A stretch of DNA of 64,000 nucleotides, taken from contig NZ_LT799418.1 of NCBI RefSeq assembly GCF_900162725.1, positions 1,725,836-1,789,835 on the forward strand. Reading direction: 5' to 3'. Shown one piece after another: positions 1-64,000 of this stretch (position 1 is its first letter; each line of letters starts with the position of its first letter). The notes below the pieces were generated by a model that was not told where the DNA came from, did not search any database, and saw nothing but the letters and a program-made list of their open reading frames with translations. The translations under genes and the position numbers were made by a program. The stretch is from Parabacteroides sp. Marseille-P3160 (GTDB lineage: Bacteria > Bacteroidota > Bacteroidia > Bacteroidales > Tannerellaceae).

Positions 1-1397
1 GTTTGATCTTCGCTAACCTGCTCGATATGCCGTATTGTTCCGTCTACCGCATCGTAAGTCGTATACTTATTCTTAATTCTCCGTCCGTTGTACCAGGTAT
101 ACATGATTAAGAATATCATGCCTGCTATTATGAGTGAAATGAAGCCGCCGTGAGTGAATTTCTGCATGTTGGCGATGAAAAAGCTCATTTCCACTATCAG
201 GAAAAAGAGCGTCAGGGGAATGCTGTACCATAAGGGTTTCTTTGTCTGCAGGAAGTAAAGGAACAAGAGTAAACTGGTCATTATCATGCTGAGGGTAATT
301 GCCAGCCCGTAGGCCGCTTCCAACTTCATGGAGGATTGGAAAATTAAAACGATCAACAGGCATAAAGCCAATAATATATAATTCACGGAGGGGATATACA
401 TCTGGCCTTTGATATCCGTCGGGTATTTGATCTTAACCGATGGCCAGATATTTAATGACATCGCTTCGCTGATGACGGTAAACGAACTACTGATCAAGGC
501 CTGGCTGGCGATAATTGCCGCGACCGTGGCCATGCCGATTCCCGGAAAGACAAACCAGGAAGGCATCATGGAGAAAAAGGGGTTGACATCATGCACTGCC
601 CGTTGCGGATTATCCAGTATCCAGGCAGCCTGTCCCAGGTAGTTGAATATCAACATGGTTTTGACCATGAACCATGAGATACGGATATTCTTCAATCCGC
701 AGTGCCCAAGGTCTGAATAAAGTGCTTCCGCTCCCGTGGTACAAAGGAAAATGGCGCCCAGAATGACCAATACGTCCGGCGCTTCCTGCAGGAAATGAAA
801 TGCATACATCGGGTTGAAGGCTTTGAACACATCCAGGCGGAAAATGAATTGGCTGATTCCCAAAAGGCCTATCATCAGAAACCAACAAACCATAACCGGG
901 CCGAAATATTTGCCTAAGGAACCGGTACCGAAGGGTTGGATCAGGAAAAGAATCAGAATAATGGTGATGGTGACAGGAACGACAGAGACCGAGGGAACTG
1001 CGCTATGCAGTCCCTCGATGGCCGAGAGCACCGTCATGGCCGGAGTAATGACTCCGTCCGCCAGCAGGGTGGCTGCGCCGAAAGCGGCGATAATGTAAGC
1101 CCAGCGATAGTTTCTCCGGATGAGGGCGAAAAGGGATAAAATGCCCCCTTCCCCTTTATTATCCGCCCGGAGAGTAATTAGGACATATTTGATGGTTGTC
1201 TGTAAGGTAAGCGTCCAAATGACGCAAGAGACAGCGCCCAGTATGTAGTCCGGCTGATAACTGGCGCCGACCGGAAGGTCTTTGAGTACGGCCCGCATAA
1301 CATAAAGCGGCGAGGTTCCGATGTCTCCAAAAACGATACCTATAGCGAGAATTACTCCTAATGCATTAAAAGGGATGTTATGTTTTTTTGTATTCAT
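1..1397 (-). CDS. kup: KUP-family potassium uptake protein (C-terminus cut by window edge)
   Basis: The reverse strand is open from an ATG at 1397 to base 1, giving about 465 residues without a stop; the rest lies outside the window. The N-terminus reads NIPFNALGVILAIGIVFGDI followed by GTSPLYV, the GDIGTSPLY signature of KUP/HAK transporters, which take up K+ with protons across the inner membrane. Many hydrophobic segments follow, along with the family block RADNKGEGGILSL and a second block LLADGVITPAMTVLSAIEG. The family is usually 600-700 residues, so the soluble C-terminal domain is missing here. The gene is divergent from the NlpC/P60 gene. The family assignment is secure; substrate preference is inferred from the family. 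Confidence 0.93.
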   Translation of the reverse strand, partial: MNTKKHNIPFNALGVILAIGIVFGDIGTSPLYVMRAVLKDLPVGASYQPDYILGAVSCVIWTLTLQTTIKYVLITLRADNKGEGGILSLFALIRRNYRWAYIIAAFGAATLLADGVITPAMTVLSAIEGLHSAVPSVSVVPVTITIILILFLIQPFGTGSLGKYFGPVMVCWFLMIGLLGISQFIFRLDVFKAFNPMYAFHFLQEAPDVLVILGAIFLCTTGAEALYSDLGHCGLKNIRISWFMVKTMLIFNYLGQAAWILDNPQRAVHDVNPFFSMMPSWFVFPGIGMATVAAIIASQALISSSFTVISEAMSLNIWPSVKIKYPTDIKGQMYIPSVNYILLALCLLIVLIFQSSMKLEAAYGLAITLSMIMTSLLLFLYFLQTKKPLWYSIPLTLFFLIVEMSFFIANMQKFTHGGFISLIIAGMIFLIMYTWYNGRRIKNKYTTYDAVDGTIRHIEQVSEDQ

Positions 1398-1422
1398 GCA
1401 AATAAATCCTATTTTTTCGCCG

Positions 1423-1430
1423 CTAAAGTA
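1423..1430 (-). promoter_or_regulatory. Candidate -7 box of the potassium transporter
   Basis: On the reverse strand the bases read TACTTTAG, a 7/8 match to the Bacteroidota -7 consensus TAnnTTTG, 25 bases upstream of the ATG at 1397. No clear -33 TTTG was found, so this is tentative. Confidence 0.3.
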
Positions 1431-1503
1431 CTCGAATATTTAAATGAATGAAAAAAACGGATATTCTTTTTTACAGAAGAGGGTTGTTTTATTGAAATTT
1501 TTC

Positions 1504-1511
1504 TATATTTG
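1504..1511 (+). promoter_or_regulatory. -7 promoter box (TATATTTG) of the NlpC/P60 gene
   Basis: An exact TAnnTTTG match lies 20 bases before the ATG at 1532. A TTG at 1484-1486 could form part of the -33 element. The short distance to the start fits the short 5' leaders common in this phylum. Confidence 0.6.
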
Positions 1512-1531
1512 TCCGAAACGAACTTTTTCTA

Positions 1532-2059
1532 ATGATGCTTAAACGACTCATTCTTGTCATAGCCTTATTTACAATCATGATCGCCCAGAGTTCCTGCGGG
1601 GCATTGAAGATTTCGTCCGAAGAGTTGGAGGTGCCAGTGTTGTTGTCCCGCCAATTCGGTTTACCGATTGCCCCGGGAGATAATATCGAATTATATGAAG
1701 CCGCTTCTACTTGGTTAGGCACTCCTCACCGCTATGGGGGCAATTCCAAAAAAGGAATCGACTGTTCGGGTTTCGTTTGGGTCATCTTTAAAGAAGTTTA
1801 CGGTCTATCCCTGGCCTCTTCTTCCCAAGGAATGTTATCATCCAATTGCAAAATGATTGCCAAAACGGATTTGCAAGAAGGCGATCTGGTTTTCTTCAAG
1901 ACCGGACGGCGGAAAGGGCGCACGACGAATCATGTCGGCATTTACCTGAAAGATGGAAAGTTTGTCCATACCAGTACCTCCAACGGAGTCGTTGTCAGCA
2001 GTCTCGATGATCCGTATTATTCCCGCACTTGGGTGGCCGGCGGACGCGTGGATTTGTAA
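1532..2059 (+). CDS. NlpC/P60-family cell-wall hydrolase lipoprotein
   Basis: This 175-residue protein has a hydrophobic N-terminus ending at a Cys near residue 22 (AQSSC), so it is probably a lipoprotein. The rest is an NlpC/P60 domain: YGGNSKKGIDCSGFVW carries the nucleophile Cys at about residue 78, and TNHVGIYL carries the catalytic His at about 134. Such enzymes cleave peptide stems of peptidoglycan (typically gamma-D-glutamyl-diamino acid bonds) in the periplasm. ATG codons at 1532 and 1535 are adjacent and either could be used. The gene is alone, between the divergent potassium transporter and serS. The family call is strong; the exact bond cut is inferred. Confidence 0.9.
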   Translation: MMLKRLILVIALFTIMIAQSSCGALKISSEELEVPVLLSRQFGLPIAPGDNIELYEAASTWLGTPHRYGGNSKKGIDCSGFVWVIFKEVYGLSLASSSQGMLSSNCKMIAKTDLQEGDLVFFKTGRRKGRTTNHVGIYLKDGKFVHTSTSNGVVVSSLDDPYYSRTWVAGGRVDL

Positions 2060-2298
2060 AATGCGCTTGGAAGCATAGAGCCTCTCTAAATTTTGCCCGT
2101 TAATTTGTTTAGTTCGGTTTTTAGGGTACTTGATTCGTTTACGAAGCGATAATAGCGTAGGTTATTTGAGCTGAGAACGGAGTAACTGCACAAAAAAGGC
2201 TAAACAAATAACGAAATAATCTTTAGAAAAAATTGAGGAATTTTTAAACAGGCTCATAAGTTTCCGGGGTGGGAGGAGTATAAATAAATATAATTCCA

Positions 2299-2306
2299 TA
2301 CCTTTG
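2299..2306 (+). promoter_or_regulatory. -7 promoter box (TACCTTTG) of serS; decides the start codon
   Basis: This exact TAnnTTTG box overlaps the TTG at 2304 from which the serS frame could be opened. Since transcription starts a few bases after the box, a start at 2304 would lie outside the mRNA. The ATG at 2334 is therefore the start. Confidence 0.65.
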
Positions 2307-2333
2307 CGGGGCATTAAAATCATTGATGTAAGT

Positions 2334-3605
2334 ATGTTGACATTAAAAGTAATTACGGAAAATCCGGAGGAGGTGATCCGTCGGTTGGCGATTAAACATT
2401 TTGACGGGAAAGCTGTCATCGGACAAATTATCGAGTTGGACAAGATACGGCGGGATTCCCAATCCCTACTGGATGCAAACCTGGCCGGGTTGAACCAGGC
2501 CTCGAAAGAGATCGGCCGCCTGATGAAAGAAGGTCGCAAGGAAGAAGCCGAAACCGCCCGGAACAAAGTGGCTGCAATGAAGGAAGGCAACAAGGCTTTG
2601 GAAGAAGCCAAGCATAATGCGGAAGAAGGGATGCACGCCTTGCTGGTGACGATTCCCAACCTTCCGCATGAGTCCGTTCCCGAAGGCAACGGAGCCGACG
2701 ATAATGTCTGTGAGAAAATGGGAGGCGTTATACCCGAATTACCTGAGGATGCCCTTCCTCACTGGGATTTAGCCAAGAAATATGACCTGATCGATTTTGA
2801 ACTGGGAGTAAAGATCAGTGGAGCCGGTTTCCCTGTTTATAAGGGATATGGCGCCCGCCTGCAACGCGCCCTGGTCAATTTCTTCCTGGACAATGCGCGT
2901 GAAGCCGGTTACCTGGAAATCCAACCGCCTTATGTGGTGAATGCCGATTCCGGTTATGGAACCGGGCAGTTGCCCGATAAGGAAGGACAGATGTATCATG
3001 CCAACCTGGATGATCTTTACCTGATCCCCACGGCTGAAGTGCCGGTCACCAATATCTACCGGGACGTGATCCTGAACGAATCCGATTTTCCGGTAAAGAA
3101 TACCGCTTATTCCGCTTGTTTCCGCCGCGAAGCAGGCTCGTATGGGAAAGATGTACGCGGGCTGAACCGCTTGCATCAGTTCGACAAAGTGGAAATCGTA
3201 CGTATCGACAAGCCGGAACACTCTTACCAATCTTTGCAGGAGATGGTCGATTATGTCGAAACCTTAGTAAATAAACTGGAATTGCCTTGGCGGATCCTAC
3301 GCCTTTGCGGAGGAGATATCAGCTTCACGTCGGCGCTGACTTTTGATTTTGAAGTATATTCCGCCGCGCAGAAACGTTGGCTGGAAGTCAGTTCCGTTTC
3401 CAATTTTGAGAGCTACCAGGCGAATCGCCTGAAATGCCGTTACCGGGATGTCGATAAGAAGACACAGCTTTGCCATACGCTGAATGGAAGCGCCTTGGCC
3501 TTGCCCCGCATCGTTGCGGCCTTGCTGGAAAACAATCAAACGCCGGAAGGAATCCGGATCCCTGAGCAGTTAATCCCCTATACCGGATTTGACCTGATAA
3601 AATAG
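2334..3605 (+). CDS. serS: Serine--tRNA ligase
   Basis: This 423-residue class II aminoacyl-tRNA synthetase charges tRNA-Ser with serine in the cytoplasm. The N-terminal coiled-coil arm (about residues 30-105) is rich in charged helical repeats. Motif 2 is seen in ACFRREAGSYGKDVRGLNRL and motif 3 in NGSALALPRIVAALLENNQ. LIPTAEVPVTN is also typical. Length matches the family. The start at 2334 (MLTLKVITEN) is chosen because an exact -7 promoter box covers the alternative upstream TTG. The gene stands alone, and its downstream side is filled by palindromic repeats. Confidence 0.97.
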   Translation: MLTLKVITENPEEVIRRLAIKHFDGKAVIGQIIELDKIRRDSQSLLDANLAGLNQASKEIGRLMKEGRKEEAETARNKVAAMKEGNKALEEAKHNAEEGMHALLVTIPNLPHESVPEGNGADDNVCEKMGGVIPELPEDALPHWDLAKKYDLIDFELGVKISGAGFPVYKGYGARLQRALVNFFLDNAREAGYLEIQPPYVVNADSGYGTGQLPDKEGQMYHANLDDLYLIPTAEVPVTNIYRDVILNESDFPVKNTAYSACFRREAGSYGKDVRGLNRLHQFDKVEIVRIDKPEHSYQSLQEMVDYVETLVNKLELPWRILRLCGGDISFTSALTFDFEVYSAAQKRWLEVSSVSNFESYQANRLKCRYRDVDKKTQLCHTLNGSALALPRIVAALLENNQTPEGIRIPEQLIPYTGFDLIK

Positions 3606-3638
3606 GAATTTCAGATATTGTTTGGAATATAGCATATA

Positions 3639-3815
3639 TTTTGTTGGGCGTAGGCTCGGGCCTACGTCCGTGCTAAAAGCAAGGCTCCGCCTTGCATATT
3701 CATAATTGGATGTATTGAAAACAGGCAAGGCAGGAGCCTTGCTTTTATCTACGACGTAGCGAAGACGCTACGCCGAACAACGGAATATGACGTAGCGAAG
3801 ACGCTACGCCAAACG
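3639..3815. repeat. Palindromic REP/BIME-like repeat, copy A (177 bp), next to RAYT gene
   Basis: This block recurs almost unchanged at 4653-4833 on the other side of the transposase gene, in the same orientation. The differences seen are two 2-base insertions and two substitutions in copy B. It holds nested palindromes: CGTAGG...CCTACG at 3649-3666; a 22-base inverted repeat with arms at 3674-3695 and 3725-3747 (one bulged base), each arm itself folding as GCAAGGC...GCCTTGC; and two CGTAGCG-AAGA-CGCTACG hairpins at 3755-3772 and 3791-3808. The layout resembles bacterial interspersed mosaic elements mobilised by RAYT enzymes. Confidence 0.85.
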
Positions 3816-3906
3816 CCGAAACGGGACGTAGTCAAATGCTACTCCGAATATAAAAACACGTCGAAACACGATGTAATGAAGACGCTACGAACGTCGAAAT
3901 GCGACA
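3816..3906. repeat. Decayed continuation of the CGTAGCG hairpin repeats
   Basis: Between copy A and the transposase gene, further degraded hairpin units can be seen: ACGTAGTCAAATGCTAC near 3826, and GATGTAATGAAGACGCTAC near 3870. They share the CGTAGnnnnnnnGCTACG layout with substitutions, suggesting older copies of the same element. No gene is seen between 3606 and 3965. Confidence 0.5.
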
Positions 3907-3965
3907 CTGGATAAAGATTTTTTCTTTGTTCTTTATTGTTTGAATATCAATAAAATCAATAATAA

Positions 3966-4511
3966 TTAAAACGTAGAAGTAATATTTATTAATCCTTTGT
4001 TTCCTATGAAATACCCTGCACTTGAATATAAATAATCCTCTTCATTTGCCACTATTCCGGCCCTGACTGGATTCTGATGAATATATTTTATCTTTTGCTT
4101 CACAAATTTGTTGCTTTCTATTATTTCTGCATGATTCTCTTGTGTCCAAACCTGATATTTTTCATTTCGTTTGTGTTGTTTTGCTGCAAATTCAAAAATA
4201 TTCAACATCCATTCGCGTCTGCTTTCCGCTTCGTTTCTAATAGCTGTTAGCATTTCCTTGGCTGTGTAACTTTTAAACTCACGTACCGTATCGCTCAATT
4301 TGGCAGCTTCACTTTTTACTAATAAGTGAACATGATTGCTCATTATGACATAAGCATATATGGCTAATCCTTTGTGTTCTTGACTATATTTAAGACTGTC
4401 AATCACTATGTCCCTATACACTTTTCTACTGAAAATATCTACCCATTTTACAATTTGAAAAGTAAGAAAATAAATTCCGTCCTGCTCTATAATTTGGTAC
4501 CCTGTACTCAT
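3966..4511 (-). CDS. REP-associated tyrosine transposase (RAYT, Y1/IS200-like HUH enzyme)
   Basis: The 181-residue protein has the HUH motif in IMSNHVHLL (His 60 and His 62 of this start) and the C-terminal block YIHQNPVRAGI that marks TnpA_REP proteins. Tyr near 119 or 144 is the likely nucleophile. RAYTs cut single-stranded REP palindromes and are thought to spread them; they are usually single-copy domesticated enzymes rather than self-mobile elements. The frame can be opened at an ATG at 4589 (207 residues), but family similarity begins at MSTGYQIIEQDGIYFL, so 4511 is preferred. The near-identical palindromic blocks on both sides strongly suggest its substrate. The gene is more AT-rich than its neighbours. 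Confidence 0.88.
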   Translation of the reverse strand: MSTGYQIIEQDGIYFLTFQIVKWVDIFSRKVYRDIVIDSLKYSQEHKGLAIYAYVIMSNHVHLLVKSEAAKLSDTVREFKSYTAKEMLTAIRNEAESRREWMLNIFEFAAKQHKRNEKYQVWTQENHAEIIESNKFVKQKIKYIHQNPVRAGIVANEEDYLYSSAGYFIGNKGLINITSTF

Positions 4512-4652
4512 TTTCTGTTCATAGTTAAGTTTTGTTGTTGAACTGATATGAATGTGTTTTGGCATAAATTTAAATGCAAATTCATACATTGTAAATTAAC
4601 TAAATAAAATAATAAGTTGTATTGTTAAACGCTGGCATTTTATTGTTGTTGT

Positions 4653-4833
4653 TTTTGTTGGGCGTAGGCTCGGGCCTACGTCCGTGCTAAAAGCAAGGCT
4701 CCGCCTTGCATATTCATAATTTTGGATGTATTGAAAACAGGCAAGGCAGGAGCCTTGCTTTTATCTACGACGTAGCGAAGACGCTACGCCGAACAACGGA
4801 ATACGACGTAGCGAAGACGCGCTACGCCGAACG
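4653..4833. repeat. Palindromic REP/BIME-like repeat, copy B (181 bp)
   Basis: Direct repeat of 3639-3815. It differs by an extra TT within ATAATTTTGG, by ATACGACG instead of ATATGACG, by an extra GC within the last CGTAGCG hairpin, and by G for A near the right end. It ends just short of the ybaK stop, so the element sits between the convergent genes serS and ybaK. Confidence 0.85.
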
Positions 4834-4847
4834 AGATTATTCAGTGG

Positions 4848-5327
4848 TTATGAGATCAGATCGGCAATGACAGCCTGTGTTTCACGGATCAGATCGGGCG
4901 GGGAGAGGCGGATCTGCATGCCGCGTTGTCCGGCACTGACGTAAAGGCGTTCGAAGCCGGCGGCCGTCTGATGAATATAGGTCGGGAACCGTTTCTTCAT
5001 GCCGATAGGCGAGCAACCTCCGCGGATATAACCGGTAAGCGGCAAGAGTTCCTTTACGTGAATCAGCGAGCAGCTTTTGTTGCCTGATGCCTTGGCAGCC
5101 TTTTTCAGATCCACTTCGGCGGCTCCGGGGATGACACAGACAAAGTGGCCGGTACGGTCGCCTTCCAATACGAGCGTTTTGAAAACCTGCGCAACATCTT
5201 CACCCAGTTGGGCGGCTACGTGGGTAGCGCTCAGATCGTTTTCATCTACTTCATACGGTACGAGATCGTATGTGATGCCCGCCTTGTCCAATAGTCGGGC
5301 GACATTCGTTTTGTTAATCTTCTTCAT
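4848..5327 (-). CDS. ybaK: YbaK/EbsC-family Cys-tRNA(Pro) deacylase
   Basis: This 159-residue cytoplasmic protein matches the YbaK/ProX editing domain: KINKTNVARLLDKAGITY at the start, the catalytic Lys in QVFKTLVLEG, and the loop GYIRGGCSPIGMKKRFPTYI. The family hydrolyses cysteine mischarged onto tRNA-Pro. It begins 3 bases after the tex stop codon (both on the reverse strand), so the two are probably one operon. Start at ATG 5327; length is normal for the family. The substrate is inferred from the subfamily motifs, since related INS-domain editors act on alanine. Confidence 0.9.
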   Translation of the reverse strand: MKKINKTNVARLLDKAGITYDLVPYEVDENDLSATHVAAQLGEDVAQVFKTLVLEGDRTGHFVCVIPGAAEVDLKKAAKASGNKSCSLIHVKELLPLTGYIRGGCSPIGMKKRFPTYIHQTAAGFERLYVSAGQRGMQIRLSPPDLIRETQAVIADLIS

Positions 5328-5330
5328 CTT

Positions 5331-7460
5331 TCAGTTCATTCCTTTCATGGATAATTGGATGCGCTTGCGGGTGAGATCTATACCGATAACTTTCACCTGT
5401 ACGTGCTGGTGTATCGACACAATCTGCGCCGGATCGTTGACAAAGCGGTCGGCCAGTTCGGAGACATGCACTAATCCGTTTTCCTTGATGCCGATGTCGA
5501 CAAAGCATCCGAAATTCGTGATGTTCGTCACTATGCCCGGAAGGATCTGCCCTTCCTTCAGGTCTTCTATCTTCTTTACCGTCGGATCGAAAGAGAAAAC
5601 CTGAATGGTTTGGCGCGGATCGCGTCCCGGCTTGTCCAGCTCTTCCATAATATCGAGCAGGGTAGGCATGCCGACCGTTTCGCCGACGTATTTCTTTAAA
5701 TCCAGCTTCTTCTTTAGTTCTTTGTCGGCAATCAGTTCCGTGACTTTACAACCCAGATCAGCAGCCATCCGTTCCACCACCGGATAGCTTTCGGGATGTA
5801 CTGCCGAGTTGTCCAATGGGTCCTTTCCTCCGGCAATGCGCAGGAATCCGGCGCATTGCTCGAATGATTTTTCGCCCATGCGCGGCACTTTCAATAACTC
5901 CCGGCGGGAGAGGAAGGGACCGTGCTCTGTCCGGTAGTCCACGATGTTCTGCGCTAAAGCCGGGCCAAGCCCCGAAACATAAGTCAGCAGATGCCGGCTG
6001 GCGGTATTCACATTGACTCCGACTGAGTTCACACAGCTTTCGACCGTCTGGTCGAGGCTCTTCTTCAGCGCCGTCTGGTCTACGTCATGCTGGTATTGCC
6101 CCACGCCGATGCTTTTAGGGTCGATTTTTACCAGTTCGGCCAACGGATCCATCAGGCGGCGGCCGATACTGACGGCGCCGCGGACCGTTACGTCGTATTC
6201 CGGAAATTCGTCGCGGGCAACTTTGGAGGCCGAGTAAATCGAGGCGCCGTTTTCGCTGACGACAAAGACCTGTACCTTCCGGTCGTACCGGATGTTCGTG
6301 ATAAATTCCTCCGTTTCGCGGCTGGCGGTGCCGTTTCCGATCGCGATCGCGTCGATGGCATAGGAGGCAACCAGTTGGGCCACCTTTGCCGCCGCTTTGC
6401 TGCGCTCGTTCTGCGGAGGATGGGGATAGACCGCTTCGTTGTGCAACAGGCTTCCTTGTGCGTCGAGGCAAACCAGTTTGCAGCCGGTACGATAGCCGGG
6501 ATCGACTCCCAGTACCCGCTTCTGTCCGAGAGGGGGCGAGAGAAGCAGTTGCCGGAGGTTTCCGGCGAAAACGCGAATCGCTTCTTCGTCGGCTTTGGCT
6601 TTGCTGAGGCGGACGTATTCCGTTTCGATCGAAGGTTTGAGTAACCGCTTAAAAGCATCTTCTACAGCCATCGAGACTTGTTCGCCCGCCTCGTTCTGCG
6701 CTTTGACAAAACGCCGTTTCAGTCGTTCGACGCAGTTTTCGGCATCCGGCGATAGGCTTACTTTCAATATTTTCTCCGCCTCGCCTCGCATCAATGCCAG
6801 AATCCGGTGGGAAGAACTCCGGCGGAGCGGTTCGGAGAAGTCGAAATAGTCGCGATATTTTGCGCCTTCTTCCTCCTTGCCTTTGATGACTTTGGATTGT
6901 ATGACCGCCGTATGTCCGAACGATTGGCGGACCAGGTTGCGGGCCTCCTCATTTTCATTAATCCATTCGGCAATGATGTCGCGGGCTCCTTGGAGCGCAT
7001 CCTCTGCCGTCGGCACTTCGCCGGTGATAAAGCTCTCCGCCCGGTTGCTCACCGTTCGTTCCTTTTGCAGTAAGATAAGTTGCGCCAGCGGCTCCAGGCC
7101 TCGTTTCCGAGCGATTTCCGCCTTCGTTACCCGTTTCGGTTTATAGGGCAGATAAATATCTTCGAGTTCGGTCCCGTCCCATGAATTTTCGATGCGTTGC
7201 TTTAGTTCCGGGGTTAATTTATCTTGTTCCTGAATGGCTTTCAGGATGGTTTCTTTCCGTTTCGCAAGTTCGGTCAGCCGTTCCAGTTCATCCTGGATAG
7301 CTCCGACCTGTACTTCGTCCAATCCTCCGGTCGCTTCTTTCCGGTACCGGCTGATGAAAGGGAGAGTGGCGCCACCTTCCAGCAGTTCGATGGTTTTGGT
7401 CGTCTGTTTTTCTGAAATTGCGAGGGTACGTGCGATAAACGCCGCAAAAGATGCCGTCAT
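5331..7460 (-). CDS. tex: Tex-like RNA-binding transcription accessory protein
   Basis: This 709-residue protein has the Tex order: N-terminal helical domain (FISRYRKEATGGLDEVQ), YqgF/RNase H-like domain (VLGVDPGYRTGCKLV), helix-hairpin-helix region (VNTASRHLLTYVSGLGPALA) and C-terminal S1 domain (GIVTNITNFGCFVDIGIKEN). Tex is a conserved nucleic-acid-binding protein tied to transcription and stress survival; its exact reaction is not settled. It precedes ybaK by 3 bases and has its own promoter box at 7480-7487. GC-rich and codon-typical, it casts many antisense open frames that are not genes. Confidence is very high from domain order and length. Confidence 0.96.
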   Translation of the reverse strand: MTASFAAFIARTLAISEKQTTKTIELLEGGATLPFISRYRKEATGGLDEVQVGAIQDELERLTELAKRKETILKAIQEQDKLTPELKQRIENSWDGTELEDIYLPYKPKRVTKAEIARKRGLEPLAQLILLQKERTVSNRAESFITGEVPTAEDALQGARDIIAEWINENEEARNLVRQSFGHTAVIQSKVIKGKEEEGAKYRDYFDFSEPLRRSSSHRILALMRGEAEKILKVSLSPDAENCVERLKRRFVKAQNEAGEQVSMAVEDAFKRLLKPSIETEYVRLSKAKADEEAIRVFAGNLRQLLLSPPLGQKRVLGVDPGYRTGCKLVCLDAQGSLLHNEAVYPHPPQNERSKAAAKVAQLVASYAIDAIAIGNGTASRETEEFITNIRYDRKVQVFVVSENGASIYSASKVARDEFPEYDVTVRGAVSIGRRLMDPLAELVKIDPKSIGVGQYQHDVDQTALKKSLDQTVESCVNSVGVNVNTASRHLLTYVSGLGPALAQNIVDYRTEHGPFLSRRELLKVPRMGEKSFEQCAGFLRIAGGKDPLDNSAVHPESYPVVERMAADLGCKVTELIADKELKKKLDLKKYVGETVGMPTLLDIMEELDKPGRDPRQTIQVFSFDPTVKKIEDLKEGQILPGIVTNITNFGCFVDIGIKENGLVHVSELADRFVNDPAQIVSIHQHVQVKVIGIDLTRKRIQLSMKGMN

Positions 7461-7479
7461 ATCTGGTATTTATTTTCGA

Positions 7480-7487
7480 CAAAAATA
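7480..7487 (-). promoter_or_regulatory. -7 promoter box (TATTTTTG) of tex
   Basis: An exact TAnnTTTG match on the reverse strand, 19 bases upstream of the tex ATG at 7460. It lies in the T-rich tail of the terminator of the preceding lipoprotein gene, so the two genes are separately transcribed. Confidence 0.55.
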
Positions 7488-7490
7488 ACG

Positions 7491-7528
7491 AAAAAAGCCC
7501 GGGAATAGAGGATTCTCCGGGCCTTTTT
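7491..7528 (-). terminator. Rho-independent terminator after the OmpA-like lipoprotein gene
   Basis: The stem GCCCGG/CCGGGC (7497-7502 with 7517-7522) is flanked by A6 on the left and T5 on the right, so it could work in both directions. On the reverse strand it follows the lipoprotein stop (7546) and ends in a T6 run. Confidence 0.8.
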
Positions 7529-7545
7529 CTTTGTGGGCGTTCTCT

Positions 7546-8226
7546 TTACTTCAACGTTCCCTGTTGTGCTTCCTGAATCATTTTTTCATTTGCCAGAATT
7601 ACGATTTCTACCCGGCGGTTAAGCGAACGGCCTTCCGGAGTGCTGTTATCGGCAACCGGCTCGTGGATCCCTTTTCCTTCGTATGTCATACGGTTCGTGC
7701 TGACACCTTGGGAAGTCAGGTAGTCATATACGCTCTTGGCGCGTTTTTCGGACAAGGTCTGGTTATAATCTACCTTTCCGGTATTATCCGTATGGCCTAT
7801 GATTTTGATATAGGTATCCGCATTGGCGTTCAAGTTACTTCCGAAGCCGCGCAAAGCAGTCTTGGAAGCCTCGCTGACCGTGCTGGAATTGGTTGCAAAC
7901 AGAATGCCGGAATCGAAGGTAACCTTCAACGCTTCGCCGTTGTTGATCGTTTCCACCTTCGTGTCTTCCGGTAAAGTTTGTTCCAGTTGTTGCTTTTGTT
8001 TATCCATTTTCTTGCCGATCAACGCGCCGGCTGTGCCGCCTACTGCTGCGCCGATTACGGCGCCTAAGGCCGTATTACCGGCTATTGCACCTACTCCGGC
8101 ACCCACTGCACCTCCGGCACCTACTCCGATGGCCGCACCCTTGGTCGTGTTGTTCATCGAGGCACAACCTGATAAAATTAATGCGCCGCATAGAGCCAAA
8201 ATCGAAAATAATTTAACGCTTTTCAT
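7546..8226 (-). CDS. OmpA-family lipoprotein with glycine-zipper region
   Basis: The 226-residue protein has a lipoprotein signal (LILSGCASM, Cys near residue 21), a glycine/alanine-rich glycine-zipper segment (about residues 30-70, with the pattern GVGAGGAVGAGVGAIAG) and a C-terminal OmpA domain with IIGHTDNTGKVDYNQTLSEK and LNRRVEI. OmpA domains bind peptidoglycan non-covalently, so this protein should tether the outer membrane to the wall, as YiaD-type proteins do. It starts 39 bases after the stop of the acidic protein gene, so the two may be cotranscribed. A strong hairpin terminator follows. Confidence 0.92.
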   Translation of the reverse strand: MKSVKLFSILALCGALILSGCASMNNTTKGAAIGVGAGGAVGAGVGAIAGNTALGAVIGAAVGGTAGALIGKKMDKQKQQLEQTLPEDTKVETINNGEALKVTFDSGILFATNSSTVSEASKTALRGFGSNLNANADTYIKIIGHTDNTGKVDYNQTLSEKRAKSVYDYLTSQGVSTNRMTYEGKGIHEPVADNSTPEGRSLNRRVEIVILANEKMIQEAQQGTLK

Positions 8227-8265
8227 CTTTGAATATTCTTTTTAATTTATATGTTAATAAAACAA

Positions 8266-8610
8266 TTATTCGTCAAATAAGTTGATGGAGTCGCAATATT
8301 CCAGTTCACCGTGTACGATCTGCTTGATCTCTTCGGCCTCGAATTTCCCGATTCCGTCTTTCATGGCATTCTTTACAACATAGTCCAGTAATTCCTCTTC
8401 ATCGATTTCCACGTCATTATCAATTTCTTCATCTTCTTCATCTTCTTCTTCAGTCAGATAACCCTTCGATTCATAATAATTGTAAATCAAATCGACAATA
8501 TAGATGATGTCATCTTTGCTGAACTTTTCCTTTAAGTCCTGAGGAAGGTAGTTTTGAATAAAAGCGACGGAATCATCTTCATCATATAAAAATTCATTGT
8601 CTTGGCTCAT
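8266..8610 (-). CDS. Small highly acidic conserved protein of unknown function
   Basis: The 114-residue protein has no signal peptide or membrane segment. Its middle (about residues 53-75) is almost all Glu and Asp, as in EEEDEEDEEIDNDVEIDEEE. Flanking helices (SVAFIQNYLPQDLKEKF and EAEEIKQIVHGELEYCDSIN) look folded. I recall similar short acidic proteins being conserved across Bacteroidales but cannot name a family. It may be expressed with the OmpA-like lipoprotein gene 39 bases downstream. A protein- or RNA-mimic role is possible from the charge, but nothing here shows it. Confidence 0.75.
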   Translation of the reverse strand: MSQDNEFLYDEDDSVAFIQNYLPQDLKEKFSKDDIIYIVDLIYNYYESKGYLTEEEDEEDEEIDNDVEIDEEELLDYVVKNAMKDGIGKFEAEEIKQIVHGELEYCDSINLFDE

Positions 8611-8650
8611 AACATTTTAAATTTAAATTGTTTATATTCTATTGCCTTGG

Positions 8651-8658
8651 CGAAGATA
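8651..8658 (-). promoter_or_regulatory. Candidate -7 box of the acidic protein gene
   Basis: Reverse strand TATCTTCG matches TAnnTTTG at 7 of 8 positions, 40 bases upstream of the ATG at 8610. Tentative. Confidence 0.3.
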
Positions 8659-8723
8659 CGAAAAAGTCTTTGAAAACGACGAAAACAATTGATTATAAAC
8701 TCGGTTAAATACGGAAAATAGAA

Positions 8724-8731
8724 TAACTTTG
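8724..8731 (+). promoter_or_regulatory. -7 promoter box (TAACTTTG) of the M13 peptidase gene
   Basis: Exact TAnnTTTG match 54 bases upstream of the ATG at 8786. No clear -33 TTTG is seen at the expected spacing. Confidence 0.5.
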
Positions 8732-8785
8732 TTTTCAAAATAAGAAAGGCGACTGAGTTCGCTTTGGACTGTAAAACTTTTAAAG

Positions 8786-10831
8786 ATGAATTTAAAAATG
8801 CATTATTATGTTCCTTTCCTGGCGCTCTGTGTATTGTCCACAGGATGCAACGGCGGTAAGACGCAGGAACAAAAACTGACGGCAGGGATTGATATTGCCA
8901 ACCTGGATACGACTGCGAGTCTGGGAAATGATTTTTATCAATATGCTTGCGGCGGGTGGATGAAAGCGCATCCATTGACCGGTGAGTATTCCCGTTTCGG
9001 TTCTTTCGACCAATTGGCTGAAAATAACCGCGAACAGTTGAGGGAGCTGATCGAAGGCCTGGCCAAAGAGTCGCATGAGGCCGGCTCAATCGCCCAAAAA
9101 GTCGGCGATCTGTATAAAATTGCAATTGATAGCGTTAAGCGGAACAAAGACGGGTTTGCCCCGTTGAAACCTTATCTGGATAAGATTTCAGCCGTAAAAT
9201 CGAAAGCGGAACTACCTGTCCTGATTGCCGGGTTGCAGGAATCGGGAGCTGCTCCCTTCTTTGCCCTTTACGTGGGGGCGGATGATAAAAACAGTGCGAT
9301 GAACATCGTGCAGACCTACCAGAGCGGTCTGTCCATGGGAGAGAAGGAGTATTACCTAGATAATGACGACAAGACAAAAGCGATTCGCGAGAAGTATAAG
9401 ATTTATGTCGTCAATCTGTTTAAGCTCGCCGGATTCGATCCGGCTGCCGCCGAGAAGGCGATGGGACAGGTGCTGGACATCGAAACGCGCTTGGCGAAGG
9501 CCTCGCGTTCCCGTGTGGAACTGAGAGATCCGCAAGCCAATTACAACAAGCTGACCTATGACGAATTGAAAAAGCAATACGCTTCGTACGATTGGGACGC
9601 CTATTTCAGCACGGTCGGATTGAAAGATCTGAAAGAGATCAATATCGGGCAGCCTGCTTTTGTGAAAGAGGCGGTTACTATTATCAATTCGGAGCCATTG
9701 GATGCGCAACTGGCTTACTTGCAATGGAAGTTGCTTGATGCGTCGGCTTCCTCCCTGAGCGATGAATTCTATGCCGCCCAGTTTGACTTCTACAGCAAGA
9801 CGATGGCCGGCATCCAGGAGATGAGACCCCGCTGGAAGCGCGCCGTCTCCGCAGTGGACGGAATGCTGGGGGAAGCGGTCGGACAGATGTACGTCGAGAA
9901 GTATTTTCCCGCCGCAGCCAAGGAGCGGATGCTTGCCTTAGTCCGGAATTTGCAGACTGCCCTGGGCGAACGTATCCGGAATGTCGATTGGATGAGCGAT
10001 GAGACTAAAGCAAAAGCAAAGGAAAAACTGTCCGCCTTTATCATTAAAATCGGATATCCGGACAAATGGAGAGATTATTCGGCATTGGAAATCAAGGATG
10101 ATTCTTATTTTGCTAACGTGATCCGTTCCAATAAGTTCGAGTATGCATATATGCTCGGTAAAGCGGGCAAGCCGGTGGATCGGACCGAATGGGGAATGAC
10201 ACCGCAGACGGTCAATGCGTACTATAACCCGACAACGAATGAAATCTGTTTCCCTGCCGGGATTCTGCAATATCCGTTCTTCGACATGAATGCGGATGAT
10301 GCGTTCAACTACGGAGCCATCGGGGTGGTGATCGGCCATGAAATGACGCATGGGTTCGATGACCAGGGGCGCCAGTACGATAAAGATGGTAATTTGAAAG
10401 AGTGGTGGACGGAAGAAGATGCAAAGCGTTTCAACGAGCGGGCTGCCGTTATGGTCGCCCATTTCGATAGCATCGAAGTGGCTCCGGGAGTGCATGCGAA
10501 CGGAAAGTTGACGTTGGGTGAGAATATCGCTGATTACGGCGGTTTGCAGGTTGCTTTCCAGGCATTCCGCAGTGCGACGGCGGGAAAGCCATTGGAAGAA
10601 AAGGAGGGCCTTACGCCCGAACAACGTTTCTTCCTGGCCTACGCCAATGTTTGGGCCGGCAATATCCGTCCGGAGGCTATTCTCTTGCGGACCAAGTCCG
10701 ATCCTCATTCATTGGGCAAATGGCGTGTAAACGGGGCCTTGCCTCAGATTTCCGCCTGGTACGACGCTTTCCACATCACTGAGAAAGATTCGCTTTATCT
10801 TCCGGAAGGAAAGCGCGTACATATCTGGTAA
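8786..10831 (+). CDS. pepO: M13-family (neprilysin-like) zinc metallopeptidase lipoprotein
   Basis: The 681-residue protein has a lipoprotein signal (LSTGCNGG, Cys about residue 21), an M13 N-terminal domain (DFYQYACGGWMKAHPL) and the C-terminal catalytic domain. Zinc ligands and base are visible: VIGHEMTHGFDDQGRQYD (HExxH) and LGENIADYGGLQVAF (ENxAD). The substrate-binding block NAYYNPTTNEICFPAGILQ is also present. It ends VHIW, close to the conserved CxxW tail of the family. Such peptidases cut small peptides outside the cytoplasm. It is alone, with its own promoter box and a strong terminator. Confidence 0.95.
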   Translation: MNLKMHYYVPFLALCVLSTGCNGGKTQEQKLTAGIDIANLDTTASLGNDFYQYACGGWMKAHPLTGEYSRFGSFDQLAENNREQLRELIEGLAKESHEAGSIAQKVGDLYKIAIDSVKRNKDGFAPLKPYLDKISAVKSKAELPVLIAGLQESGAAPFFALYVGADDKNSAMNIVQTYQSGLSMGEKEYYLDNDDKTKAIREKYKIYVVNLFKLAGFDPAAAEKAMGQVLDIETRLAKASRSRVELRDPQANYNKLTYDELKKQYASYDWDAYFSTVGLKDLKEINIGQPAFVKEAVTIINSEPLDAQLAYLQWKLLDASASSLSDEFYAAQFDFYSKTMAGIQEMRPRWKRAVSAVDGMLGEAVGQMYVEKYFPAAAKERMLALVRNLQTALGERIRNVDWMSDETKAKAKEKLSAFIIKIGYPDKWRDYSALEIKDDSYFANVIRSNKFEYAYMLGKAGKPVDRTEWGMTPQTVNAYYNPTTNEICFPAGILQYPFFDMNADDAFNYGAIGVVIGHEMTHGFDDQGRQYDKDGNLKEWWTEEDAKRFNERAAVMVAHFDSIEVAPGVHANGKLTLGENIADYGGLQVAFQAFRSATAGKPLEEKEGLTPEQRFFLAYANVWAGNIRPEAILLRTKSDPHSLGKWRVNGALPQISAWYDAFHITEKDSLYLPEGKRVHIW

Positions 10832-10858
10832 AATAAAATTCCAAGTTTTTTCTATCTG

Positions 10859-10890
10859 GCGGGAGGCAGCGAATGCCTCCCGTTTTTTTA
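10859..10890 (+). terminator. Rho-independent terminator after the M13 peptidase gene
   Basis: Perfect 9-bp stem CGGGAGGCA/TGCCTCCCG (10860-10882) with a 5-base loop, followed by T7. It lies 28 bases after the stop. Confidence 0.88.
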
Positions 10891-10934
10891 TGCTAATTAT
10901 TCATAAGGGGTATCTGGCGGGTCGAAAAAAAATG

Positions 10935-10942
10935 TATTATTG
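10935..10942 (+). promoter_or_regulatory. Candidate -7 box of the aldo/keto reductase gene
   Basis: TATTATTG matches TAnnTTTG at 7 of 8 positions, 53 bases before the ATG at 10996. Tentative. Confidence 0.3.
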
Positions 10943-10995
10943 TAAAACGAAAAAAGTCGTATGACAAATGAATCATTAAAAAGCAGTTATAAGTT

Positions 10996-11817
10996 ATGGA
11001 AAAGTTTAAGTTAAATAACGGAGTGGAAATACCCGCCATCGCGTTGGGGGTATTTCGTATCGAAGATCAGAAGATCACTTACGAAACGGTAAAATCAGCT
11101 TTGGAGCTCGGCTACAGGCATATTGATACGGCGATGATATACGGGAATGAAGAAGCGGTCGGAAAGGCCGTAAAAGACAGCGGGATTCCGCGCCGGGAGA
11201 TTTTTGTTACCACCAAACTTTGGAATGACGACCAGCGTTCGGGTAAGGTGGAAGGAGCTATCGATGCCAGCCTGAATCGCCTTGGTTTGGATTATGTCGA
11301 TTTATACCTTGTCCATTGGCCGGTCAAAGAACATTATGTCGAGGTCTGGAAGCGGATGGAGAAGGTCTATAAGGAAGGAAAAGCCAAAGCCATCGGCGTA
11401 AGCAATTATAATCCGCATCATCTGGACGATCTGCTGAAAACGGCGGAAATAGTCCCGGCGGTAAACCAGATCGAATGTTATCCGTATCTGGCACAACAGC
11501 CGGTGATCGATTATTGCCAGGCCAAAGGAATCCGCCCCGAAGCCTGGGGGCCTTTGGGGGCCGGTAAAACGGACGTTCTGGGTAATCAGTTGATCGAACA
11601 TATTGCCGGAAAATACGGAAAGACTTCGGCACAGGTCGTATTACGCTGGAACCTGCAGCGGGGCGTGATCGTTATTCCCAAATCAGTGCATCGGGAACGT
11701 CAGGCCCAAAACCTGAATATTACAGACTTTGAGTTGACGCCCGAGGAACTAAAGCAAATCACGTCGTTAGATAAAAATCTGCGTTTAGGGTCGGATCCTG
11801 ATAATTTCGATTTCTGA
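10996..11817 (+). CDS. Aldo/keto reductase (2,5-diketo-D-gluconate reductase type)
   Basis: This 273-residue cytoplasmic NAD(P)H-dependent oxidoreductase reduces aldehydes and ketones. The catalytic tetrad is readable: Asp and Tyr in GYRHIDTAMIYGNEEAVG, Lys in VTTKLWNDDQ, and His in YLVHWPVK. The cofactor-binding end carries VIPKSVHRERQAQN. Length and motifs fit the short AKR5-like group (YvgN/DkgA). Its natural substrate cannot be read from sequence. It stands between the M13 terminator and a convergent LamG-like gene. Confidence 0.93.
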   Translation: MEKFKLNNGVEIPAIALGVFRIEDQKITYETVKSALELGYRHIDTAMIYGNEEAVGKAVKDSGIPRREIFVTTKLWNDDQRSGKVEGAIDASLNRLGLDYVDLYLVHWPVKEHYVEVWKRMEKVYKEGKAKAIGVSNYNPHHLDDLLKTAEIVPAVNQIECYPYLAQQPVIDYCQAKGIRPEAWGPLGAGKTDVLGNQLIEHIAGKYGKTSAQVVLRWNLQRGVIVIPKSVHRERQAQNLNITDFELTPEELKQITSLDKNLRLGSDPDNFDF

Positions 11818-11881
11818 TGCTTATTCATCGTTTGGTAATAGGTGGAAAACGATAGAGTGGGGGGAGGATCCTGGGCTCTCT

Positions 11882-12760
11882 TTATTTTTTTAAAGGTATC
11901 TCGGTTAAATAAGCTATTTCTTTCCCGGTTAACGCACGGGAATAAATGGCTAATCCACCGATTTGACCTTTGAAAAAATTGCCCATTCCACTCTTCAGCA
12001 GTACGGCTCCTACGGTAAAATCAGAACCGTTATCCCCCATTCCATCAGGGAAATAATAGGGATTTTTGGATTGGATAATTCCATCCGGATAGCCTTCAAA
12101 GCCTTTGGTGTGATCAATTAATTCCTCTTCTCTTTTCTCGAATTTTCCGTCTAAATACGATTTGATGTACTTACCGTCATAAGTGAATGCCACACAACAC
12201 CATTGGCCTTTCGGAACCAGTTGTTTACTGGCCGAATAGTCAATGGAATAAGGAAAAGGAGGCGTTGGTTTCCCTGTCTTGGAAATATGTCCGCATACTT
12301 GATCCCTTCCATTATAATAAGGTAAAGAGACAAATAAACCGTATTGGCGTTTTCCACCGTCTTCATATTCATTCCACATGCCGCCGATAAATCCGGTTTG
12401 CTCTCCTGTCCATTTAATCCAGGCTATGACTGTCACTCCCGGAGAGACAATATTTAAAGCGCCTGTTTGGCTATGATCCAGTTTCAAATAAGATTTACCG
12501 TCGAAGAAGGCGGAATATCCGGAAAGAGGGCCTTCTTCCATCCGGTCTACGCTTGCCGTCATATCGGTAAGAAGGAATTGTTTATCTCCTGCCGCATAAC
12601 GTACTTCCCCCTTCTTTTCTTTGAAATCCCATAAAGCGACAAAGTTCTCACAAGCCGTAAATTTCCCCAGATAGGAAGGATTATCTGTTTCTTGTCCCAT
12701 TGCTTCTGTAAATCCGAACGAGCAAATCATGCATACCAGTATTATAGAGTAGTTAGACAT
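11882..12760 (-). CDS. Secreted LamG/concanavalin-like lectin-fold protein
   Basis: The 292-residue protein starts with a Sec signal peptide (cleavage near TEAMGQE). The mature part reads as a LamG-type jelly-roll: AFFDGKSYLKLDH, VTVIAWIKWTGEQTGFIG, WCCVAFTYDGKYIKSYLDG and the closing strand FKGQIGGLAIYSRALTGKEI. These match the Laminin_G_3 pattern, in which the domain often binds glycans or sits beside glycan-active enzymes. No catalytic domain is present. It has no obvious operon partner; the threonine operon ends just upstream on the same strand. A carbohydrate-binding role outside the inner membrane is an inference. Confidence 0.85.
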   Translation of the reverse strand: MSNYSIILVCMICSFGFTEAMGQETDNPSYLGKFTACENFVALWDFKEKKGEVRYAAGDKQFLLTDMTASVDRMEEGPLSGYSAFFDGKSYLKLDHSQTGALNIVSPGVTVIAWIKWTGEQTGFIGGMWNEYEDGGKRQYGLFVSLPYYNGRDQVCGHISKTGKPTPPFPYSIDYSASKQLVPKGQWCCVAFTYDGKYIKSYLDGKFEKREEELIDHTKGFEGYPDGIIQSKNPYYFPDGMGDNGSDFTVGAVLLKSGMGNFFKGQIGGLAIYSRALTGKEIAYLTEIPLKK

Positions 12761-12801
12761 AATTATAGTATTTAGATAAAGATTAATCCTACAGAACTTT
12801 T

Positions 12802-14106
12802 TTATTGTGCCAATAGATACGACTTAAAAGAACGATAGTCTTTGGACATTTCGATGTTTTGTTTCGTACCCTTCATAAACGCCTGTAGCTTGGCGGGAAC
12901 TTCGATTTTCCGCCCTAGAATACCTTCGATCGTTTCCTTGAATTTCGCCGGATGGGCGGTTTCGAGGAAAATTCCCGTTTCACCGGGTTTCAGGCCGGCG
13001 GCCAGTGCGCGATACCCGCAAGCTCCGTGCGGATCACATAAATAATGATATTTTTCATCGATCTCCTTGATGGTTTCCGCTATTTCCGTATCGGAATAAA
13101 AAGAACCGGAAATCAAGGCACTGATGGCCGGATGATCCGACCCGAACAGATCCAGAATACGGGCGAAATTGCTCGGCGCCCCTACGTCCATGGCATTGGC
13201 GATGGTTGCTACGGAAGGACGGGGGGTATAGACTTCCGTTTTCAGGTATTCGTAAAATACATTATTCCGGTTGTTGGCCGCGATGAAACGCTTGATCGGC
13301 AATCCCATCCTATGGGCGAAAAGTCCGGCCGTAATATTGCCGAAATTCCCCGACGGTACGCAGACGACCAGTTCTTTCGCTTGCCCGATCCGGTCCAACT
13401 GCGCATAGGCATTGAAATAGTAAAAAGACTGCGGCAGGAAACGGGCGACATTGATTGAATTAGCGGAAGTAAGCTGCATATGCCTGTTCAGGTCGACATC
13501 CAGGAAGGCGGCTTTCACCAACGCCTGGCAGTCGTCGAAGACACCGTCGATTTCCAGCGCCGTGATATTCTGCCCCAATGTGGTGAACTGGCATTCCTGA
13601 ATGGGGCTGACTTTCCCCTTCGGATAAAGTACGTAAACATGGATGCCGGGTACACCGAGGAAGCCGTTTGCCACAGCGCTTCCCGTATCTCCGGAAGTGG
13701 CCACGAGTACGTTTACTTCCTGTTCGATTCCCCTTTGCCGTATAAAATAGGAGAGCAGCCGCGCCATGAAGCGCGCTCCCACATCTTTGAAAGCAAGCGT
13801 CGGGCCATGGAAGAGTTCCAAGCTATAAATGGAATCGCTAACCGGAACGACCGGCGTCTCGAATGAAAGCGTATCTTCCACGATCTTCCGCAAGGTTTCC
13901 GGTTCCATGTCTTTGCCAAAGAAGGCCTGTGCGACCGTATTGGCTATTTCATGGAAAGATTGTTCTTTCAGGCCGGCAATCGTCGCCGGATCCAAAACCG
14001 GGATCGATTCCGGCATATAGAGCCCGTTATCCGCTGCAAGGCTCTTGATGACGGCCTCTTCCAGGCTGACCGGCGGTACGGAATGGTTGGTGCTGTAATA
14101 TTTCAT
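12802..14106 (-). CDS. thrC: Threonine synthase
   Basis: This 434-residue PLP enzyme converts O-phosphohomoserine to threonine. The PLP lysine lies in FHGPTLAFKDVGARFMARLL, the phosphate-binding loop in VATSGDTGSAVANGF and the start in MKYYSTNHSVPPVSLEEAV. The frame extends upstream to 14190 but would overlap the preceding gene by 77 bases. The ATG at 14106, 7 bases after that gene's stop, matches the family N-terminus and is chosen. Last gene of the thrA-homoserine kinase-thrC operon. Confidence 0.96.
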   Translation of the reverse strand: MKYYSTNHSVPPVSLEEAVIKSLAADNGLYMPESIPVLDPATIAGLKEQSFHEIANTVAQAFFGKDMEPETLRKIVEDTLSFETPVVPVSDSIYSLELFHGPTLAFKDVGARFMARLLSYFIRQRGIEQEVNVLVATSGDTGSAVANGFLGVPGIHVYVLYPKGKVSPIQECQFTTLGQNITALEIDGVFDDCQALVKAAFLDVDLNRHMQLTSANSINVARFLPQSFYYFNAYAQLDRIGQAKELVVCVPSGNFGNITAGLFAHRMGLPIKRFIAANNRNNVFYEYLKTEVYTPRPSVATIANAMDVGAPSNFARILDLFGSDHPAISALISGSFYSDTEIAETIKEIDEKYHYLCDPHGACGYRALAAGLKPGETGIFLETAHPAKFKETIEGILGRKIEVPAKLQAFMKGTKQNIEMSKDYRSFKSYLLAQ

Positions 14107-14113
14107 GGTTATG

Positions 14114-15319
14114 TTATCTAAGTAGTTCGCGAATAAATTGATCTCCTTCCAAAACTCCGAGCCCGCCTTCCTTCGCGGAAAACTCGTCATAACAGGTTAC
14201 CTTGTCCGGCGTATTCCCCGGCTTATAGATGATAAAAGGAATTGGCGCATTGGTATGCGTACGGATTGCACAAGGCGTCGGATGGTCGGGCAGGATTCCG
14301 AAAGCGACCGGCTCGTCCCAGTCCTTCACCGCTTCGTAAACCCTTTTGACAGCCCGGCGGTCCAGGTATTCAATGGTCTTGATTTTGAGGTCGACATCTC
14401 CTTCGTGCCCCGCTTCGTCGCTGGCCTCGATATGGAGATAAACGAAATCGTTCGTTTTAAGCGCTTCGATGGCTGCATCGGCCTTCCCTTCATAGTTGGT
14501 GTCGTAAAGCCCGGTAGCTCCTTCCACTTCGATCACTTCCAGCCCGGCATATCGTCCGATCCCACGGATTAAATCCACAGCCGAAATGACCGCTCCTTTG
14601 CCGAAACCGTACATCTGCTGCATCGTCTCCATCGCAGGACGGTAGCCGGGCGACCAAGGCCAGATACTGTTTGCCGGGTCTTTTCCGAGGGCGATACGCG
14701 CCTGGTTAATGGGATGGCCGGGCAGGATCTGTTGCGATCGCAAAATCAAATCATTCAGCAAAGCGGCCGTTTCTTCCGCTTCGGGCGCTTCCGCCTTGAT
14801 GAGGGCCGGACGGAACGGATGCAACGGAATATCGTGGGGAGGCGTACAATCCAATCGTTTGTCACCCCCCTTAATGACCAGCAGGTGGCGGTAGGAAACG
14901 CCCGTATAGAACTTGAGCCGGTCGGAGCCTAACTTTTCGTTGAGAAAGCGAATCAGTTCGTCTGCTTCTTCCGTGGAAATATGCCCGGAGGAATGATTCT
15001 TTATCAAGTCGCCTTCGATGCAGATCAGATTACAACGCAAAGCTAATTCCCCCGGCTGCAAGTCGATGCCGATACTTGCCGCTTCCAACACTCCGCGCCC
15101 TTCATAGACCTTGTTCAAATCATAGCCTAATACGGCCATGTTCGCCACCTCGCTACCCGGATGGAATCCTTTGGGAACCGTCTTGAGCAATCCGGTCACT
15201 CCCATAGCGGCCAGCTTGTCCATGTAAGGCGTGTCCGCATATTGAAGAGGCGTTTTGCCTCCTAATGCGGCGATCGGTTCATCCGCCATCCCATCGCCGA
15301 GTATGATAATATGTTTCAT
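14114..15319 (-). CDS. Phosphoglycerate-mutase-like protein, probable homoserine kinase
   Basis: The 401-residue protein belongs to the cofactor-independent phosphoglycerate mutase / alkaline phosphatase superfamily: MKHIIILGDGMADEPI (metal-binding Asp), the metal-ligand block FGILPDHPTPCAIRTHTNAP and YLHIEASDEAGHEGDVD. It lies between thrA and thrC, exactly where a homoserine kinase is needed, and no GHMP-type thrB is present in the window. A TIGRFAM family (recalled as TIGR02535) describes such proteins as proposed homoserine kinases, and I recall a Bacteroides relative with genetic support for that role. The function follows from family and position, not from catalytic residues alone. Gaps to its neighbours are 17 and 7 bases. 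Confidence 0.85.
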   Translation of the reverse strand: MKHIIILGDGMADEPIAALGGKTPLQYADTPYMDKLAAMGVTGLLKTVPKGFHPGSEVANMAVLGYDLNKVYEGRGVLEAASIGIDLQPGELALRCNLICIEGDLIKNHSSGHISTEEADELIRFLNEKLGSDRLKFYTGVSYRHLLVIKGGDKRLDCTPPHDIPLHPFRPALIKAEAPEAEETAALLNDLILRSQQILPGHPINQARIALGKDPANSIWPWSPGYRPAMETMQQMYGFGKGAVISAVDLIRGIGRYAGLEVIEVEGATGLYDTNYEGKADAAIEALKTNDFVYLHIEASDEAGHEGDVDLKIKTIEYLDRRAVKRVYEAVKDWDEPVAFGILPDHPTPCAIRTHTNAPIPFIIYKPGNTPDKVTCYDEFSAKEGGLGVLEGDQFIRELLR

Positions 15320-15336
15320 TATTATAAAAGATTAAT

Positions 15337-17775
15337 TCATCGGATATTTGCAATCGAGATGATGTCGGAAAAAACACCGGCGGCCGTCACGTCCGCACCG
15401 GCTCCATAGCCCTTGATCACCATCGGATAGTCATGATAGCGTTCGGTCGAGATCATGATAATATTATTGCTTCCCTCCAGTTCGTAAAAGGGATGGCTGC
15501 GGTCGACGGCTTCCAGCCCCACTTCGCAAATTCCCCTGTTCATCCGGGCGACAAAGCGGAGCCGTTTATGTTCGGATTCCAATTGCTTGCGTTTTTCCTC
15601 GAATTCCGCATCCACTTGCCGGATATTCGTCCAAAAGTCGTCCAGCGTACCCTCGAAACAGGCCGCGGGCAGGAGCGGATGCTGTATTACATCTTCGCAC
15701 TCCACTTTGTATCCGGCTTCGCGCGCGAGGATCACCAACTTCCGTGTCACATCAACGCCGCTCAGGTCGATCCGCGGATCCGGTTCCGAGTACCGGGCTT
15801 CTTTTGCCATTTTTACCGCCCGGCTGAAAGGAACTTCTTCGCTGATTGCATTGAAAATGAAATTAAGCGTACCGGAAACGACTGTCTCCAGTTTCAGTAT
15901 ATGGTCTCCGCTGTTAATCAAGTCGTTCATCGTGTTGATGATCGGCAGGCCGGCGCCTACGTTCGTTTCGAAGAGGAACTTGACTCCCCGTCGCCGGGCC
16001 GTGTCTTTCAGCGTCTGATAGTTGCTGTATGCGGAAGAAGCGGCGATCTTGTTGGCGGTTACTACGGAAACGTTGTTGTTCAGCAAGGTTTCGTATACGT
16101 CCGCCACCTGTTCGCTGGACGTACAATCTACAAAAACCGAGTTGAAAATATTCATTTTCAGCACTTCCTCGACCAACTTACCGGTCGAGCTGTCTTCTCC
16201 CTTTTCCCTCAGTTCCTTAATGCAATGATCCAGCTTAATGCCTTCGCGGATGAACAAAGCCTTATGGGAGTTGGCAATGCCTACGACTTTCAGCTTCAGC
16301 CCGCTTTTCATCAGGTTCTCCTGTTGGGCGCGGATCTGTTCAATCAGGTTACTGCCCACTGTCCCCACACCCACTATAAAAAGGTTAAGTACTTTATATT
16401 CCGATAGGAAGAAGGAGTCATGGATGGAATTCAGCGCCTTGCGAAGGTATTCCAGCTTGATGACAAAGGAGATGTTTGTTTCCGAAGCCCCCTGGGCACA
16501 GGCAATCACGCTGATGCCCGCCCTTCCGAGCGTTCCGAACAGTTTACCGGCAATGCCCGGCGTCCGCTTCATGTTTTCTCCTACGATGGCGACCGTCGCA
16601 AGATCCTTTTCGGCAATCATATCGTTGATTTCCCCTTGCTGGCGTTCCAATGCAAACTCTTCGTTCAACATCTGGACGGCCATGTCGGCATCCGCATTAC
16701 AAACGGCGAATGTCGTATTGTTTTCCGAACTGGCCTGGGAAACCATAAAGACACTGATGCCGTTTTTTGCCAGCGTCTTGAATATCCTGTAATTGACTCC
16801 GATCACTCCGACCATACCCAATCCCTGCACCGTGACCAGGCAAGTGTCATTAATGGAGGAAATACCCTTGATCAGGGCTTTTCCTGAAGTCTTGGGGAGT
16901 TCGCCCGAGATCAGCGTGCCGGGAGCTTCCGGATTGAAGGTGTTGCGTACGCGGATCGGGACGTTTTTATGATAAACCGGATAGATGGTCGGCGGATAGA
17001 TCACTTTAGCACCGAAATTACAAAGCTCCATCGCCTCGGTAAAAGTCAGCTGTTCGATCACATACGCCGAACTGATCACCCGGGGATCGGCCGTCATAAA
17101 GCCGTCCACATCCGTCCATATCTCTAAAATATTTGCATTCAGCGCTGCCGCCAGGATGGAAGCGGTATAGTCCGATCCGCCCCGTCCCAAGTTGGTAATT
17201 TCACCATTCTCCTTGTTGGAAGAGATAAAACCGGGGACCAGCGACACCTTGGGCAGCGTCTGGAAGGTTTCTTGGATCAACCGGTTAGTCAGGTCGAAAT
17301 CAACGATATTCTTATTGAATTGCTTGATTGTCTTAATGAACTTGCGGGCGTCATAAAGTTGGGCGTCTTTGATGACCTTGGATATGATGAGTGATGAAAT
17401 CCGTTCCCCATAGCTGACAATCGCATTGGATGTTTTCACCGAAAGGTCATTGATCAGAAAAACCCCCTTATAAATATTCCGGAGTTCCTCCAATAAGGTC
17501 AATACGTCCGCCTGGACTTTCTTGCACAAGTCGTCTTCCGGGATGACTCCCTCGATGACATTCATGTGGCGTGTGACAAGGTCCGCAAATTCTTTCTCGT
17601 AAATGATATTCCCCTGGGCGGCCATTTGCGAGATGGATAATAACTTGTCGGTTATACCGCCGAGGGCGGAAACGACGACGATTACAGGCTCTTCTACAGC
17701 CTCTACTATTTTCTTTACACTCAAAATACTATTCACGGAACCTACGGATGTTCCGCCGAATTTCAATACTTTCAT
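15337..17775 (-). CDS. thrA: Bifunctional aspartokinase / homoserine dehydrogenase
   Basis: This 812-residue fusion catalyses the first and third steps of the aspartate-to-threonine/methionine route. The aspartokinase domain is N-terminal (MKVLKFGGTSVGSVNSI, then VTNLGRGGSDYTASILA-like sequence near residue 205). Two ACT-type regulatory segments occupy about residues 310-455. The dehydrogenase follows with the NAD-binding LFIVGVGTVGSNLIEQI and LNFIFNAISEEVPFSRA. Length and order match E. coli ThrA. ACT domains imply feedback control by threonine. An apparent leader-peptide attenuator lies directly upstream (17801-17956). Confidence 0.97.
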   Translation of the reverse strand: MKVLKFGGTSVGSVNSILSVKKIVEAVEEPVIVVVSALGGITDKLLSISQMAAQGNIIYEKEFADLVTRHMNVIEGVIPEDDLCKKVQADVLTLLEELRNIYKGVFLINDLSVKTSNAIVSYGERISSLIISKVIKDAQLYDARKFIKTIKQFNKNIVDFDLTNRLIQETFQTLPKVSLVPGFISSNKENGEITNLGRGGSDYTASILAAALNANILEIWTDVDGFMTADPRVISSAYVIEQLTFTEAMELCNFGAKVIYPPTIYPVYHKNVPIRVRNTFNPEAPGTLISGELPKTSGKALIKGISSINDTCLVTVQGLGMVGVIGVNYRIFKTLAKNGISVFMVSQASSENNTTFAVCNADADMAVQMLNEEFALERQQGEINDMIAEKDLATVAIVGENMKRTPGIAGKLFGTLGRAGISVIACAQGASETNISFVIKLEYLRKALNSIHDSFFLSEYKVLNLFIVGVGTVGSNLIEQIRAQQENLMKSGLKLKVVGIANSHKALFIREGIKLDHCIKELREKGEDSSTGKLVEEVLKMNIFNSVFVDCTSSEQVADVYETLLNNNVSVVTANKIAASSAYSNYQTLKDTARRRGVKFLFETNVGAGLPIINTMNDLINSGDHILKLETVVSGTLNFIFNAISEEVPFSRAVKMAKEARYSEPDPRIDLSGVDVTRKLVILAREAGYKVECEDVIQHPLLPAACFEGTLDDFWTNIRQVDAEFEEKRKQLESEHKRLRFVARMNRGICEVGLEAVDRSHPFYELEGSNNIIMISTERYHDYPMVIKGYGAGADVTAAGVFSDIISIANIR

Positions 17776-17800
17776 GCTTTATTTTTAATTTATATTTGTG

Positions 17801-17823
17801 GAAAAACGCCGGGATTCCCGGCA
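17801..17823 (-). terminator. Attenuator-type terminator in the thrA leader
   Basis: Reverse strand GCCGGG-AAT-CCCGGC (17808-17822) followed by GTTTTTC. It lies 26 bases upstream of the thrA start and 65 bases after the end of a short leader frame, so read-through is needed for thrA to be expressed. A GCGC-AAGA-GCGC hairpin at about 17830-17841 lies just before it. Confidence 0.75.
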
Positions 17824-17887
17824 GGAAATGCGCTCTTGCGCTCAGGTTTGCAACAGTACAGGACGTGGCCGCTGCACTTGTTTATAT

Positions 17888-17956
17888 TTATTTTTCAACC
17901 CCCCCAGGGGTCATTGTCAATGCCCAGGTATAATATGCAATATTTTTTGCACTCAT
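17888..17956 (-). CDS. Candidate threonine-operon leader peptide (22 residues)
   Basis: A short reverse-strand frame begins at ATG 17956 and ends with TAA at 17888-17890. Its middle reads YYTWALTMTPGG, giving three Thr codons (ACC, ACA, ACC) in seven positions. It sits 27 bases below a candidate -7 box and is followed by a terminator hairpin before thrA, the classic attenuation layout. Threonine starvation would stall the ribosome at the ACC/ACA codons and prevent the terminator from forming. Thr density is lower than in E. coli thrL, and Tyr, Trp and Met codons are also present, so the sensed amino acid is inferred. Confidence 0.6.
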   Translation of the reverse strand: MSAKNIAYYTWALTMTPGGVEK

Positions 17957-17982
17957 TATTTCTATCTTTCTAAATGTGGGGA

Positions 17983-17990
17983 CAATATTA
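17983..17990 (-). promoter_or_regulatory. Candidate -7 box of the threonine operon
   Basis: Reverse strand TAATATTG, 7/8 to TAnnTTTG, with an ATTG 18 bases further upstream as a possible -33 element. It lies 26 bases above the leader ATG at 17956. Confidence 0.42.
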
Positions 17991-18174
17991 CATATTATTT
18001 TTCAAAATCAATCGTATTTGCCGGAAAATAATCCCCATGAGTGTCTTTTCTCTCCCGTTTGTTAGTCATTAATTCTTAAGATTCCGGGCTGTCCGTACGC
18101 TCTTTTTCATGCAATACGCGCAAGAGATTGGCAAATGATGCTTGAGGCGATCGGCTTTCGGTATATCCGGTTGA

Positions 18175-18262
18175 GTGTTTGACGGCTGTAGAACACGTGT
18201 TCTATAGCCGTCAAACAGGTGTTTTACAGCTGTGAAACACCTGTTCTATAGCTATCAAACAC
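18175..18262. repeat. Array of four 22-bp palindromic units
   Basis: Four contiguous 22-base units start at 18175, 18197, 18219 and 18241. Each is an imperfect palindrome of the form GTGTT-N5-GC-N5-AACAC (the last starts CTGTT, the second ends AACAG). Neighbouring units are also near reverse complements of one another: 18180-18213 is a 34-base palindrome with one mismatched pair. The array lies between the divergent thrA and cutC promoters in an otherwise empty region (18000-18330). Confidence 0.85.
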
Positions 18263-18337
18263 TAATTTGGGTTCGGTGAAGCATGATATTGAGTGTACAT
18301 CTATCTGAAAGACAGTATAGGAAAGCTTTATTTTTCC

Positions 18338-18345
18338 TATTTTTG
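18338..18345 (+). promoter_or_regulatory. -7 promoter box (TATTTTTG) of cutC
   Basis: Exact TAnnTTTG match 16 bases upstream of the ATG at 18362. The short distance leaves a leader of only about ten bases, so the second ATG at 18368 is also possible. Confidence 0.55.
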
Positions 18346-18361
18346 TTTCGTCAAAAATTAA

Positions 18362-19123
18362 ATGAAGATGAGCGAAACAAACCGGGTTATTGAAATATGC
18401 GCCAATTCGGCGCAGAGTTGTGTAGAGGCGGAGGCCGGAGGAGCCCGCAGAGTGGAATTGTGCGCCGGCATTCCCGAGGGCGGAACTACCCCTTCCTGCG
18501 GTGAGATCCGGACGGCGCAGGAGTTGACGGCTTCCATCGACATCAACATAATTATCCGTCCCCGCGGGGGGGATTTCCTATATACCGGGGCGGAGATCCG
18601 GTCGATGTTGCTGGATATCGAACTGGCGAAAGAGCTGAAGGTGCATGGGGTTGTTTTCGGTTGCCTGACGGAAACGGGGGATATCGACGTTCCCTTGCTT
18701 CACCGGCTTGTTGCGGCCGCCCGCCCGTTGTCGGTAACGTTTCACCGGGCTTTCGACGTCTGCCGCGATCCTTTCGTCGCTTTGGAACAAATCATTGGTG
18801 CGGGATGCGACCGGATTCTGACTTCCGGGCAGCAGTCGGATGCCGTGAAGGGGATTCCCTTGATTGCCGAGCTTGTCAGGAGGGCGGCCGGGCGGATCAT
18901 TATTATGCCGGGTTGCGGCGTAAGGGAAGAGAATATTGCGCAGATAGAGGCGGCAACCGGGGCGACGGAGTTTCATTCTTCGGCCCGGAACATTGTCCGG
19001 AGCCGGATGGCTTACCGGAAGGAGGCGGTGCCGATGGGGAGCAGCGCTGTCACTTCCGAGTTCGAAACCATGCAGACCGACCGCCGGAAAGTGGCAGCTC
19101 TATGCAACCGGAAATTTAGTTGA
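18362..19123 (+). CDS. cutC: CutC-family protein
   Basis: This 253-residue cytoplasmic TIM-barrel protein shows the CutC signatures EICANSAQSCVEAEAGGARRVELC near the start, INIIIRPRGGDFLYT, GVVFGCLTETGDIDV and TFHRAFDVCRDPF. CutC was linked to copper tolerance in E. coli, but that role has been questioned, so the biochemical function should be treated as unknown. The barrel ends with the phosphate-binding-like loop IIMPGCGVREENI. GC-rich and core-like. It has its own promoter box; the DUF4954 gene begins 70 bases downstream. Confidence 0.93.
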   Translation: MKMSETNRVIEICANSAQSCVEAEAGGARRVELCAGIPEGGTTPSCGEIRTAQELTASIDINIIIRPRGGDFLYTGAEIRSMLLDIELAKELKVHGVVFGCLTETGDIDVPLLHRLVAAARPLSVTFHRAFDVCRDPFVALEQIIGAGCDRILTSGQQSDAVKGIPLIAELVRRAAGRIIIMPGCGVREENIAQIEAATGATEFHSSARNIVRSRMAYRKEAVPMGSSAVTSEFETMQTDRRKVAALCNRKFS

Positions 19124-19135
19124 CAGAAAAATAAC

Positions 19136-19143
19136 TATCTTAG
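19136..19143 (+). promoter_or_regulatory. Candidate -7 box of the DUF4954 gene
   Basis: TATCTTAG matches TAnnTTTG at 7 of 8 positions, 50 bases upstream of the ATG at 19194. Tentative. Confidence 0.3.
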
Positions 19144-19193
19144 CAACGCATTCTGATTTTATATTATTGATACTCTACATAATCTTTTAACGA

Positions 19194-21173
19194 ATGGAAA
19201 AATATAGGAGTTTACTTCCTCAAGAAATCGAAAAATTAAACCAACAGGGCTGTTCGTCGCGAGATTGGACGGCTGTAAAGGTCCATCCTGAGTTTCATCC
19301 TGAGTTTATACAGCATGTCCGTTTTTCCGGGGAGATCCGGCTGGGTTTTTTCGAGAAGGAATATACGCTGCCCGGCAACTTCGTGCAACATTCGGGTATC
19401 CGGAATGCGACGCTGCATAATTGCCGGATAGGCAATAACGCATTGATTGAAAATGTGCAGAATTATGTTGCCAATTATGAGATCGGAGAGGATGTCCAGA
19501 TCCTGAACATCCAAACGATGTTGGTCGAGGGGCGCACCGGCTTTGGGAACGGAGTGGAAGTTTCCGTCCTGAATGAAACCGGCGGGAGGGAAGTAACCAT
19601 CTATGACGAGTTGTCGGCCCATCTGGCCTATATCCAGTCTTTCTACCGCCACCGCCCGCTGTTGGTGCAGCGGATCAAGGAGATGATCCAGGCCTATGTG
19701 GAATCCCATACCTCTGATAGAGGAACGGTGGGAAAGCAGGTACGGATTGTCAATACAGGAATGATCCGGAATGTACGGATCGGGGATTTCGCCGTGATCG
19801 AAGGGGCGGGAATGCTGGAGAACGGAAGCATTAACAGCAACGCCTTCGATCCGGTACATGTCGGGCAGGGGGTTATCGCCGGAGATTTTATCCTTAGCTC
19901 CGGTTCCCATGTGGAGGACGGGACGATGTTGAAGCGCTGCTTTGTCGGTCAGGCTTGCCATCTGGGGCATGCCTATTCGGCCACTGACTCCCTTTTCTTC
20001 AGCAATTGCCAGGGAGAGAACGGGGAGGCCTGTGCGATTTTTGCCGGGCCTTATACCGTGACGCATCATAAATCCACTTTGCTGATTGCCGGCATGTTCT
20101 CCTTCATGAACGCCGGCTCCGGATCCAACCAGAGCAACCATATGTACAAACTGGGCCCGATTCACCAGGGAGTGGTGGAACGGGGGGCAAAGACCACGAG
20201 TGATTCCTATATTCTCTGGCCGGCCAAGATCGGCGCCTTTTCCCTGATCATGGGGCGGCACTACCACCATTCCGACACGTCGGACCTGCCTTTTTCCTAT
20301 CTGATAGAGAAGCGGGACGAATCCGTACTGATTCCCGGAATCAATCTGCGGAGCGTCGGTACGATCCGGGATGCGCAAAAGTTCCCGAAGCGGGACAAGC
20401 GAAAGGATCCGCATCTGCTTGACCAGATTAATTTCAATCTGCTCAGCCCCTATACCATACAGAAAATGTTCCGTGCGATCGGTATCCTAAAGGAACTGCA
20501 ACAGACTTGCGGGGAGGCTTCGGATACTTATACCTACCAGAGTTGCAAGATTAAAAGCACCTCGCTGAAGCAAGGCTTGCAACTTTATGAGTTGGCCATT
20601 CATAAGTTCCTGGGAAACTCCATTGTTTCCCGCCTGACGAATTGCCCCTGCCGGACGGAGGAGGAGATCAGGGATTGTCTGCGGCCGGATACGGAGGTAG
20701 GGGCGTCCGACTGGTGCGATCTGGCCGGATTGCTGGCGCCGCGGACAGAGATAGACCGCCTGATCGGGGCGATCGAATCCGGTACAATCCGGGAGGTGGA
20801 AGCGATCCAGCCTGTTTTCGAAACCTTGCACCGGGAGTATTATTCCCTGGAGTGGACGTGGGCATGGGAGAAGATCCAATCTTTCTATCATACTTCCCTG
20901 GAAACCATCACTAAAGAGGATATCATCCGGATCGTGCGGCAGTGGAAGGAGGCGGTGGTTTTGCTGGACAGGATGATTTACGAGCATACCAAAAAAGAAT
21001 TTTCACTCTCTTCGCGCATCAGCTTCGGCGTGGATGGTAGCCGGGAGGATCAGATCACGGATTTCGAGCAGGTACGCGGCGTTTTTGAAAAGAACAGTTT
21101 CGTAGAAAGCGTATTGCTCCATATCCGCAAAAAAAACACCTTGGGGGACGAACTCATCGCGCGGCTCGGTTAG
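19194..21173 (+). CDS. DUF4954 family protein with left-handed beta-helix repeats
   Basis: The 659-residue protein has no signal peptide. Residues about 45-300 carry many loose hexapeptide-like repeats ([LIV]GxxxxI style: GIRNATLHNCRIGNNALIEN, IGDFAVIEGAGMLENG), typical of left-handed beta-helix acyltransferases and nucleotidyltransferases. FAGPYTVTHHKSTLLIAGMF contains a His pair like a LbH active site. The C-terminal 250 residues are helical. I recall it as DUF4954, common in Bacteroides and relatives, without a proven reaction. Cytoplasmic location is inferred. It probably has its own transcript between cutC and the NEW3/ABC operon. Confidence 0.85.
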   Translation: MEKYRSLLPQEIEKLNQQGCSSRDWTAVKVHPEFHPEFIQHVRFSGEIRLGFFEKEYTLPGNFVQHSGIRNATLHNCRIGNNALIENVQNYVANYEIGEDVQILNIQTMLVEGRTGFGNGVEVSVLNETGGREVTIYDELSAHLAYIQSFYRHRPLLVQRIKEMIQAYVESHTSDRGTVGKQVRIVNTGMIRNVRIGDFAVIEGAGMLENGSINSNAFDPVHVGQGVIAGDFILSSGSHVEDGTMLKRCFVGQACHLGHAYSATDSLFFSNCQGENGEACAIFAGPYTVTHHKSTLLIAGMFSFMNAGSGSNQSNHMYKLGPIHQGVVERGAKTTSDSYILWPAKIGAFSLIMGRHYHHSDTSDLPFSYLIEKRDESVLIPGINLRSVGTIRDAQKFPKRDKRKDPHLLDQINFNLLSPYTIQKMFRAIGILKELQQTCGEASDTYTYQSCKIKSTSLKQGLQLYELAIHKFLGNSIVSRLTNCPCRTEEEIRDCLRPDTEVGASDWCDLAGLLAPRTEIDRLIGAIESGTIREVEAIQPVFETLHREYYSLEWTWAWEKIQSFYHTSLETITKEDIIRIVRQWKEAVVLLDRMIYEHTKKEFSLSSRISFGVDGSREDQITDFEQVRGVFEKNSFVESVLLHIRKKNTLGDELIARLG

Positions 21174-21228
21174 TTTAACATTTGTCTTTTTTTTGTGATT
21201 TTTAATAATGTGTAATACTGTAAGTCTT

Positions 21229-21236
21229 TAGTTTTG
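21229..21236 (+). promoter_or_regulatory. -7 promoter box (TAGTTTTG) of the NEW3/ABC operon
   Basis: Exact TAnnTTTG match. It overlaps the TTG at 21234 that would open the longest frame, so translation must begin downstream. The ATG at 21282 lies 46 bases away. Confidence 0.6.
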
Positions 21237-21268
21237 CACTTCGTATTGATAATCATTTTAAAATTAAT

Positions 21269-21274
21269 GGAGGG
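21269..21274 (+). promoter_or_regulatory. Shine-Dalgarno-like GGAGGG before the NEW3 protein
   Basis: GGAGGG lies 7 bases upstream of the ATG at 21282. Such purine motifs are rare in this phylum, so it supports that start over the ATGs at 21267 and 21288. Confidence 0.5.
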
Positions 21275-21281
21275 TTTTTTT

Positions 21282-22433
21282 ATGACAATGCGTACTTATT
21301 CTTTAACCTTGTTCTTTGCCTTATTCTTGGGATGGCTTCCCATTAAATCTTTTTCACAGGACTCCATACGAGGAGTCGCCTTGTATACTCCCTATACCGA
21401 GATTGCTGTTCCTCCCGGGGAGTCGATCGACTATAGCATCGATCTTATTAATCACAGCCAAACAACCAAAAACGCCCGTCTCTCCGTTTCCGGCTTACCG
21501 GGCAGTTGGAAACATGAGATGAAGGCGGGAAACTGGACAATCAACCGTCTTTCCGTATTGCCCGGCGAAAAGAAGACTTTTTCCCTGAAAGTGGAAGTCC
21601 CCCTCAAAGTCAACAAAGGGAGATATCACTTCACCGTTTCTGCCGGAGGATTGGGCAGCCTTCCCTTAGCCATCGTCGTTTCCGAACAGGGAACGTACCA
21701 AACCGAATTTACGACTAACCAGCCGAACATGGAGGGGAACTCGAAGTCGACCTTTACCTTCAATGCGGCATTGAAGAACAGTACGGCCGAAAAGCAACTT
21801 TATGCCCTGCTTGCCAATGCGCCCCGCGGCTGGAATGCGGTTTTCAAAGCCGATTACAAACAGGCGACTTCCGCACAGGTCGAACCTAATGCAACGGCCA
21901 ATATTTCGGTCGATATCACTCCGCCCGTCAACGTGGCTGCCGGATCATACAAGATACCGGTACGCGCGACAACCGGCTCTACTTCCGCCGACTTGGAACT
22001 GGAAGTGGTGATCACCGGTTCTTACCAGATGGAGCTGACTACCCCGACGGGCTTGCTAAGTGCGGATATTACCGTCGGAAGTACTAAAAAGATAGATCTG
22101 GAAGTGAAGAATGCCGGTTCGGCCGAGCTGAAGGACGTGCAGTTGACTTCTACCAAGCCGGTGGACTGGGAGGTAACCTTCGAACCGGCTAAGATCGACC
22201 GGGTGAAAGCCGGGGAAAGCGTGCCGGTCGTAGCCACCGTGAAAGCCTCGAAGAAGGCGCTTCCGGGCGATTATGTCGTAAAAATGGAATCCAAAACGCC
22301 GGAAGTCGCTTCGGCCGCCGAATTTCGCGTCGCTGTCAAGACGTCGATGTTGTGGGGTTGGTTAGGGGTTGCTCTGATCTTAGGCGTATTGGGAGGCATC
22401 TACTATTTATTCCGCAAATACGGAAGGAGGTAA
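21282..22433 (+). CDS. NEW3-domain exported membrane protein, partner of ABC transporter
   Basis: This 383-residue protein has a Sec signal (MTMRTYSLTLFFALFLGWLP...FSQ), three Ig-like beta-sandwich repeats and a C-terminal transmembrane helix ending in a basic tail (LLVALILGVLGG-like segment, then FRKYGRR). NEW3 features are seen in VPPGESIDYSIDLINHS, RLSVLPGEKKTFSLKVEVP and VAAGSYKIPVRATTGS. NEW3 proteins are commonly encoded beside ABC-2 transporters; the domain faces the periplasm. The start at 21282 is chosen from the signal peptide and a GGAGGG 7 bases upstream. The ATPase gene starts 4 bases after its stop, so the three genes form an operon. The substrate is unknown. Confidence 0.88.
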   Translation: MTMRTYSLTLFFALFLGWLPIKSFSQDSIRGVALYTPYTEIAVPPGESIDYSIDLINHSQTTKNARLSVSGLPGSWKHEMKAGNWTINRLSVLPGEKKTFSLKVEVPLKVNKGRYHFTVSAGGLGSLPLAIVVSEQGTYQTEFTTNQPNMEGNSKSTFTFNAALKNSTAEKQLYALLANAPRGWNAVFKADYKQATSAQVEPNATANISVDITPPVNVAAGSYKIPVRATTGSTSADLELEVVITGSYQMELTTPTGLLSADITVGSTKKIDLEVKNAGSAELKDVQLTSTKPVDWEVTFEPAKIDRVKAGESVPVVATVKASKKALPGDYVVKMESKTPEVASAAEFRVAVKTSMLWGWLGVALILGVLGGIYYLFRKYGRR

Positions 22434-22437
22434 GTCG

Positions 22438-23178
22438 ATGGGGGCGTCTATTATTGAGCTTATCGATTTAACCAAGAAATACGGTGATTTTACCGCTGTG
22501 GATCAGGTGAATCTAAGCATCGGTAAAGGAGAAATCTTCGGATTGCTGGGCCCTAACGGTGCGGGGAAATCAACGACCATTCTGATGATGCTCGGGCTGA
22601 CGGAACCGACTTCCGGCAGGGTGACCGTTTGCGGAATCAACTCGACTACCCACCCGGTGGATGTCAAGCGGAAAGTCGGTTATTTGCCCGAGGATGTCGG
22701 TTTCTATGACGACATGACCGGACTGGAAAACCTGGTCTATACGGCTGAAATCAATGGATTTTCCAGGAAAGAAGCGAAAGAAAATGCGCAGGAGCTCCTC
22801 GACCGTGTCGGATTGGGGAACGAAGTGGCGAAGAAAACCGGCAAATATTCCCGCGGTATGCGACAACGTCTCGGGTTGGCGGATGTCTTGATAAAGAAAC
22901 CGGAGGTGATCATCCTGGATGAACCGACTTCAGGTATCGACCCTTCCGGCGTGCGCGATTTCATGGATCTGATTCACCGCTTAAGCAAGGAGGAGGGGTT
23001 GACGGTTCTTTTTTCTTCCCACCATTTGAATCAGGTACAGCAGGTCTGCGATCGCGTCGGATTGTTCAAAAAGGGCAAGCTGCTCGCTGATATTGCATTG
23101 AATGATTTGCATAAAGATGAACATGGATTGGATGAGATCTACAGCCAATATTATGAGGAAGGAGGGGAGAAAGCATGA
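22438..23178 (+). CDS. ABC transporter ATP-binding protein
   Basis: This 246-residue ATPase has Walker A in LLGPNGAGKSTTILMMLG, the Q-loop region in GYLPEDVGFYDDMTG, a signature motif YSRGMRQRLGLADVL and Walker B in EVIILDEPTSGIDPSG, with a switch His in LFSSHHLNQV. It is of the CcmA/NosF type that pairs with ABC-2 permeases. Its last codons overlap the permease start by 4 bases (ATGA), a sign of coupled translation. It energises export of an unknown substrate, together with the NEW3 protein and the permease. Confidence 0.96.
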   Translation: MGASIIELIDLTKKYGDFTAVDQVNLSIGKGEIFGLLGPNGAGKSTTILMMLGLTEPTSGRVTVCGINSTTHPVDVKRKVGYLPEDVGFYDDMTGLENLVYTAEINGFSRKEAKENAQELLDRVGLGNEVAKKTGKYSRGMRQRLGLADVLIKKPEVIILDEPTSGIDPSGVRDFMDLIHRLSKEEGLTVLFSSHHLNQVQQVCDRVGLFKKGKLLADIALNDLHKDEHGLDEIYSQYYEEGGEKA

Positions 23179-24140
23179 ATAAAACAGGGACCATTCATCC
23201 GTTCTGGGTGATTGTAAGTAAAGAAATCTCGGATTCCATAAAGAGTTGGCGATTTCTTATTTTGGGAATTATCATCGCCTTAACCTGCCTGGGTTCCTTG
23301 TATACCGCCCTGACGAATATCGGGCAGGCGATTAAACCGGACGATCCCGACGGTTCGTTCCTTTTCCTGAAACTGTTTACCGTATCCGACGGGACGCTGC
23401 CTTCTTTCGTCATCTTCATCAGTTTTCTGGGACCTCTTTTGGGGATCGCCCTGGGATTCGACGCGATTAATTCGGAACAGAACAGGGGGACGTTGAGCCG
23501 GATTCTTTCCCAGCCCATTCCGCGGGATTATCTGATCAATGCGAAGTTTGTGGCCTCTCTGATCGTGATTTCCATTCTGTTATTCTCGCTGGGATTTCTG
23601 GTAATGGGATTCGGACTGATAGCCATAGGTATTCCTCCTACGGTAGGGGAGTTTATGCGCATTGTCTTCTTTTTGATTATCAGTATGTTTTATGTTGCTT
23701 TCTGGCTGAGCCTTTCTATCTTCTTTTCCATACGGTTCCGGCAGGCGGCGACTTCGGCCCTGGCTTGCATTGCCATCTGGTTGTTTTTTAGCATTTTTTA
23801 TACGATGATCATCAATCTGATCGGGAAGGCGCTCAGCCCGTCCGAAATGGCGACTCCGGCGCAGGTAATGCATTACCAGAGCCTGATGCTCGGATTGATG
23901 CGGATCTCTCCGGCAGAGCTATTCAACGAGGCGACGACTACGCTCTTGATGCCTTCGGTGCGTAGTTTAGGTCCTCTCACGATGGAGCAGGTTTACGGAG
24001 CCATTCCGAGTCCGTTGCCTTTGGGACAGAGTTTGCTGGTCGTTTGGCCGCAATGGACCTGCCTGATTGCGGCGACGCTGGTTTGCTTCGGTCTGTCTTA
24101 CGTCTCTTTCATGAAAAGGGAAATCCGTCCGAGGGGATAA
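23175..24140 (+). CDS. ABC-2 type permease (NosY-like)
   Basis: The 321-residue protein has about six transmembrane segments and the ABC-2/NosY layout: an N-terminal helix (FLILGIIIALTCLGSLYTAL), a large periplasmic loop, then ALGFDAINSEQNRGTLSRIL, the coupling region typical of this family. The C-terminus reads SFMKREIRPRG. Its last 30 or so bases (24107-24139) are repeated with two changes at 32312-32344, where the frame would end IRPRE and stop. The gene is the last host gene before the AT-rich island, and the duplication makes it the probable insertion point. Confidence 0.93.
   Translation: MNKTGTIHPFWVIVSKEISDSIKSWRFLILGIIIALTCLGSLYTALTNIGQAIKPDDPDGSFLFLKLFTVSDGTLPSFVIFISFLGPLLGIALGFDAINSEQNRGTLSRILSQPIPRDYLINAKFVASLIVISILLFSLGFLVMGFGLIAIGIPPTVGEFMRIVFFLIISMFYVAFWLSLSIFFSIRFRQAATSALACIAIWLFFSIFYTMIINLIGKALSPSEMATPAQVMHYQSLMLGLMRISPAELFNEATTTLLMPSVRSLGPLTMEQVYGAIPSPLPLGQSLLVVWPQWTCLIAATLVCFGLSYVSFMKREIRPRG
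24107..24139 (+). repeat. Left 33-bp direct repeat bounding the AT-rich island
   Basis: Coincides with the final codons of the ABC permease gene. It matches 32312-32344 at 31 of 33 positions in the same orientation. The 8.2 kb between the copies differs in base composition and gene content from both sides. Confidence 0.85.
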
Positions 24141-24175
24141 AAATATATAGATGCGAATTATTAACATTTATGGCA

Positions 24176-24208
24176 AACGCCGAACAGCAAGAATTACTGT
24201 TCGGCGTT
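24176..24208 (+). terminator. Hairpin terminator after the NEW3/ABC operon
   Basis: A perfect 12-bp stem AACGCCGAACAG/CTGTTCGGCGTT (24176-24187 with 24197-24208) with a 9-base loop, 35 bases after the permease stop. The tail (ATTGTTAGG) is poor in T, so it may act as a 3'-end stabiliser or a weak terminator. Confidence 0.65.
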
Positions 24209-24695
24209 ATTGTTAGGGCTTACCAGATTAAATATCGTGAATGCGCTAATCCCCAATATTGTCATGTAAGGGTGTCGGTTGTTCTTAATTAATTGAAATG
24301 GAAAAGAAATGTTTTTTACTTCGTTTTTTTCTTCTTGTATGCGATGGTATCATGTGATTTCATCCATACGATGAGAATTTAGCAAGCGTTAAGTACTGGA
24401 ATCTCTGTAAAGTCCGATGAAATTTATATAATATTGATATTTGGAAAGCTGAAACAATAGCACAAACCTTCTCCTATGGAATATTAAACTTTTTATATGA
24501 TGCAAATTCAGGTAAATCAATAAAAATATTCTTCCTTTTTCCTATTAAGTGGTACTTATGGAATGTAACAAAAAAGTAACTGTATGCTTGTTCTATTGTA
24601 ATATGTAAATGTTTTCTTTGTTATCGAAGAAAGTTACTCTTACTTTTTTTTAGACTAGTGTTTATTAGTGCTTAATAAATCGTATAGTACTAATT
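24209..24695. other. AT-rich spacer at the left end of the island, with a possible peptide-gene remnant
   Basis: No convincing gene. An 18-base stretch (TTCTTAATTAATTGAAAT at 24282-24299) is identical to the end of the exported-peptide gene and its 3' flank (26611-26628). Just before it the frame reads CKGVGCS followed by TAA, while a neighbouring frame reads YRECANPQYC, so this may be the frameshifted 3' end of a second cysteine-rich precursor. The rest (24300-24695) is AT-rich and without visible structure. Confidence 0.4.
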
Positions 24696-25007
24696 ATGAT
24701 GAATTTATTCTTAAAGAGACAATATGAAAATGTGTTTACCACATTTCTAAATTATTTAGGAGTAAAATATACAGAATCATTCTCCAACAAATTCTATGCG
24801 GAACATCCGCATAAATATAATCTGTATGGGTTGTCCAGCATGTTGTCAGATTATAAAATTGAAAATGCAGGGATACAATGCAATGATAAAAAAAATGCAT
24901 TGTCCGAGATGGAATATCCTTTTATAGCCCATGTAGGAGCAGATTTCTCGGTTGTATATAAGATAATATCCGGAGATGTATATTATATATGGAGAGGAAA
25001 GATTTGA
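24696..25007 (+). pseudogene. C39-like N-terminal domain split by a frameshift from the VKOR gene
   Basis: This 103-residue frame resembles the inactive C39-peptidase-like N-terminus of Bacteroidota VKOR fusion proteins: LNYLGVKYTESFSNKFYAEH, HPHKYNLYGLSSMLSDY and FIAHVGADFSVVYKI. The catalytic QxxxxDCG motif of true C39 peptidases is absent. It stops with TGA at 25005-25007, 19 bases into the VKOR frame. A single added base would join YYIWRGK to DLKVNTDDFCKTWSG, which is the normal continuation of the domain. This is therefore the 5' part of one broken gene, unless -1 frameshifting restores it. No canonical slippery heptamer was found. Confidence 0.75.
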
Positions 25008-26266
25008 AAGTAAATACCGACGATTTTTGCAAGACCTGGTCCGGCGTTGCTCTTCTGGTAGAGACCAGTAATCTGTCTATAGAACCTGACTATAAGGAAC
25101 ATAAAAGGAATGAGCTGTTTTTATCGGGACAAAAACTACTTCTGTATTTTTTCATTTGTCTATTGGGGATTCTGTTTTTTATAAGAAACAATCCATACGA
25201 TATGGGCCGTTTGTTGTTTACTGCAGTTAATCTTGCCGGAATTTATGTCGGTTATCTTCTTGTTCTTAAACAAATGCATATTCAAGGTAGCTACGCAGAT
25301 AAAATCTGCTCCCTTTTTAGAAAGAGCGACTGCAATGATGTCCTCGAATCGGCGGCCGCAAAAATAGGAGGGGTTCTTGGCTGGATTGAAATAGGTATAG
25401 GCTATTTTCTTACGAATTTATTTATCGCAATAGCTATACCTCCGCTTTTACCATATGTTGCCGTAATAAATATCTTTGCTTTACCTTATAGTTTTTGGAG
25501 CATATGGTATCAGAAGGTAAAAGTCAAACAGTGGTGTCCGCTTTGTTTGCTTGTGCAGGTTTTAGTATGGATCATCTTCCTTGTTGATGCAGGATCCGGC
25601 TTTATTCGTTTTTCAGATCTTGGAATAACGAATTTTTTGATCGTAGGTTTATTATATATGATTCCTATCTTTTCTATTAATCTATTAATGCCTAAATTAA
25701 TTGAAAGCAATAGGACTTCACAGATAGCTCAGGAATTGAATAGCATAAAAGCAAATGAAGATGTTTTCTCTGCCATGTTAAAACAGCAGCCTCATTATGA
25801 AGTGAATCGGGAATCCTCCAATATCCTATGGGGAAATTTATCTGGTACCGTTCTTGTTACTATTCTTACCAATCCGCATTGTAATCCATGTGCCAAGATT
25901 CATAAGCGCATTAATGTGCTATTGAAACAAACTAATCATTTATGTGTACAGTATATTTTTTCTTCTTTTAGCAAAGAATTGGACGATAGCAATAAATTTC
26001 TTATGGCAATCTATTTTAACAGGAGTGATCTTGACAGAAAACGGATATACGATGAATGGTTTGAAGGAGGAATGTTTAAAAGAGAGGGCTTCTTTGAAAG
26101 ATACGAAGTAAATGTAAAAGGTAATATGGTGATCAATGAGTTTGGAAAACACGAAACGTGGAAGGAACAAACAAAGCTTCATGCGACTCCCACGATTTTG
26201 GTTAATGGTTATGTTTTGCCGAATAATTATAAAATAGAAGACCTAAGATACATAAAATCGATTTAA
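24989..26266 (+). CDS. Vitamin K epoxide reductase (VKOR)-family thiol oxidase with C-terminal thioredoxin domain
   Basis: The 425-residue frame starts inside the C39-like domain (FCKTWSGVALLVE) and continues with four or five transmembrane helices of a VKOR domain, containing the Cys pairs SLFRKSDCNDVLESAAAKIG and QWCPLCLLVQ. A periplasmic thioredoxin-like domain follows with TNPHCNPCAKIHKRI (CxxC) and the cis-Pro region HATPTILVNGY. VKOR-thioredoxin fusions create disulfide bonds in exported proteins using quinones. Immediately downstream is a cysteine-rich exported peptide, its likely client. If only this frame is translated (ATG 24989), the redox domains are intact despite loss of the N-terminal domain. 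AT-rich, unlike core genes. Confidence 0.85.
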   Translation: MERKDLKVNTDDFCKTWSGVALLVETSNLSIEPDYKEHKRNELFLSGQKLLLYFFICLLGILFFIRNNPYDMGRLLFTAVNLAGIYVGYLLVLKQMHIQGSYADKICSLFRKSDCNDVLESAAAKIGGVLGWIEIGIGYFLTNLFIAIAIPPLLPYVAVINIFALPYSFWSIWYQKVKVKQWCPLCLLVQVLVWIIFLVDAGSGFIRFSDLGITNFLIVGLLYMIPIFSINLLMPKLIESNRTSQIAQELNSIKANEDVFSAMLKQQPHYEVNRESSNILWGNLSGTVLVTILTNPHCNPCAKIHKRINVLLKQTNHLCVQYIFSSFSKELDDSNKFLMAIYFNRSDLDRKRIYDEWFEGGMFKREGFFERYEVNVKGNMVINEFGKHETWKEQTKLHATPTILVNGYVLPNNYKIEDLRYIKSI

Positions 26267-26380
26267 ATCTACTATTACAAAGCTATAGGGTAATAGGCAA
26301 TAAACTGATCACTTGTTGCATAGTTTCTATAGCATCACTTTAAATAAAATGAAAAATGAAAAATGAAAAAGTAGCGAAAA

Positions 26381-26617
26381 ATGAAAATGTATGATGTGGC
26401 ACAGCTTGATGATTGTGCAATGAAAAGTATTGTCGGGGGAAATGATGGATATGATGGAACATTTACTGCTGGAACTTTTAATTGTTCATGTTCAAATGGT
26501 GCAAATCCACCTTTTAGCTCCTCTTGGACTAAAACTTACAGCAGTACTAAAGAGATTATAGATGATATTTCTGGAAAATGTGTAGAAGGAAAAGGAGGTT
26601 GCAGGGCTGCTTCTTAA
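26381..26617 (+). CDS. Double-glycine-leader secreted peptide precursor, four-cysteine core
   Basis: The 78-residue product splits into a 20-residue leader ending LDDCAMKSIVGG and a 58-residue core starting NDGYDGTFTAG. The leader fits the LSxxELxxIxGG rule for substrates of C39 peptidase exporters at its key hydrophobic positions (Leu -12, Met -7, Ile -4, Gly-Gly). The core has Cys at 35, 37, 67 and 74 (NCSCSNG ... GKCVEGKGGCRAAS), so two disulfides are possible. It lies between the VKOR-thioredoxin gene and a TlpA-like gene, with the C39 ABC exporter 1.9 kb downstream. No match to a named bacteriocin is recognised; toxin, signal or host-directed roles are all open. Start at ATG 26381 in an AAAAATG context. 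Confidence 0.75.
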   Translation: MKMYDVAQLDDCAMKSIVGGNDGYDGTFTAGTFNCSCSNGANPPFSSSWTKTYSSTKEIIDDISGKCVEGKGGCRAAS

Positions 26618-26762
26618 TTAATTGAAATTTAGGAATTGGGGGGTTATTTAATCTTCTATAGTTAATAGCTGTGAATATGTTTATTAATCTATTGTTTTCT
26701 AATGCCCATACATTGGAAAAATTTAGTAGAAGGATAAAATAACCCCTATAATGTGAAAATAG

Positions 26763-28232
26763 ATGAAAATGAAAATAATAATAACCCTATTGATATTTTC
26801 TGTTGGCCAAGTATTTGCTCAAACTACAACTATAACATTTCATACAAAGGAGGATATATCAGTCAGTATATATAGACCGATTGATGATGCTTTCAATAAT
26901 TATATTGTCTCTGACAAATTAGAATTAAAACCTAATATAAGCATTGATTATAAGTTGGATATTTGTGGTTTGAATTTTATAGAATGTAAGTATTCCAATG
27001 GGAGTAGGTATATGCTTATTTTGCAAGGTAATGAAAGTTTAACTCTTGATTATTCGAAGGATGGGATTACAATTACCGGAAAGAATTCAGAAGGTATGTC
27101 TTATTTTAATAATAACTTTTTTATCCCTGGATTCTTAAAGTATGGAATAGAAATAGATTCTATTTTTTCTCAAAATCTTTACAAAGAAATAGATTTGAAG
27201 TCTATTAATAGACAAATCCAACATCTATTATCTGGGTTCTCCAGGGATATCCAAAGATTAAAATCAGAAAAGAAAGTAACATCTGAATTTTGTCATGCAT
27301 TGGATAATGACATTCATTTTGCGATTTATAATGAATTCATACGTAATTTGAGAGGATTGCTTTTTCAGAAAGAGATTAAACTTAAATCTGAAGATATTCG
27401 TGAAATAAACAATTTAATCGAAACCATATATAGAGATTATCCTCCAATGAATGAAGATATTCTTCGATATAGCTTTGGTCCTAATTATGTTTCTAGCTAT
27501 TATAATAATTTATATGGAAAATTAGATAAGGTAGAAAAAGAGAAGCTTGTAGCTGGGTATGGTGAAAATGCATTTGGCCCCTATGTTCCTTTTCTATTGG
27601 CCCCTGATTCTATTCAATTACCCTATTTGGGAGGTGCTTATATCATACAGTTGCAATATATGGTTAATGAATTTGATCAAGATAAAATGTTTAGATATTT
27701 GACAAATAAGTATCCGCAGAGTCAATATGTGGCAATAATAAAAAAGAGGAGAGATGAAAAGAGATTGGAATCTACGAATAATAAAAATGATTCTATTATT
27801 GTTGTTGTTGATCAGATAAATAGTTTAAAAGAGCTATCTAAGGTCGAAGGGATAAAAAACAACTATATCTTTATTGACTTATGGGCAACATGGTGTAATC
27901 CGTGTAAAACTGAGTTTCAGTATAATGAGGAGTTGCATGATTTGCTTAATAAGTATGATGGTCTTGTTCCTGTTTATCTTTCGATTGATGAGGACCGATT
28001 TGAAAAGCTTTGGCGAAAAAATATAGACGAGTTTCACCTGACTGGTTATAATCTAAGGATATCAAAATATTTATCTACCGATATTCAACGTCAAATTTAT
28101 AAAGGTGGTACATTTATCATTCCTCGTTATATTCTATTGGATCAGAATGGTGAAATCTTAGATGATGATTTGCCCAGACCCAGTTCAATAAGTAAATTGA
28201 AAGAACGATTGGATGATAAAATTATGAAATAG
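26763..28232 (+). CDS. Exported TlpA-like thioredoxin-domain protein
   Basis: The 489-residue protein has a Sec signal (MKIIITLLIFSVGQVFAQ), a beta-rich N-terminal domain (about residues 20-120) like those preceding TlpA domains in Bacteroidota (DUF4369-type pattern), a helical middle and a C-terminal redoxin domain with FIDLWATWCNPCKTEFQYNE (WCxxC) and a cis-Pro region FIIPRYILLDQNGEIL. It should act in the periplasm as a thiol-disulfide reductase or isomerase. Between the cysteine-rich peptide gene and the exporter it probably corrects or reduces peptide disulfides. AT-rich. Confidence 0.85.
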   Translation: MKMKIIITLLIFSVGQVFAQTTTITFHTKEDISVSIYRPIDDAFNNYIVSDKLELKPNISIDYKLDICGLNFIECKYSNGSRYMLILQGNESLTLDYSKDGITITGKNSEGMSYFNNNFFIPGFLKYGIEIDSIFSQNLYKEIDLKSINRQIQHLLSGFSRDIQRLKSEKKVTSEFCHALDNDIHFAIYNEFIRNLRGLLFQKEIKLKSEDIREINNLIETIYRDYPPMNEDILRYSFGPNYVSSYYNNLYGKLDKVEKEKLVAGYGENAFGPYVPFLLAPDSIQLPYLGGAYIIQLQYMVNEFDQDKMFRYLTNKYPQSQYVAIIKKRRDEKRLESTNNKNDSIIVVVDQINSLKELSKVEGIKNNYIFIDLWATWCNPCKTEFQYNEELHDLLNKYDGLVPVYLSIDEDRFEKLWRKNIDEFHLTGYNLRISKYLSTDIQRQIYKGGTFIIPRYILLDQNGEILDDDLPRPSSISKLKERLDDKIMK

Positions 28233-28554
28233 ATTCTATTCTTATTTATGCTGATTTAATGTTGTAAATTACTTATAAAGAAGTTGTCTGTCACTAAAAA
28301 AGTATATGTGGATAAGTTATAATATCAGTTTTATATTATTGTTTATATCTCCGATGTAACTCAATATTCCTAATAAATTTTTTAAAATCTTGTGATGTGA
28401 TAAAGCTAAAAACGAAAGAGAAGAGGATTAATGATCGTGTAACATTAAAATGTTTTTCGATAAACTTTTAATTGTTAGATAGATAATATAATGGATGAAT
28501 TTCGAAAAGGGGAACTCACTCAATAAAAAATGGATTCATATTAGTTTTATTATG
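28233..28554. other. AT-rich gap before the peptide exporter
   Basis: No gene, hairpin or exact -7 box is seen here. An in-frame ATG at 28495 could lengthen the exporter by 20 residues, but the added sequence has no resemblance to the family. Confidence 0.5.
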
Positions 28555-30765
28555 ATGAAAGGCTTTCCTCTTTACACCCAATTAGACAGAATGGATTGTG
28601 GTCCAAACTGTTTACGTATGATCGCAAAATATTATGGACGTAATTATACATTACAAACATTAAGAGAAAAAAGTTTTATTACCCGGGAAGGAGTATCTAT
28701 GTTAGAGATTAGCGATGCAGCAGAAAGTATCGGATTCCATACGAATGGAGTACGAATTACTTTTAAACAATTAATTGAAGATGTACCATTGCCCTGTATT
28801 CTACATTGGAATCAGAGCCATTTTATAGTTTGTTATGGCATTAAGAAAAAGAAGGAGGAAGAATATATCATTAAGATAGCTGATCTTGCAGGGGAAAAGT
28901 ATACGATGGATAAAAAAGGTTTCCTTAAATGCTGGATCAGTAGCAAATCAAATAATGAGGATACCGGAACAGCCTTATTGCTGAACCCCACTCCTGAATT
29001 TTACACTATTGAAGACGATAAAGATAAACAGGAAAAGAACCTCAGCTATTTCTGGGGATATCTCCGACCCTATAAGAGCCAGCTTATCCAATTGATTGTC
29101 GGTCTGCTTATAGGAAGCGTTTTGTCACTCATCTTCCCTTTCCTCACCCAAGCGGTGGTAGACCAGGGTATCGGTAATAATAACTTGAATTTTATTACAC
29201 TGGCTTTGATTGCCCAATTAACTCTTTCCATTACTCAAATGGCTGTCGGATTTATCCAAAACTGGATTACCCTTCATATGAATACCCGTATCAGCATCCT
29301 GTTAATCTCAGATTTTTTGGCTAAGCTGATGAAGCTGCCGCTCCGTTTCTTCGATGCAAAGAACGTGGGGGATATCATGCAGCGTATCGGCGATCATAGC
29401 CGTATCCAATCCTTTATGACGGGGACTACCCTGACGACCCTCTTTTCTTTTTTCAATTTTTTTATTTTTGCTGCGATACTGGGCTATTATAACCTCACCA
29501 TTCTGTTTGTTTTTCTTGTCGGAAACACAATTTACGTTACTTGGATTTTATTTTTTATGCGTTTCCGTAGAAAACTTGATTATAGCCGTTTTACACAATC
29601 TTCGGCAAACCAGGGAAGCCTGATCCAGCTTGTAACCGGAATGCAGGAAATAAAACTGAACAATTGCGAAAAGCAACAACGCTGGAAATGGGAACGGATA
29701 CAGGTGAAACTATTTAATATCAGCATTAAAGGAATGGCTTTGGGACAATACCAACAAGTCGGTTCAGTTTTCTTTAGCCAAACAACGACTTTATTGATCT
29801 CTTTCCTTTCAGCCAAGGCCGTGATCGATGGAAACATTACTCTGGGTATGATGATGTCCATCAGTTATATTATTGGCCAATTATCCGGTCCGATCGGACA
29901 AGTAATCAGCTTTTCCCAATCCCTTCAAGATGCTAAAATAAGTTTGGAACGCCTTAATGAAATCCATAACAAGGAGGATGAAGAACAAACCATTAAAGAT
30001 ACAATTCATGAATTACCGGAAGACAAATCTATTTACTTAAATGAAGTCTGTTTCAGTTACGACGGGGCAGAGAGGGATTATGTTTTAGATCACCTTAGTA
30101 TCCGGGTCCCCCAGCATAAAATTACGGCGATCGTGGGATCGAGCGGAAGCGGAAAAACGACGGCAATCAAACTGTTACTCGGCTTTTATGCACCCTTAAA
30201 GGGGACATTAAAGGTAGGAAACCTTTCTCTTGGCGAGATAAACCCGCATTTATGGCGCCAGAAAGCGGGAGCTGTGATGCAAGATGGCTTTATCTTTTCC
30301 GATACAATAGCCAATAATATCGCCGTTGGAGAAGAAGCGATCGATAAGAAGCGGTTACTTCATGCCGTAGAGATCGCTAATATCAAAGAATTTGTCGAAT
30401 CCTTGCCTTTAAAATATAATACCAAGGTCGGTATGGAAGGAAACGGCATCAGCCAGGGGCAACGGCAACGTTTATTGATCGCCCGTGCCGTCTATAAGAA
30501 TCCGGAGTATCTTTTTTTTGATGAAGCGACCAACGCCTTGGATGCAAACAACGAACGGATCATCATGGACAATCTGAATGCCTTTTACCGGGGAAAGACG
30601 GTGGTGATCGTCGCCCATCGCTTGAGCACGGTCCAGCATGCAGATAATATCATTGTTTTGGAAAAAGGGAAAGTGATTGAAGAGGGAACACATCATGAGT
30701 TGACAGCTAAGAAGGGAGCTTATTATACGCTGGTGAAAAACCAACTGAATATATATTTCAATTGA
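28555..30765 (+). CDS. Peptidase-containing ABC transporter (C39 peptidase, peptide exporter)
   Basis: This 736-residue PCAT has an N-terminal C39 peptidase (QLDRMDCGPNCLRMIAKYYG with the nucleophile Cys; catalytic His in HWNQSHFIVCYG), a six-helix ABC exporter domain (about residues 160-450) and a C-terminal ATPase (Walker A GSSGSGKTTAIKLLLGF, signature GISQGQRQRLLIARAVY, Walker B YLFFDEATNALD). PCATs cut double-glycine leaders and export the core peptide across the inner membrane. The start at 28555 (MKGFPLYTQLD) is where the family begins; an ATG at 28495 is possible. The obvious substrate is the peptide at 26381-26617. No HlyD-type adaptor or TolC-type channel is found in the island. The 3' half is richer in GC than the 5' half. 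Confidence 0.95.
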   Translation: MKGFPLYTQLDRMDCGPNCLRMIAKYYGRNYTLQTLREKSFITREGVSMLEISDAAESIGFHTNGVRITFKQLIEDVPLPCILHWNQSHFIVCYGIKKKKEEEYIIKIADLAGEKYTMDKKGFLKCWISSKSNNEDTGTALLLNPTPEFYTIEDDKDKQEKNLSYFWGYLRPYKSQLIQLIVGLLIGSVLSLIFPFLTQAVVDQGIGNNNLNFITLALIAQLTLSITQMAVGFIQNWITLHMNTRISILLISDFLAKLMKLPLRFFDAKNVGDIMQRIGDHSRIQSFMTGTTLTTLFSFFNFFIFAAILGYYNLTILFVFLVGNTIYVTWILFFMRFRRKLDYSRFTQSSANQGSLIQLVTGMQEIKLNNCEKQQRWKWERIQVKLFNISIKGMALGQYQQVGSVFFSQTTTLLISFLSAKAVIDGNITLGMMMSISYIIGQLSGPIGQVISFSQSLQDAKISLERLNEIHNKEDEEQTIKDTIHELPEDKSIYLNEVCFSYDGAERDYVLDHLSIRVPQHKITAIVGSSGSGKTTAIKLLLGFYAPLKGTLKVGNLSLGEINPHLWRQKAGAVMQDGFIFSDTIANNIAVGEEAIDKKRLLHAVEIANIKEFVESLPLKYNTKVGMEGNGISQGQRQRLLIARAVYKNPEYLFFDEATNALDANNERIIMDNLNAFYRGKTVVIVAHRLSTVQHADNIIVLEKGKVIEEGTHHELTAKKGAYYTLVKNQLNIYFN

Positions 30766-30770
30766 ATTTC

Positions 30771-31200
30771 ATGACAAACAGTTCATTGGTACATTATTTA
30801 AAAAAAATGTTTGTCTGTAAAGTGATACTTGTTATTCATTATACCAACTGGGGAATTTCTCTATTAGGAGATTTAAGAAAGCTTTAATCAATTACAAAAA
30901 GGAAAATATTTCAGTTTAAGAATCCTTGGGACGCTCAGATCTATAAAGCATTGAAAGAAGATGAAAAGACGATTAATCAATGCGACCGATTTGTTTGTAT
31001 AGCCCAACATACACTGACTTCCTTGGAAAAGCTGACCTATATAGATAAGTCCAAATGTGAAATTATTTACAATGCAATAACCGATTCCTATAAGAAGGTT
31101 TCAGAAAGAAAAAAGAATAATCTTTGTAAAAAATATCATATAGCCTCTGATGAAAAAAATCTCTTTTATGCAGGGCGATTAAGCGAAGAGAAAGGGGTAA
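30771..31200 (+). pseudogene. Broken, truncated glycosyltransferase of the kind found beside peptide exporters
   Basis: An ATG at 30771 opens a frame (MTNSSLVHYLKKMF, VILVIHYTNWGISLLGD) that stops at TAA 30885-30887. The same frame resumes with FKNPWDAQIYKALKEDE, CDRFVCIAQHTLTSLEKL and FYAGRLSEEKGV. The pieces resemble the N-terminal half of a GT4-like glycosyltransferase family that I recall being associated with Bacteroides exported peptides (TIGR04157 type). The region from about 30888 to 30910 looks shortened or shifted. The gene ends abruptly after EEKGV, and the C-terminal half is missing. It is joined directly to the next remnant. Confidence 0.65.
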
Positions 31201-32271
31201 GATTTTTTAGAAACGAATGAGTGTTATTGTTTGATTGTTGAAAGTAATGTTGAATTAAATGTAACAATTGAAGAGCTTGAGAATATAATGAAATATTTTC
31301 CTAAAGATTTAGATATTTATTTTCCGTATGATTTACCCAAAAGAAACTTAGAACAAACTAATTTAAAGAAAGCTTTACTAAATAAGAATTCATGTGAGAA
31401 AGGCAATATGGATCCCTATTTTCTTGGCTATAAATGGGGAAATTCCATTTATTTTTTAAGCAAGAAAGGGGCTGAGAAATTACTTACTATAAATCCGATT
31501 AAAGATCGATTAGATAATGAATTTGTAAATTTATCGTTAAATGGACGATTGAATGCTTATTATGAGGATGTCCCATGGTTAACATTTGAGCAAATTGATT
31601 GGGGAGAATGGCCTGCAAGAATTAAGTGCATTTGGGATACCTTAATCAAAATAAGTCCTTGGACTATGGATCGGAAAAGAAAAGTAAAAAAGTTACTTTC
31701 AATTATTAGTGATATTGCTTATCAACTTAAAATTGAGCTTGTTTTACAGGGTGGTACCCATTTGGGATACATTCAACATGGAGGAATAATGCCTTGGGAT
31801 GATGATGTCGATCTTGGTATAGAGGAAAAGGATGTTTCTGCTTTTTTTGAAAAATTACAACAGGAACAAGATGTTTCATTTGATGAGTTCGTCGAGCATC
31901 GGTCGCAGAAAAATTATTATAAGATATGGGGGTGTGAAGGGGAAGAAATTTCTGGATATAAATATACATTTCCATTTATAGACCTTTGGGTATATAAAAG
32001 ACAAGGTGCTGATTTGGTTTTTGCTAATGGAATTATTTGCCCAAATTCCGCTTTATATGAATTCAAGAAGATAATATTTGAAGATTCTCTTTTTTATATT
32101 AGAGCCAACTCGATTGAAGTATTAGATAGTAGATATACATCTTGGAAAGATAAAATAATTGTGTATGCATGGGGACATAGATTAGAGCAACCTTATTTCC
32201 CGCGTGTAAGTTTACCTATCCAAACCGACGATGAAGGTCGAATGATAGGATTAAAAAATAATTATATATGA
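31201..32271 (+). pseudogene. 5'-truncated GT25-like/LicD fusion (sugar-phosphate transferase remnant)
   Basis: The frame opens after a TAA at 31198-31200 with FLETNECYCLIVESNVEL, which reads as the inside of a protein. It has no ATG until 31288 (a TTG at 31231 is another option). Residues up to about 120 resemble GT25 glycosyltransferase C-termini (GNSIYFLSKKGAEKLL). The remainder is a LicD domain with LVLQGGTHLGYIQHGG and MPWDDDVDLGIEE, the metal-binding Asp cluster of this nucleotidyltransferase-fold family, which adds phosphocholine-like groups to glycans. The LicD part is complete and might still be made. The 5' end was evidently lost in the deletion that joined it to the preceding remnant. 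Confidence 0.65.
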
Positions 32272-32311
32272 TTAAATAGACTACTTTTGTGAAAATGGCT
32301 TGTTAATGCAT

Positions 32312-32344
32312 TTTCATGAAAAGGGAAATACGTCCGAGGGAATA
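32312..32344 (+). repeat. Right 33-bp direct repeat bounding the AT-rich island
   Basis: A second copy of the end of the ABC permease gene (24107-24139), 31/33 identical. It still reads MKREIRPRE followed by TAG in the same frame. It probably marks the original permease 3' end, with the island inserted before it. Confidence 0.85.
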
Positions 32345-32365
32345 GGGAACAAATAGGGGCTGTTT

Positions 32366-33142
32366 TTGTTCTTCAAAATAGAAAAGACAGATGAGAACGT
32401 GAATCAGAAAGAACAATTAGATGAATTGGTGAGGGAATTCAATGTTCCTTCCTTCATCGAGCGGGATCCTATTCGTTTTCCCCGTCGTTTTACGCGATTG
32501 CAGGATATCGAAGTGTCGGCCGTACTGACTTCGGTCATTACTTGGGGAAAACGGAGTTCGATCCTGAACGATGCGGATAAAATGCACCGGGTGATGGGGT
32601 ATGCTCCTTATGATTATATTATGAGTAAAGAATGGGAGGGGCTCCGTCACTCCCGGAAAAACATTCACCGCACCTTCTTCGAGCACGATCTGCATGATCT
32701 CTGCCGGAGCTTGTATGCTTATTATTCGGAAAACGAATCTTTGGAAGACCTGTTTACTCCGGAAAACGGAGGTGTCCTGAAGGGCTTGGCGCGTTTCGGG
32801 GCAATGGCGGACATGCGGCATGTTACGGCATCTATAGATACCAGTCCGTGCAAACGAACCAATCTAATGCTTCGCTGGCTGGTACGGAACGATGGAATCG
32901 TCGATCTGGGAGTTTGGACGAAGATCCGCCCGGCCGACCTGATCATTCCCTTGGATACCCATGTATGCCGGATTGCCCGTCGGCTATGGAGCAATGACCT
33001 TCCGAAAACGGACCGGATGGCTACTGCCCTGAAAATTACAGAACGGTTAAAGGATATGTGCCCGGAAGATCCCTGCAAATATGATTTTGCCTTGTTCGGA
33101 TTGGGTGAAGCGGGAGGCGTCTTTCCTTTCTCCCGTCTATAA
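32366..33142 (+). CDS. TIGR02757-family protein (DUF2400)
   Basis: The 258-residue protein contains IEVSAVLTSVITWGKRSSIL, FGAMADMRHVTASIDTSPCKR-like sequence and DLIIPLDTHVCRIARRL. I recall this family as TIGR02757/DUF2400; the last motif resembles the helix-hairpin-helix DNA-glycosylase fold, but no glycosylase activity is established. There is no ATG at the expected start. The frame opens at TTG 32366 or GTG 32399, both plausible. It begins 21 bases after the right direct repeat, so before the island arrived it probably directly followed the ABC permease. It converges on the helicase gene with a 10-base gap. Confidence 0.85.
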   Translation: MFFKIEKTDENVNQKEQLDELVREFNVPSFIERDPIRFPRRFTRLQDIEVSAVLTSVITWGKRSSILNDADKMHRVMGYAPYDYIMSKEWEGLRHSRKNIHRTFFEHDLHDLCRSLYAYYSENESLEDLFTPENGGVLKGLARFGAMADMRHVTASIDTSPCKRTNLMLRWLVRNDGIVDLGVWTKIRPADLIIPLDTHVCRIARRLWSNDLPKTDRMATALKITERLKDMCPEDPCKYDFALFGLGEAGGVFPFSRL

Positions 33143-33152
33143 CCCGGATGAC

Positions 33153-35336
33153 TTATCCATTGCCTTCCATCTTCTTTATTTTTGCACTGAACCGAATACT
33201 CCGTTCCGTCTCTAAGTTGTCGAACAGGATGGAATAGGCCGATTCGTTTAGGTGGATGCTTACGATTGTTCCCGGACCGAATACCGGGTGTTCGATTCGG
33301 TCTCCGGCCTGGAAGGTTTGCTCCTGGGACAGGAGGGTGATCCGCCGGGTATAGTTTTCCAGGTAAGGATCAAGTTCTTTTACGAACTTCAGGTTTTCTT
33401 TGCCGGCATCGAAAATGAAGCGGGAAGGGAATTTGAAGACGCCGTCGTTCGAGATGCCTTCCGAATCGGAAAGATAAAGCCGGTCCATCGCCCGGGTCAT
33501 GGCGACATAGGCCAGGCGCCGCTCTTCATCCATTTCTTCCGGAGTATTAATGCGGCGGCCGGGGAAAACGCCCTCATTCAGCCCACAGATAAAAACATAA
33601 GGAAATTCCATCCCTTTCGAGGTGTGGATCGTCATTAGTTTGACGGTCTCCTGCCGGTCTTCATGATCCAGGTTCGTATATAAAGCGATCCGGTCTAAGA
33701 AGCCTTCCAAGGAAGCATCGTCGTCCAAACCCGCTGCTTCTACAGCCCGTTTAAGTTCGGCTACGTTATCGAGCCGTTCCTGGTCGCCCTGTAAACGCAG
33801 GAATTCCTCATAACCGCTCCTGTCGAGCAACGTCTGCAATAAGTCACCGAGACGGTTTGTCCTATATTGTTCCTTTACATACTCAATGGCGTCTACATAG
33901 CGTCCGGCCTGCGTGTTGCTGAACAGATAGGTGTTCAGGTTCTCTTTTAAGGCTTTATAGAGCGACAAACCGGACTTATCCGCATAATTCTTGAGAAACT
34001 CGATTTTCTTCTTCCCGATTTTCCGCGACGGCGTATTGATTGTACGCAAAAAAGCAATGTCGTCTCCCGCGCTGACCATACGCAGGTAGCAGATCACGTC
34101 TTTGATCTCTTTGCGTCCATAGAACTCAACCCCGCTGTAAATATTGTAGGATAATCCTTTTTCGATAAAGCACTCTTCCAACGCCCGGGTGAGATAATGC
34201 GCGCGATAGAGTACGGCTACTTGGTTCAATAAGGCGCCGGCCCCCCGTAACCGGTTGATTTCCGCGTAGATCCATTCCGCTTCTTCCTTTTCGGTATGCG
34301 CATGATTGTAGAGTGGAAGCTCTCCGGTAGGTTTGGTCGGGATAAGGACTTTGGGAAAACGAAGGACATTCTTTTCGATCAAGGTATTCGAGGCCTTCAG
34401 GATCTCCGGAGTGGAGCGATAATTCGTTGTCAGCACAATTGTTTTGGCTTCGGGATAGATTTTGTCGAAGTCAAGGAACAATTTTACGTGGGATCCGCGC
34501 CAGGAATAGATTGTCTGGTCGGGATCCCCGACAATAAAGAGGTTGCCATGTTTGCCGGCAAGCATTTGTGCAATTTTATATTGTCGAAGGCTTACATCCT
34601 GGAATTCGTCGACCATCACATATTGCATCCGGTCCTGCCACTTTTTCAAAACATCGGGAAAATGTTCCAGAATGTAAGTTGTAAAATTGATCAGATCGTT
34701 AAAGTCACAGCCGAAGCTTTTCTTTTGCTCGTACAGGTAGCGCAGGAAGATTTCTTCATCGCGGTCTGTCGTTTGCGTAAATTTCGCTTTCAGCTCCTCA
34801 TTATTCAGTTCGTAGATATAGTCGATATAGGTCGTGGCATATAGCTTTTTAGCCTCGAGTACCTCATCGATCGTACGTTTGATTGTCGTTTCGCGAAGCG
34901 TCAGTTTCATCTCTTCGAAAATATTCAACAGCAATTGCTTCTGATCTTCCACATCCAGGATGATAAAGTTTTTCGGAAAGTTCAGGACGTGGATGTCTTC
35001 TTTGAGCAATTGCACGCAAAAGGCATGAAAGGTACAGACATAGCCGAGGTCCATGTCCCCCAATGCCGCCCTGACGCGCTGTTTCATCTCATTTGCTGCC
35101 CGGTTCGTGAAGGTGACACACAGAATGTTTTTAGGAGCCACCCCGGCCGTATCGGTGAGATAACAATAACGTGAAGTCAATGCGCGTGTCTTTCCGGTAC
35201 CGGCTCCCGCCAGTACGCGTACGGCGCCTTCGGTCGTCCGGACGGCTTCGAGTTGTTCGGGATTGAGTTTAGCCAAATAGTTTTCCAAAGCAGATAATCT
35301 TATTAATCTTTTGGGGAACATAAACGGTAAAACCAT
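33153..35336 (-). CDS. pcrA: UvrD/PcrA-type ATP-dependent DNA helicase
   Basis: The 727-residue superfamily 1 helicase shows all main motifs in order: Walker A VLAGAGTGKTRALTSRY, MVDEFQDVSLRQY (II), GDPDQTIYSWRGSH (III), LTTNYRST (IV), LMTIHTSKGMEFPYVFICGL (V) and RRLAYVAMTRAMDRL (VI). The C-terminus has a Tudor-like domain (RIEHPVFGPGTIVSIH), as in PcrA/UvrD. It unwinds DNA 3'-to-5' in repair and replication. ATGs at 35336 and 35321 are both possible. A 7/8 -7 box lies at 35352-35359. Confidence 0.94.
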   Translation of the reverse strand: MVLPFMFPKRLIRLSALENYLAKLNPEQLEAVRTTEGAVRVLAGAGTGKTRALTSRYCYLTDTAGVAPKNILCVTFTNRAANEMKQRVRAALGDMDLGYVCTFHAFCVQLLKEDIHVLNFPKNFIILDVEDQKQLLLNIFEEMKLTLRETTIKRTIDEVLEAKKLYATTYIDYIYELNNEELKAKFTQTTDRDEEIFLRYLYEQKKSFGCDFNDLINFTTYILEHFPDVLKKWQDRMQYVMVDEFQDVSLRQYKIAQMLAGKHGNLFIVGDPDQTIYSWRGSHVKLFLDFDKIYPEAKTIVLTTNYRSTPEILKASNTLIEKNVLRFPKVLIPTKPTGELPLYNHAHTEKEEAEWIYAEINRLRGAGALLNQVAVLYRAHYLTRALEECFIEKGLSYNIYSGVEFYGRKEIKDVICYLRMVSAGDDIAFLRTINTPSRKIGKKKIEFLKNYADKSGLSLYKALKENLNTYLFSNTQAGRYVDAIEYVKEQYRTNRLGDLLQTLLDRSGYEEFLRLQGDQERLDNVAELKRAVEAAGLDDDASLEGFLDRIALYTNLDHEDRQETVKLMTIHTSKGMEFPYVFICGLNEGVFPGRRINTPEEMDEERRLAYVAMTRAMDRLYLSDSEGISNDGVFKFPSRFIFDAGKENLKFVKELDPYLENYTRRITLLSQEQTFQAGDRIEHPVFGPGTIVSIHLNESAYSILFDNLETERSIRFSAKIKKMEGNG

Positions 35337-35351
35337 ATTTATTCCCTGTTA

Positions 35352-35359
35352 TAAAAGTA
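35352..35359 (-). promoter_or_regulatory. Candidate -7 box of the helicase gene
   Basis: Reverse strand TACTTTTA matches TAnnTTTG at 7 of 8 positions, 15 bases upstream of the ATG at 35336 and 30 upstream of the ATG at 35321. Tentative. Confidence 0.3.
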
Positions 35360-35433
35360 ATCCATATTTTGTAAATATCAAGCCTTCATTCAAACGCGAA
35401 CCGGTAAATAGTTTTTATTTGAAGGTTTTCATG

Positions 35434-35441
35434 TATATTTG
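35434..35441 (+). promoter_or_regulatory. -7 promoter box (TATATTTG) of the LEA-like lipoprotein gene
   Basis: Exact TAnnTTTG match 45 bases upstream of the ATG at 35487, within the divergent intergenic region. Confidence 0.55.
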
Positions 35442-35486
35442 ACGCTGAAAACGGGTATTGGTTTTGTTTGTTAAGATAAATAAAAA

Positions 35487-36071
35487 ATGAGGAAAAAGTT
35501 CATGGCGCTTTGCTTAGCGCTGATTGCGTTCGTAAGTTGCGACAGTCTTCAGAAAGGTTTGACCAGTTCGTATAATATGATCCATTGTGATTATAGTTAC
35601 CAATCTATATCCAATTTGTCGTTGTCCGGAATGGATTTGTCGAATGGGCTTTCGCTGGCTTCCATTCCCAAAGTCACTTCCATTCTGGCAGGTACGGCGA
35701 CTTCCATCCCTTTGGATTTCGTGCTGAATCTAAATGTGAAGAATCCCAATCAATCGGAAGCGATGCTTCACGGATTGCAATATATTATAAGCATTGATGA
35801 TATCCAATTTACGACAGGATCGCTGAACCAGACGCTTCAGGTTGGGGCGGGACAAAGCCGTACCTTGCCCCTCGCGATCGGCTTCGACTTGGTCACCCTG
35901 ATGAAAAATAATTCGAAAGAGGCCATTACCGGTATTGCAAAGAACTTTATCGGCATCGGAACGGAAAAATCAAATGTAACCGTTCAACTTAAACCTACCT
36001 TCATGATAGGCGATGTACCCGTGACTTCACCCGTATATATCCCGGTTCATTTTAGCATCGGAGGCAAATGA
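35487..36071 (+). CDS. LEA-type-2-like lipoprotein
   Basis: The 194-residue protein has a lipoprotein signal (LIAFVSCDSLQ, Cys about residue 19) and a single beta-sandwich with the late-embryogenesis-abundant type 2 pattern: SLSGMDLSNGLSLASIPKV and VLNLNVKNPNQSEAML, then LQVGAGQSRTLPLAIGF. Such domains are Ig-like folds of unknown role in bacteria, here anchored to a membrane surface. It stands alone: the helicase is divergent, and cysC converges from the right. Function is not known. Confidence 0.8.
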   Translation: MRKKFMALCLALIAFVSCDSLQKGLTSSYNMIHCDYSYQSISNLSLSGMDLSNGLSLASIPKVTSILAGTATSIPLDFVLNLNVKNPNQSEAMLHGLQYIISIDDIQFTTGSLNQTLQVGAGQSRTLPLAIGFDLVTLMKNNSKEAITGIAKNFIGIGTEKSNVTVQLKPTFMIGDVPVTSPVYIPVHFSIGGK

Positions 36072-36143
36072 CGGAAATGTTTATTTACGGCCTCCCGTTC
36101 TGTTGTCAGTTTTCAGGGGGGAATGATTCCTATTCAGGGAACC

Positions 36144-36743
36144 CTACTTAATTCGTCCGATGATTTTTTCCATGATTCGTTTTACTGCATCAGATATGCT
36201 TATTGCAGAGGTATCAATAATAAGAGAAGACTGCAGTGGAATATCGAATGGGGCAGTGAGCCCTGTGAAGTCCTTAATTTCTCCAGACCTTGCTTTAGCA
36301 TATAATCCTTTATGGTCACGGGCTTCACAAATGGCTAATGGTGTGCTAACATAGATTTCAAAGTAGTGGGATGAGCCAATTATTTGAGATGCCATTTCCC
36401 GGAGATTATTTGTCGGGCAAATAAATGCAGATATCACAATCACGCCATTATCAACAAATAATTTACAGACCTCAGCTATACGACGAATATTCTCGATTCT
36501 ATCTTCAGAGGAAAACCCTAAATCGGAATTAAGCCCGGAACGTATATTATCGCCATCCAACACACAGGTCAGTCGTCCGTTCTTATGCAATTCTTTTTCC
36601 AAAGCTATGGCTAATGTACTTTTCCCCGAGCCGCTAAGCCCTGTCATCCAAATAACAAGGCCGTGCTGTTTTAAGAGTTCCTCTTTATCTTCACGCCGAA
36701 GCATTTTGTCGAAAACAGTATAAATTGGATTGCTGATCATCAT
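36144..36743 (-). CDS. cysC: Adenylyl-sulfate kinase (APS kinase)
   Basis: The 199-residue kinase phosphorylates adenosine 5'-phosphosulfate to PAPS, the universal sulfate donor. The P-loop is WMTGLSGSGKSTLAIALE. DGDNIRSGLNSDLGFSSEDR is the APS-binding segment, and ARSGEIKDFTGLTAPFD is the lid. It is last in the leftward cluster containing a PAPS-type sulfotransferase and CysQ, so it supplies the donor for sulfation rather than for cysteine synthesis. ATP sulfurylase (cysD/cysN) is not in the window and must be encoded elsewhere. It is separated by 104 AT-rich bases from cysQ. Confidence 0.95.
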   Translation of the reverse strand: MMISNPIYTVFDKMLRREDKEELLKQHGLVIWMTGLSGSGKSTLAIALEKELHKNGRLTCVLDGDNIRSGLNSDLGFSSEDRIENIRRIAEVCKLFVDNGVIVISAFICPTNNLREMASQIIGSSHYFEIYVSTPLAICEARDHKGLYAKARSGEIKDFTGLTAPFDIPLQSSLIIDTSAISISDAVKRIMEKIIGRIK

Positions 36744-36847
36744 GTAAATATTTTAAAAAACGCCGATAAATATATAAGAAAAACACAAACAAATGATTGA
36801 ATAATAGAACTCTTTATCTATTACCGACAATATCTTATGCCTATGAG

Positions 36848-37672
36848 TTACTTATGTTCTATTTCAAAAGATTCTTTCTGAACGATAAACCAAGGATTCA
36901 GAAGGTTTTCTTTATTATATATTAATGGCTGATTGGTCCCGGCTTGATAGATTTCCAAGCCAACACTTCTTATAATTGCATGGCCTGCAGCTGTGTCCCA
37001 TTCCATCGTTGGGGCAAAACGCGGGTATACATCGGCTTTCCCTTCGGCAACCAATGTTATTTTCAGTGAACTTCCAGCCATAATCAATTGTACCGGTTTA
37101 TCTTGTGTGGATAATTTATCAATATATTCTTCTGTTTCACGATTACTATGCGAACGCGAAGCAACAACGACAATTCCATCATGTTTTTCCGGGAGTGGCA
37201 ACGGAATCTTCTGTTCGGCCCATTGTTTCTTGTCAATTGTTATGTTCATCGCTTTGAAAGCTCCTTCTCCTTCTACTCCCCAATATAACGTTTGGGATAC
37301 AGGGATATAAATAACCCCTAAGACGGGAACGCCTTCAGATATCAACGCAATGTTTACTGTAAATTCACCATTTCGATTAATAAATTCTTTTGTTCCATCC
37401 AGCGGATCGACTAACCAAAATAATTTCCACTTTTTTCTTTCCTCATAAGAAATAGACGTCCCTTCTTCACTAAGCACAGGTAAAGATGTTTTTTTTAAAT
37501 AGGATATAATATCCTTATGGGCTAATCGATCAGCTTTTGTAAGGGGAGAACGATCAGCTTTTAATTTGATCTCAAAATCATCATTTTTATTGTTATATAT
37601 CTCCAGAATAATCTTTCCGGCTGATATAGCAGCTTGGATAGCAATTGGCAAATATGTATTATATGCTGTCAT
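36848..37672 (-). CDS. cysQ: 3'(2'),5'-bisphosphate nucleotidase (PAP phosphatase)
   Basis: The 274-residue enzyme of the inositol monophosphatase fold removes the 3' phosphate from PAP, the inhibitory by-product of sulfotransferases. Metal-binding motifs are WLVDPLDGTKEFINRNG and MEWDTAAGHAIIRSVG, with VLSEEG upstream. It lies in the same leftward cluster as the PAPS sulfotransferase and cysC, an arrangement that makes, uses and recycles the sulfate carrier. Its start is 30 bases after the stop of the DUF5107 gene. Confidence 0.94.
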   Translation of the reverse strand: MTAYNTYLPIAIQAAISAGKIILEIYNNKNDDFEIKLKADRSPLTKADRLAHKDIISYLKKTSLPVLSEEGTSISYEERKKWKLFWLVDPLDGTKEFINRNGEFTVNIALISEGVPVLGVIYIPVSQTLYWGVEGEGAFKAMNITIDKKQWAEQKIPLPLPEKHDGIVVVASRSHSNRETEEYIDKLSTQDKPVQLIMAGSSLKITLVAEGKADVYPRFAPTMEWDTAAGHAIIRSVGLEIYQAGTNQPLIYNKENLLNPWFIVQKESFEIEHK

Positions 37673-37702
37673 CTATTATTTTTCCCATTTTGAATAAAAG
37701 GC

Positions 37703-40700
37703 TTATTTTGCTATAGCCATTAGTTTTATCAATTTTGTAATCAAATCAAAATTCCTGTCATTTCCGGAAGTTTCCCATGGTATTTCATTCGTAGAAGCAT
37801 TCCGTAATTGGAGTAACTTATCAGCATCAGAAGAATCTCCTTTATAGGCTGCAATGCACCATTTTACTAATTGATTATCGGGGTATAATCTCATCCAATT
37901 ATCAATCTGTTGATTCGCTTCAGTTTCTTTGCCTAATTTATGCAAAGCTAATACAGACAATAGTTCATTAGAATTAAAGGACTTGGGTGCCGGATTTGAA
38001 TCATTAACAACGGCTTGAAATAAAGAATCTCTTTTAGCGGTAGGGTGGGGAGTGGCCAAAGCTTCGAGGAAATTCTCCAAGCGGTAATCGATTTGGTCTT
38101 CATAAGGTTTCCCGACACCGAGATTTTCCAGCCATATTTTTGAACCTTCTATCGCTTTCAGTGCCTTTGAAAATCGCTTGGAATGAATTTCATTGATCGC
38201 TTGGTAAAGATAGGAATCCCGATAGACATCGCGTCCGGCAGACGCTCCTTCATTTGGAAGCACCTGGATTTTTTTTAATAATGCAATGCTCTTGGAATAT
38301 TGTCCATTTTCACACAATGTTCGCGCATATTTAAGTCCGACAACATAATTCTTCGGATACTTTTTATAGTATTTATCAGCTATACTATTTGCTTCTTTCC
38401 ATTCATTTTGATTCATGAAATAGTTGATCAATGCAACCCCAACACGCCAGCTTTGCTCTATTTCCTCTGCCCTTCTCAGGTCATTGAGGCATTCGTTATT
38501 TTCTTTCAACAAGGCCCTGGTCAAATATAAAGGGGCATAATCAGCATCATCGCATTGATTCAATAAAGTAATTGCCTTTTCTTTATTACAGTTCTTATAA
38601 TAAATCAACGCCTGATAGTATTTTGTCTTCCAGGAAGATTGAATGGAATCAGCCCATTCCAAGGCTTTCAAACTTTCAGGCCTAAAAGGGAAAACCATAT
38701 TTGGAGAGAGAGCCTCAGTTGCTTCTAACGCTTCAAGCGCTAAATCATCCAACCCTTTCTGATGTAATAAAAAGGCACGTGTGTAGCCCGCTATCGGATA
38801 GTTTTGTGCAAAAGAGCATAACTCGATGGCTTCGTCTATACAGCCTTTATCAGCATACCAAAGGGCCATTTCCAAATAGGTCTCATGGGGTAGTTCATTA
38901 CTTATCAGTGATTTGAAATCGTATTTTGCGCGTTCTGACGGATTTTGAATATAGGCTTCATAACGGATTATATGATTTAGAGGCGTTCCTTCCAATGTTT
39001 CAGCAATCAGCCTCCCAGCTTCTACAGGTCGTTTTAAATATCGATAACAAACCAACAATTCCTGTATTGCATCCATATTCCTCGTATTATAATCCAAGCT
39101 TTTTAGAGCATAGGTTATTGCCTTTTTATAGTCCTTTTCTGCAATAGAGAGTCCTGCCAGTTGGGCGTAGGCAGCACTCCGAAAGGCTTCGGTATAGGTC
39201 GCTACAGAGAAGCCATCTTTTGCATTAGTCGTTTGCCCAAGATACTTGTTTGATAATCCGAAATTGTAATTTGCTTCCCCATCATAAGTATCAATGCTTA
39301 AGGCATAAGCGCTCAAACGAAATGCCTCATCATATCTCCCCGTTTGGTTCATCAATGAAGCAAGACGAACAAGCGCCGGCGCAAAATAGGGATCTTTTTC
39401 TAAACAAGCTTTAAGATTGGCTTCAGCATTGCTTAACATTTTTATATTCATCCACTGTTCTCCTTTTATATAAAGCCCATAGACCGAATTCCAATCAAAG
39501 TCCTTCGGCAATTCGCGTGGGCGGCTGATTTCATAGTCTTGAAGAGATTCGGAATAAACTAATTCATCATCTCCTATGACCAGTTTTAATGTTGCATCCA
39601 CAGGAACATCAAATTCACCCACCCAAGTCTTTAATATCTCCATCTGGAGTGTGTCTGATTTAATCTCTTTTGTCCCATTATATAAACGAAGCGTTGTTGT
39701 ACCTTTCTGTACCGGGGAAAAGTAGACGGTAAGCTTGCCTCCATTTCTCTGCCAATTTATTGCACCTATCGTGCTTGCTTTAGAAATACCTCGAGTTTCC
39801 TTGACCGGATACCAATATTCCGTCCATTCATCAAATCCTTGGGGAGCAAACGATTTATGCTTAAAAGGCGTAAAAGCGCTTTTTGTTGCAGGTTGGTTGT
39901 ACATTTTTCCGGATTGTAATTCGACATACTGTCCATCAGTGTCTGTCAGCAAGTCTTCCCAAATCTTTCCATCTTGCGCTTGGCTCCAAAGAAAAATCTT
40001 CATGCCAAGTTTCTCATCAGAACGGGCATAATGTATAGAACCGAAATTATCCTCATGCCAATAAGCTCCATAAAAGTCATTATAATAGCCCATCACATGG
40101 TAGGATTTTGAACTTTCAAAATCATTATTCTTATACAAAGAAAGATCCCGCCCTTGCTTATCGATTGGAAATGGGTTACTTTCGCCATCATGTCCAATAT
40201 AACAATTACCGGGATAACAAAATTGAATATCTCCTGCTGCTTTATAGCCTGCATTCATCCATTGATAATAAGGTTGATCCATGGAAGAAGCATTATACCA
40301 GGTTGTTTTTGTTGTGAAAAAAGCCTTGTCTTTGGGCAAATTTACTTCGACCGTCCAATTTGACCGGGTAATATAATCGGTAGCTGATAGAAAACAACTG
40401 ACACTTCCATCCGGATTTGTTCTTGTTATATAATCCACAGGAGTGGCTGATGTAGGTGCATGACCAATAATCCCGAAATTATATTCAATGCCGCCTGAAA
40501 CCCATGCACCTCGCATAGCAATGTCTCGAAACTTAACTACATGATTATAGTAAATGAACTCTTTTCCTGTTGATTTTTCTACGGCTCCCCATATCTTTCC
40601 GCCTATTTCCGGAAAGAGGGTTACTTTTATGTAGTCATTTTCTAGTTCTACTGTTTTCCACTCTCTTTGTTTTCCTTCAGAAGTGAAACCATCGAAACGA

Positions 40701-40882
40701 AAATAGGGGTAATAAAGATTTTCCGGCCTGGCCACAGGATCAGCATCACTGAAAGGATAAGTCTTCATAGACACTTTTGATTCTATAACTCTGGCGTTTT
40801 GAGCTGTCATGATAGAAGCTACGAGGAGCATGCATCCCAATAGAATCAAGCTCTTCATCCTTTGTGAGAATAAGTTAATCAT
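37703..40882 (-). CDS. DUF5107 / TPR-repeat exported protein
   Basis: The 1059-residue protein has a signal peptide (MKSLILLGCMLLVASIMTAQ at its second Met). The first 400 residues fit the DUF5107 beta-sandwich of the galactose-mutarotase-like fold: LFPEIGGKIWGAVEKSTGK, AMRGAWVSGGIEYNFGI, WTEYWYPV. Then follow about ten TPR-like helix pairs (for example FAPALVRLASLMNQTGRYDE and YDGEANYNFGLSNKYLG). I recall this architecture in Bacteroidota glycan loci, with no proven function. The start at ATG 40882 is preferred over the GTG at 40918. Transcribed with the glycoside-hydrolase-like gene 57 bases upstream. A role in recognising or processing the sulfated glycan is inferred only from position. 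Confidence 0.82.
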   Translation of the reverse strand: MINLFSQRMKSLILLGCMLLVASIMTAQNARVIESKVSMKTYPFSDADPVARPENLYYPYFRFDGFTSEGKQREWKTVELENDYIKVTLFPEIGGKIWGAVEKSTGKEFIYYNHVVKFRDIAMRGAWVSGGIEYNFGIIGHAPTSATPVDYITRTNPDGSVSCFLSATDYITRSNWTVEVNLPKDKAFFTTKTTWYNASSMDQPYYQWMNAGYKAAGDIQFCYPGNCYIGHDGESNPFPIDKQGRDLSLYKNNDFESSKSYHVMGYYNDFYGAYWHEDNFGSIHYARSDEKLGMKIFLWSQAQDGKIWEDLLTDTDGQYVELQSGKMYNQPATKSAFTPFKHKSFAPQGFDEWTEYWYPVKETRGISKASTIGAINWQRNGGKLTVYFSPVQKGTTTLRLYNGTKEIKSDTLQMEILKTWVGEFDVPVDATLKLVIGDDELVYSESLQDYEISRPRELPKDFDWNSVYGLYIKGEQWMNIKMLSNAEANLKACLEKDPYFAPALVRLASLMNQTGRYDEAFRLSAYALSIDTYDGEANYNFGLSNKYLGQTTNAKDGFSVATYTEAFRSAAYAQLAGLSIAEKDYKKAITYALKSLDYNTRNMDAIQELLVCYRYLKRPVEAGRLIAETLEGTPLNHIIRYEAYIQNPSERAKYDFKSLISNELPHETYLEMALWYADKGCIDEAIELCSFAQNYPIAGYTRAFLLHQKGLDDLALEALEATEALSPNMVFPFRPESLKALEWADSIQSSWKTKYYQALIYYKNCNKEKAITLLNQCDDADYAPLYLTRALLKENNECLNDLRRAEEIEQSWRVGVALINYFMNQNEWKEANSIADKYYKKYPKNYVVGLKYARTLCENGQYSKSIALLKKIQVLPNEGASAGRDVYRDSYLYQAINEIHSKRFSKALKAIEGSKIWLENLGVGKPYEDQIDYRLENFLEALATPHPTAKRDSLFQAVVNDSNPAPKSFNSNELLSVLALHKLGKETEANQQIDNWMRLYPDNQLVKWCIAAYKGDSSDADKLLQLRNASTNEIPWETSGNDRNFDLITKLIKLMAIAK

Positions 40883-40939
40883 ATGTCCCTTTATTAGTTT
40901 AATATTAAAGTATATCACCAGTAGCTTTTTCTAACCTGA

Positions 40940-43927
40940 TTATTTTTTCTTTATTATAATCAGGAATCCTTTTCCTTTGGGGACGGTTATCATTTCATCC
41001 GGGCGCCATTTCATTTCCGGCTGAAATGCCTCTACTTCGGGGGCATACAAAACTGATTCTGCCGGATTCAAACCTAATGCTTCCCAGTCGATTTTCAACT
41101 TGACCGGCGTATCATTATCCTCCCATGTAGCCAAAGAGATCAAGGTTTTATCTCCTTTTTTAACATACGTCGTAGCCAATGTATGCTCTTCGTTTGTCTG
41201 TACTGGATTATTCTTCACCCAATAGCCAATCATATCACTTTCTTCAATGCCAAACTCATCCCACACTTTCCATATTGGACGTGGATCTCCTGACCATGGC
41301 GCCCGTGAAGTCATTCCATATAACATGCCACGCCATTGGTTACCACCGTCCTGCAGCATTTCCCCCATTAGCCCATACGGTAATCCTGATATCTCTATAA
41401 GCCAGAATTCCGGAGGTAAGTTATAGTCAAAATACTCACCAAACCAAAGGCGATCGATATATGGGAAATGTTCCATATAAAGGTTTGCACTATTTGCGAA
41501 TCCATCACGCTCATTATATTGATTGGCGGAATGAAGGTCAATCATCGCGTTTGGATTTGAGCGCGTAAGAACTTTACGCACACGTTTCATTGTAGTTCGG
41601 TCAAATGCTAAATCATCAATATAAAGTCCATCAATGCCAATATTTTGAGTTAACCAATTTAATCCTTCTACATAATAATTATGCCAACGCGATACTCCAC
41701 TGTTCACAATAGCCGCATCTCTATAGTTTGAAGCATACCATGCCGGAATATAATCTTGGTCGAGATGCTCTTGTAGCCATGAATAGCCTCCACCCGGGCC
41801 TTTAGAAAAGATCTCATCACCCAGACTTCGCAAAGCAAACAACTCCGTTGCGCTATTGGATAACTCACGCACCGTGTTATATATTTTTACCTTAATATTC
41901 TTTGCATGCGCACCATCAATATAAGCTTTCATTGCCTGTGTACGAAGAAATGGATAATTAATGAACGGATTAATCTCCGTTGCATGATGGACATTTACTA
42001 TAGTACCGCCATAATCCTCTATTTTATCGATAAAGTCATAAGCATGGTAATAACGGTCCTTCCATTTTTTTATAGTGTTTACAGGTTTAAAGGGAGTAAC
42101 GGCCAAGTTAAAATAAAACTTTAATACTTCCCCTTTCTTTATTTCCCGAACGCCTGTATATGAAACAACAGAAGAACCTTTTTCTGACTTTCTTATATCT
42201 ATACCTCCCTTACCATTATTGAACCATGCATCTGGCATCAATAGAGGTTTGTCTTGATAAAAGTTTGTATTTAACGGTCTATCATAAGTATGATCAAACA
42301 GACGAATTTGGAGACCTGCATTAATATCTCCGATCCAAGGGCCATCTTGATTGCGTTTTACATTCCATTTCCAATTTAATTTTTCAGGACAATAGCCACC
42401 TTTTTCACCTAAACCCATAAAATATTTTGCGACGCCAGGTTTTAGATTGGTTTCTAATCGCATGTCATTTACTTTTATATCTTCTAAAGCCATTAATGTA
42501 AGCTTATATTCAATATTACCATCAAACTCCATTGCAGCTTCAAGATTCATAACAAATGACTTGCTTTTATTTAAAGCCTTCCAAGCAATGACGCCCCGTT
42601 TTTGCTTAGTGAACTCAAAGTTTAAATTCTCCCATGCACCGTCCTCTCCATCAATAATAAAGTTTATTGGAGAATAGAGAATATCTCGCGGATCTTTACT
42701 TATAGTAGTCAATTTTTCTGTAAAAAAGCTAGCAATTTGCTCTGGCAATCCGTTCTTGCCAATCGTAATAGTTCTGCCTAGACAAGAAATGGTTTTGTCA
42801 TTACGCGTTAGTTCTGTGAAAGGCGCAACCACCTCGTCATCTTCGTCCAGTTGCGAATTCAACCATCTCAGACGTGAATGTCTCCATGGCTCGTTATCTC
42901 CAGATGCTTCAATATGATCTTCTGAAACGGTTAATGTAAGGCGGATGTCTTGCGGCTGCATGCCATTGGCTGTAACGAATAGCTTTCCTGTATATATACC
43001 AGGTTGGATGTGTGTATTTATCTGAGTACCTATCCATAGAGCCTGGACTTTCCCTTGCGGAACATTACAGATTTTGTGGAAAGCATTCCCTTTCACATCG
43101 ATCCCTTGGGTATTGAAACAGGTGAAAGTCGATGCGGGAATAATCGCTCCTGTCGGTGAAATAAGATCTGAGAAATCGACGTTTAAGTTTTTTACCGTCT
43201 GTTTAGCCGCCCATACACCTATCTGAAATGTGTAATACTCACCACGTTTAGTAGTTCCCTCAAAATAATCGTGCCGGTTGTCTGTAATCCATTTATAAGG
43301 AATATTATCAGTCATTCTAATTGGATTGACACGGTCTTCTGTAAAAAAAACAGTTGCTTTTTTTTGTTTATTAAGCAGATCTTCAGTCTCTGCTTTAGTT
43401 GCAATAACTTCCATCGGATAGAAGCTGTTAAACTCATCAATTGATTCAAATCGTATTAATTTTGCTTCTGGTAGGTTAGAAGGTTTGACATATTTCTTTA
43501 ACCACACTTCATCTGCAGTGTTTGAATACGGTTCATAGATTAATTTTTGATAATAGGCTTTACGACTACCCAGTGTCTTTAAATAATAAATATAATAATT
43601 CCCTGGAACTGTATTTGGTTGAAAAACAAGTTCACATTGTTCTTTATTAGCCTTAATCTTGTTAACATTCGTGATGCGTTGACCCGTATTAGCATCTATG
43701 ACCCAAATCTGGTTCTGTTCAGGATGGGCTAAGCGAAGTCGCCAAGGAATTATAACCCTGACAGCATCTGCTTTCTGGTTTACATTTACTACGGCGCGAT
43801 GGTTTCCCAATGAATCACGATCCCAAATGCCTGTTCCATATAAATTTCTGGAAGGAAGTATATTTTGTGCTTGCAAAGTAATAATTCCTATAAAAAATGG
43901 TATAATAAAAAGCTTTAGCTTATTCAT
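40940..43927 (-). CDS. Exported glycoside-hydrolase-like protein (DUF6067/GH123-like)
   Basis: The 995-residue protein has a Sec signal (LKLFIIPFFIGIITLQAQ), N-terminal beta domains, and a barrel-like C-terminal half with WLTQNIGIDGLYIDDLAFDR and VLTRSNPNAMIDLHSANQYN. The paired acidic residues in GLYIDD resemble the catalytic strand of retaining glycosidases. FPMEVIATKAETEDLL and HIQPGIYTGKLFVTANG resemble the N-terminal part of GH123-like proteins. I recall similar sequences named glycoside hydrolase domain-containing (DUF6067). Its substrate is unknown. It lies 13 bases after the sulfotransferase, in the same operon. Confidence 0.75.
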   Translation of the reverse strand: MNKLKLFIIPFFIGIITLQAQNILPSRNLYGTGIWDRDSLGNHRAVVNVNQKADAVRVIIPWRLRLAHPEQNQIWVIDANTGQRITNVNKIKANKEQCELVFQPNTVPGNYYIYYLKTLGSRKAYYQKLIYEPYSNTADEVWLKKYVKPSNLPEAKLIRFESIDEFNSFYPMEVIATKAETEDLLNKQKKATVFFTEDRVNPIRMTDNIPYKWITDNRHDYFEGTTKRGEYYTFQIGVWAAKQTVKNLNVDFSDLISPTGAIIPASTFTCFNTQGIDVKGNAFHKICNVPQGKVQALWIGTQINTHIQPGIYTGKLFVTANGMQPQDIRLTLTVSEDHIEASGDNEPWRHSRLRWLNSQLDEDDEVVAPFTELTRNDKTISCLGRTITIGKNGLPEQIASFFTEKLTTISKDPRDILYSPINFIIDGEDGAWENLNFEFTKQKRGVIAWKALNKSKSFVMNLEAAMEFDGNIEYKLTLMALEDIKVNDMRLETNLKPGVAKYFMGLGEKGGYCPEKLNWKWNVKRNQDGPWIGDINAGLQIRLFDHTYDRPLNTNFYQDKPLLMPDAWFNNGKGGIDIRKSEKGSSVVSYTGVREIKKGEVLKFYFNLAVTPFKPVNTIKKWKDRYYHAYDFIDKIEDYGGTIVNVHHATEINPFINYPFLRTQAMKAYIDGAHAKNIKVKIYNTVRELSNSATELFALRSLGDEIFSKGPGGGYSWLQEHLDQDYIPAWYASNYRDAAIVNSGVSRWHNYYVEGLNWLTQNIGIDGLYIDDLAFDRTTMKRVRKVLTRSNPNAMIDLHSANQYNERDGFANSANLYMEHFPYIDRLWFGEYFDYNLPPEFWLIEISGLPYGLMGEMLQDGGNQWRGMLYGMTSRAPWSGDPRPIWKVWDEFGIEESDMIGYWVKNNPVQTNEEHTLATTYVKKGDKTLISLATWEDNDTPVKLKIDWEALGLNPAESVLYAPEVEAFQPEMKWRPDEMITVPKGKGFLIIIKKK

Positions 43928-43940
43928 AAACGGTTTATTA

Positions 43941-44966
43941 TTAATTTTCAGTTTTCTTTAGTTTCCTTTCTCTTATAGATTGCAATAATCTTTCCTGCGG
44001 TTCTCGCTTTTGTTTATCTACAGTGGCTGCCTGTTGTAAAAATTGTGCTTTCAACTGCTTGTTCTTCAATTCAAATTCCTCAATCTCTATAGATGTAAAA
44101 GCCTTAATATCTTCTGCCGGAGTAACTAACTTATATCCTAAAGCCGCTAACTCTTTCCCTGCTACTGTTTCAAAGATTCTAATTTCAGCCAAACTTAATT
44201 CATTTAAGAATTTATTCTTATTATCTTTCAAGACGGGTTGTTTTACATTTCTCCACATTTCTCCTGCTGCAGAGGTTTGTTCTGATTCTTTGCTTTTGTA
44301 GTATTCCAACATTTTTTCTGTATAATCAACACCAATAAAAGAACATATTTTTTTTAATTCTACGTCTGGTTGTGAAATTAGATCCTCATATTTCAGCGCA
44401 AAAAAGAAAGCCTTATCAATATTCTTCTGCAATTCTAAGCAAGCCGCTTGGTCTTCCTGCCAACATTTAGCTATAGAATAGATATGTTTTTCACCGACAA
44501 TCGCTTTTTTAAACGATAGGGCAACATCTCTGCCATCTCTGCAAAGATAAATATATAAGGGATGAATATCGATGGAATCAAATCCTTTAATATAATGGAT
44601 GTTTTTCATGCTTTTATTTACCCAAATATGCGCACCTACCTGCTGTGCACTTAGCTCATGGATAACACGGAATATTTCATAGAGTGAAAATGTTCGACAA
44701 TTTCTCGCAATTTCAGCTTCGTCCAATTCGATATTTTCCCATGTAACCGGGTTTAATCTCACAAGTTCACATACATCGTGAATCAGTTCTTCCCAGTTTT
44801 GTTTATTGTTAAGTGAGCCATAATATGGCAGCAATGGTAGAAACCGTTGCAAAATATGAGGTGGATGAGGAGCAAAAACATCATCCATTGTATCCAGCAT
44901 GACTCGTAATAAATTCGAACCGGAACGCTGCGTTCCGATAATTTGTACTGCCTTTATTTTATTCAT
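43941..44966 (-). CDS. PAPS-dependent sulfotransferase family protein
   Basis: The 341-residue cytoplasmic enzyme carries the two PAPS-binding signatures: the 5'-phosphosulfate loop IIGTQRSGSNLLRVMLD near the N-terminus and the 3'-phosphate block YLCRDGRDVALSFKKA near residue 145. HIWVNKSMKNIHYIKG contains a Lys/His-rich segment near the active site. The C-terminal 40 residues are a charged coiled coil (KQREPQERLLQSIRERK). It transfers sulfate from PAPS to a hydroxyl or amine of an unknown acceptor. It overlaps chrA by 8 bases and precedes the glycoside-hydrolase-like gene by 13. Its neighbours cysC and cysQ complete a sulfation module. Confidence 0.9.
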   Translation of the reverse strand: MNKIKAVQIIGTQRSGSNLLRVMLDTMDDVFAPHPPHILQRFLPLLPYYGSLNNKQNWEELIHDVCELVRLNPVTWENIELDEAEIARNCRTFSLYEIFRVIHELSAQQVGAHIWVNKSMKNIHYIKGFDSIDIHPLYIYLCRDGRDVALSFKKAIVGEKHIYSIAKCWQEDQAACLELQKNIDKAFFFALKYEDLISQPDVELKKICSFIGVDYTEKMLEYYKSKESEQTSAAGEMWRNVKQPVLKDNKNKFLNELSLAEIRIFETVAGKELAALGYKLVTPAEDIKAFTSIEIEEFELKNKQLKAQFLQQAATVDKQKREPQERLLQSIRERKLKKTEN

Positions 44967-46152
44967 ATATCGATAGAATCAATCCTATTATACCAGCTGC
45001 AATGATCATGTATATAGGACTTAGTTTAAATCTAATTGTAAGAAAAACTGCACTTAGGAAAAGAAGTAAAGATATCCAGCTGAATGATATTGTCTGCCCT
45101 AAGGCCGGGACAGACGCAAAAATCATTCCAATAACAGCAGGACGAATTCCTTTAAATATAGCATTTATATCTTTTGACCCTTTTAAGAATTCTAAAAAGC
45201 GGGAGCAAAGTATCATTAATATAGCTGGTGGTATAAAAAAGGAGAGAGTCGATATGCAAGCTCCATATATTCCCCATACTTTATAACCAATAAATGCAGC
45301 ACTGATAAAAATTGGTCCTGGCGTCATTTGAGTAATGGCGATACCATCTGCAAATTCTGTAGATGTAAGCCAATGTAGGTTCTCTACAAACATTTCATGT
45401 AAAGTAGGGATTACAACATATCCTCCACCGAAAAGAGTTAGACTCATACCTGAAAAGATAGATGCCAATTGAACCGGAACGGATTTATTTTCAATAAAAT
45501 GAAGCCCTATAATAAAAAAGAAAAGCATCGCGACTATTGAAATACTGGTAATAATTAATGAATTCGCTTGATGCCTTTTTATTGAATCACTAATGACCGG
45601 TTGCTTTTTAGGGCGAAAATATAGCCACCCCCATGTACCTCCGGCAATTATTACACATAGGATTGTAACATATCCTGTTATGAAAATAATGGTCACACAA
45701 GAAATTATCATGACAGTTCCCTGTGCCCATGAGGTTATTTGCTTTTTACCCATATTATAACCAACGGCAAGAATTAATCCGGTCACGACAGGTAATATCA
45801 TTTCAAATACTTTGCGGACGATTGGCGTCTGCCCATAGTTAAAATAGCAAAAGGAAAACAAGAGTATCAAAAGGAAAGCCGGAACCAGTATTGCGATAAA
45901 AGCTATAACAGCACCAATATATCCACGTAATTTATATCCAACATAAACCACCACATTAAAGGCAATTGGGCCCGGCAAGACTGAAGCTAAAGAAATGGCA
46001 TCTAATAATTCTTCTTCGGGTAACTTTCGGTCAATTTCACAAACCTGACGTTGTACCATGGTAACTAATGACATATATCCGCCAAACGTTGTTGCACCAA
46101 TTTTCAGAAAGGTCAGGAGAATATAACTATATGTTACTTTAGACTCGTTCAT
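44959..46152 (-). CDS. chrA: ChrA-family (CHR) anion transporter, two-domain form
   Basis: The 397-residue inner-membrane protein consists of two similar halves, each beginning with a CHR repeat: FLKIGATTFGGYMSLVTMVQ with LPGPIAFNVVVYVGYKLRG in the first, and FSGMSLTLFGGGYVVIPTL with TQMTPGPIFISAAFIGYKV in the second. The family exports chromate, and some members move sulfate. Located between an arylsulfotransferase-like gene (2-base gap) and a PAPS sulfotransferase (8-base overlap), it more likely moves sulfate or a related anion here; that is inference. Length is normal for the bidomain family. Confidence 0.92.
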   Translation of the reverse strand: MNESKVTYSYILLTFLKIGATTFGGYMSLVTMVQRQVCEIDRKLPEEELLDAISLASVLPGPIAFNVVVYVGYKLRGYIGAVIAFIAILVPAFLLILLFSFCYFNYGQTPIVRKVFEMILPVVTGLILAVGYNMGKKQITSWAQGTVMIISCVTIIFITGYVTILCVIIAGGTWGWLYFRPKKQPVISDSIKRHQANSLIITSISIVAMLFFFIIGLHFIENKSVPVQLASIFSGMSLTLFGGGYVVIPTLHEMFVENLHWLTSTEFADGIAITQMTPGPIFISAAFIGYKVWGIYGACISTLSFFIPPAILMILCSRFLEFLKGSKDINAIFKGIRPAVIGMIFASVPALGQTISFSWISLLLFLSAVFLTIRFKLSPIYMIIAAGIIGLILSIYE

Positions 46153-46154
46153 GA

Positions 46155-47657
46155 TTATTTTACTTTTTCAAAATACGCTTTCCACGTTTCGGAAGGTACA
46201 TAGGTGGCACGGTATGGTGCAAAAGATAAGTTAATCTGCCATAGTATTTTCCCATCTTGGCCGGTAATAACAACAGCCCCTCTTTTTGAACTTGTTTGTA
46301 ATATGTTTCCATTCGGTAATAAATAGGCACTTCCCATTCGCGACGTATATAATTCTGAAGGTAATGGAGCATTCAATCGGATGTCAGCCGTTTTATTTTT
46401 TTCATCCAAAAGAAAGGATTTAGCGCCTGATCTTTTATCATATAAACCGTTATCAAAAAGCATTAACTCGCCCTTTGAATTAAAATGAGGAGAATGTTGA
46501 AATGAAAAATAGGTAGTCGTGTCCATCGCAAAATCCCCATTTCTTCCAAACTTCCATTCAATATCACCTGTTTGGCGGTTTATTTTCCAAACTTGGTCTT
46601 CTATAGGTGCTGATAAATAATAATTTCCTTTCTCGTCCAAGCATAATCCGTTTATATGAAAACGGTCATATTTATACCTTTCTATATAGGGATCATTATC
46701 TGTATCCCAATGATCCCAAATTGACCATTTATCAAGAATATTTCCCAGCGTATCCAGAACTAAAATGCCATCTCCGCCAAGTGTGTCTGTTTCTAGTTTG
46801 TTAAACATTCTTTTTTCGATAATTTTCTTGGGACGATACAATGCTAAAATCTGATGTTTCTCATTCATTAAAACATCATGATGAATACTCTGAAAATCCT
46901 TTTCCGAATGAATTTTGTCAAGGTCAAATCGCCACAATAATTTGCCGGACAAGCTAATTTCAGCAATTGCTGTTCCACCAGCGAAACCAATAGAGCCGCG
47001 ACGCATCGGCTTTTTTTCTTCATCCGCATGAACTTCTTCTTCAGATTGTGGTAGGTCGTCTCTAATATCTTGAATAGGAGGCCTAAGCATTGCAAGAATT
47101 GTACCTCGTGGGGTAATACAAGCAGATCGAACGCCAATATCTTCTACCTGCCAATACCATCTCACTTCTCCCTCGGCATCCATTATCAAAATATAACCAG
47201 GCACCCGGCCATATGTTACCATCACCATACCATCTCCTAAAGCTGTAGCCTCATGTGGCCGCTCTTCTGTTAACCAATGATTAACCAACCAGGGCGATTG
47301 CTTGCGCGTCTTGAATGTATATTTCTTGGTTGAAAAATGAAAAAAGTCATGAACAATAACCTTATAGGTATATTCAGAGTCAGCCTTCAATAACAACAAA
47401 TCAATATGATGAATTGTATCTTTGCTTGTAATTGGGGTTCGGAATGTCTCTCCAGTTTTTACTTCAGTATATTCAACATTTACTTTTGCCGGTTTATTCA
47501 GTACAATATCTACAGCATAGTGCATTGCTGAATGTTGATCGGAAAAGGTAATATCTTTAATCGTTGGTTGTTTTAGTTTATAAGCCCCACTAATTAATCC
47601 AATAATGAGCAATAAAATTGTGATAGAAAGAACAATGTTTTTATTACGTTTATTCAT
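46155..47657 (-). CDS. Arylsulfotransferase (ASST)-family membrane-anchored protein
   Basis: The 500-residue protein has an uncleaved N-terminal helix (NIVLSITILLLIIGLISG), an Ig-like domain (KAKVNVEYTEVKTGETF-type region) and a beta-propeller with the ASST blocks SIHHDVLMNEKHQILALYR, DRFHINGLCLDEKGNYYLS and FQHSPHFNSKGELMLFDNG. The conserved His residues match positions used by ASSTs, which transfer sulfate between phenolic donors and acceptors through a His intermediate without PAPS, in the periplasm. The ATG at 47657 is chosen over a TTG at 47669. It lies below a large hairpin after susD and is translationally close to chrA. Donor and acceptor are unknown. Confidence 0.87.
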   Translation of the reverse strand: MNKRNKNIVLSITILLLIIGLISGAYKLKQPTIKDITFSDQHSAMHYAVDIVLNKPAKVNVEYTEVKTGETFRTPITSKDTIHHIDLLLLKADSEYTYKVIVHDFFHFSTKKYTFKTRKQSPWLVNHWLTEERPHEATALGDGMVMVTYGRVPGYILIMDAEGEVRWYWQVEDIGVRSACITPRGTILAMLRPPIQDIRDDLPQSEEEVHADEEKKPMRRGSIGFAGGTAIAEISLSGKLLWRFDLDKIHSEKDFQSIHHDVLMNEKHQILALYRPKKIIEKRMFNKLETDTLGGDGILVLDTLGNILDKWSIWDHWDTDNDPYIERYKYDRFHINGLCLDEKGNYYLSAPIEDQVWKINRQTGDIEWKFGRNGDFAMDTTTYFSFQHSPHFNSKGELMLFDNGLYDKRSGAKSFLLDEKNKTADIRLNAPLPSELYTSRMGSAYLLPNGNILQTSSKRGAVVITGQDGKILWQINLSFAPYRATYVPSETWKAYFEKVK

Positions 47658-47688
47658 GCTTGAAGTCAAATGATTATAGAAATGAAAG

Positions 47689-47733
47689 ACAACTGTCAGT
47701 TCATCCTTCGTTCAGGATGCTTTTGACAGTTGT
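47689..47733 (-). terminator. Intercistronic hairpin between susD and the arylsulfotransferase gene
   Basis: A 10-bp stem ACAACTGTCA/TGACAGTTGT encloses a second stem CATCCT/AGGATG. On the reverse strand it follows the susD stop and is followed by CTTTCATTTC. Such a structure could partly terminate or process the transcript, making susCD more abundant than downstream genes. Confidence 0.65.
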
Positions 47734-47766
47734 TCTTTCCGATATCTAAAAATTAATTATACCATT

Positions 47767-49305
47767 TTATGGTAAACGTTCGGGATTCGATGCCGCCATC
47801 TCTTGATTCAATAGTGCATCAACTAAAGGATAAGGGAAGTATCGTAATTTAGTCGTCACATTGGTCGGATTTGCAATACCAATTTTCTTCAAATACGCGT
47901 TAACGACTTCTTCATATTTTCCAAAACGAATCAAGTCTGCTTTCCGTTGGAATTCAAAGACCAATTCCCAGCCTCTTTCGCTAAGAATAGCATCATTCAT
48001 CGTTTCTTTAGTTGTCGGAATGGGGAAACGGGCATTTTCGCCATAAACAGGGGCGCCAGCTCGTTTTCTGATTTCATTCAGATAAGGTAATGCTGCTGCC
48101 GGTCCATTTAAATTATTTTCAATCTCCGCTTTACACAGAATGACATCTGATAAACGGAAAATAGAGATGGTACGGCCATCATAATATGAATCAGAAACCA
48201 TCTCATATGAATATTTCATAGTAGCAACATTCCGCATTAACTTTGTCGTGTCATTAGGAGGCGTCGTTTGTCCTTCATTTGGAAGATAATAGAAGAAACC
48301 ATTAGTGGTGGTTTCGTCTCTTGGGTCTTTTCCTGTATAGTTATAATAGAAGAAATCCCGACGTGGATCTTCTTTATCGTAAGTCCTCCAAAAAGGCAAT
48401 GATACGGCATAATATTGCCAGCGGTTAGATACTTCCGGATGGTCTGTCGGTCCGAAGTGATTCGCTATCTCTCCCCCGTTTTGGGATGACTCATGCAGAA
48501 TACAAAAGATCATCTCACTGTCGAATTTATTAGACTCGGACCATACGTTTTTGAAATCAGGATTCAATCGATAGACTCCTTTGTCACGAAGAGATAATAC
48601 CATGTCGATATAGGTTTTAGCATTGGCATAATCATGTTCGCGCAGATATAATTTACCAAGAAGGGTCGCTGCCGCGCCTTTAGTTGCTCTGGATTTATCC
48701 GTATCCCATTTTTCAGGCAATACATTGATGCACTCTTTCAAATCCTCTACAAGGAAAGATACGATTTCAGACACAGGGGTTAATGGTGCATTTTCAGCTT
48801 TTGCCGGATCTACAATTTGAGTATAAAAAGGTATCGGTCCAAACATATCGGTCAAATCACGATAGGCTAAAGCACGTAAAAACTTTGCCTGTCCGATAAT
48901 TTGCGATTTTTTTGTCGCATCCATGGAAATGTTGTCAATATTTGCTAACAAAATATTTGCGTTAGTAATAACTAAATAAGCAAACTGATAATTATATCTA
49001 AAATATCGATTGTTTGCATCATAAGTCATTGTACTCAACTTACTCGGATCACCGGCAGCCGTAGAGAAGCCCATATCAGTGGCATAATCAGTAGTCATGA
49101 CAAGATAACCTCCATAATACATCCATGCATCCCCAGGATATGGATTTAGGTCAGCGTAGACTCCAATTAGGGCCGCGTCGATATCAGCTTCAGTTGAGTA
49201 AGCATTAGCAGTCGTTAAGTTACTATATAAAGTCGGCTCTAAATCGGTACAGGATATAAGTCCGATAAATCCCATACAGCAAAGCCCCATCAAATATTTT
49301 TTCAT
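47767..49305 (-). CDS. SusD/RagB-family outer-membrane glycan-binding lipoprotein
   Basis: The 512-residue lipoprotein (FIGLISCTDLEPTLYSNLT, Cys about residue 19) has the SusD TPR-like N-terminal region (AYSTEADIDAALIGVYADL, AKFLRALAYRDLTDMFG) and C-terminal RagB/SusD block (NEIRKRAGAPVYG, LSERGWELVFEFQRKADLIRF). SusD proteins cap a SusC channel at the cell surface and bind oligosaccharides or peptides. ATG 49305 is chosen over an upstream start because it gives a proper signal peptide and a 22-base gap after susC. Ligand specificity is not readable. Confidence 0.96.
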   Translation of the reverse strand: MKKYLMGLCCMGFIGLISCTDLEPTLYSNLTTANAYSTEADIDAALIGVYADLNPYPGDAWMYYGGYLVMTTDYATDMGFSTAAGDPSKLSTMTYDANNRYFRYNYQFAYLVITNANILLANIDNISMDATKKSQIIGQAKFLRALAYRDLTDMFGPIPFYTQIVDPAKAENAPLTPVSEIVSFLVEDLKECINVLPEKWDTDKSRATKGAAATLLGKLYLREHDYANAKTYIDMVLSLRDKGVYRLNPDFKNVWSESNKFDSEMIFCILHESSQNGGEIANHFGPTDHPEVSNRWQYYAVSLPFWRTYDKEDPRRDFFYYNYTGKDPRDETTTNGFFYYLPNEGQTTPPNDTTKLMRNVATMKYSYEMVSDSYYDGRTISIFRLSDVILCKAEIENNLNGPAAALPYLNEIRKRAGAPVYGENARFPIPTTKETMNDAILSERGWELVFEFQRKADLIRFGKYEEVVNAYLKKIGIANPTNVTTKLRYFPYPLVDALLNQEMAASNPERLP

Positions 49306-49327
49306 ATTCTTTCTTTTTAATAGGTTA

Positions 49328-52300
49328 TTAGAATGTAACATTTAATCCTAAAGTATAAGTTCTCATTGCAGGATAGGAATTAAAATCTAATCCGACTCCA
49401 CCGTTCGCTGTTTGGCCGCCATTACCGCCAGTTTCATAAGCTTTCGTATCAACTTCGGGATCCCATCCGGAGTAACCTGTTATCGTGAATAAATTCTCAG
49501 CTTGAGCAAAGACACGCATATTACTGATGATTTTCTTAAATGGTATAGTATATCCTAATGTTAAATTCTTTAGGCGTACATAGGATGCATTTTCAATAAA
49601 ATGATCATTTATATAACCACCATATTGGGAATAATAGAATCCGTTACGAGGAATATCCGTATTTGTATTTGTTGGAGTCCATCTGTTCAAAGCCTCTTCT
49701 GTACGATTCCATTCAAGATTCATTCGGGTCATATTCAATAGATCATAGCCTACAGCTCCTTGAAAGAAGATGCTTAGATCAAATCCCTTATAAAAGAAAT
49801 TATTTGTAAGTCCAAAAGTAAAGTCCGGATTTGCATTTCCTATAATAGTCCGGTCATCTGAATCGATTTTGCCATCTCCATTTACATCAACAAATTTAGG
49901 ATCTCCTGCTTGGGCATTGGGTTGGAGGGCATATGTTTCATTCGCTTGCAAAACACCTGCATATTTATATCCGAATAAAGAACCTAAAGACTCTCCCTCT
50001 CTAATGATCGCATAGGATTCTTCAGAAACAGTCCCCATCGGCTTGGAAGATGTTAAAAATATATCCTTACCGCCTATGTCTAATATTTTATTCCGATTCA
50101 TTGCAAAGTTCAGTTTTGTATCCCATTTAAATTCACCGATTAGGTTTTGGGACGAAAACTCAAATTCCACGCCCATATTTCTCAATGAACCTATATTCCG
50201 TTGTCCGGATGTGAATCCGGTATAGAGCGGCAAACTGACATTTAACAGCAAATCACTTGTCTTTTTATAATATCCATCAATAGTCGCTAAAAGCCGATTA
50301 TTAAAGAAACCCATATCAAGGCCAATATTATACTGAGCTGTACTTTCCCATTTCAATCCTTGATTCTCTGCATTAGATGCATTAAGATGTGTCCCGGCAT
50401 TATTATTATTTCCGTCTAATGTAATATGCGTATTTGACATCAAGGCATATGCGGCATAATCACCGATTCGCTCATTACCTGTGACTCCGTAACCAAATCG
50501 TAATTTTAAATTGCTAAAGGCATCCAGATTTTTAATGAAATCTTCTTCACCCAATCGCCAGGCAAGTGAAGTTGAAGGGAATGTTCCCCAATGATTATTT
50601 ATCCCAAAACGGGAAGAACCATCCCGACGAATAGTAACAGTTGCTAAATATTTATCATTGAATGTATAATTAAAACGGCTGAAAAATGAGATCAATATAT
50701 TCTCCGTTTTATTCGAAGCTTTACTTGTAATCGTACTGGCTGCTCCCATATTGTTATATCCGAAGAGATCCGTTGAAAATCCCTTGGCTTTCATATCCCG
50801 GTATTCTCCATTATATTTTTCATATGTGTAACCACCCATTATATTAATATCGTGAACTTTATTAAATGTTTTAGTATAGGTGATAATTCCTTCCAAAAGC
50901 TGGCGCGTTGAATTAAAATCATATGTAGATGCTACGCCATTATCTATACCGCCTTGATATGTAGATCTCGGAAGATAGCTTCCTCTGAATGTACGTAACA
51001 ATTCCACACCTATGGTGGCTTTGGCGCGTAGTCCTGTAATCGGCTCAATCTCTACAAATGTTGTCCCGTTAAATTTATCCTGGGTTTTATCATTCTTACG
51101 CTCTAACAGGTTAGCTATAGGGTTATCGCCTCTACCTCCCGGGGGACGACCGTATGAACCATCATTATTGTATGCCGGAACTGTTGGATCGTATGTCATA
51201 ATGGAAAGCAAAACATTTGAATTAACAATATTCCCTGAATATTCTTGATAATTCTGTGTTTCCCGATGCGCATAAACTGTTGCTCCTGCTTTAATATAGT
51301 CATTAATCGTCTGATCAACGTTCACACGTCCTGAAATACGTTTGAATGATGTATTTTTCAAGATGCCATCCTGATTAAAGAGCCCCAGGCTGGTTAATAC
51401 TTTTGTTTTTTCCGAACCTCCACGGAATGTTATATTATGGTCCTGTACCAAACCTACACGTGTCGTTTCTTTGATCCAGTCCGTATTGACATTACTGGCC
51501 AATTGAGATTCCGTATAAGCTCCGTTTTCTTCATTCTCCTGCCCTGCAATCTCTTTATATAATGCATTAGCAAGATTCATATAATCTTTTCCGTTAAGCA
51601 TGTGGAATGGGTTCTGGATTTGTTGAGCGCCCAGATATCCATTGTACGATATTTTATTCTCACCCGCTTTTCCTCGTTTAGTTGTAATCAAAATCACCCC
51701 ATTGGCACCGCGGGCTCCATAGATTGCGGTCGCTGAAGCATCTTTAAGGATTTGCATAGACTCAATATCATTAGGATTCAGGTTTAATCCCTCAGACGTT
51801 GGAAATCCATCGATTACATATAACGGCTCATTTGAACTACTAATCGAGTTATTCCCTCTGATTCTTACCGAAATTGTTCCACCCGGTGCTTTCGATGACT
51901 GGCGGACATCAACACCGGCAGTTTTCCCTTGTAAAGCTTGGGCCGCATTACTTACGGTACCACCCATCACCATATTATCCGACGACACAGTAGCTACAGC
52001 ACCTGTCAAGTCTCTTTTCTTTTGGTAACCATAACCAATAGCAACAACTTCATTCAGGGCAATTGCGTCATCAACTAACAAAGCGTTAATAACAGTTTCT
52101 TCCCTAACCTGGATTTCTTGCTTTTGCATTCCGATAAACGTGAACACGAGAGTTGCGTTATTTGGTACATTACCAATCGTGTACTTACCATCAACATCTG
52201 TGATAGTTGCTCTTGTAGTCCCTTTAATTGATACATTCACACCGGGCATTGGTTCTCCAAGCTTATCTTTTACTATACCGCTTACGGCATGGCCTTGCTG

Positions 52301-52426
52301 TTGTACCCCTTCATTGATAATAGAAGAAGAAACGGTTCCCAATGAAAGGCGTGGCCCATTTTCCGCAAAGACACCAAATGTGATACACCCAAGCATCCCT
52401 CCAATAATAAACAAATGTTTTCTCAT
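49328..52426 (-). CDS. SusC/RagA-family TonB-dependent outer-membrane transporter
   Basis: The 1032-residue protein has a signal peptide, an N-terminal carboxypeptidase-regulatory-like domain (GIVKDKLGEPMPGVNVSIKG, ITDVDGKYTIGNVPNNATL), the plug domain (GYGYQKKRDLTGAVATVSS, SIRIRGNNSI-type segment, ATAIYGARGANGVILITTKR) and a 22-strand barrel ending TYTLGLNVTF. The pair with SusD makes a TonB-driven importer for a large ligand. No adjacent sigma/anti-sigma pair or hybrid two-component regulator is seen in the window. It is the first gene of the leftward sulfation cluster. Confidence 0.96.
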   Translation of the reverse strand: MRKHLFIIGGMLGCITFGVFAENGPRLSLGTVSSSIINEGVQQQGHAVSGIVKDKLGEPMPGVNVSIKGTTRATITDVDGKYTIGNVPNNATLVFTFIGMQKQEIQVREETVINALLVDDAIALNEVVAIGYGYQKKRDLTGAVATVSSDNMVMGGTVSNAAQALQGKTAGVDVRQSSKAPGGTISVRIRGNNSISSSNEPLYVIDGFPTSEGLNLNPNDIESMQILKDASATAIYGARGANGVILITTKRGKAGENKISYNGYLGAQQIQNPFHMLNGKDYMNLANALYKEIAGQENEENGAYTESQLASNVNTDWIKETTRVGLVQDHNITFRGGSEKTKVLTSLGLFNQDGILKNTSFKRISGRVNVDQTINDYIKAGATVYAHRETQNYQEYSGNIVNSNVLLSIMTYDPTVPAYNNDGSYGRPPGGRGDNPIANLLERKNDKTQDKFNGTTFVEIEPITGLRAKATIGVELLRTFRGSYLPRSTYQGGIDNGVASTYDFNSTRQLLEGIITYTKTFNKVHDINIMGGYTYEKYNGEYRDMKAKGFSTDLFGYNNMGAASTITSKASNKTENILISFFSRFNYTFNDKYLATVTIRRDGSSRFGINNHWGTFPSTSLAWRLGEEDFIKNLDAFSNLKLRFGYGVTGNERIGDYAAYALMSNTHITLDGNNNNAGTHLNASNAENQGLKWESTAQYNIGLDMGFFNNRLLATIDGYYKKTSDLLLNVSLPLYTGFTSGQRNIGSLRNMGVEFEFSSQNLIGEFKWDTKLNFAMNRNKILDIGGKDIFLTSSKPMGTVSEESYAIIREGESLGSLFGYKYAGVLQANETYALQPNAQAGDPKFVDVNGDGKIDSDDRTIIGNANPDFTFGLTNNFFYKGFDLSIFFQGAVGYDLLNMTRMNLEWNRTEEALNRWTPTNTNTDIPRNGFYYSQYGGYINDHFIENASYVRLKNLTLGYTIPFKKIISNMRVFAQAENLFTITGYSGWDPEVDTKAYETGGNGGQTANGGVGLDFNSYPAMRTYTLGLNVTF

Positions 52427-52819
52427 ACAAACAAACTCTTGTTGAATTATTAATGTGAATCAGAAGTAAAGATTCTCCTGATTCTATTTCTATTAAAAAA
52501 CGCTTTTTCAACAAAATAAACGCATAGATATTACCTCTCAAGACCAATCATATTGATCTGAGAATAATATGGATTTATTGTCTGCACGAAAAAATGTCTA
52601 TCTGTATTTCATTTATACAAAACCTTCAAAGTATAGTGATAATCTATTTACGATACATCAGAAACCAAGCCATTTTCATAACTATAAAAATTATCATACG
52701 GGAGCCTTCTATAGCCTTTACGCTTCTTTGTTATCCCTTTCAAATAAATAATGTATATATGCCTAATACCTATTCCTATATGTTTATATCTGCCTGGTAT
52801 TTAAGTGTTATTTGATGAT

Positions 52820-52854
52820 TTTGACAATTATCAAAGAGAATTTGACAATTTATC
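52820..52854. promoter_or_regulatory. Two direct repeats 21 bp apart upstream of susC
   Basis: TTTGACAATTATC and TTTGACAATTTATC begin 21 bases apart, two helical turns, about 390 bases upstream of the susC start. Direct repeats at this spacing can bind a dimeric regulator side by side. No regulator is identified. Confidence 0.35.
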
Positions 52855-53604
52855 TTTTCAAATCAAAAAAGGCAGGATATAATATATATCTTCTGTAAAA
52901 TTCTCAAATGTGGGCAAAAATGTGAAAAGTAAAAAATGATGATAGCCTGCTTTATTCTTGTATCAAAAATTTGTCGACATAAATATTTACTTTAAATTGG
53001 TTAAATGAGAATACAAATATTCAAAGAACGTACAAATTCAGATTAACATCTGAATTTTTTCATCCAATGGAGAAAATAACCATGACGTTTAATTGTTTTT
53101 CTTAAAATGATTTACTACATATTAATTAATGATTTATGTGTATAATTTTATGCAAATATACAACTTATTGTCTATTTGAGAAACATTTTTGCGTTAAAAT
53201 GATTTATATATCATATTTTATTTGTCATATGGATGTTTATGGCCCTGTGATGGAAGATATTTGATAAATATTTAATGACCAATGCTTCATGTCTTTTTTG
53301 AAAAAATCAGTCCACTGAATGGGAGGTGAGTAAGAGTTTGCTCTGCATTATGTCCTTTTATTTAATCGATGTGGGTATGGCAGGCTGTTTTTGCGGCTAA
53401 TAGTTCCGGCTTGGAATTTTTTCTTTTGTCGTTTTATTTCAGCAATTACCGCTTAATTTTTATATAATTTCAGTCGATGACAAGATTGAATGATTTGTAA
53501 CAGCTATGGCAGTCATGAAGTTAAATAAAATTTGGAACGGCAAATCCTTTTCTCCGAAAATTGCAGAAATGTTATCAGCAGAGTGGATAAATTAAGCGGA
53601 AATT

Positions 53605-53635
53605 CTTGTTCGTTGTTTAATTTATTGTAATTTTG
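53605..53635 (+). promoter_or_regulatory. Histidine operon promoter (CTTG -33 / TAATTTTG -7)
   Basis: An exact -7 box TAATTTTG at 53628-53635 with a CTTG at 53605-53608, 19 bases apart, close to the Bacteroidota spacing. It lies 21 bases before the leader peptide ATG. Confidence 0.7.
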
Positions 53636-53656
53636 TCTCCGTAAAAGAAAAGAAGA

Positions 53657-53707
53657 ATGAGTTTACGTTTCATACATCATCGCCATCATCATTACAACGG
53701 ACAATAG
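53657..53707 (+). CDS. hisL: Histidine operon leader peptide
   Basis: A 16-residue frame reads MSLRFIHHRHHHYNGQ, with five His codons in six positions, then TAG. It lies between the his promoter and a terminator hairpin upstream of hisG. Ribosome stalling at the His codons when charged tRNA-His is scarce would favour an alternative RNA fold and allow transcription into hisG. The layout matches classical attenuation although the sequence is unlike enteric hisL. Confidence 0.85.
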   Translation: MSLRFIHHRHHHYNGQ

Positions 53708-53756
53708 TTCGGTGGGCTTGGGTGGTGCGTAAGAAATGTACTCATAGAAATAATAA

Positions 53757-53786
53757 GGCTTGCCGTTCTGCGGTGAGCCTTTTTTT
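53757..53786 (+). terminator. Histidine attenuator terminator
   Basis: Stem GGCTTGCCG/CGGTGAGCC (53757-53765 with 53771-53779, including two wobble-type pairs) followed by T7 (53780-53786). It lies 49 bases after the leader stop and 33 bases before hisG. Confidence 0.82.
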
Positions 53787-53819
53787 GTGAATATACAATG
53801 AATCATAATAATTTGACAA

Positions 53820-54671
53820 ATGTTACGAATTGCAGTACAATCAAAAGGACGTCTCTATGATGAGACCATGGCGCTTCTGGAAGAGGCGGGCATTATTTTG
53901 AATAAAAGTAAGCGGGTATTATTGTTGGCGGCGGCGGATTTTCCGGTAGAAGTCCTTTTCCTGAGGGATGACGATATACCGCAGTCGGTAGCCAATGGCG
54001 TAGCGGACGTGGGGATTGTCGGTGAGAATGAATATATAGAGAAAGGGCAGGAAGCAAAATTGATCAAACGGTTGGGTTTCAGCAAGTGCCGTCTTTCCCT
54101 GGCCATACCGAAAGACTCGTCGTATGAGGGCTTGTCCTGGTTTGAGGGAAAAACAATCGCTACTTCCTATCCGAATATCCTGAAGAATTATTTGAAGGTC
54201 AATCAGGTGAACGCCTCCTTACATGTGATTTCCGGTTCGGTGGAAATCGCACCGGGGATTGGGCTGGCAGATGCTATTTTCGACATTGTCAGTTCCGGCA
54301 GCACTTTGGTAAGCAACCAATTAAAAGAGGTGGCCATTGTGATGAAGAGCGAGGCGTTGTTAATCGCCAACCAGGGGCTTTCGGATGAGAAAAAGGCCAT
54401 ATTGGATGAACTTTTGTTCCGTTTTGCTGCAATTGAGACGGCAGTTGGAAAGAAATATGTACTTTTGAATGCGCCGGAAAATAAGTTGGATGAGATTACG
54501 GAATTATTGCCGGGAATGAAAAGTCCGACCGTAACGCCCTTGGCGACGAAAGGATGGGTTTCCATCCAATCCGTGATTGATGAGAAGCATTTCTGGGAAA
54601 TCATAGGAAAGCTGAAATCGATAGGCGCCGAAGGTATTCTGGCAATTCCGATAGAGAAAATGATTTTATAA
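53820..54671 (+). CDS. hisG: ATP phosphoribosyltransferase
   Basis: The 283-residue enzyme makes the first committed step of histidine synthesis, joining ATP and PRPP. The long, HisZ-independent form is shown by length and the C-terminal ACT-like regulatory domain (about residues 210-283, VTPLATKGWVSIQSVIDEKH). Family motifs include LRIAVQSKGRLYDETMALLE and the PRPP-binding segment GIGLADAIFDIVSSGSTL. It is probably feedback-inhibited by histidine through the C-terminal domain. It is the first gene after the attenuator. Confidence 0.97.
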   Translation: MLRIAVQSKGRLYDETMALLEEAGIILNKSKRVLLLAAADFPVEVLFLRDDDIPQSVANGVADVGIVGENEYIEKGQEAKLIKRLGFSKCRLSLAIPKDSSYEGLSWFEGKTIATSYPNILKNYLKVNQVNASLHVISGSVEIAPGIGLADAIFDIVSSGSTLVSNQLKEVAIVMKSEALLIANQGLSDEKKAILDELLFRFAAIETAVGKKYVLLNAPENKLDEITELLPGMKSPTVTPLATKGWVSIQSVIDEKHFWEIIGKLKSIGAEGILAIPIEKMIL

Positions 54672-54681
54672 AATAAGGTTT

Positions 54682-55962
54682 ATGACGATAATAAAATATC
54701 CTTTGAAGAGTGAATGGCCGTATTTATTGAAGCGTTCTATCAATGATATAACAGCGATGGCGGATACGGTTCGGAAAGTGTTAAGAGAAGTACAGACGGA
54801 AGGGGATGCAGCTGTGAAACGTTATGAAAGGCTGTTTGATAAAGTTGAATTGGATAGTTTTCAGGTATCGGAGGAAGAGATTGAAGAGGCCGGGTCTTTG
54901 CTATCCAATGAACTGAAGGAAGCGATTCATACGGCGAAAGACAATATAGAGAAATTCCATGAAGCGCAACTTTTTGTCGGGAAGAAAATCGAAACGACTC
55001 CCGGTGTCGTCTGCTGGCAGAAAGCCGTAGCGATAGAGAAGGTCGGCTTGTATGTGCCCGGAGGGACGGCGCCTTTATTTTCTACCGTACTGATGCTGGC
55101 GGTGCCTGCCCGGATTGCCGGTTGCGGGGAGATTATTCTCTGTACTCCTCCTAATCCGAAGGGAAAAGTGCCGGCACCTATTTTATATGCTGCGCGGCTT
55201 GCGGGAGTAAGTAAGATCTTTAAGATTGGAGGCAGCCAGGCGATTGCAGCGATGGCACATGGAACCGAAACCGTGCCGAAAGTTTATAAGATCTTTGGGC
55301 CGGGAAATTTTTATGTAACGGGGGCCAAACTCCTTGCCAGTTTGAAAGATGTTGCTATCGATATGCCGGCCGGCCCTTCGGAAGTGGCTGTCATTGCCGA
55401 TGAAACGGCGAATCCCGACTTTATTGCGGCCGACTTCCTTTCGCAGGCGGAACATGGAGTCGATAGCCAGTCTATACTGCTGACCACGTCTGAAGCGTTG
55501 GCCGAGAAAGTCACCGGGACGATAGAAAAGCAATTGCTCGCGCTTTCACGCCGGGAGATCGCACAAAAATCGCTGGAGAACAGTCGTATTATTGTTCTCG
55601 CCAATATGGATGAGATTATCGAATTCGTGAACAGTTACGCTCCGGAGCATCTGATCATACAAACGGCCGACTATAACGAGCTGGCCGAGCGGGTAGTCAA
55701 TGCGGGCAGTGTCTTTCTCGGGCCTTATACGCCCGAAAGCGCCGGTGATTATGCCTCCGGAACCAATCATACGTTGCCGACGCATGGCTTTGCCAAAGCG
55801 TACAGCGGAGTCAATCTTGACAGCTTTGTCAAGAAAATCACTTTCCAGGAAATTACGCCGGACGGCCTTCGCCAGTTAGGCAAAACGATTATGGTGATGG
55901 CGGAACATGAACAGTTGGGAGCTCATAAAAGGGCGGTCAGTATTAGATTGGAAGAAGAATGA
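54682..55962 (+). CDS. hisD: Histidinol dehydrogenase
   Basis: The 426-residue zinc enzyme oxidises L-histidinol to histidine in the last two steps of the pathway. Visible motifs are [52 protein letters not shown] (Glu/His active-site pair) and [18 protein letters not shown]. Length is typical. It starts 10 bases after hisG and overlaps hisC by 4 bases. Confidence 0.97.
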
Positions 55963-56999
55963 AAGATTTAGAACAATGGGTACGGCCGGTGATCTGGGAT
56001 TTGAAACCTTATTCTTCGGCGAGAGATGAGTTTCATGGCAGCGCCTCCGTCTTTCTGGATGCCAACGAGAATCCCTATAATGCTCCATACAACCGGTATC
56101 CGGATCCGATGCAATGGAAACTGAAGAAACGGATCAGCGAAATAAAGAAAATCGCTCCGGAGCAGATCTTTCTTGGAAATGGGAGCGACGAGGCGATTGA
56201 CTTGGTATACCGCGCCTTCTGCGAGCCGGGAATCGATTCGGTGGTCGCTATCGATCCGACCTATGGAATGTACAAGGTGGCTGCCGACATTAATAATATA
56301 GCCTACCGGAAGGTGCCGTTGAGCGAAACATTCGAACTGGATGCCGACCGTTTGCTGGAAGCGGTCGATGCGACGACGAAAGTCGTCTTCCTTTGCTCGC
56401 CCAATAATCCGACGGGAAATAGCCTGAGCCGGAAAACAATTATTCGGGTTTTGGAGGGATTTGAAGGACTTGTCGTTTTGGATGAAGCCTATATCGATTT
56501 TTCATCCGGAAGTTCCTTCCTGGGCAGTTTGAAAGAGTATCCGAATTTAATTGTGCTGCAAACGCTTTCGAAAGCATGGGGGGCCGCCGGCATCCGTTTG
56601 GGAATGGCTTTTGCTTCGCCTGAAATTATCCATTTGTTCAATAAGATCAAATATCCGTATAATGTCAACCAATTGACGCAGGAGTTCGCCTATGATTTGT
56701 TGAGGCGGGAAGACCGGATGAAAGAACAACTGATCTGTATCCTGAAGGAACGTACCCGCTTGCAAAAGGAATTGCCGGACTGCCTTCCGTTCATGAGCCG
56801 GATCTATGCGACGGACGCGAACTTTATCCTGGTTTATGTCGGCGATGCGAACGGGATCTATACCCATCTGGTTGAAAAGGGAGTGATTGTGCGCAATCGC
56901 AATACGGTAACGCTTTGCAACGGTTGCCTTCGAATCACCGTCGGTACCAAGGAAGAAAATGACGCTTTGCTGGATGCATTAAAACAATATCAGCCATGA
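55959..56999 (+). CDS. hisC: Histidinol-phosphate aminotransferase
   Basis: The 346-residue class I/II aminotransferase uses PLP. The PLP lysine lies in [26 protein letters not shown]-type residues in [19 protein letters not shown] bind substrate, and [14 protein letters not shown] and [11 protein letters not shown] complete the PLP site. It transfers an amino group from glutamate to imidazole-acetol phosphate. It overlaps hisD and hisB by 4 bases each, indicating translational coupling. Confidence 0.97.
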
Positions 57000-58123
57000 A
57001 AAGAGCTTTATTCATTGACCGCGATGGGACAATCGTACAGGAACCGCCGGTCGATTATCAATTGGATAGTTTGGAAAAGCTGGCGTTTTATCCGAAGGTT
57101 TTCCGCAATCTTTATTTTATCCGTGAGAATCTCGATTTCGAGTTTGTCATGGTTACGAACCAGGACGGATTGGGAACAGCTTCTTTCCCGGAAGATAGCT
57201 TCTGGCCGGCCCATCGGAAAATCATGCAGACCTTCGAAGGGGAAGGGGTTATTTTCGACGATACGTTGATCGACCCTTCTTTCCCGGCGGAAAATTCGCC
57301 GAACCGGAAACCCCGGACAGGCATGTTCGGCAAGTACCTCTCCGGTAGCTATGACCTAGCCAACAGCTATGTCATTGGCGACCGGCTTACGGATGTCGAG
57401 CTGGCGAAGAACCTCGGTGCCAAAGCGATCTGGCTGCGTAACCCGGAAGGAGCCGACGAGGAATTGGCAGCCTACCCGGTGAAACTGGCGCCGATACTGG
57501 TTACGGATGATTGGGATCGGGTGACAGATTTCCTTTATGCCGGCGAACGCCGCGCTAAAGTACAGCGGACGACGCGGGAGACGGATATCCTGGTAGAACT
57601 GAATCTCGACGGAAACGGCAAGACGGATATTCATACCGGCTTGGGCTTTTTCGACCATATGCTCGACCAGATCGGGAAACATTCCGGCATGGATCTCACC
57701 ATCCGGGTGGATGGTGATCTTGAAGTCGATGAACATCATACGATTGAAGATACGGCGATTGCCTTGGGAGATGCCCTCCGGGAAGCATTGGGATCGAAAC
57801 GGGGGATCGAACGATACGGCTTCACTTTGCCGATGGACGATTGCCTGTGCAGTGTGGCGCTCGATTTCGGCGGCCGTCCGTGGTTGGTCTGGGACGCTTC
57901 TTTCAAGCGTGAAAAGATTGGCGACATGCCGACCGAGATGTTTCTTCATTTCTTTAAGAGCCTGAGCGATGCCGCCCGTATGAATTTGAATATTAAAGCG
58001 GAGGGCGAAAACGAGCATCATAAGATCGAGGGGATATTCAAAGCATTGGCGCGTTCCATCAAGATGGCGATCCGCCGCGACATTTACAAATACGAATTAC
58101 CAAGTACGAAAGGAGTGATTTAA
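56996..58123 (+). CDS. hisB: Bifunctional histidinol-phosphatase / imidazoleglycerol-phosphate dehydratase
   Basis: The 375-residue fusion has an N-terminal HAD phosphatase ([17 protein letters not shown] with the nucleophile Asp; [17 protein letters not shown]) and a C-terminal dehydratase ([59 protein letters not shown]). The two His-rich HHxxE segments bind Mn. Together the domains carry out steps six and eight of histidine synthesis. hisH, hisA, hisF and hisI are not in the window. Confidence 0.97.
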
Positions 58124-58525
58124 ATGAAAAAACAGGGACTGTTCATACTTCTTTTGCTGTTGGCTATTTCATGCAGCAAAGATACGGAAAACAAACTGGA
58201 GGGCAAATGGCAACTCCGGCAAGTGGAAACGGAAGGGACGGTCGTGTCCGTGGATACGGTCTGGTACAATTTTCAGAATACGCTTTTCTCCTATCAGCTC
58301 TATAATCCTTCTACCGGCTCCTATCGGCAACAGTACGGTTTCAATACGGTTACCGGCGGCGAATTACTGCTTGAACTGGGGGATAATCCGCTTCCGAATG
58401 ATCAGTTTCTCCCTTTGACCGATTGGGACAGAGCCGAACGTTCCTTTTCTATTACCAAGCTCAAAGGATCCGAACTGATCCTGACGGATGCTTCGGGGAA
58501 AATCTATACTTTCCGGAGATTTTAG
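58124..58525 (+). CDS. Small lipocalin-like lipoprotein
   Basis: The 133-residue protein starts at the base after the hisB stop. It has a lipoprotein signal (LLLLAISCSKDTENKL, Cys about residue 17) and then a short beta-barrel-like domain with the pattern LEGKWQLRQVETEG, found at the start of lipocalin-like Bacteroidota lipoproteins (DUF5004/DUF4488 type). The ligand is unknown. It is probably cotranscribed with the his operon, although a link with histidine is not evident. Confidence 0.82.
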   Translation: MKKQGLFILLLLLAISCSKDTENKLEGKWQLRQVETEGTVVSVDTVWYNFQNTLFSYQLYNPSTGSYRQQYGFNTVTGGELLLELGDNPLPNDQFLPLTDWDRAERSFSITKLKGSELILTDASGKIYTFRRF

Positions 58526-58582
58526 ACGAGAAGAAAAAAGCAGGTGTAACATTTATCACAGAAAGGAGAACCGGCAAGGCTT

Positions 58583-58590
58583 TATCTTTG
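58583..58590 (+). promoter_or_regulatory. -7 promoter box (TATCTTTG) of the YecH-like gene
   Basis: Exact TAnnTTTG match 28 bases upstream of the ATG at 58619. Confidence 0.55.
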
Positions 58591-58618
58591 CCACATCAAT
58601 TTAAAAGAGATTATTTCT

Positions 58619-58852
58619 ATGGAACAGATACATGGGCATGAAGTCCTCCACATGATGGAAGGGCACAGTTATACGGAAAATTCTTTAAAAGAGGCGATCA
58701 AGGAACGTTTTGGCGAAGAGCGATTGTTTTACACCTGTTCGGCAGACCATTTAACCATCGATGAGCTTGTGGTTTTCCTGAAAGAGCGAAAGAAATTCAT
58801 TCCGGCAGAGAGTGGATTTACGGTTGATTCATCCAAGATTTGCAATCACTGA
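58619..58852 (+). CDS. YecH-family putative metal-binding protein
   Basis: The 77-residue protein closely follows E. coli YecH: IHGHEVLHMMEGHSYTENSL, IKERFGEERLFYTCSADHLT and the end FTVDSSKICNH. Conserved His and Cys residues (HGHEV, TCSA, KICNH) suggest a metal site; the family (TIGR03853, from memory) is called probable metal-binding. The function is unknown. It has its own promoter box and is followed by an array of palindromes. Confidence 0.9.
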   Translation: MEQIHGHEVLHMMEGHSYTENSLKEAIKERFGEERLFYTCSADHLTIDELVVFLKERKKFIPAESGFTVDSSKICNH

Positions 58853-58900
58853 GAGCTGTCCTTTTTCCCGTCTTGTGACTTTTTTATGCTGAATAAAAAT

Positions 58901-58976
58901 GAGTATACTCGAATGTTCTTTTGAGTATACTCAATATAGAAAATGAGTATACTCAATTGATCCATCCAGTGCACTC
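58901..58976. repeat. Phased array of GAGTATACTC palindromes, 22-bp period
   Basis: The perfect 10-base palindrome GAGTATACTC begins at 58901, 58923 and 58945. A related CAGTGCACTC begins at 58967. The spacing is exactly 22 bases each time, while the 12-base spacers differ in sequence. It lies between the convergent YecH-like and GH88 genes. Confidence 0.85.
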
Positions 58977-59029
58977 AATTTTGTTCACTCTAAATTTCGC
59001 ATATATTAGGGTGACTTCTCGAAAATTTA

Positions 59030-60244
59030 TCAACCGGCTTTTAGGATTGATCCCAATTTCTTATATCTTACCATGGCTTCTACATAGTAGTAATCGGCAT
59101 AAGTAAGAGGGACATCGACCTCTTGTTTGCCCGGAAGGGAACCGACACTATGCTTCAGTATGAAGTTGCCGTTGGTACCCGGCTCAGCCAGGTATTCGGG
59201 CGAGGAAAGCGTTCTTATTTGCGTTTCGGCTGTCCGGAGGCATTGTTCGGACAATTTCTTATCAGATGTCAGGGTGCTCAGTTCGATAAAGGCGGAGGCC
59301 ATGACCGCCCCGGCCGATGCGTCCCTTAATTCGTCCGGGATGTTGGGAGCGTCAAAATCCCAATAGGGTATTTTATCCTCCGGCAACCGGGGATGATTCA
59401 GGATAAAGCGCGCGATATGCTCCGCATGATCCAGGTATTTCTTATCACCGGTCTCACGATACATCATTGTATATCCATAGATCGCCCAGGCTTGTCCGCG
59501 CGCCCAGGAAGAGGAGTCGGAATAGCCCTGTACAGTTTGTTTAAGCCTTGCGTTTCCCGTGATGGTGTCGTAATCCACCAGATGGAAACAACTATAGTCC
59601 GGGCGGAAATGTTCTTTCATCGTCTTGTCGGCATGATTCCGGGCGATTTCTTCAAACCGCTTGTCTCCCGAATTTTTGGCGGCCCACATCAGCATTTCCA
59701 GGTTCATCATATTGTCAATGATCACCGGATATTGCCAGGTTTCCTTGTTCCAGTCCCAGGAACGGATGAGGCCGATGGGATCTTTATAGCGAGTTGAGAG
59801 CGATTTCGATGCCTGTAAAATAACTTCTTTGTAACTTTCCGTTTCGAGCAGGCGAAATCCGTTGCCGAAACTGCAATAAACCATAAATCCTACGTCATGA
59901 TTGTCGGTCGTGAATTTTTCCCGTTCCACTCTATCTGTATAGTCGACAGCATACTTTTTAAGTTCCTCCGTCGGTTGGTTTTCATACAAATACCATAATA
60001 CCCCGGGAAAGAATCCGCTGCACCACCAACGAGAATCGGAGGTGACCAGTTTTCCATTTTCAAAGGAGCGGGGCAGGAGAAGTGTATCATTCTCCAGCGA
60101 TTTAGCCATATCCAGAGATAAAACGGTGGCTCGTTCAAGACTTTTGTCGATGATTCCCAGCAAATCCTGCTTTTCCGTTTTTCGGCATGACACAAGCAAT
60201 AAAATGGAAAGCAACGGGAGAAAAATGAGATGCTTTGTTTTCAT
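59030..60244 (-). CDS. GH88-family unsaturated glucuronyl hydrolase lipoprotein
   Basis: The 404-residue lipoprotein (LLSILLLVSCRKTEKQ) has the alpha/alpha-barrel of GH88. The two catalytic Asp residues are in TTDNHDVGFMVYCSFGNG and VIIDNMMNLEMLMWAAKNSG. SSSWARGQAWAIYGYTMMYR is a family hallmark. GH88 enzymes remove the 4,5-unsaturated uronic acid left at oligosaccharide ends by polysaccharide lyases. It follows a heparinase II/III-type gene by 10 bases in the same operon, so it should finish the breakdown of lyase products in the periplasm. Confidence 0.94.
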   Translation of the reverse strand: MKTKHLIFLPLLSILLLVSCRKTEKQDLLGIIDKSLERATVLSLDMAKSLENDTLLLPRSFENGKLVTSDSRWWCSGFFPGVLWYLYENQPTEELKKYAVDYTDRVEREKFTTDNHDVGFMVYCSFGNGFRLLETESYKEVILQASKSLSTRYKDPIGLIRSWDWNKETWQYPVIIDNMMNLEMLMWAAKNSGDKRFEEIARNHADKTMKEHFRPDYSCFHLVDYDTITGNARLKQTVQGYSDSSSWARGQAWAIYGYTMMYRETGDKKYLDHAEHIARFILNHPRLPEDKIPYWDFDAPNIPDELRDASAGAVMASAFIELSTLTSDKKLSEQCLRTAETQIRTLSSPEYLAEPGTNGNFILKHSVGSLPGKQEVDVPLTYADYYYVEAMVRYKKLGSILKAG

Positions 60245-60254
60245 ATAATCGATT

Positions 60255-62201
60255 TTAATGATTGATTTTCAAAATAGAATAACTTGTTTTCCCCTTTAAT
60301 TCCGGAAATTTGAATATTAATTTAATTCGGTTGGCCCCATGTACCCAACTTTCCTTGAGCCAATCATCAGTCACCGGATAAAATTCCTTGACTGCAGTCA
60401 ATACCTTCTTATCGTAAACCACCCGGTATCTCTTCCCATTGAAAGATTGGAGGAACAGGTTCCCCTGTTGATCCAGTTCGACCGTTCCATATACCATGAG
60501 GGAAAGGAAAGTCGTGTCTTTCACTTCTTTCAACCGGAAATCTTCGGTTACCGTAAATCCCTTTTTGTCGTCCAGACGAATCGACCGTTTCCATGATTGG
60601 ACGGCTGCCTCTTCCGGATAGGCGCCGGCGATGTCGAGGATGAAAGCCGAATGGGATTTGCCGGATTCGGCTTTTACTTCCCGGGCGGCAAACTCTTTTC
60701 CGTCTTTTTGTTGGATGCCATTGATTGTGGGAAGGTTATGAAAGTCGGACCGCATGGTCCACAATTGGTAGCGGTTCTTCCCGAAAGTCTCTTTCGTATA
60801 CTGTTCGACTCCCAGGTCAATCAGCAACGGCTCTTCGTCCGCATAAAGGGTAAAGGTGCCTACATCGTTATGATTATGGCTTTCTGCATTGTGCCCGCCT
60901 TTGGCTGCAAAATAGAAGCCTTCGGTGGAATGTGCCTTTTGCCTTGCCGTGAAGACCTGGAGGTTGCTCAGCCATGCGCTTTTAACCAACGGAGGGTCAT
61001 TCTCACCATTTAGCAGGTCTTCCATTTGATTGAGCAGCAATAACTGACGCCCAAAGCCATATAAGAATGGGCGGTCGTTGTATTTTATGAAGTTCTCATT
61101 TGGCAGAACCGTTTCGTTATAATGCTGTTTCTCGGCAATAAAGCGGGCTAACCGGACTAAATTATCATCTTTGATATATTTGCCATACCGGTAAACGGCA
61201 CTGGCATTGGGTACGATAATCGGGCGTGCATCCGCAAAATTCACAAAATAATAATCAGCGATATGCATTTTCCAATAATAAGCCCCCATGGCTTTTATTT
61301 TGGCATCTGAAGAATAATCGATTTTTCCGCCGGAAGCCATTCTCAGCAAATCCAATGACTCAAAGAGAGAGGCTGCTGCCCGGTTCCAATAGGAAGGACC
61401 TTCATCGCATCCTCCGTCCGCCGCATAGCTTCCATAGAAAATATCGAGTGATGAAAGAATCTGCCGGATCGCTTCGATTTGTCTTTCCCGGTCCTTCTCG
61501 ACTAATAAAACGGAAGCCAGCCAATTGGACGAAATCCAGGTCGTCCAGTTATTTTTTCCGGTCTTCCACCAATAATTATTATCCAACGCCGGATCGAGTA
61601 TCCTTTTTTTAATCTCTCCGGCCAACCGCTTGCTAATGATCGGAGACTCCTTATCCAATCGCTCTTCCATTAAATAGTAGACCCAGGACAGCATTTGAGC
61701 TGTTTCGGAATCGAAAAGATCGATGAACGGAGTTTCGCTGACATCGGGGAGAATCGTCTTGGAATGCGCCGGAACGCCCCACCAGGATTCTTCACAGATT
61801 TTCCATATCCCATTGATAATTTCATCTATGAACCGTCCCTTGTCTTCGATTAGCTCTGCAATGACGGCAAATTCCAATCGGGAACGTTGATCGAAAAGTT
61901 TGAATTCCTGTTTCATCCGGTTTCCCGACCTTCGGTATTCCATGAATTCGGAAGGAGCCGTTACTTCCCAAGGTTTTCCAAGATTCTTCTCCGCTTCTGA
62001 AATGTAAGCATTCTTGATCCCTGCCGGTAATTGTTTCCATTGTTTATCTCCCGCTTTGGGCAGAGGATGGAAGCTCCCTGCCGGTACGATTGCTTCTTCT
62101 AATATTTGGGGGGGAAGTTTTGAAGAAAAAAAGCCAGGCTGGGCGTATAAAGCTATACATGATACCCAAAAAATAAGAATAAGATAATTTTTTTTTGCCA
62201 T
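60255..62201 (-). CDS. Heparinase II/III-family polysaccharide lyase
   Basis: The 648-residue protein has a Sec signal (LILIFWVSCIALYAQ), an alpha-toroid N-terminal half with YGSYAADGGCDEGPSYWNRA, and a beta-sandwich C-terminal half with FYFAAKGGHNAESHNHNDVG and LLIDLGVEQYTKETFG, the heparinase II/III signature. Such enzymes cleave uronic-acid-containing glycans (heparin/heparan sulfate, alginate, hyaluronan-like) by beta-elimination. Which glycan cannot be read. It lies 12 bases after the beta-helix gene and 10 before GH88, in one operon. Confidence 0.9.
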   Translation of the reverse strand: MAKKNYLILIFWVSCIALYAQPGFFSSKLPPQILEEAIVPAGSFHPLPKAGDKQWKQLPAGIKNAYISEAEKNLGKPWEVTAPSEFMEYRRSGNRMKQEFKLFDQRSRLEFAVIAELIEDKGRFIDEIINGIWKICEESWWGVPAHSKTILPDVSETPFIDLFDSETAQMLSWVYYLMEERLDKESPIISKRLAGEIKKRILDPALDNNYWWKTGKNNWTTWISSNWLASVLLVEKDRERQIEAIRQILSSLDIFYGSYAADGGCDEGPSYWNRAAASLFESLDLLRMASGGKIDYSSDAKIKAMGAYYWKMHIADYYFVNFADARPIIVPNASAVYRYGKYIKDDNLVRLARFIAEKQHYNETVLPNENFIKYNDRPFLYGFGRQLLLLNQMEDLLNGENDPPLVKSAWLSNLQVFTARQKAHSTEGFYFAAKGGHNAESHNHNDVGTFTLYADEEPLLIDLGVEQYTKETFGKNRYQLWTMRSDFHNLPTINGIQQKDGKEFAAREVKAESGKSHSAFILDIAGAYPEEAAVQSWKRSIRLDDKKGFTVTEDFRLKEVKDTTFLSLMVYGTVELDQQGNLFLQSFNGKRYRVVYDKKVLTAVKEFYPVTDDWLKESWVHGANRIKLIFKFPELKGKTSYSILKINH

Positions 62202-62213
62202 AAGATAATTGTT

Positions 62214-63749
62214 CTATTTTTCTATGAGTAAAACGGGATGCCCGGCAAGATCATAATCGGCCAGGCGAAAATGCTTATTGGGAGAGGGAGTTGTCATAAA
62301 AGATCCATTTCCTAATAAGTCGCTAATCACAGGATAAACTTGACTTTCGACTTTAGGCTTATAAAATAAAACACAGTGATTGTCTTTGATACTATAACCT
62401 ATTTGAAAGGAATGGGATTTTTCAGAACCAATGATCTTACTGTCGAGCAAAGTTATTGCATTTCCATTAAATTTCAGTTTTAATTCTACTGCATAATCAT
62501 CAAAAAGGTCAATTCTTAAAAGACTATGGGAGGGGGAAGCTATTAAAGCTCCGAGGGCGTGCCATTCCGGATCAAAGGCTGTTTGGTTTGTAAAAACCAA
62601 TGCATCGCTGGATTTTTTCCTTAGTTTTTGTAATAGCGAAGCATCGTAAGGACTTAATAAATGAGGGTTTTTTATTGTGTTGTTTATGAATGTGAAATAT
62701 TCCCTGGAGTCATATCCCACAATAAGAGGATTGATGTCAAAAACTTTATATCCTTTCTTCGATATATTTAATATGGAATTCGATATTTTTGCCTGGAAAG
62801 AAGTGGTGGCTTCGTTATCCCTGGATATAAAAGAGCTTCCGAAATCTTTTAAATAAGAGAAATAAATATTTTTGTCTATGACAAGTGTCGGTGTATCGCT
62901 GGATGTAATAACTATAGCCTTGTCAATCGTATCAAAATAGATCTCATTTAAGATAAAAAAGCCGCTGTTTTCTATCCGGATTCCCTCAGTGAGTTGAAAA
63001 TTGCTGGAACCAAGGTTTATTCCCCCGGTTGTGACCTGGGATAAGATATGGATATTATTCAGTATATGTCCCCCGGACTTTGTAACGATACCGTATTTTG
63101 TTCCATATATAAAAGTGTTGGATATTTTGATGTCTGCACAAGAATGGTCGATATATATTCCGTATACATCCTGGTTAGAGGATATACCTTGTATTGTTAT
63201 ATTATCAATTTTAGTATCGGCACTACCCGTACCGGCAAAGTCATCGGTCACATTAATTCTGATATGAGTTTTATGACCTTTGAATAAGCTGATGGACCTT
63301 AATGAAACTAATTGTTTCAGTCCGTTCACAATGATTCCATTATCCACATTGCTACAGTCAAACATACCTCCTTCTATGTAGGAAAAACGCCTATAGCTTT
63401 TATCAGGCGTTGACATTTCGTAATAACCTACTTTTAATAATGCCTCCAAGTGGAGATCACTTTTGATTAATGCATTTTTGTCAAAAATCAGGTTGACATT
63501 CTTTGAGTAATCATACGGTAATACAATAGCCTCGGATAAGTTATAAGTTCCGGCAGGGAAATAGAGCGTTTTTCCATGAGCGTTCTTCACTAAATCATTT
63601 AACTCTGTACCGATAGCCGTGCCATCATTTTTTATTCCGAGCTTGGTGACGGAAATAATCTCATTTGCTGTCTCATCGCTCTGGGCATATAGAAATGACA
63701 GAGACGCAAGATGCAGAAAAAAGAGGTAGCAATATATTCTTCTGGGCAT
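62214..63749 (-). CDS. Secreted right-handed beta-helix protein (pectate-lyase-like)
   Basis: The 511-residue protein has a Sec signal (YCYLFFLHLASLSFLYAQ) and begins with the pectate-lyase-superfamily start ISVTKLGIKNDGTAIGTELN and TLYFPAGTYNLSEAIVLPYD. Repeated short strands (ILNNIHILSQVTTGGINL, IKISNTFIYGTKYGIVTKSG) indicate a parallel beta-helix. The last 150 residues form a separate beta domain. Beta-helix proteins of this kind may be lyases, hydrolases or epimerases on acidic glycans; no catalytic residues are assigned. It lies between two heparinase-like genes in the operon (14-base gap upstream, 12 downstream). Confidence 0.82.
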   Translation of the reverse strand: MPRRIYCYLFFLHLASLSFLYAQSDETANEIISVTKLGIKNDGTAIGTELNDLVKNAHGKTLYFPAGTYNLSEAIVLPYDYSKNVNLIFDKNALIKSDLHLEALLKVGYYEMSTPDKSYRRFSYIEGGMFDCSNVDNGIIVNGLKQLVSLRSISLFKGHKTHIRINVTDDFAGTGSADTKIDNITIQGISSNQDVYGIYIDHSCADIKISNTFIYGTKYGIVTKSGGHILNNIHILSQVTTGGINLGSSNFQLTEGIRIENSGFFILNEIYFDTIDKAIVITSSDTPTLVIDKNIYFSYLKDFGSSFISRDNEATTSFQAKISNSILNISKKGYKVFDINPLIVGYDSREYFTFINNTIKNPHLLSPYDASLLQKLRKKSSDALVFTNQTAFDPEWHALGALIASPSHSLLRIDLFDDYAVELKLKFNGNAITLLDSKIIGSEKSHSFQIGYSIKDNHCVLFYKPKVESQVYPVISDLLGNGSFMTTPSPNKHFRLADYDLAGHPVLLIEK

Positions 63750-63763
63750 AAAATCTCGTTTCT

Positions 63764-64000
63764 TTATTTTTTATCGGATAATTTTACTATGAAATGACAA
63801 GGTTCGTTGGACGGAAGTTCCGCTTCGAAGCCGACAATAAGGGTTCCCGGATTAGGTTCGTCGAAGTCGGTAGCCGGTTCGGTGCTCCATGTTTTTAAAG
63901 TAAAAGAAACCGGAGCTTCCACTGTCAGATACATTATTTTTCCGTTTTTTGATAATTTGATTGTCTTTGAATCCTCTATTTCCACATCGGCCGGAGTAAC
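63764..64000 (-). CDS. C-terminus of an exported heparinase II/III-like protein (cut by window edge)
   Basis: The reverse-strand frame is open from the right edge to a TAA at 63764, giving 78 residues. They read as a beta-sandwich: IMYLTVEAPVSFTLKTWSTE, NPGTLIVGFEAELPSNEPC. The pattern resembles the C-terminal domain of heparinase II-type lyases (PL21-like). Because most of the protein is missing, the family is a guess supported by the downstream operon genes. It is the first visible gene of that operon. Confidence 0.6.
   Translation of the reverse strand, partial: VTPADVEIEDSKTIKLSKNGKIMYLTVEAPVSFTLKTWSTEPATDFDEPNPGTLIVGFEAELPSNEPCHFIVKLSDKK

What the first reader, a model, noticed from the sequence alone, without database searches (positions are those of the whole stretch)
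24696..30765. Exported cysteine-rich peptide system: GG-leader precursor, VKOR-thioredoxin, TlpA and C39 exporter
The sequence shows, in one direction, a VKOR-thioredoxin thiol oxidase, a 78-residue precursor whose leader fits the double-glycine rule (LDDCAMKSIVGG), an exported TlpA-like thioredoxin and a full C39 peptidase ABC transporter. The core peptide has four cysteines. From family knowledge, C39 exporters cut GG leaders and VKOR enzymes form disulfides. Inference: a secreted, disulfide-bonded peptide whose redox folding is encoded beside it. I recognise no named bacteriocin in the core. No HlyD adaptor or TolC channel is in the island, so the route across the outer membrane is open.
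Basis: partly seen in the sequence, partly recalled or inferred. Interest (0 to 1): 0.78.

Follow-up and report, generated by a model that had tools for sequence, protein, structure and literature searches.

The report
Disulfide-peptide export cluster, partly eroded
This stretch of a Bacteroidales-type genome carries genes to make, oxidise and export a small cysteine-rich peptide, one copy of a kit seen in many Bacteroidota whose folding enzyme normally carries an inactive copy of the exporter's own leader-cutting domain; this copy has lost some parts.

Summary
In detail: a VKOR-thioredoxin oxidase, a 78-residue precursor (20-residue GG leader, 58-residue core, four cysteines), a TlpA-like thioredoxin and a full C39-peptidase exporter lie on one strand. 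The type is real: in 33 of 68 related loci with room a GG-leader, Cys-rich ORF follows VKOR on the same strand, 0 of 68 antisense, and 36 of 36 such cores have an even cysteine count. The core belongs to a small family; one relative is 48% identical over 29 residues beside TlpA, exporter and HlyD genes. Three things were missed. The ORF at 24696 is the front of the VKOR gene, a C39 fold without the protease cysteine, cut off by a frame change. Behind the exporter lies a deletion scar; HlyD is gone. The genome also holds a radical-SAM cluster with a 77% identical exporter and intact HlyD. Best reading: a new variant of the known GG-leader/C39-export kind, with disulfide instead of radical-SAM maturation, partly eroded. 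Most novel reading: the dead C39 domain holds the leader for the oxidase.

The parts
24696..25007 (+). N-terminal part of the oxidase gene: degenerate C39-like domain (103-aa ORF), cut off from the VKOR ORF by a frame change
   Evidence: Peptidase_C39 19.8 bits, just under cut-off 22; 44-54% identical to the N terminus of 5 intact relatives; one open frame of 519-558 aa at 13 of 17 other places (alignment)
24989..26266 (+). VKOR + DsbA/thioredoxin oxidase (425-aa ORF; Cys107/115, 183/186, 298/301)
   Evidence: PF07884 and Thioredoxin_4; cysteines invariant in 52 relatives, present here
26381..26440 (+). 20-residue double-glycine leader MKMYDVAQLDDCAMKSIVGG
   Evidence: sequence; most like the leaders of L087, L058, L055 precursors; no NCBIfam hit and not significant against a general leader profile (E 2.1)
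26441..26617 (+). 58-residue core with four cysteines, CxC...W...C...C family, with stop codon
   Evidence: relatives in L187/L189, L185, L051, L120, L103
26763..28232 (+). exported TlpA-like thioredoxin (489 aa, WCNPC)
   Evidence: Thioredoxin_8 41 bits; 38% over 406 to L053 and 28% over 499 columns to the TlpA beside the L185 precursor
28495..30765 (+). C39-peptidase ABC exporter (PCAT), 756 aa; Cys35, His109, Asp130, Walker A/B present
   Evidence: 82% to L053 (G007), 78% to L058, 77% to L173 of the same genome
30735..31238 (+). glycosyltransferase-4 remnant = residues 94-261 of the L173 homologue, with in-frame stops at 30885 and 31218, overlapping the exporter's end (deletion scar)
   Evidence: 64% identity over 168 aa; stops
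31201..32271 (+). GT25-like/LicD gene, apparently lacking its first ~92 residues (ORF 31231-32271)
   Evidence: LicD 56 bits; aligns to residues 93-423 of 426 of the L116 homologue at 29%

Best explanation
The island is a maturation-and-export cluster for one small secreted peptide, of a type spread over the Bacteroidota. The C39 peptidase of the exporter cuts the precursor after Gly-Gly and the exporter moves the 58-residue core across the inner membrane (inferred from the family). In the periplasm the VKOR-DsbA enzyme, re-oxidised by quinone, puts two disulfides into the four-cysteine core, with the TlpA-like protein reducing or reshuffling wrong bonds (inferred; the cysteine sites are all there). 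In intact relatives the oxidase begins with a catalytically dead C39 fold, expected on the cytosolic side; here it is split off by a frame change. HlyD, a LanC-like gene and the front of a glycosyltransferase were probably lost by deletion behind the exporter. If still working, this copy would have to borrow the HlyD of the genome's radical-SAM cluster. The product is most likely a bacteriocin-like antagonist of related bacteria (inference by analogy with bacteroidetocins).
For: Gene content. Linkage across the phylum: GG-leader ORF with at least 4 Cys within 1.5 kb downstream of VKOR on the same strand in 33 of 68 loci with room (80 in all), 0 of 68 antisense, 4 of 55 at 6-7.5 kb downstream, 1 of 1360 base-shuffled stretches. 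Even Cys number in 36 of 36 such cores (3 or more Cys) against 709 of 1752 control ORFs without a GG leader. Exporter in 43, HlyD-like in 35, one cluster of TlpA-like thioredoxins in 31 of 80 loci. Core homologues with GG leaders beside TlpA-like genes. VKOR Cys pairs and DsbA CxxC invariant in 52 relatives and present here. Fold of an intact relative: C39 / VKOR / DsbA modules. Erosion. HlyD in trans.
Against: 35 of 68 loci with room show no GG/Cys-rich ORF under the strict rule. The window leader is divergent (no NCBIfam hit at E 1; E 2.1 with a 73-leader profile). The oxidase is split, HlyD is missing, GT4 is a remnant. No expression or activity data; no immunity gene recognised. Core relatives are rare: 3 of 393 order genomes (own included) and 2 of 395 phylum genomes (own included; the other a 23-position hit in a 33-aa frame).
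Confidence: 0.75

Rival explanations
1. The island is a dead remnant: the peptide gene survives by chance among broken genes and nothing is made or exported. (Compatible with the same type; it denies only that this copy works.)
For: VKOR split by a frame change, HlyD and LanC-like missing and GT4 reduced to a stop-bearing fragment, only one VKOR match of this family in the genome.
Against: Precursor, TlpA-like and exporter ORFs are intact with their active-site residues; each domain of the split oxidase is as similar to 5 relatives (C39-like 44-54%, VKOR 45-53%, Trx 50-56%) as intact L056 is to L054, L055 and L057 (46-56%, 43-49%, 50-54%), so no drift is visible; HlyD is available elsewhere. 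The four-gene bacteroidetocin region, with no HlyD among its genes, was sufficient in E. coli (PMC6671954, section 7).
Confidence: 0.3
2. The peptide is a signal or symbiosis factor, not an antimicrobial.
For: GG-leader/C39 systems also carry pheromones (family knowledge; PMC7595303 seen only in a listing); no immunity gene was recognised.
Against: No sensor or regulator was recognised among the island's genes; bacteroidetocin regions likewise have no immunity gene and their peptides still kill (PMC6671954, section 7).
Confidence: 0.25
3. The peptide is also glycosylated, a glycocin-like product; the glycosyltransferases are part of the system.
For: Six GT-like protein clusters lie near VKOR in 43 of 52 proteins against 386 of 781 other proteins (Fisher p 1.4e-6), in 31 of 80 loci; GT4 and GT25/LicD remnants follow the exporter here; the own radical-SAM cluster has a GT4 and two further GT-type genes.
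Against: In this copy the GT4 is broken; GT genes also make surface sugars; LanC-like genes, which often lie with them, are not enriched near VKOR (17 of 27 near, base rate 516 of 921).
Confidence: 0.2
4. VKOR and TlpA serve general envelope disulfides and sit beside the peptide gene by chance.
For: VKOR enzymes are general oxidases in many bacteria (family knowledge).
Against: VKOR relatives occur in only 15 of 393 order genomes and co-occur with GG/Cys-rich ORFs as above; intact ones carry a C39 fold; homologues of the core lie beside TlpA-like genes.
Confidence: 0.05

Closest known systems
Bacteroidetocins (Coyne et al. 2019, PMC6671954; target BamA, PMC8546649)
   Same: GG-leader peptide with four cysteines, thiol oxidoreductase and C39 exporter in one short region of Bacteroidota, found in mobile elements; no dedicated immunity gene.
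   Different: Here the leader has 20 residues (15-16 reported) and the core 58 (42-53 reported); a VKOR-DsbA oxidase with a C39-like front instead of an unnamed 5-TM protein plus oxidoreductase. Direct sequence comparison was not possible (peptide sequences not in the text read).
GG-Bacteroidales radical-SAM system (TIGR04148 maturase, TIGR04149 leader; PMC10352776, PMC4573289)
   Same: Same exporter, HlyD, LanC-like and GT4 families; 1 of 6 VKOR-cluster precursors tested passes the TIGR04149 cut-off and 3 more hit below it; the own genome holds one with a 77% identical exporter.
   Different: VKOR/TlpA in place of the radical-SAM enzyme: 0 of 80 VKOR loci hold a relative of the L173 maturase, 1 of 80 a short match to its pseudo-radical-SAM partner.
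VKOR fused to a thioredoxin-fold partner (e.g. Synechococcus VKOR, 4nv5)
   Same: VKOR four-cysteine core and thioredoxin-fold partner in one chain (that 4nv5 has the fused partner is recalled).
   Different: Extra N-terminal C39 fold without the protease cysteine.
C39-like domain of HlyB-type exporters (recalled, no call)
   Same: A dead C39 fold that could bind a substrate.
   Different: Fused to an oxidase, not to an ABC transporter.

Membership tests
GG-leader peptides exported by C39 ABC transporters (PCAT) | precursor with a double-glycine leader | tested here: met
   LDDCAMKSIVGG; homologues keep GG leaders
GG-leader peptides exported by C39 ABC transporters (PCAT) | linked exporter with C39 Cys/His/Asp and ABC motifs | tested here: met
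   Cys35, His109, Asp130, Walker A and B; which His and Asp are catalytic is by motif, recalled
GG-leader peptides exported by C39 ABC transporters (PCAT) | cleavage after GG and export | not testable with these tools
   needs an experiment
Bacteroidetocins | leader of 15-16 residues | tested here: not met
   20 residues against PMC6671954 section 14
Bacteroidetocins | mature peptide of 42-53 residues | tested here: not met
   58 residues against PMC8546649 passage
Bacteroidetocins | four cysteines, thiol oxidoreductase and C39 exporter nearby | tested here: met
Bacteroidetocins | sequence similarity to bacteroidetocin A/B | not tested
   peptide sequences were not in the text read
Class IIa bacteriocins | YGNGVxC motif | tested here: not met
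   absent from the core as read; motif as quoted in PMC6671954
GG-Bacteroidales radical-SAM system | TIGR04149 leader on the precursor | tested here: not met
   no NCBIfam hit at E 1 for the window precursor; L036 and L173 precursors pass the cut-off
GG-Bacteroidales radical-SAM system | linked TIGR04148 maturase | tested here: not met
   the only match listed for this genome is at C5:754070, about 1 Mb away
VKOR oxidoreductases | two Cys pairs (loop and CxxC) plus thioredoxin-fold CxxC | tested here: met
   Cys107/115/183/186/298/301
C39L-VKOR-DsbA fusion family | single ORF of about 520-560 aa | tested here: not met
   split into 103 and 425 aa; at least 4 of 80 other loci look split too (L069, L074, L087, L093)
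Glycocins | intact dedicated glycosyltransferase beside the precursor | tested here: not met
   GT4 is a remnant; GT25/LicD lacks its front

The most novel reading that the evidence does not exclude
A peptide system of the Bacteroidota in which a disulfide-forming enzyme is aimed at its substrate by a dead copy of the exporter's own leader-cutting domain: the C39-like front of the VKOR-DsbA protein holds the GG leader at the membrane beside the exporter, so that the core is oxidised as it emerges, before or while the true C39 domain cuts it. The same exporter chassis is used with either this disulfide module or a radical-SAM module, swapped several times, and glycosyltransferases may add sugars.
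Probability: 0.4. Interest if true: 0.8.

Novelty: new variant of a known kind. Interest (0 to 1): 0.6.

Why it matters
Bacteroides are said to lack the general machinery for disulfide formation (PMC6671954, passage), so how their secreted Cys-rich peptides are oxidised is open. The fusion of a dead leader-cutting fold to a VKOR oxidase gives a testable answer and a handle for mining: 33 candidate loci with mostly six-cysteine peptides turned up here, in many genera by their record names. The interleaved exporters suggest that one export chassis accepts two kinds of cysteine chemistry, which bears on peptide engineering and on competition within microbial communities.

Tried and rejected
Second own-genome match of the precursor (L002): rejected; about a third identical, a stop inside, antisense to a beta-ketoacyl-synthase-like gene (that gene's name is recalled from its sequence). 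Single-sequence scan of genome contigs with the precursor: 109 pattern stretches, none confirmed. Precursor in 123 family genomes: only itself and the rejected match. Plasmids by tblastn: none. PDB with the core-family profile: five matches of E 0.17-0.77, none convincing. Insertion-site comparison through the TIGR02757-like neighbour (name recalled): in 6 of 6 relatives its other neighbours differ, uninformative. Phylum search with the core profile gave one further weak match, not used. General leader profile (73 leaders): window E 2.1, no support. Programmed frameshifting or translational coupling as the reason for the split ORFs cannot be told from sequence; an assembly error at the frame change cannot be excluded.

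Mistake mended: the HlyD query was read in the wrong frame, so its HlyD column is empty and not used; redone.

Bias to declare: the two L051 peptides were found by a pattern modelled on the window core, and L103 and L120 were added after looking (L120 ranked second of 97 in an alignment test, z 3.3); so the E-values of the window ORF against that profile (1.2e-6; core only 3.6e-4) are not independent. L185 and L187 were found by genome search with a profile that included the window core. Free of that pattern are the pairwise match of L187 (48% over 29) and the match of the window precursor alone to L189:10777-10893 (36% over 44, E 0.003 in a search of four loci).

Rows dropped: 12 of 80 loci had under 1.5 kb downstream and were left out of the linkage count; cores with under 3 Cys were left out of the parity count, e.g. 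L072 with 2; the parity control counted whole ORFs of 45-110 aa, not cores; exporters with under 650 aligned residues were left out of the tree, so only 4 of 21 radical-SAM loci gave a row; the alignment for the fold used 52 of the 73 ORFs of suitable length, one with a later start. Against my GT reading: LanC-like proteins 17 of 27 near, about the base rate.

Literature: the searches listed no paper, judged by title and start of abstract, on a VKOR with a C39-like domain beside GG peptides; lists were cut (20 of 31; 20 of 758, filled by VKORC1 papers; 20 of 24), and most subscription papers are not held. Seen in part: PMC6671954 (outline, sections 7 and 14, passages), PMC10352776 (passages), PMC8546649 (passages), PMC11195462 (passages), PMC13252029 (abstract, outline, passages; a membrane-embedded peptide with disulfides; 0 occurrences of VKOR or C39), PMC4573289 (section 8, passages).


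Full report
Observation. The + strand of 24696-30765 holds, in order, a 103-aa ORF, a VKOR-thioredoxin ORF, a 78-aa ORF with a double-glycine leader, a TlpA-like protein and a C39-peptidase ABC exporter. The exporter has the C39 residues and ABC motifs. GC is 0.30-0.40 in the island against 0.48-0.51 upstream and 0.47 just downstream (32366-36000); 36000-64000 averages 0.40, so GC alone is weak. Third-position GC is 0.19-0.44 in six island genes against 0.54-0.66 in four flanking genes, so the island looks acquired (inference). Of 395 window ORFs of 35-150 aa, 2 fit the GG rule and only this one carries cysteines in its core.

The oxidase is split. Relatives of the VKOR ORF were found in 15 of 393 genomes of the order, the window's own included, and at 80 named loci of genome contigs (the best 80 of 114 kept). 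At 13 of 17 other places the open frame is 519-558 aa; the other four are 337-453. In the eight aligned the front matches the 103-aa ORF and the rest the VKOR ORF, with no residue missing at the joint. At the 80 named loci, 73 ORFs (72 loci) have 495-640 aa; L069, L074, L087 and L093 look split too. The three domains of the window copy are as similar to five relatives (44-54%, 45-53%, 50-56%) as L056, one intact relative, is to L054, L055 and L057 (46-56%, 43-49%, 50-54%; L061 is closer to it), so the split shows no trace of long decay.

What the oxidase is. An AlphaFold2 model of the intact relative L056, not of the window copy (mean pLDDT 91, pTM 0.76), falls into three known folds: the first ~122 residues align with C39 peptidase domains (PCAT1 8vp5 Z 14.1, rmsd 2.6, 119 aligned; leader-bound double-glycine protease 6mpz Z 13.9, rmsd 2.8, 120 aligned; ComA 5xe8 Z 13.0, rmsd 2.8, 115 aligned), about 163-303 with VKOR (6wv8 Z 13.3, rmsd 3.5, 135 aligned; 4nv5 Z 13.1, rmsd 2.5, 126 aligned; near the level at which helical bundles can score by chance, but Pfam names it too), and 365-524 with ScsC/BdbD/DsbA (5idr Z 16.3, rmsd 3.1, 158 aligned). 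Pfam agrees on all three (Peptidase_C39 29.2 bits over cut-off 22). 0 of 52 aligned relatives have a [DES]C[GAS] motif in the first 60 residues, and at the column that I match by eye to the catalytic histidine 0 of 52 have His and 15 have Asp, so the domain is no protease. The VKOR and DsbA cysteines are invariant in all 52 and present in the window. That the dead domain holds the GG leader is inference; no binding was tested.

The linkage is general. In 33 of 68 named loci with at least 1.5 kb downstream (12 of 80 lacked it), a GG-leader ORF with four or more cysteines starts within 1.5 kb after VKOR on the same strand; on the other strand 0 of 68; 6-7.5 kb downstream 4 of 55; just upstream of the gene 4 of 48; 6-7.5 kb upstream 1 of 48; base-shuffled sequence 1 of 1360. 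The remaining 35 of 68 have none under this strict rule. All 36 cores so placed (three or more cysteines) have an even number: 25 with six, 6 with eight, 5 with four (p 1.5e-11 against one half); of 97 unique GG cores anywhere 89 are even; of 1752 control ORFs without a GG leader 709. That is what complete disulfide pairing predicts; shared descent among cores makes the p-value too small. Clustering of 921 neighbouring proteins puts the exporter in 43, HlyD-like proteins in 35, one TlpA-like cluster in 31 and a LanC-like protein in 19 of 80 loci (most families named, the TlpA-like cluster by its WCxxC sequence). Of 55 loci with 9 kb downstream, 37 have an exporter hit in the locus; of 33 with an exporter downstream and room beyond it, 28 have HlyD.

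The core has relatives. The window core was alone in 123 family genomes. A profile of it with four look-alikes matched 3 of 393 genomes of the order: the window's own, G215 and G202. In G215, from which two of the look-alikes came, it found a further peptide, L187; in G202 it found L185; both have GG leaders. L187's core (AWTDSYSTEKEMMADIAKFCRGGGGCQA against SWTKTYSSTKEIIDDISGKCVEGKGGCRA) is 48% identical over 29 residues (E 1e-7 for this one comparison). It stands right before a TlpA-like gene. In the same stretch, L189, the window precursor alone finds another member at 10777-10893 (36% over 44, E 0.003), again with a GG leader and again beside a TlpA-like gene; an exporter 60% and a HlyD 33% identical to those of L173 follow. 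L185 stands right after a TlpA-like gene 28% identical to the window's over 499 columns. So in these four members, the window's included, the peptide is paired with a TlpA-like protein. The family is CxC...W...C...C and rare. The bias in how its first members were picked is told under Tried and rejected.

Erosion. Directly behind the exporter, and by the alignment overlapping its last 31 bases, runs a glycosyltransferase-4 remnant (residues 94-261 of the homologue in the same genome, 64% identical) with stops at 30885 and 31218, then a GT25/LicD gene without its front. In the genome's other cluster, L173, the order is exporter, HlyD, LanC-like, GT4; so one deletion from the exporter's end into GT4 would have removed HlyD and the LanC-like gene (inference). 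G007, a genome of the same family with the nearest exporter (82%), keeps TlpA, LanC-like, GT4, exporter and HlyD (the contig starts inside TlpA, so its precursor and oxidase cannot be seen). An intact HlyD, 60% identical to that of L058, lies at C5:749303.

Two chemistries, one exporter. L173 carries a TIGR04148 radical-SAM maturase (505 bits) and a TIGR04149 precursor (45 bits), with an exporter 77% identical to the window's. TIGR04148 matches occur in 23 of 123 family genomes, 21 of them over the cut-off; the L173 maturase has no relative in any of the 80 VKOR loci, though L058 has a 46-residue match to its pseudo-radical-SAM partner. In a tree of 40 exporters (34 beside VKOR, 4 beside radical-SAM, the window, G007) well supported branches force at least three changes of each label, the labels are no more clustered than in many shuffles (87 and 53 of 500 as low), and the window lies with G007 (97/95) in an eight-row clade holding 4 VKOR and 2 radical-SAM rows (100/97). 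I read this as repeated exchange of the cysteine-modifying module; the radical-SAM side rests on four rows from 21 loci.

Sugars. Six GT-like clusters (GT4, GT25-like, two of GT2/GT7 kind, DUF6734, DUF6625) are near VKOR in 43 of 52 proteins against 386 of 781 others (p 1.4e-6), in 31 of 80 loci. Counting DUF6734 and DUF6625 as GT-like is inference. LanC-like proteins are not enriched near VKOR (17 of 27; base rate 516 of 921). Glycosylation is possible and unshown. PMC10352776 (passages) already notes LanC-like proteins without LanB near CAZymes in Bacteroidales clusters.

Comparison with known systems. Bacteroidetocins (PMC6671954, sections 7 and 14) are the closest tested products: GG peptide, thiol oxidoreductase, C39 exporter, no immunity gene. 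The window peptide would work like one but does not meet the reported leader and core lengths, and sequence similarity could not be tested; I do not file it as a bacteroidetocin. It is a new variant of the GG-leader/C39-export kind. In the listings I found no paper describing the C39-like VKOR fusion; three listings were cut (see Tried and rejected).

Organism. Its order holds the locus L036, whose contig number and length (84; 24829 bases) match WRGA01000084.1 of Candidatus Azobacteroides, so it is one of the Bacteroidales (inference).

Noticed in passing
L173 16757-18580 (own genome C5:740000-759900): The radical-SAM cluster repeats a unit of about 1.26 kb: identical 73-aa GG precursor ORFs at 16757-16978 and 18020-18241 and identical 86-aa fragments of a radical-SAM N terminus at 17057-17317 and 18320-18580, as if cassettes were being duplicated and worn down.
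   Followed up: no
L058 1671-3320: A glycosyltransferase-2/LanC-like fusion protein upstream of the oxidase (Pfam hits to both, the LanC-like one just under its cut-off).
   Followed up: no
L174 929-1216 and 2700-2987; 16995 and 18589 (own genome): Duplicated ORFs flank another C39 exporter cluster with two GG-leader peptides that lack cysteines.
   Followed up: no
L176 (own genome C5:76827-77518): Remnants of a further C39 exporter and HlyD (short matches), perhaps a second eroded cluster in this genome.
   Followed up: no
L040, L043, L047: Shorter C39-like/VKOR proteins without the DsbA part. In L040 and L043 a small ORF follows with a leader-like stretch (LSxxELNxxxFSxKxTVLTP) but no GG and no cysteines, perhaps a different use of the fusion.
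   Followed up: no
L041, L046, L049, L051: Oxidase loci with several different GG-leader, Cys-rich precursors in a row, four each in L041, L046 and L049.
   Followed up: partly
L189 8531-12933: Precursors of the window's core family alternate with TlpA-like genes (precursor, TlpA, precursor, TlpA), as if each peptide came with its own thioredoxin.
   Followed up: partly
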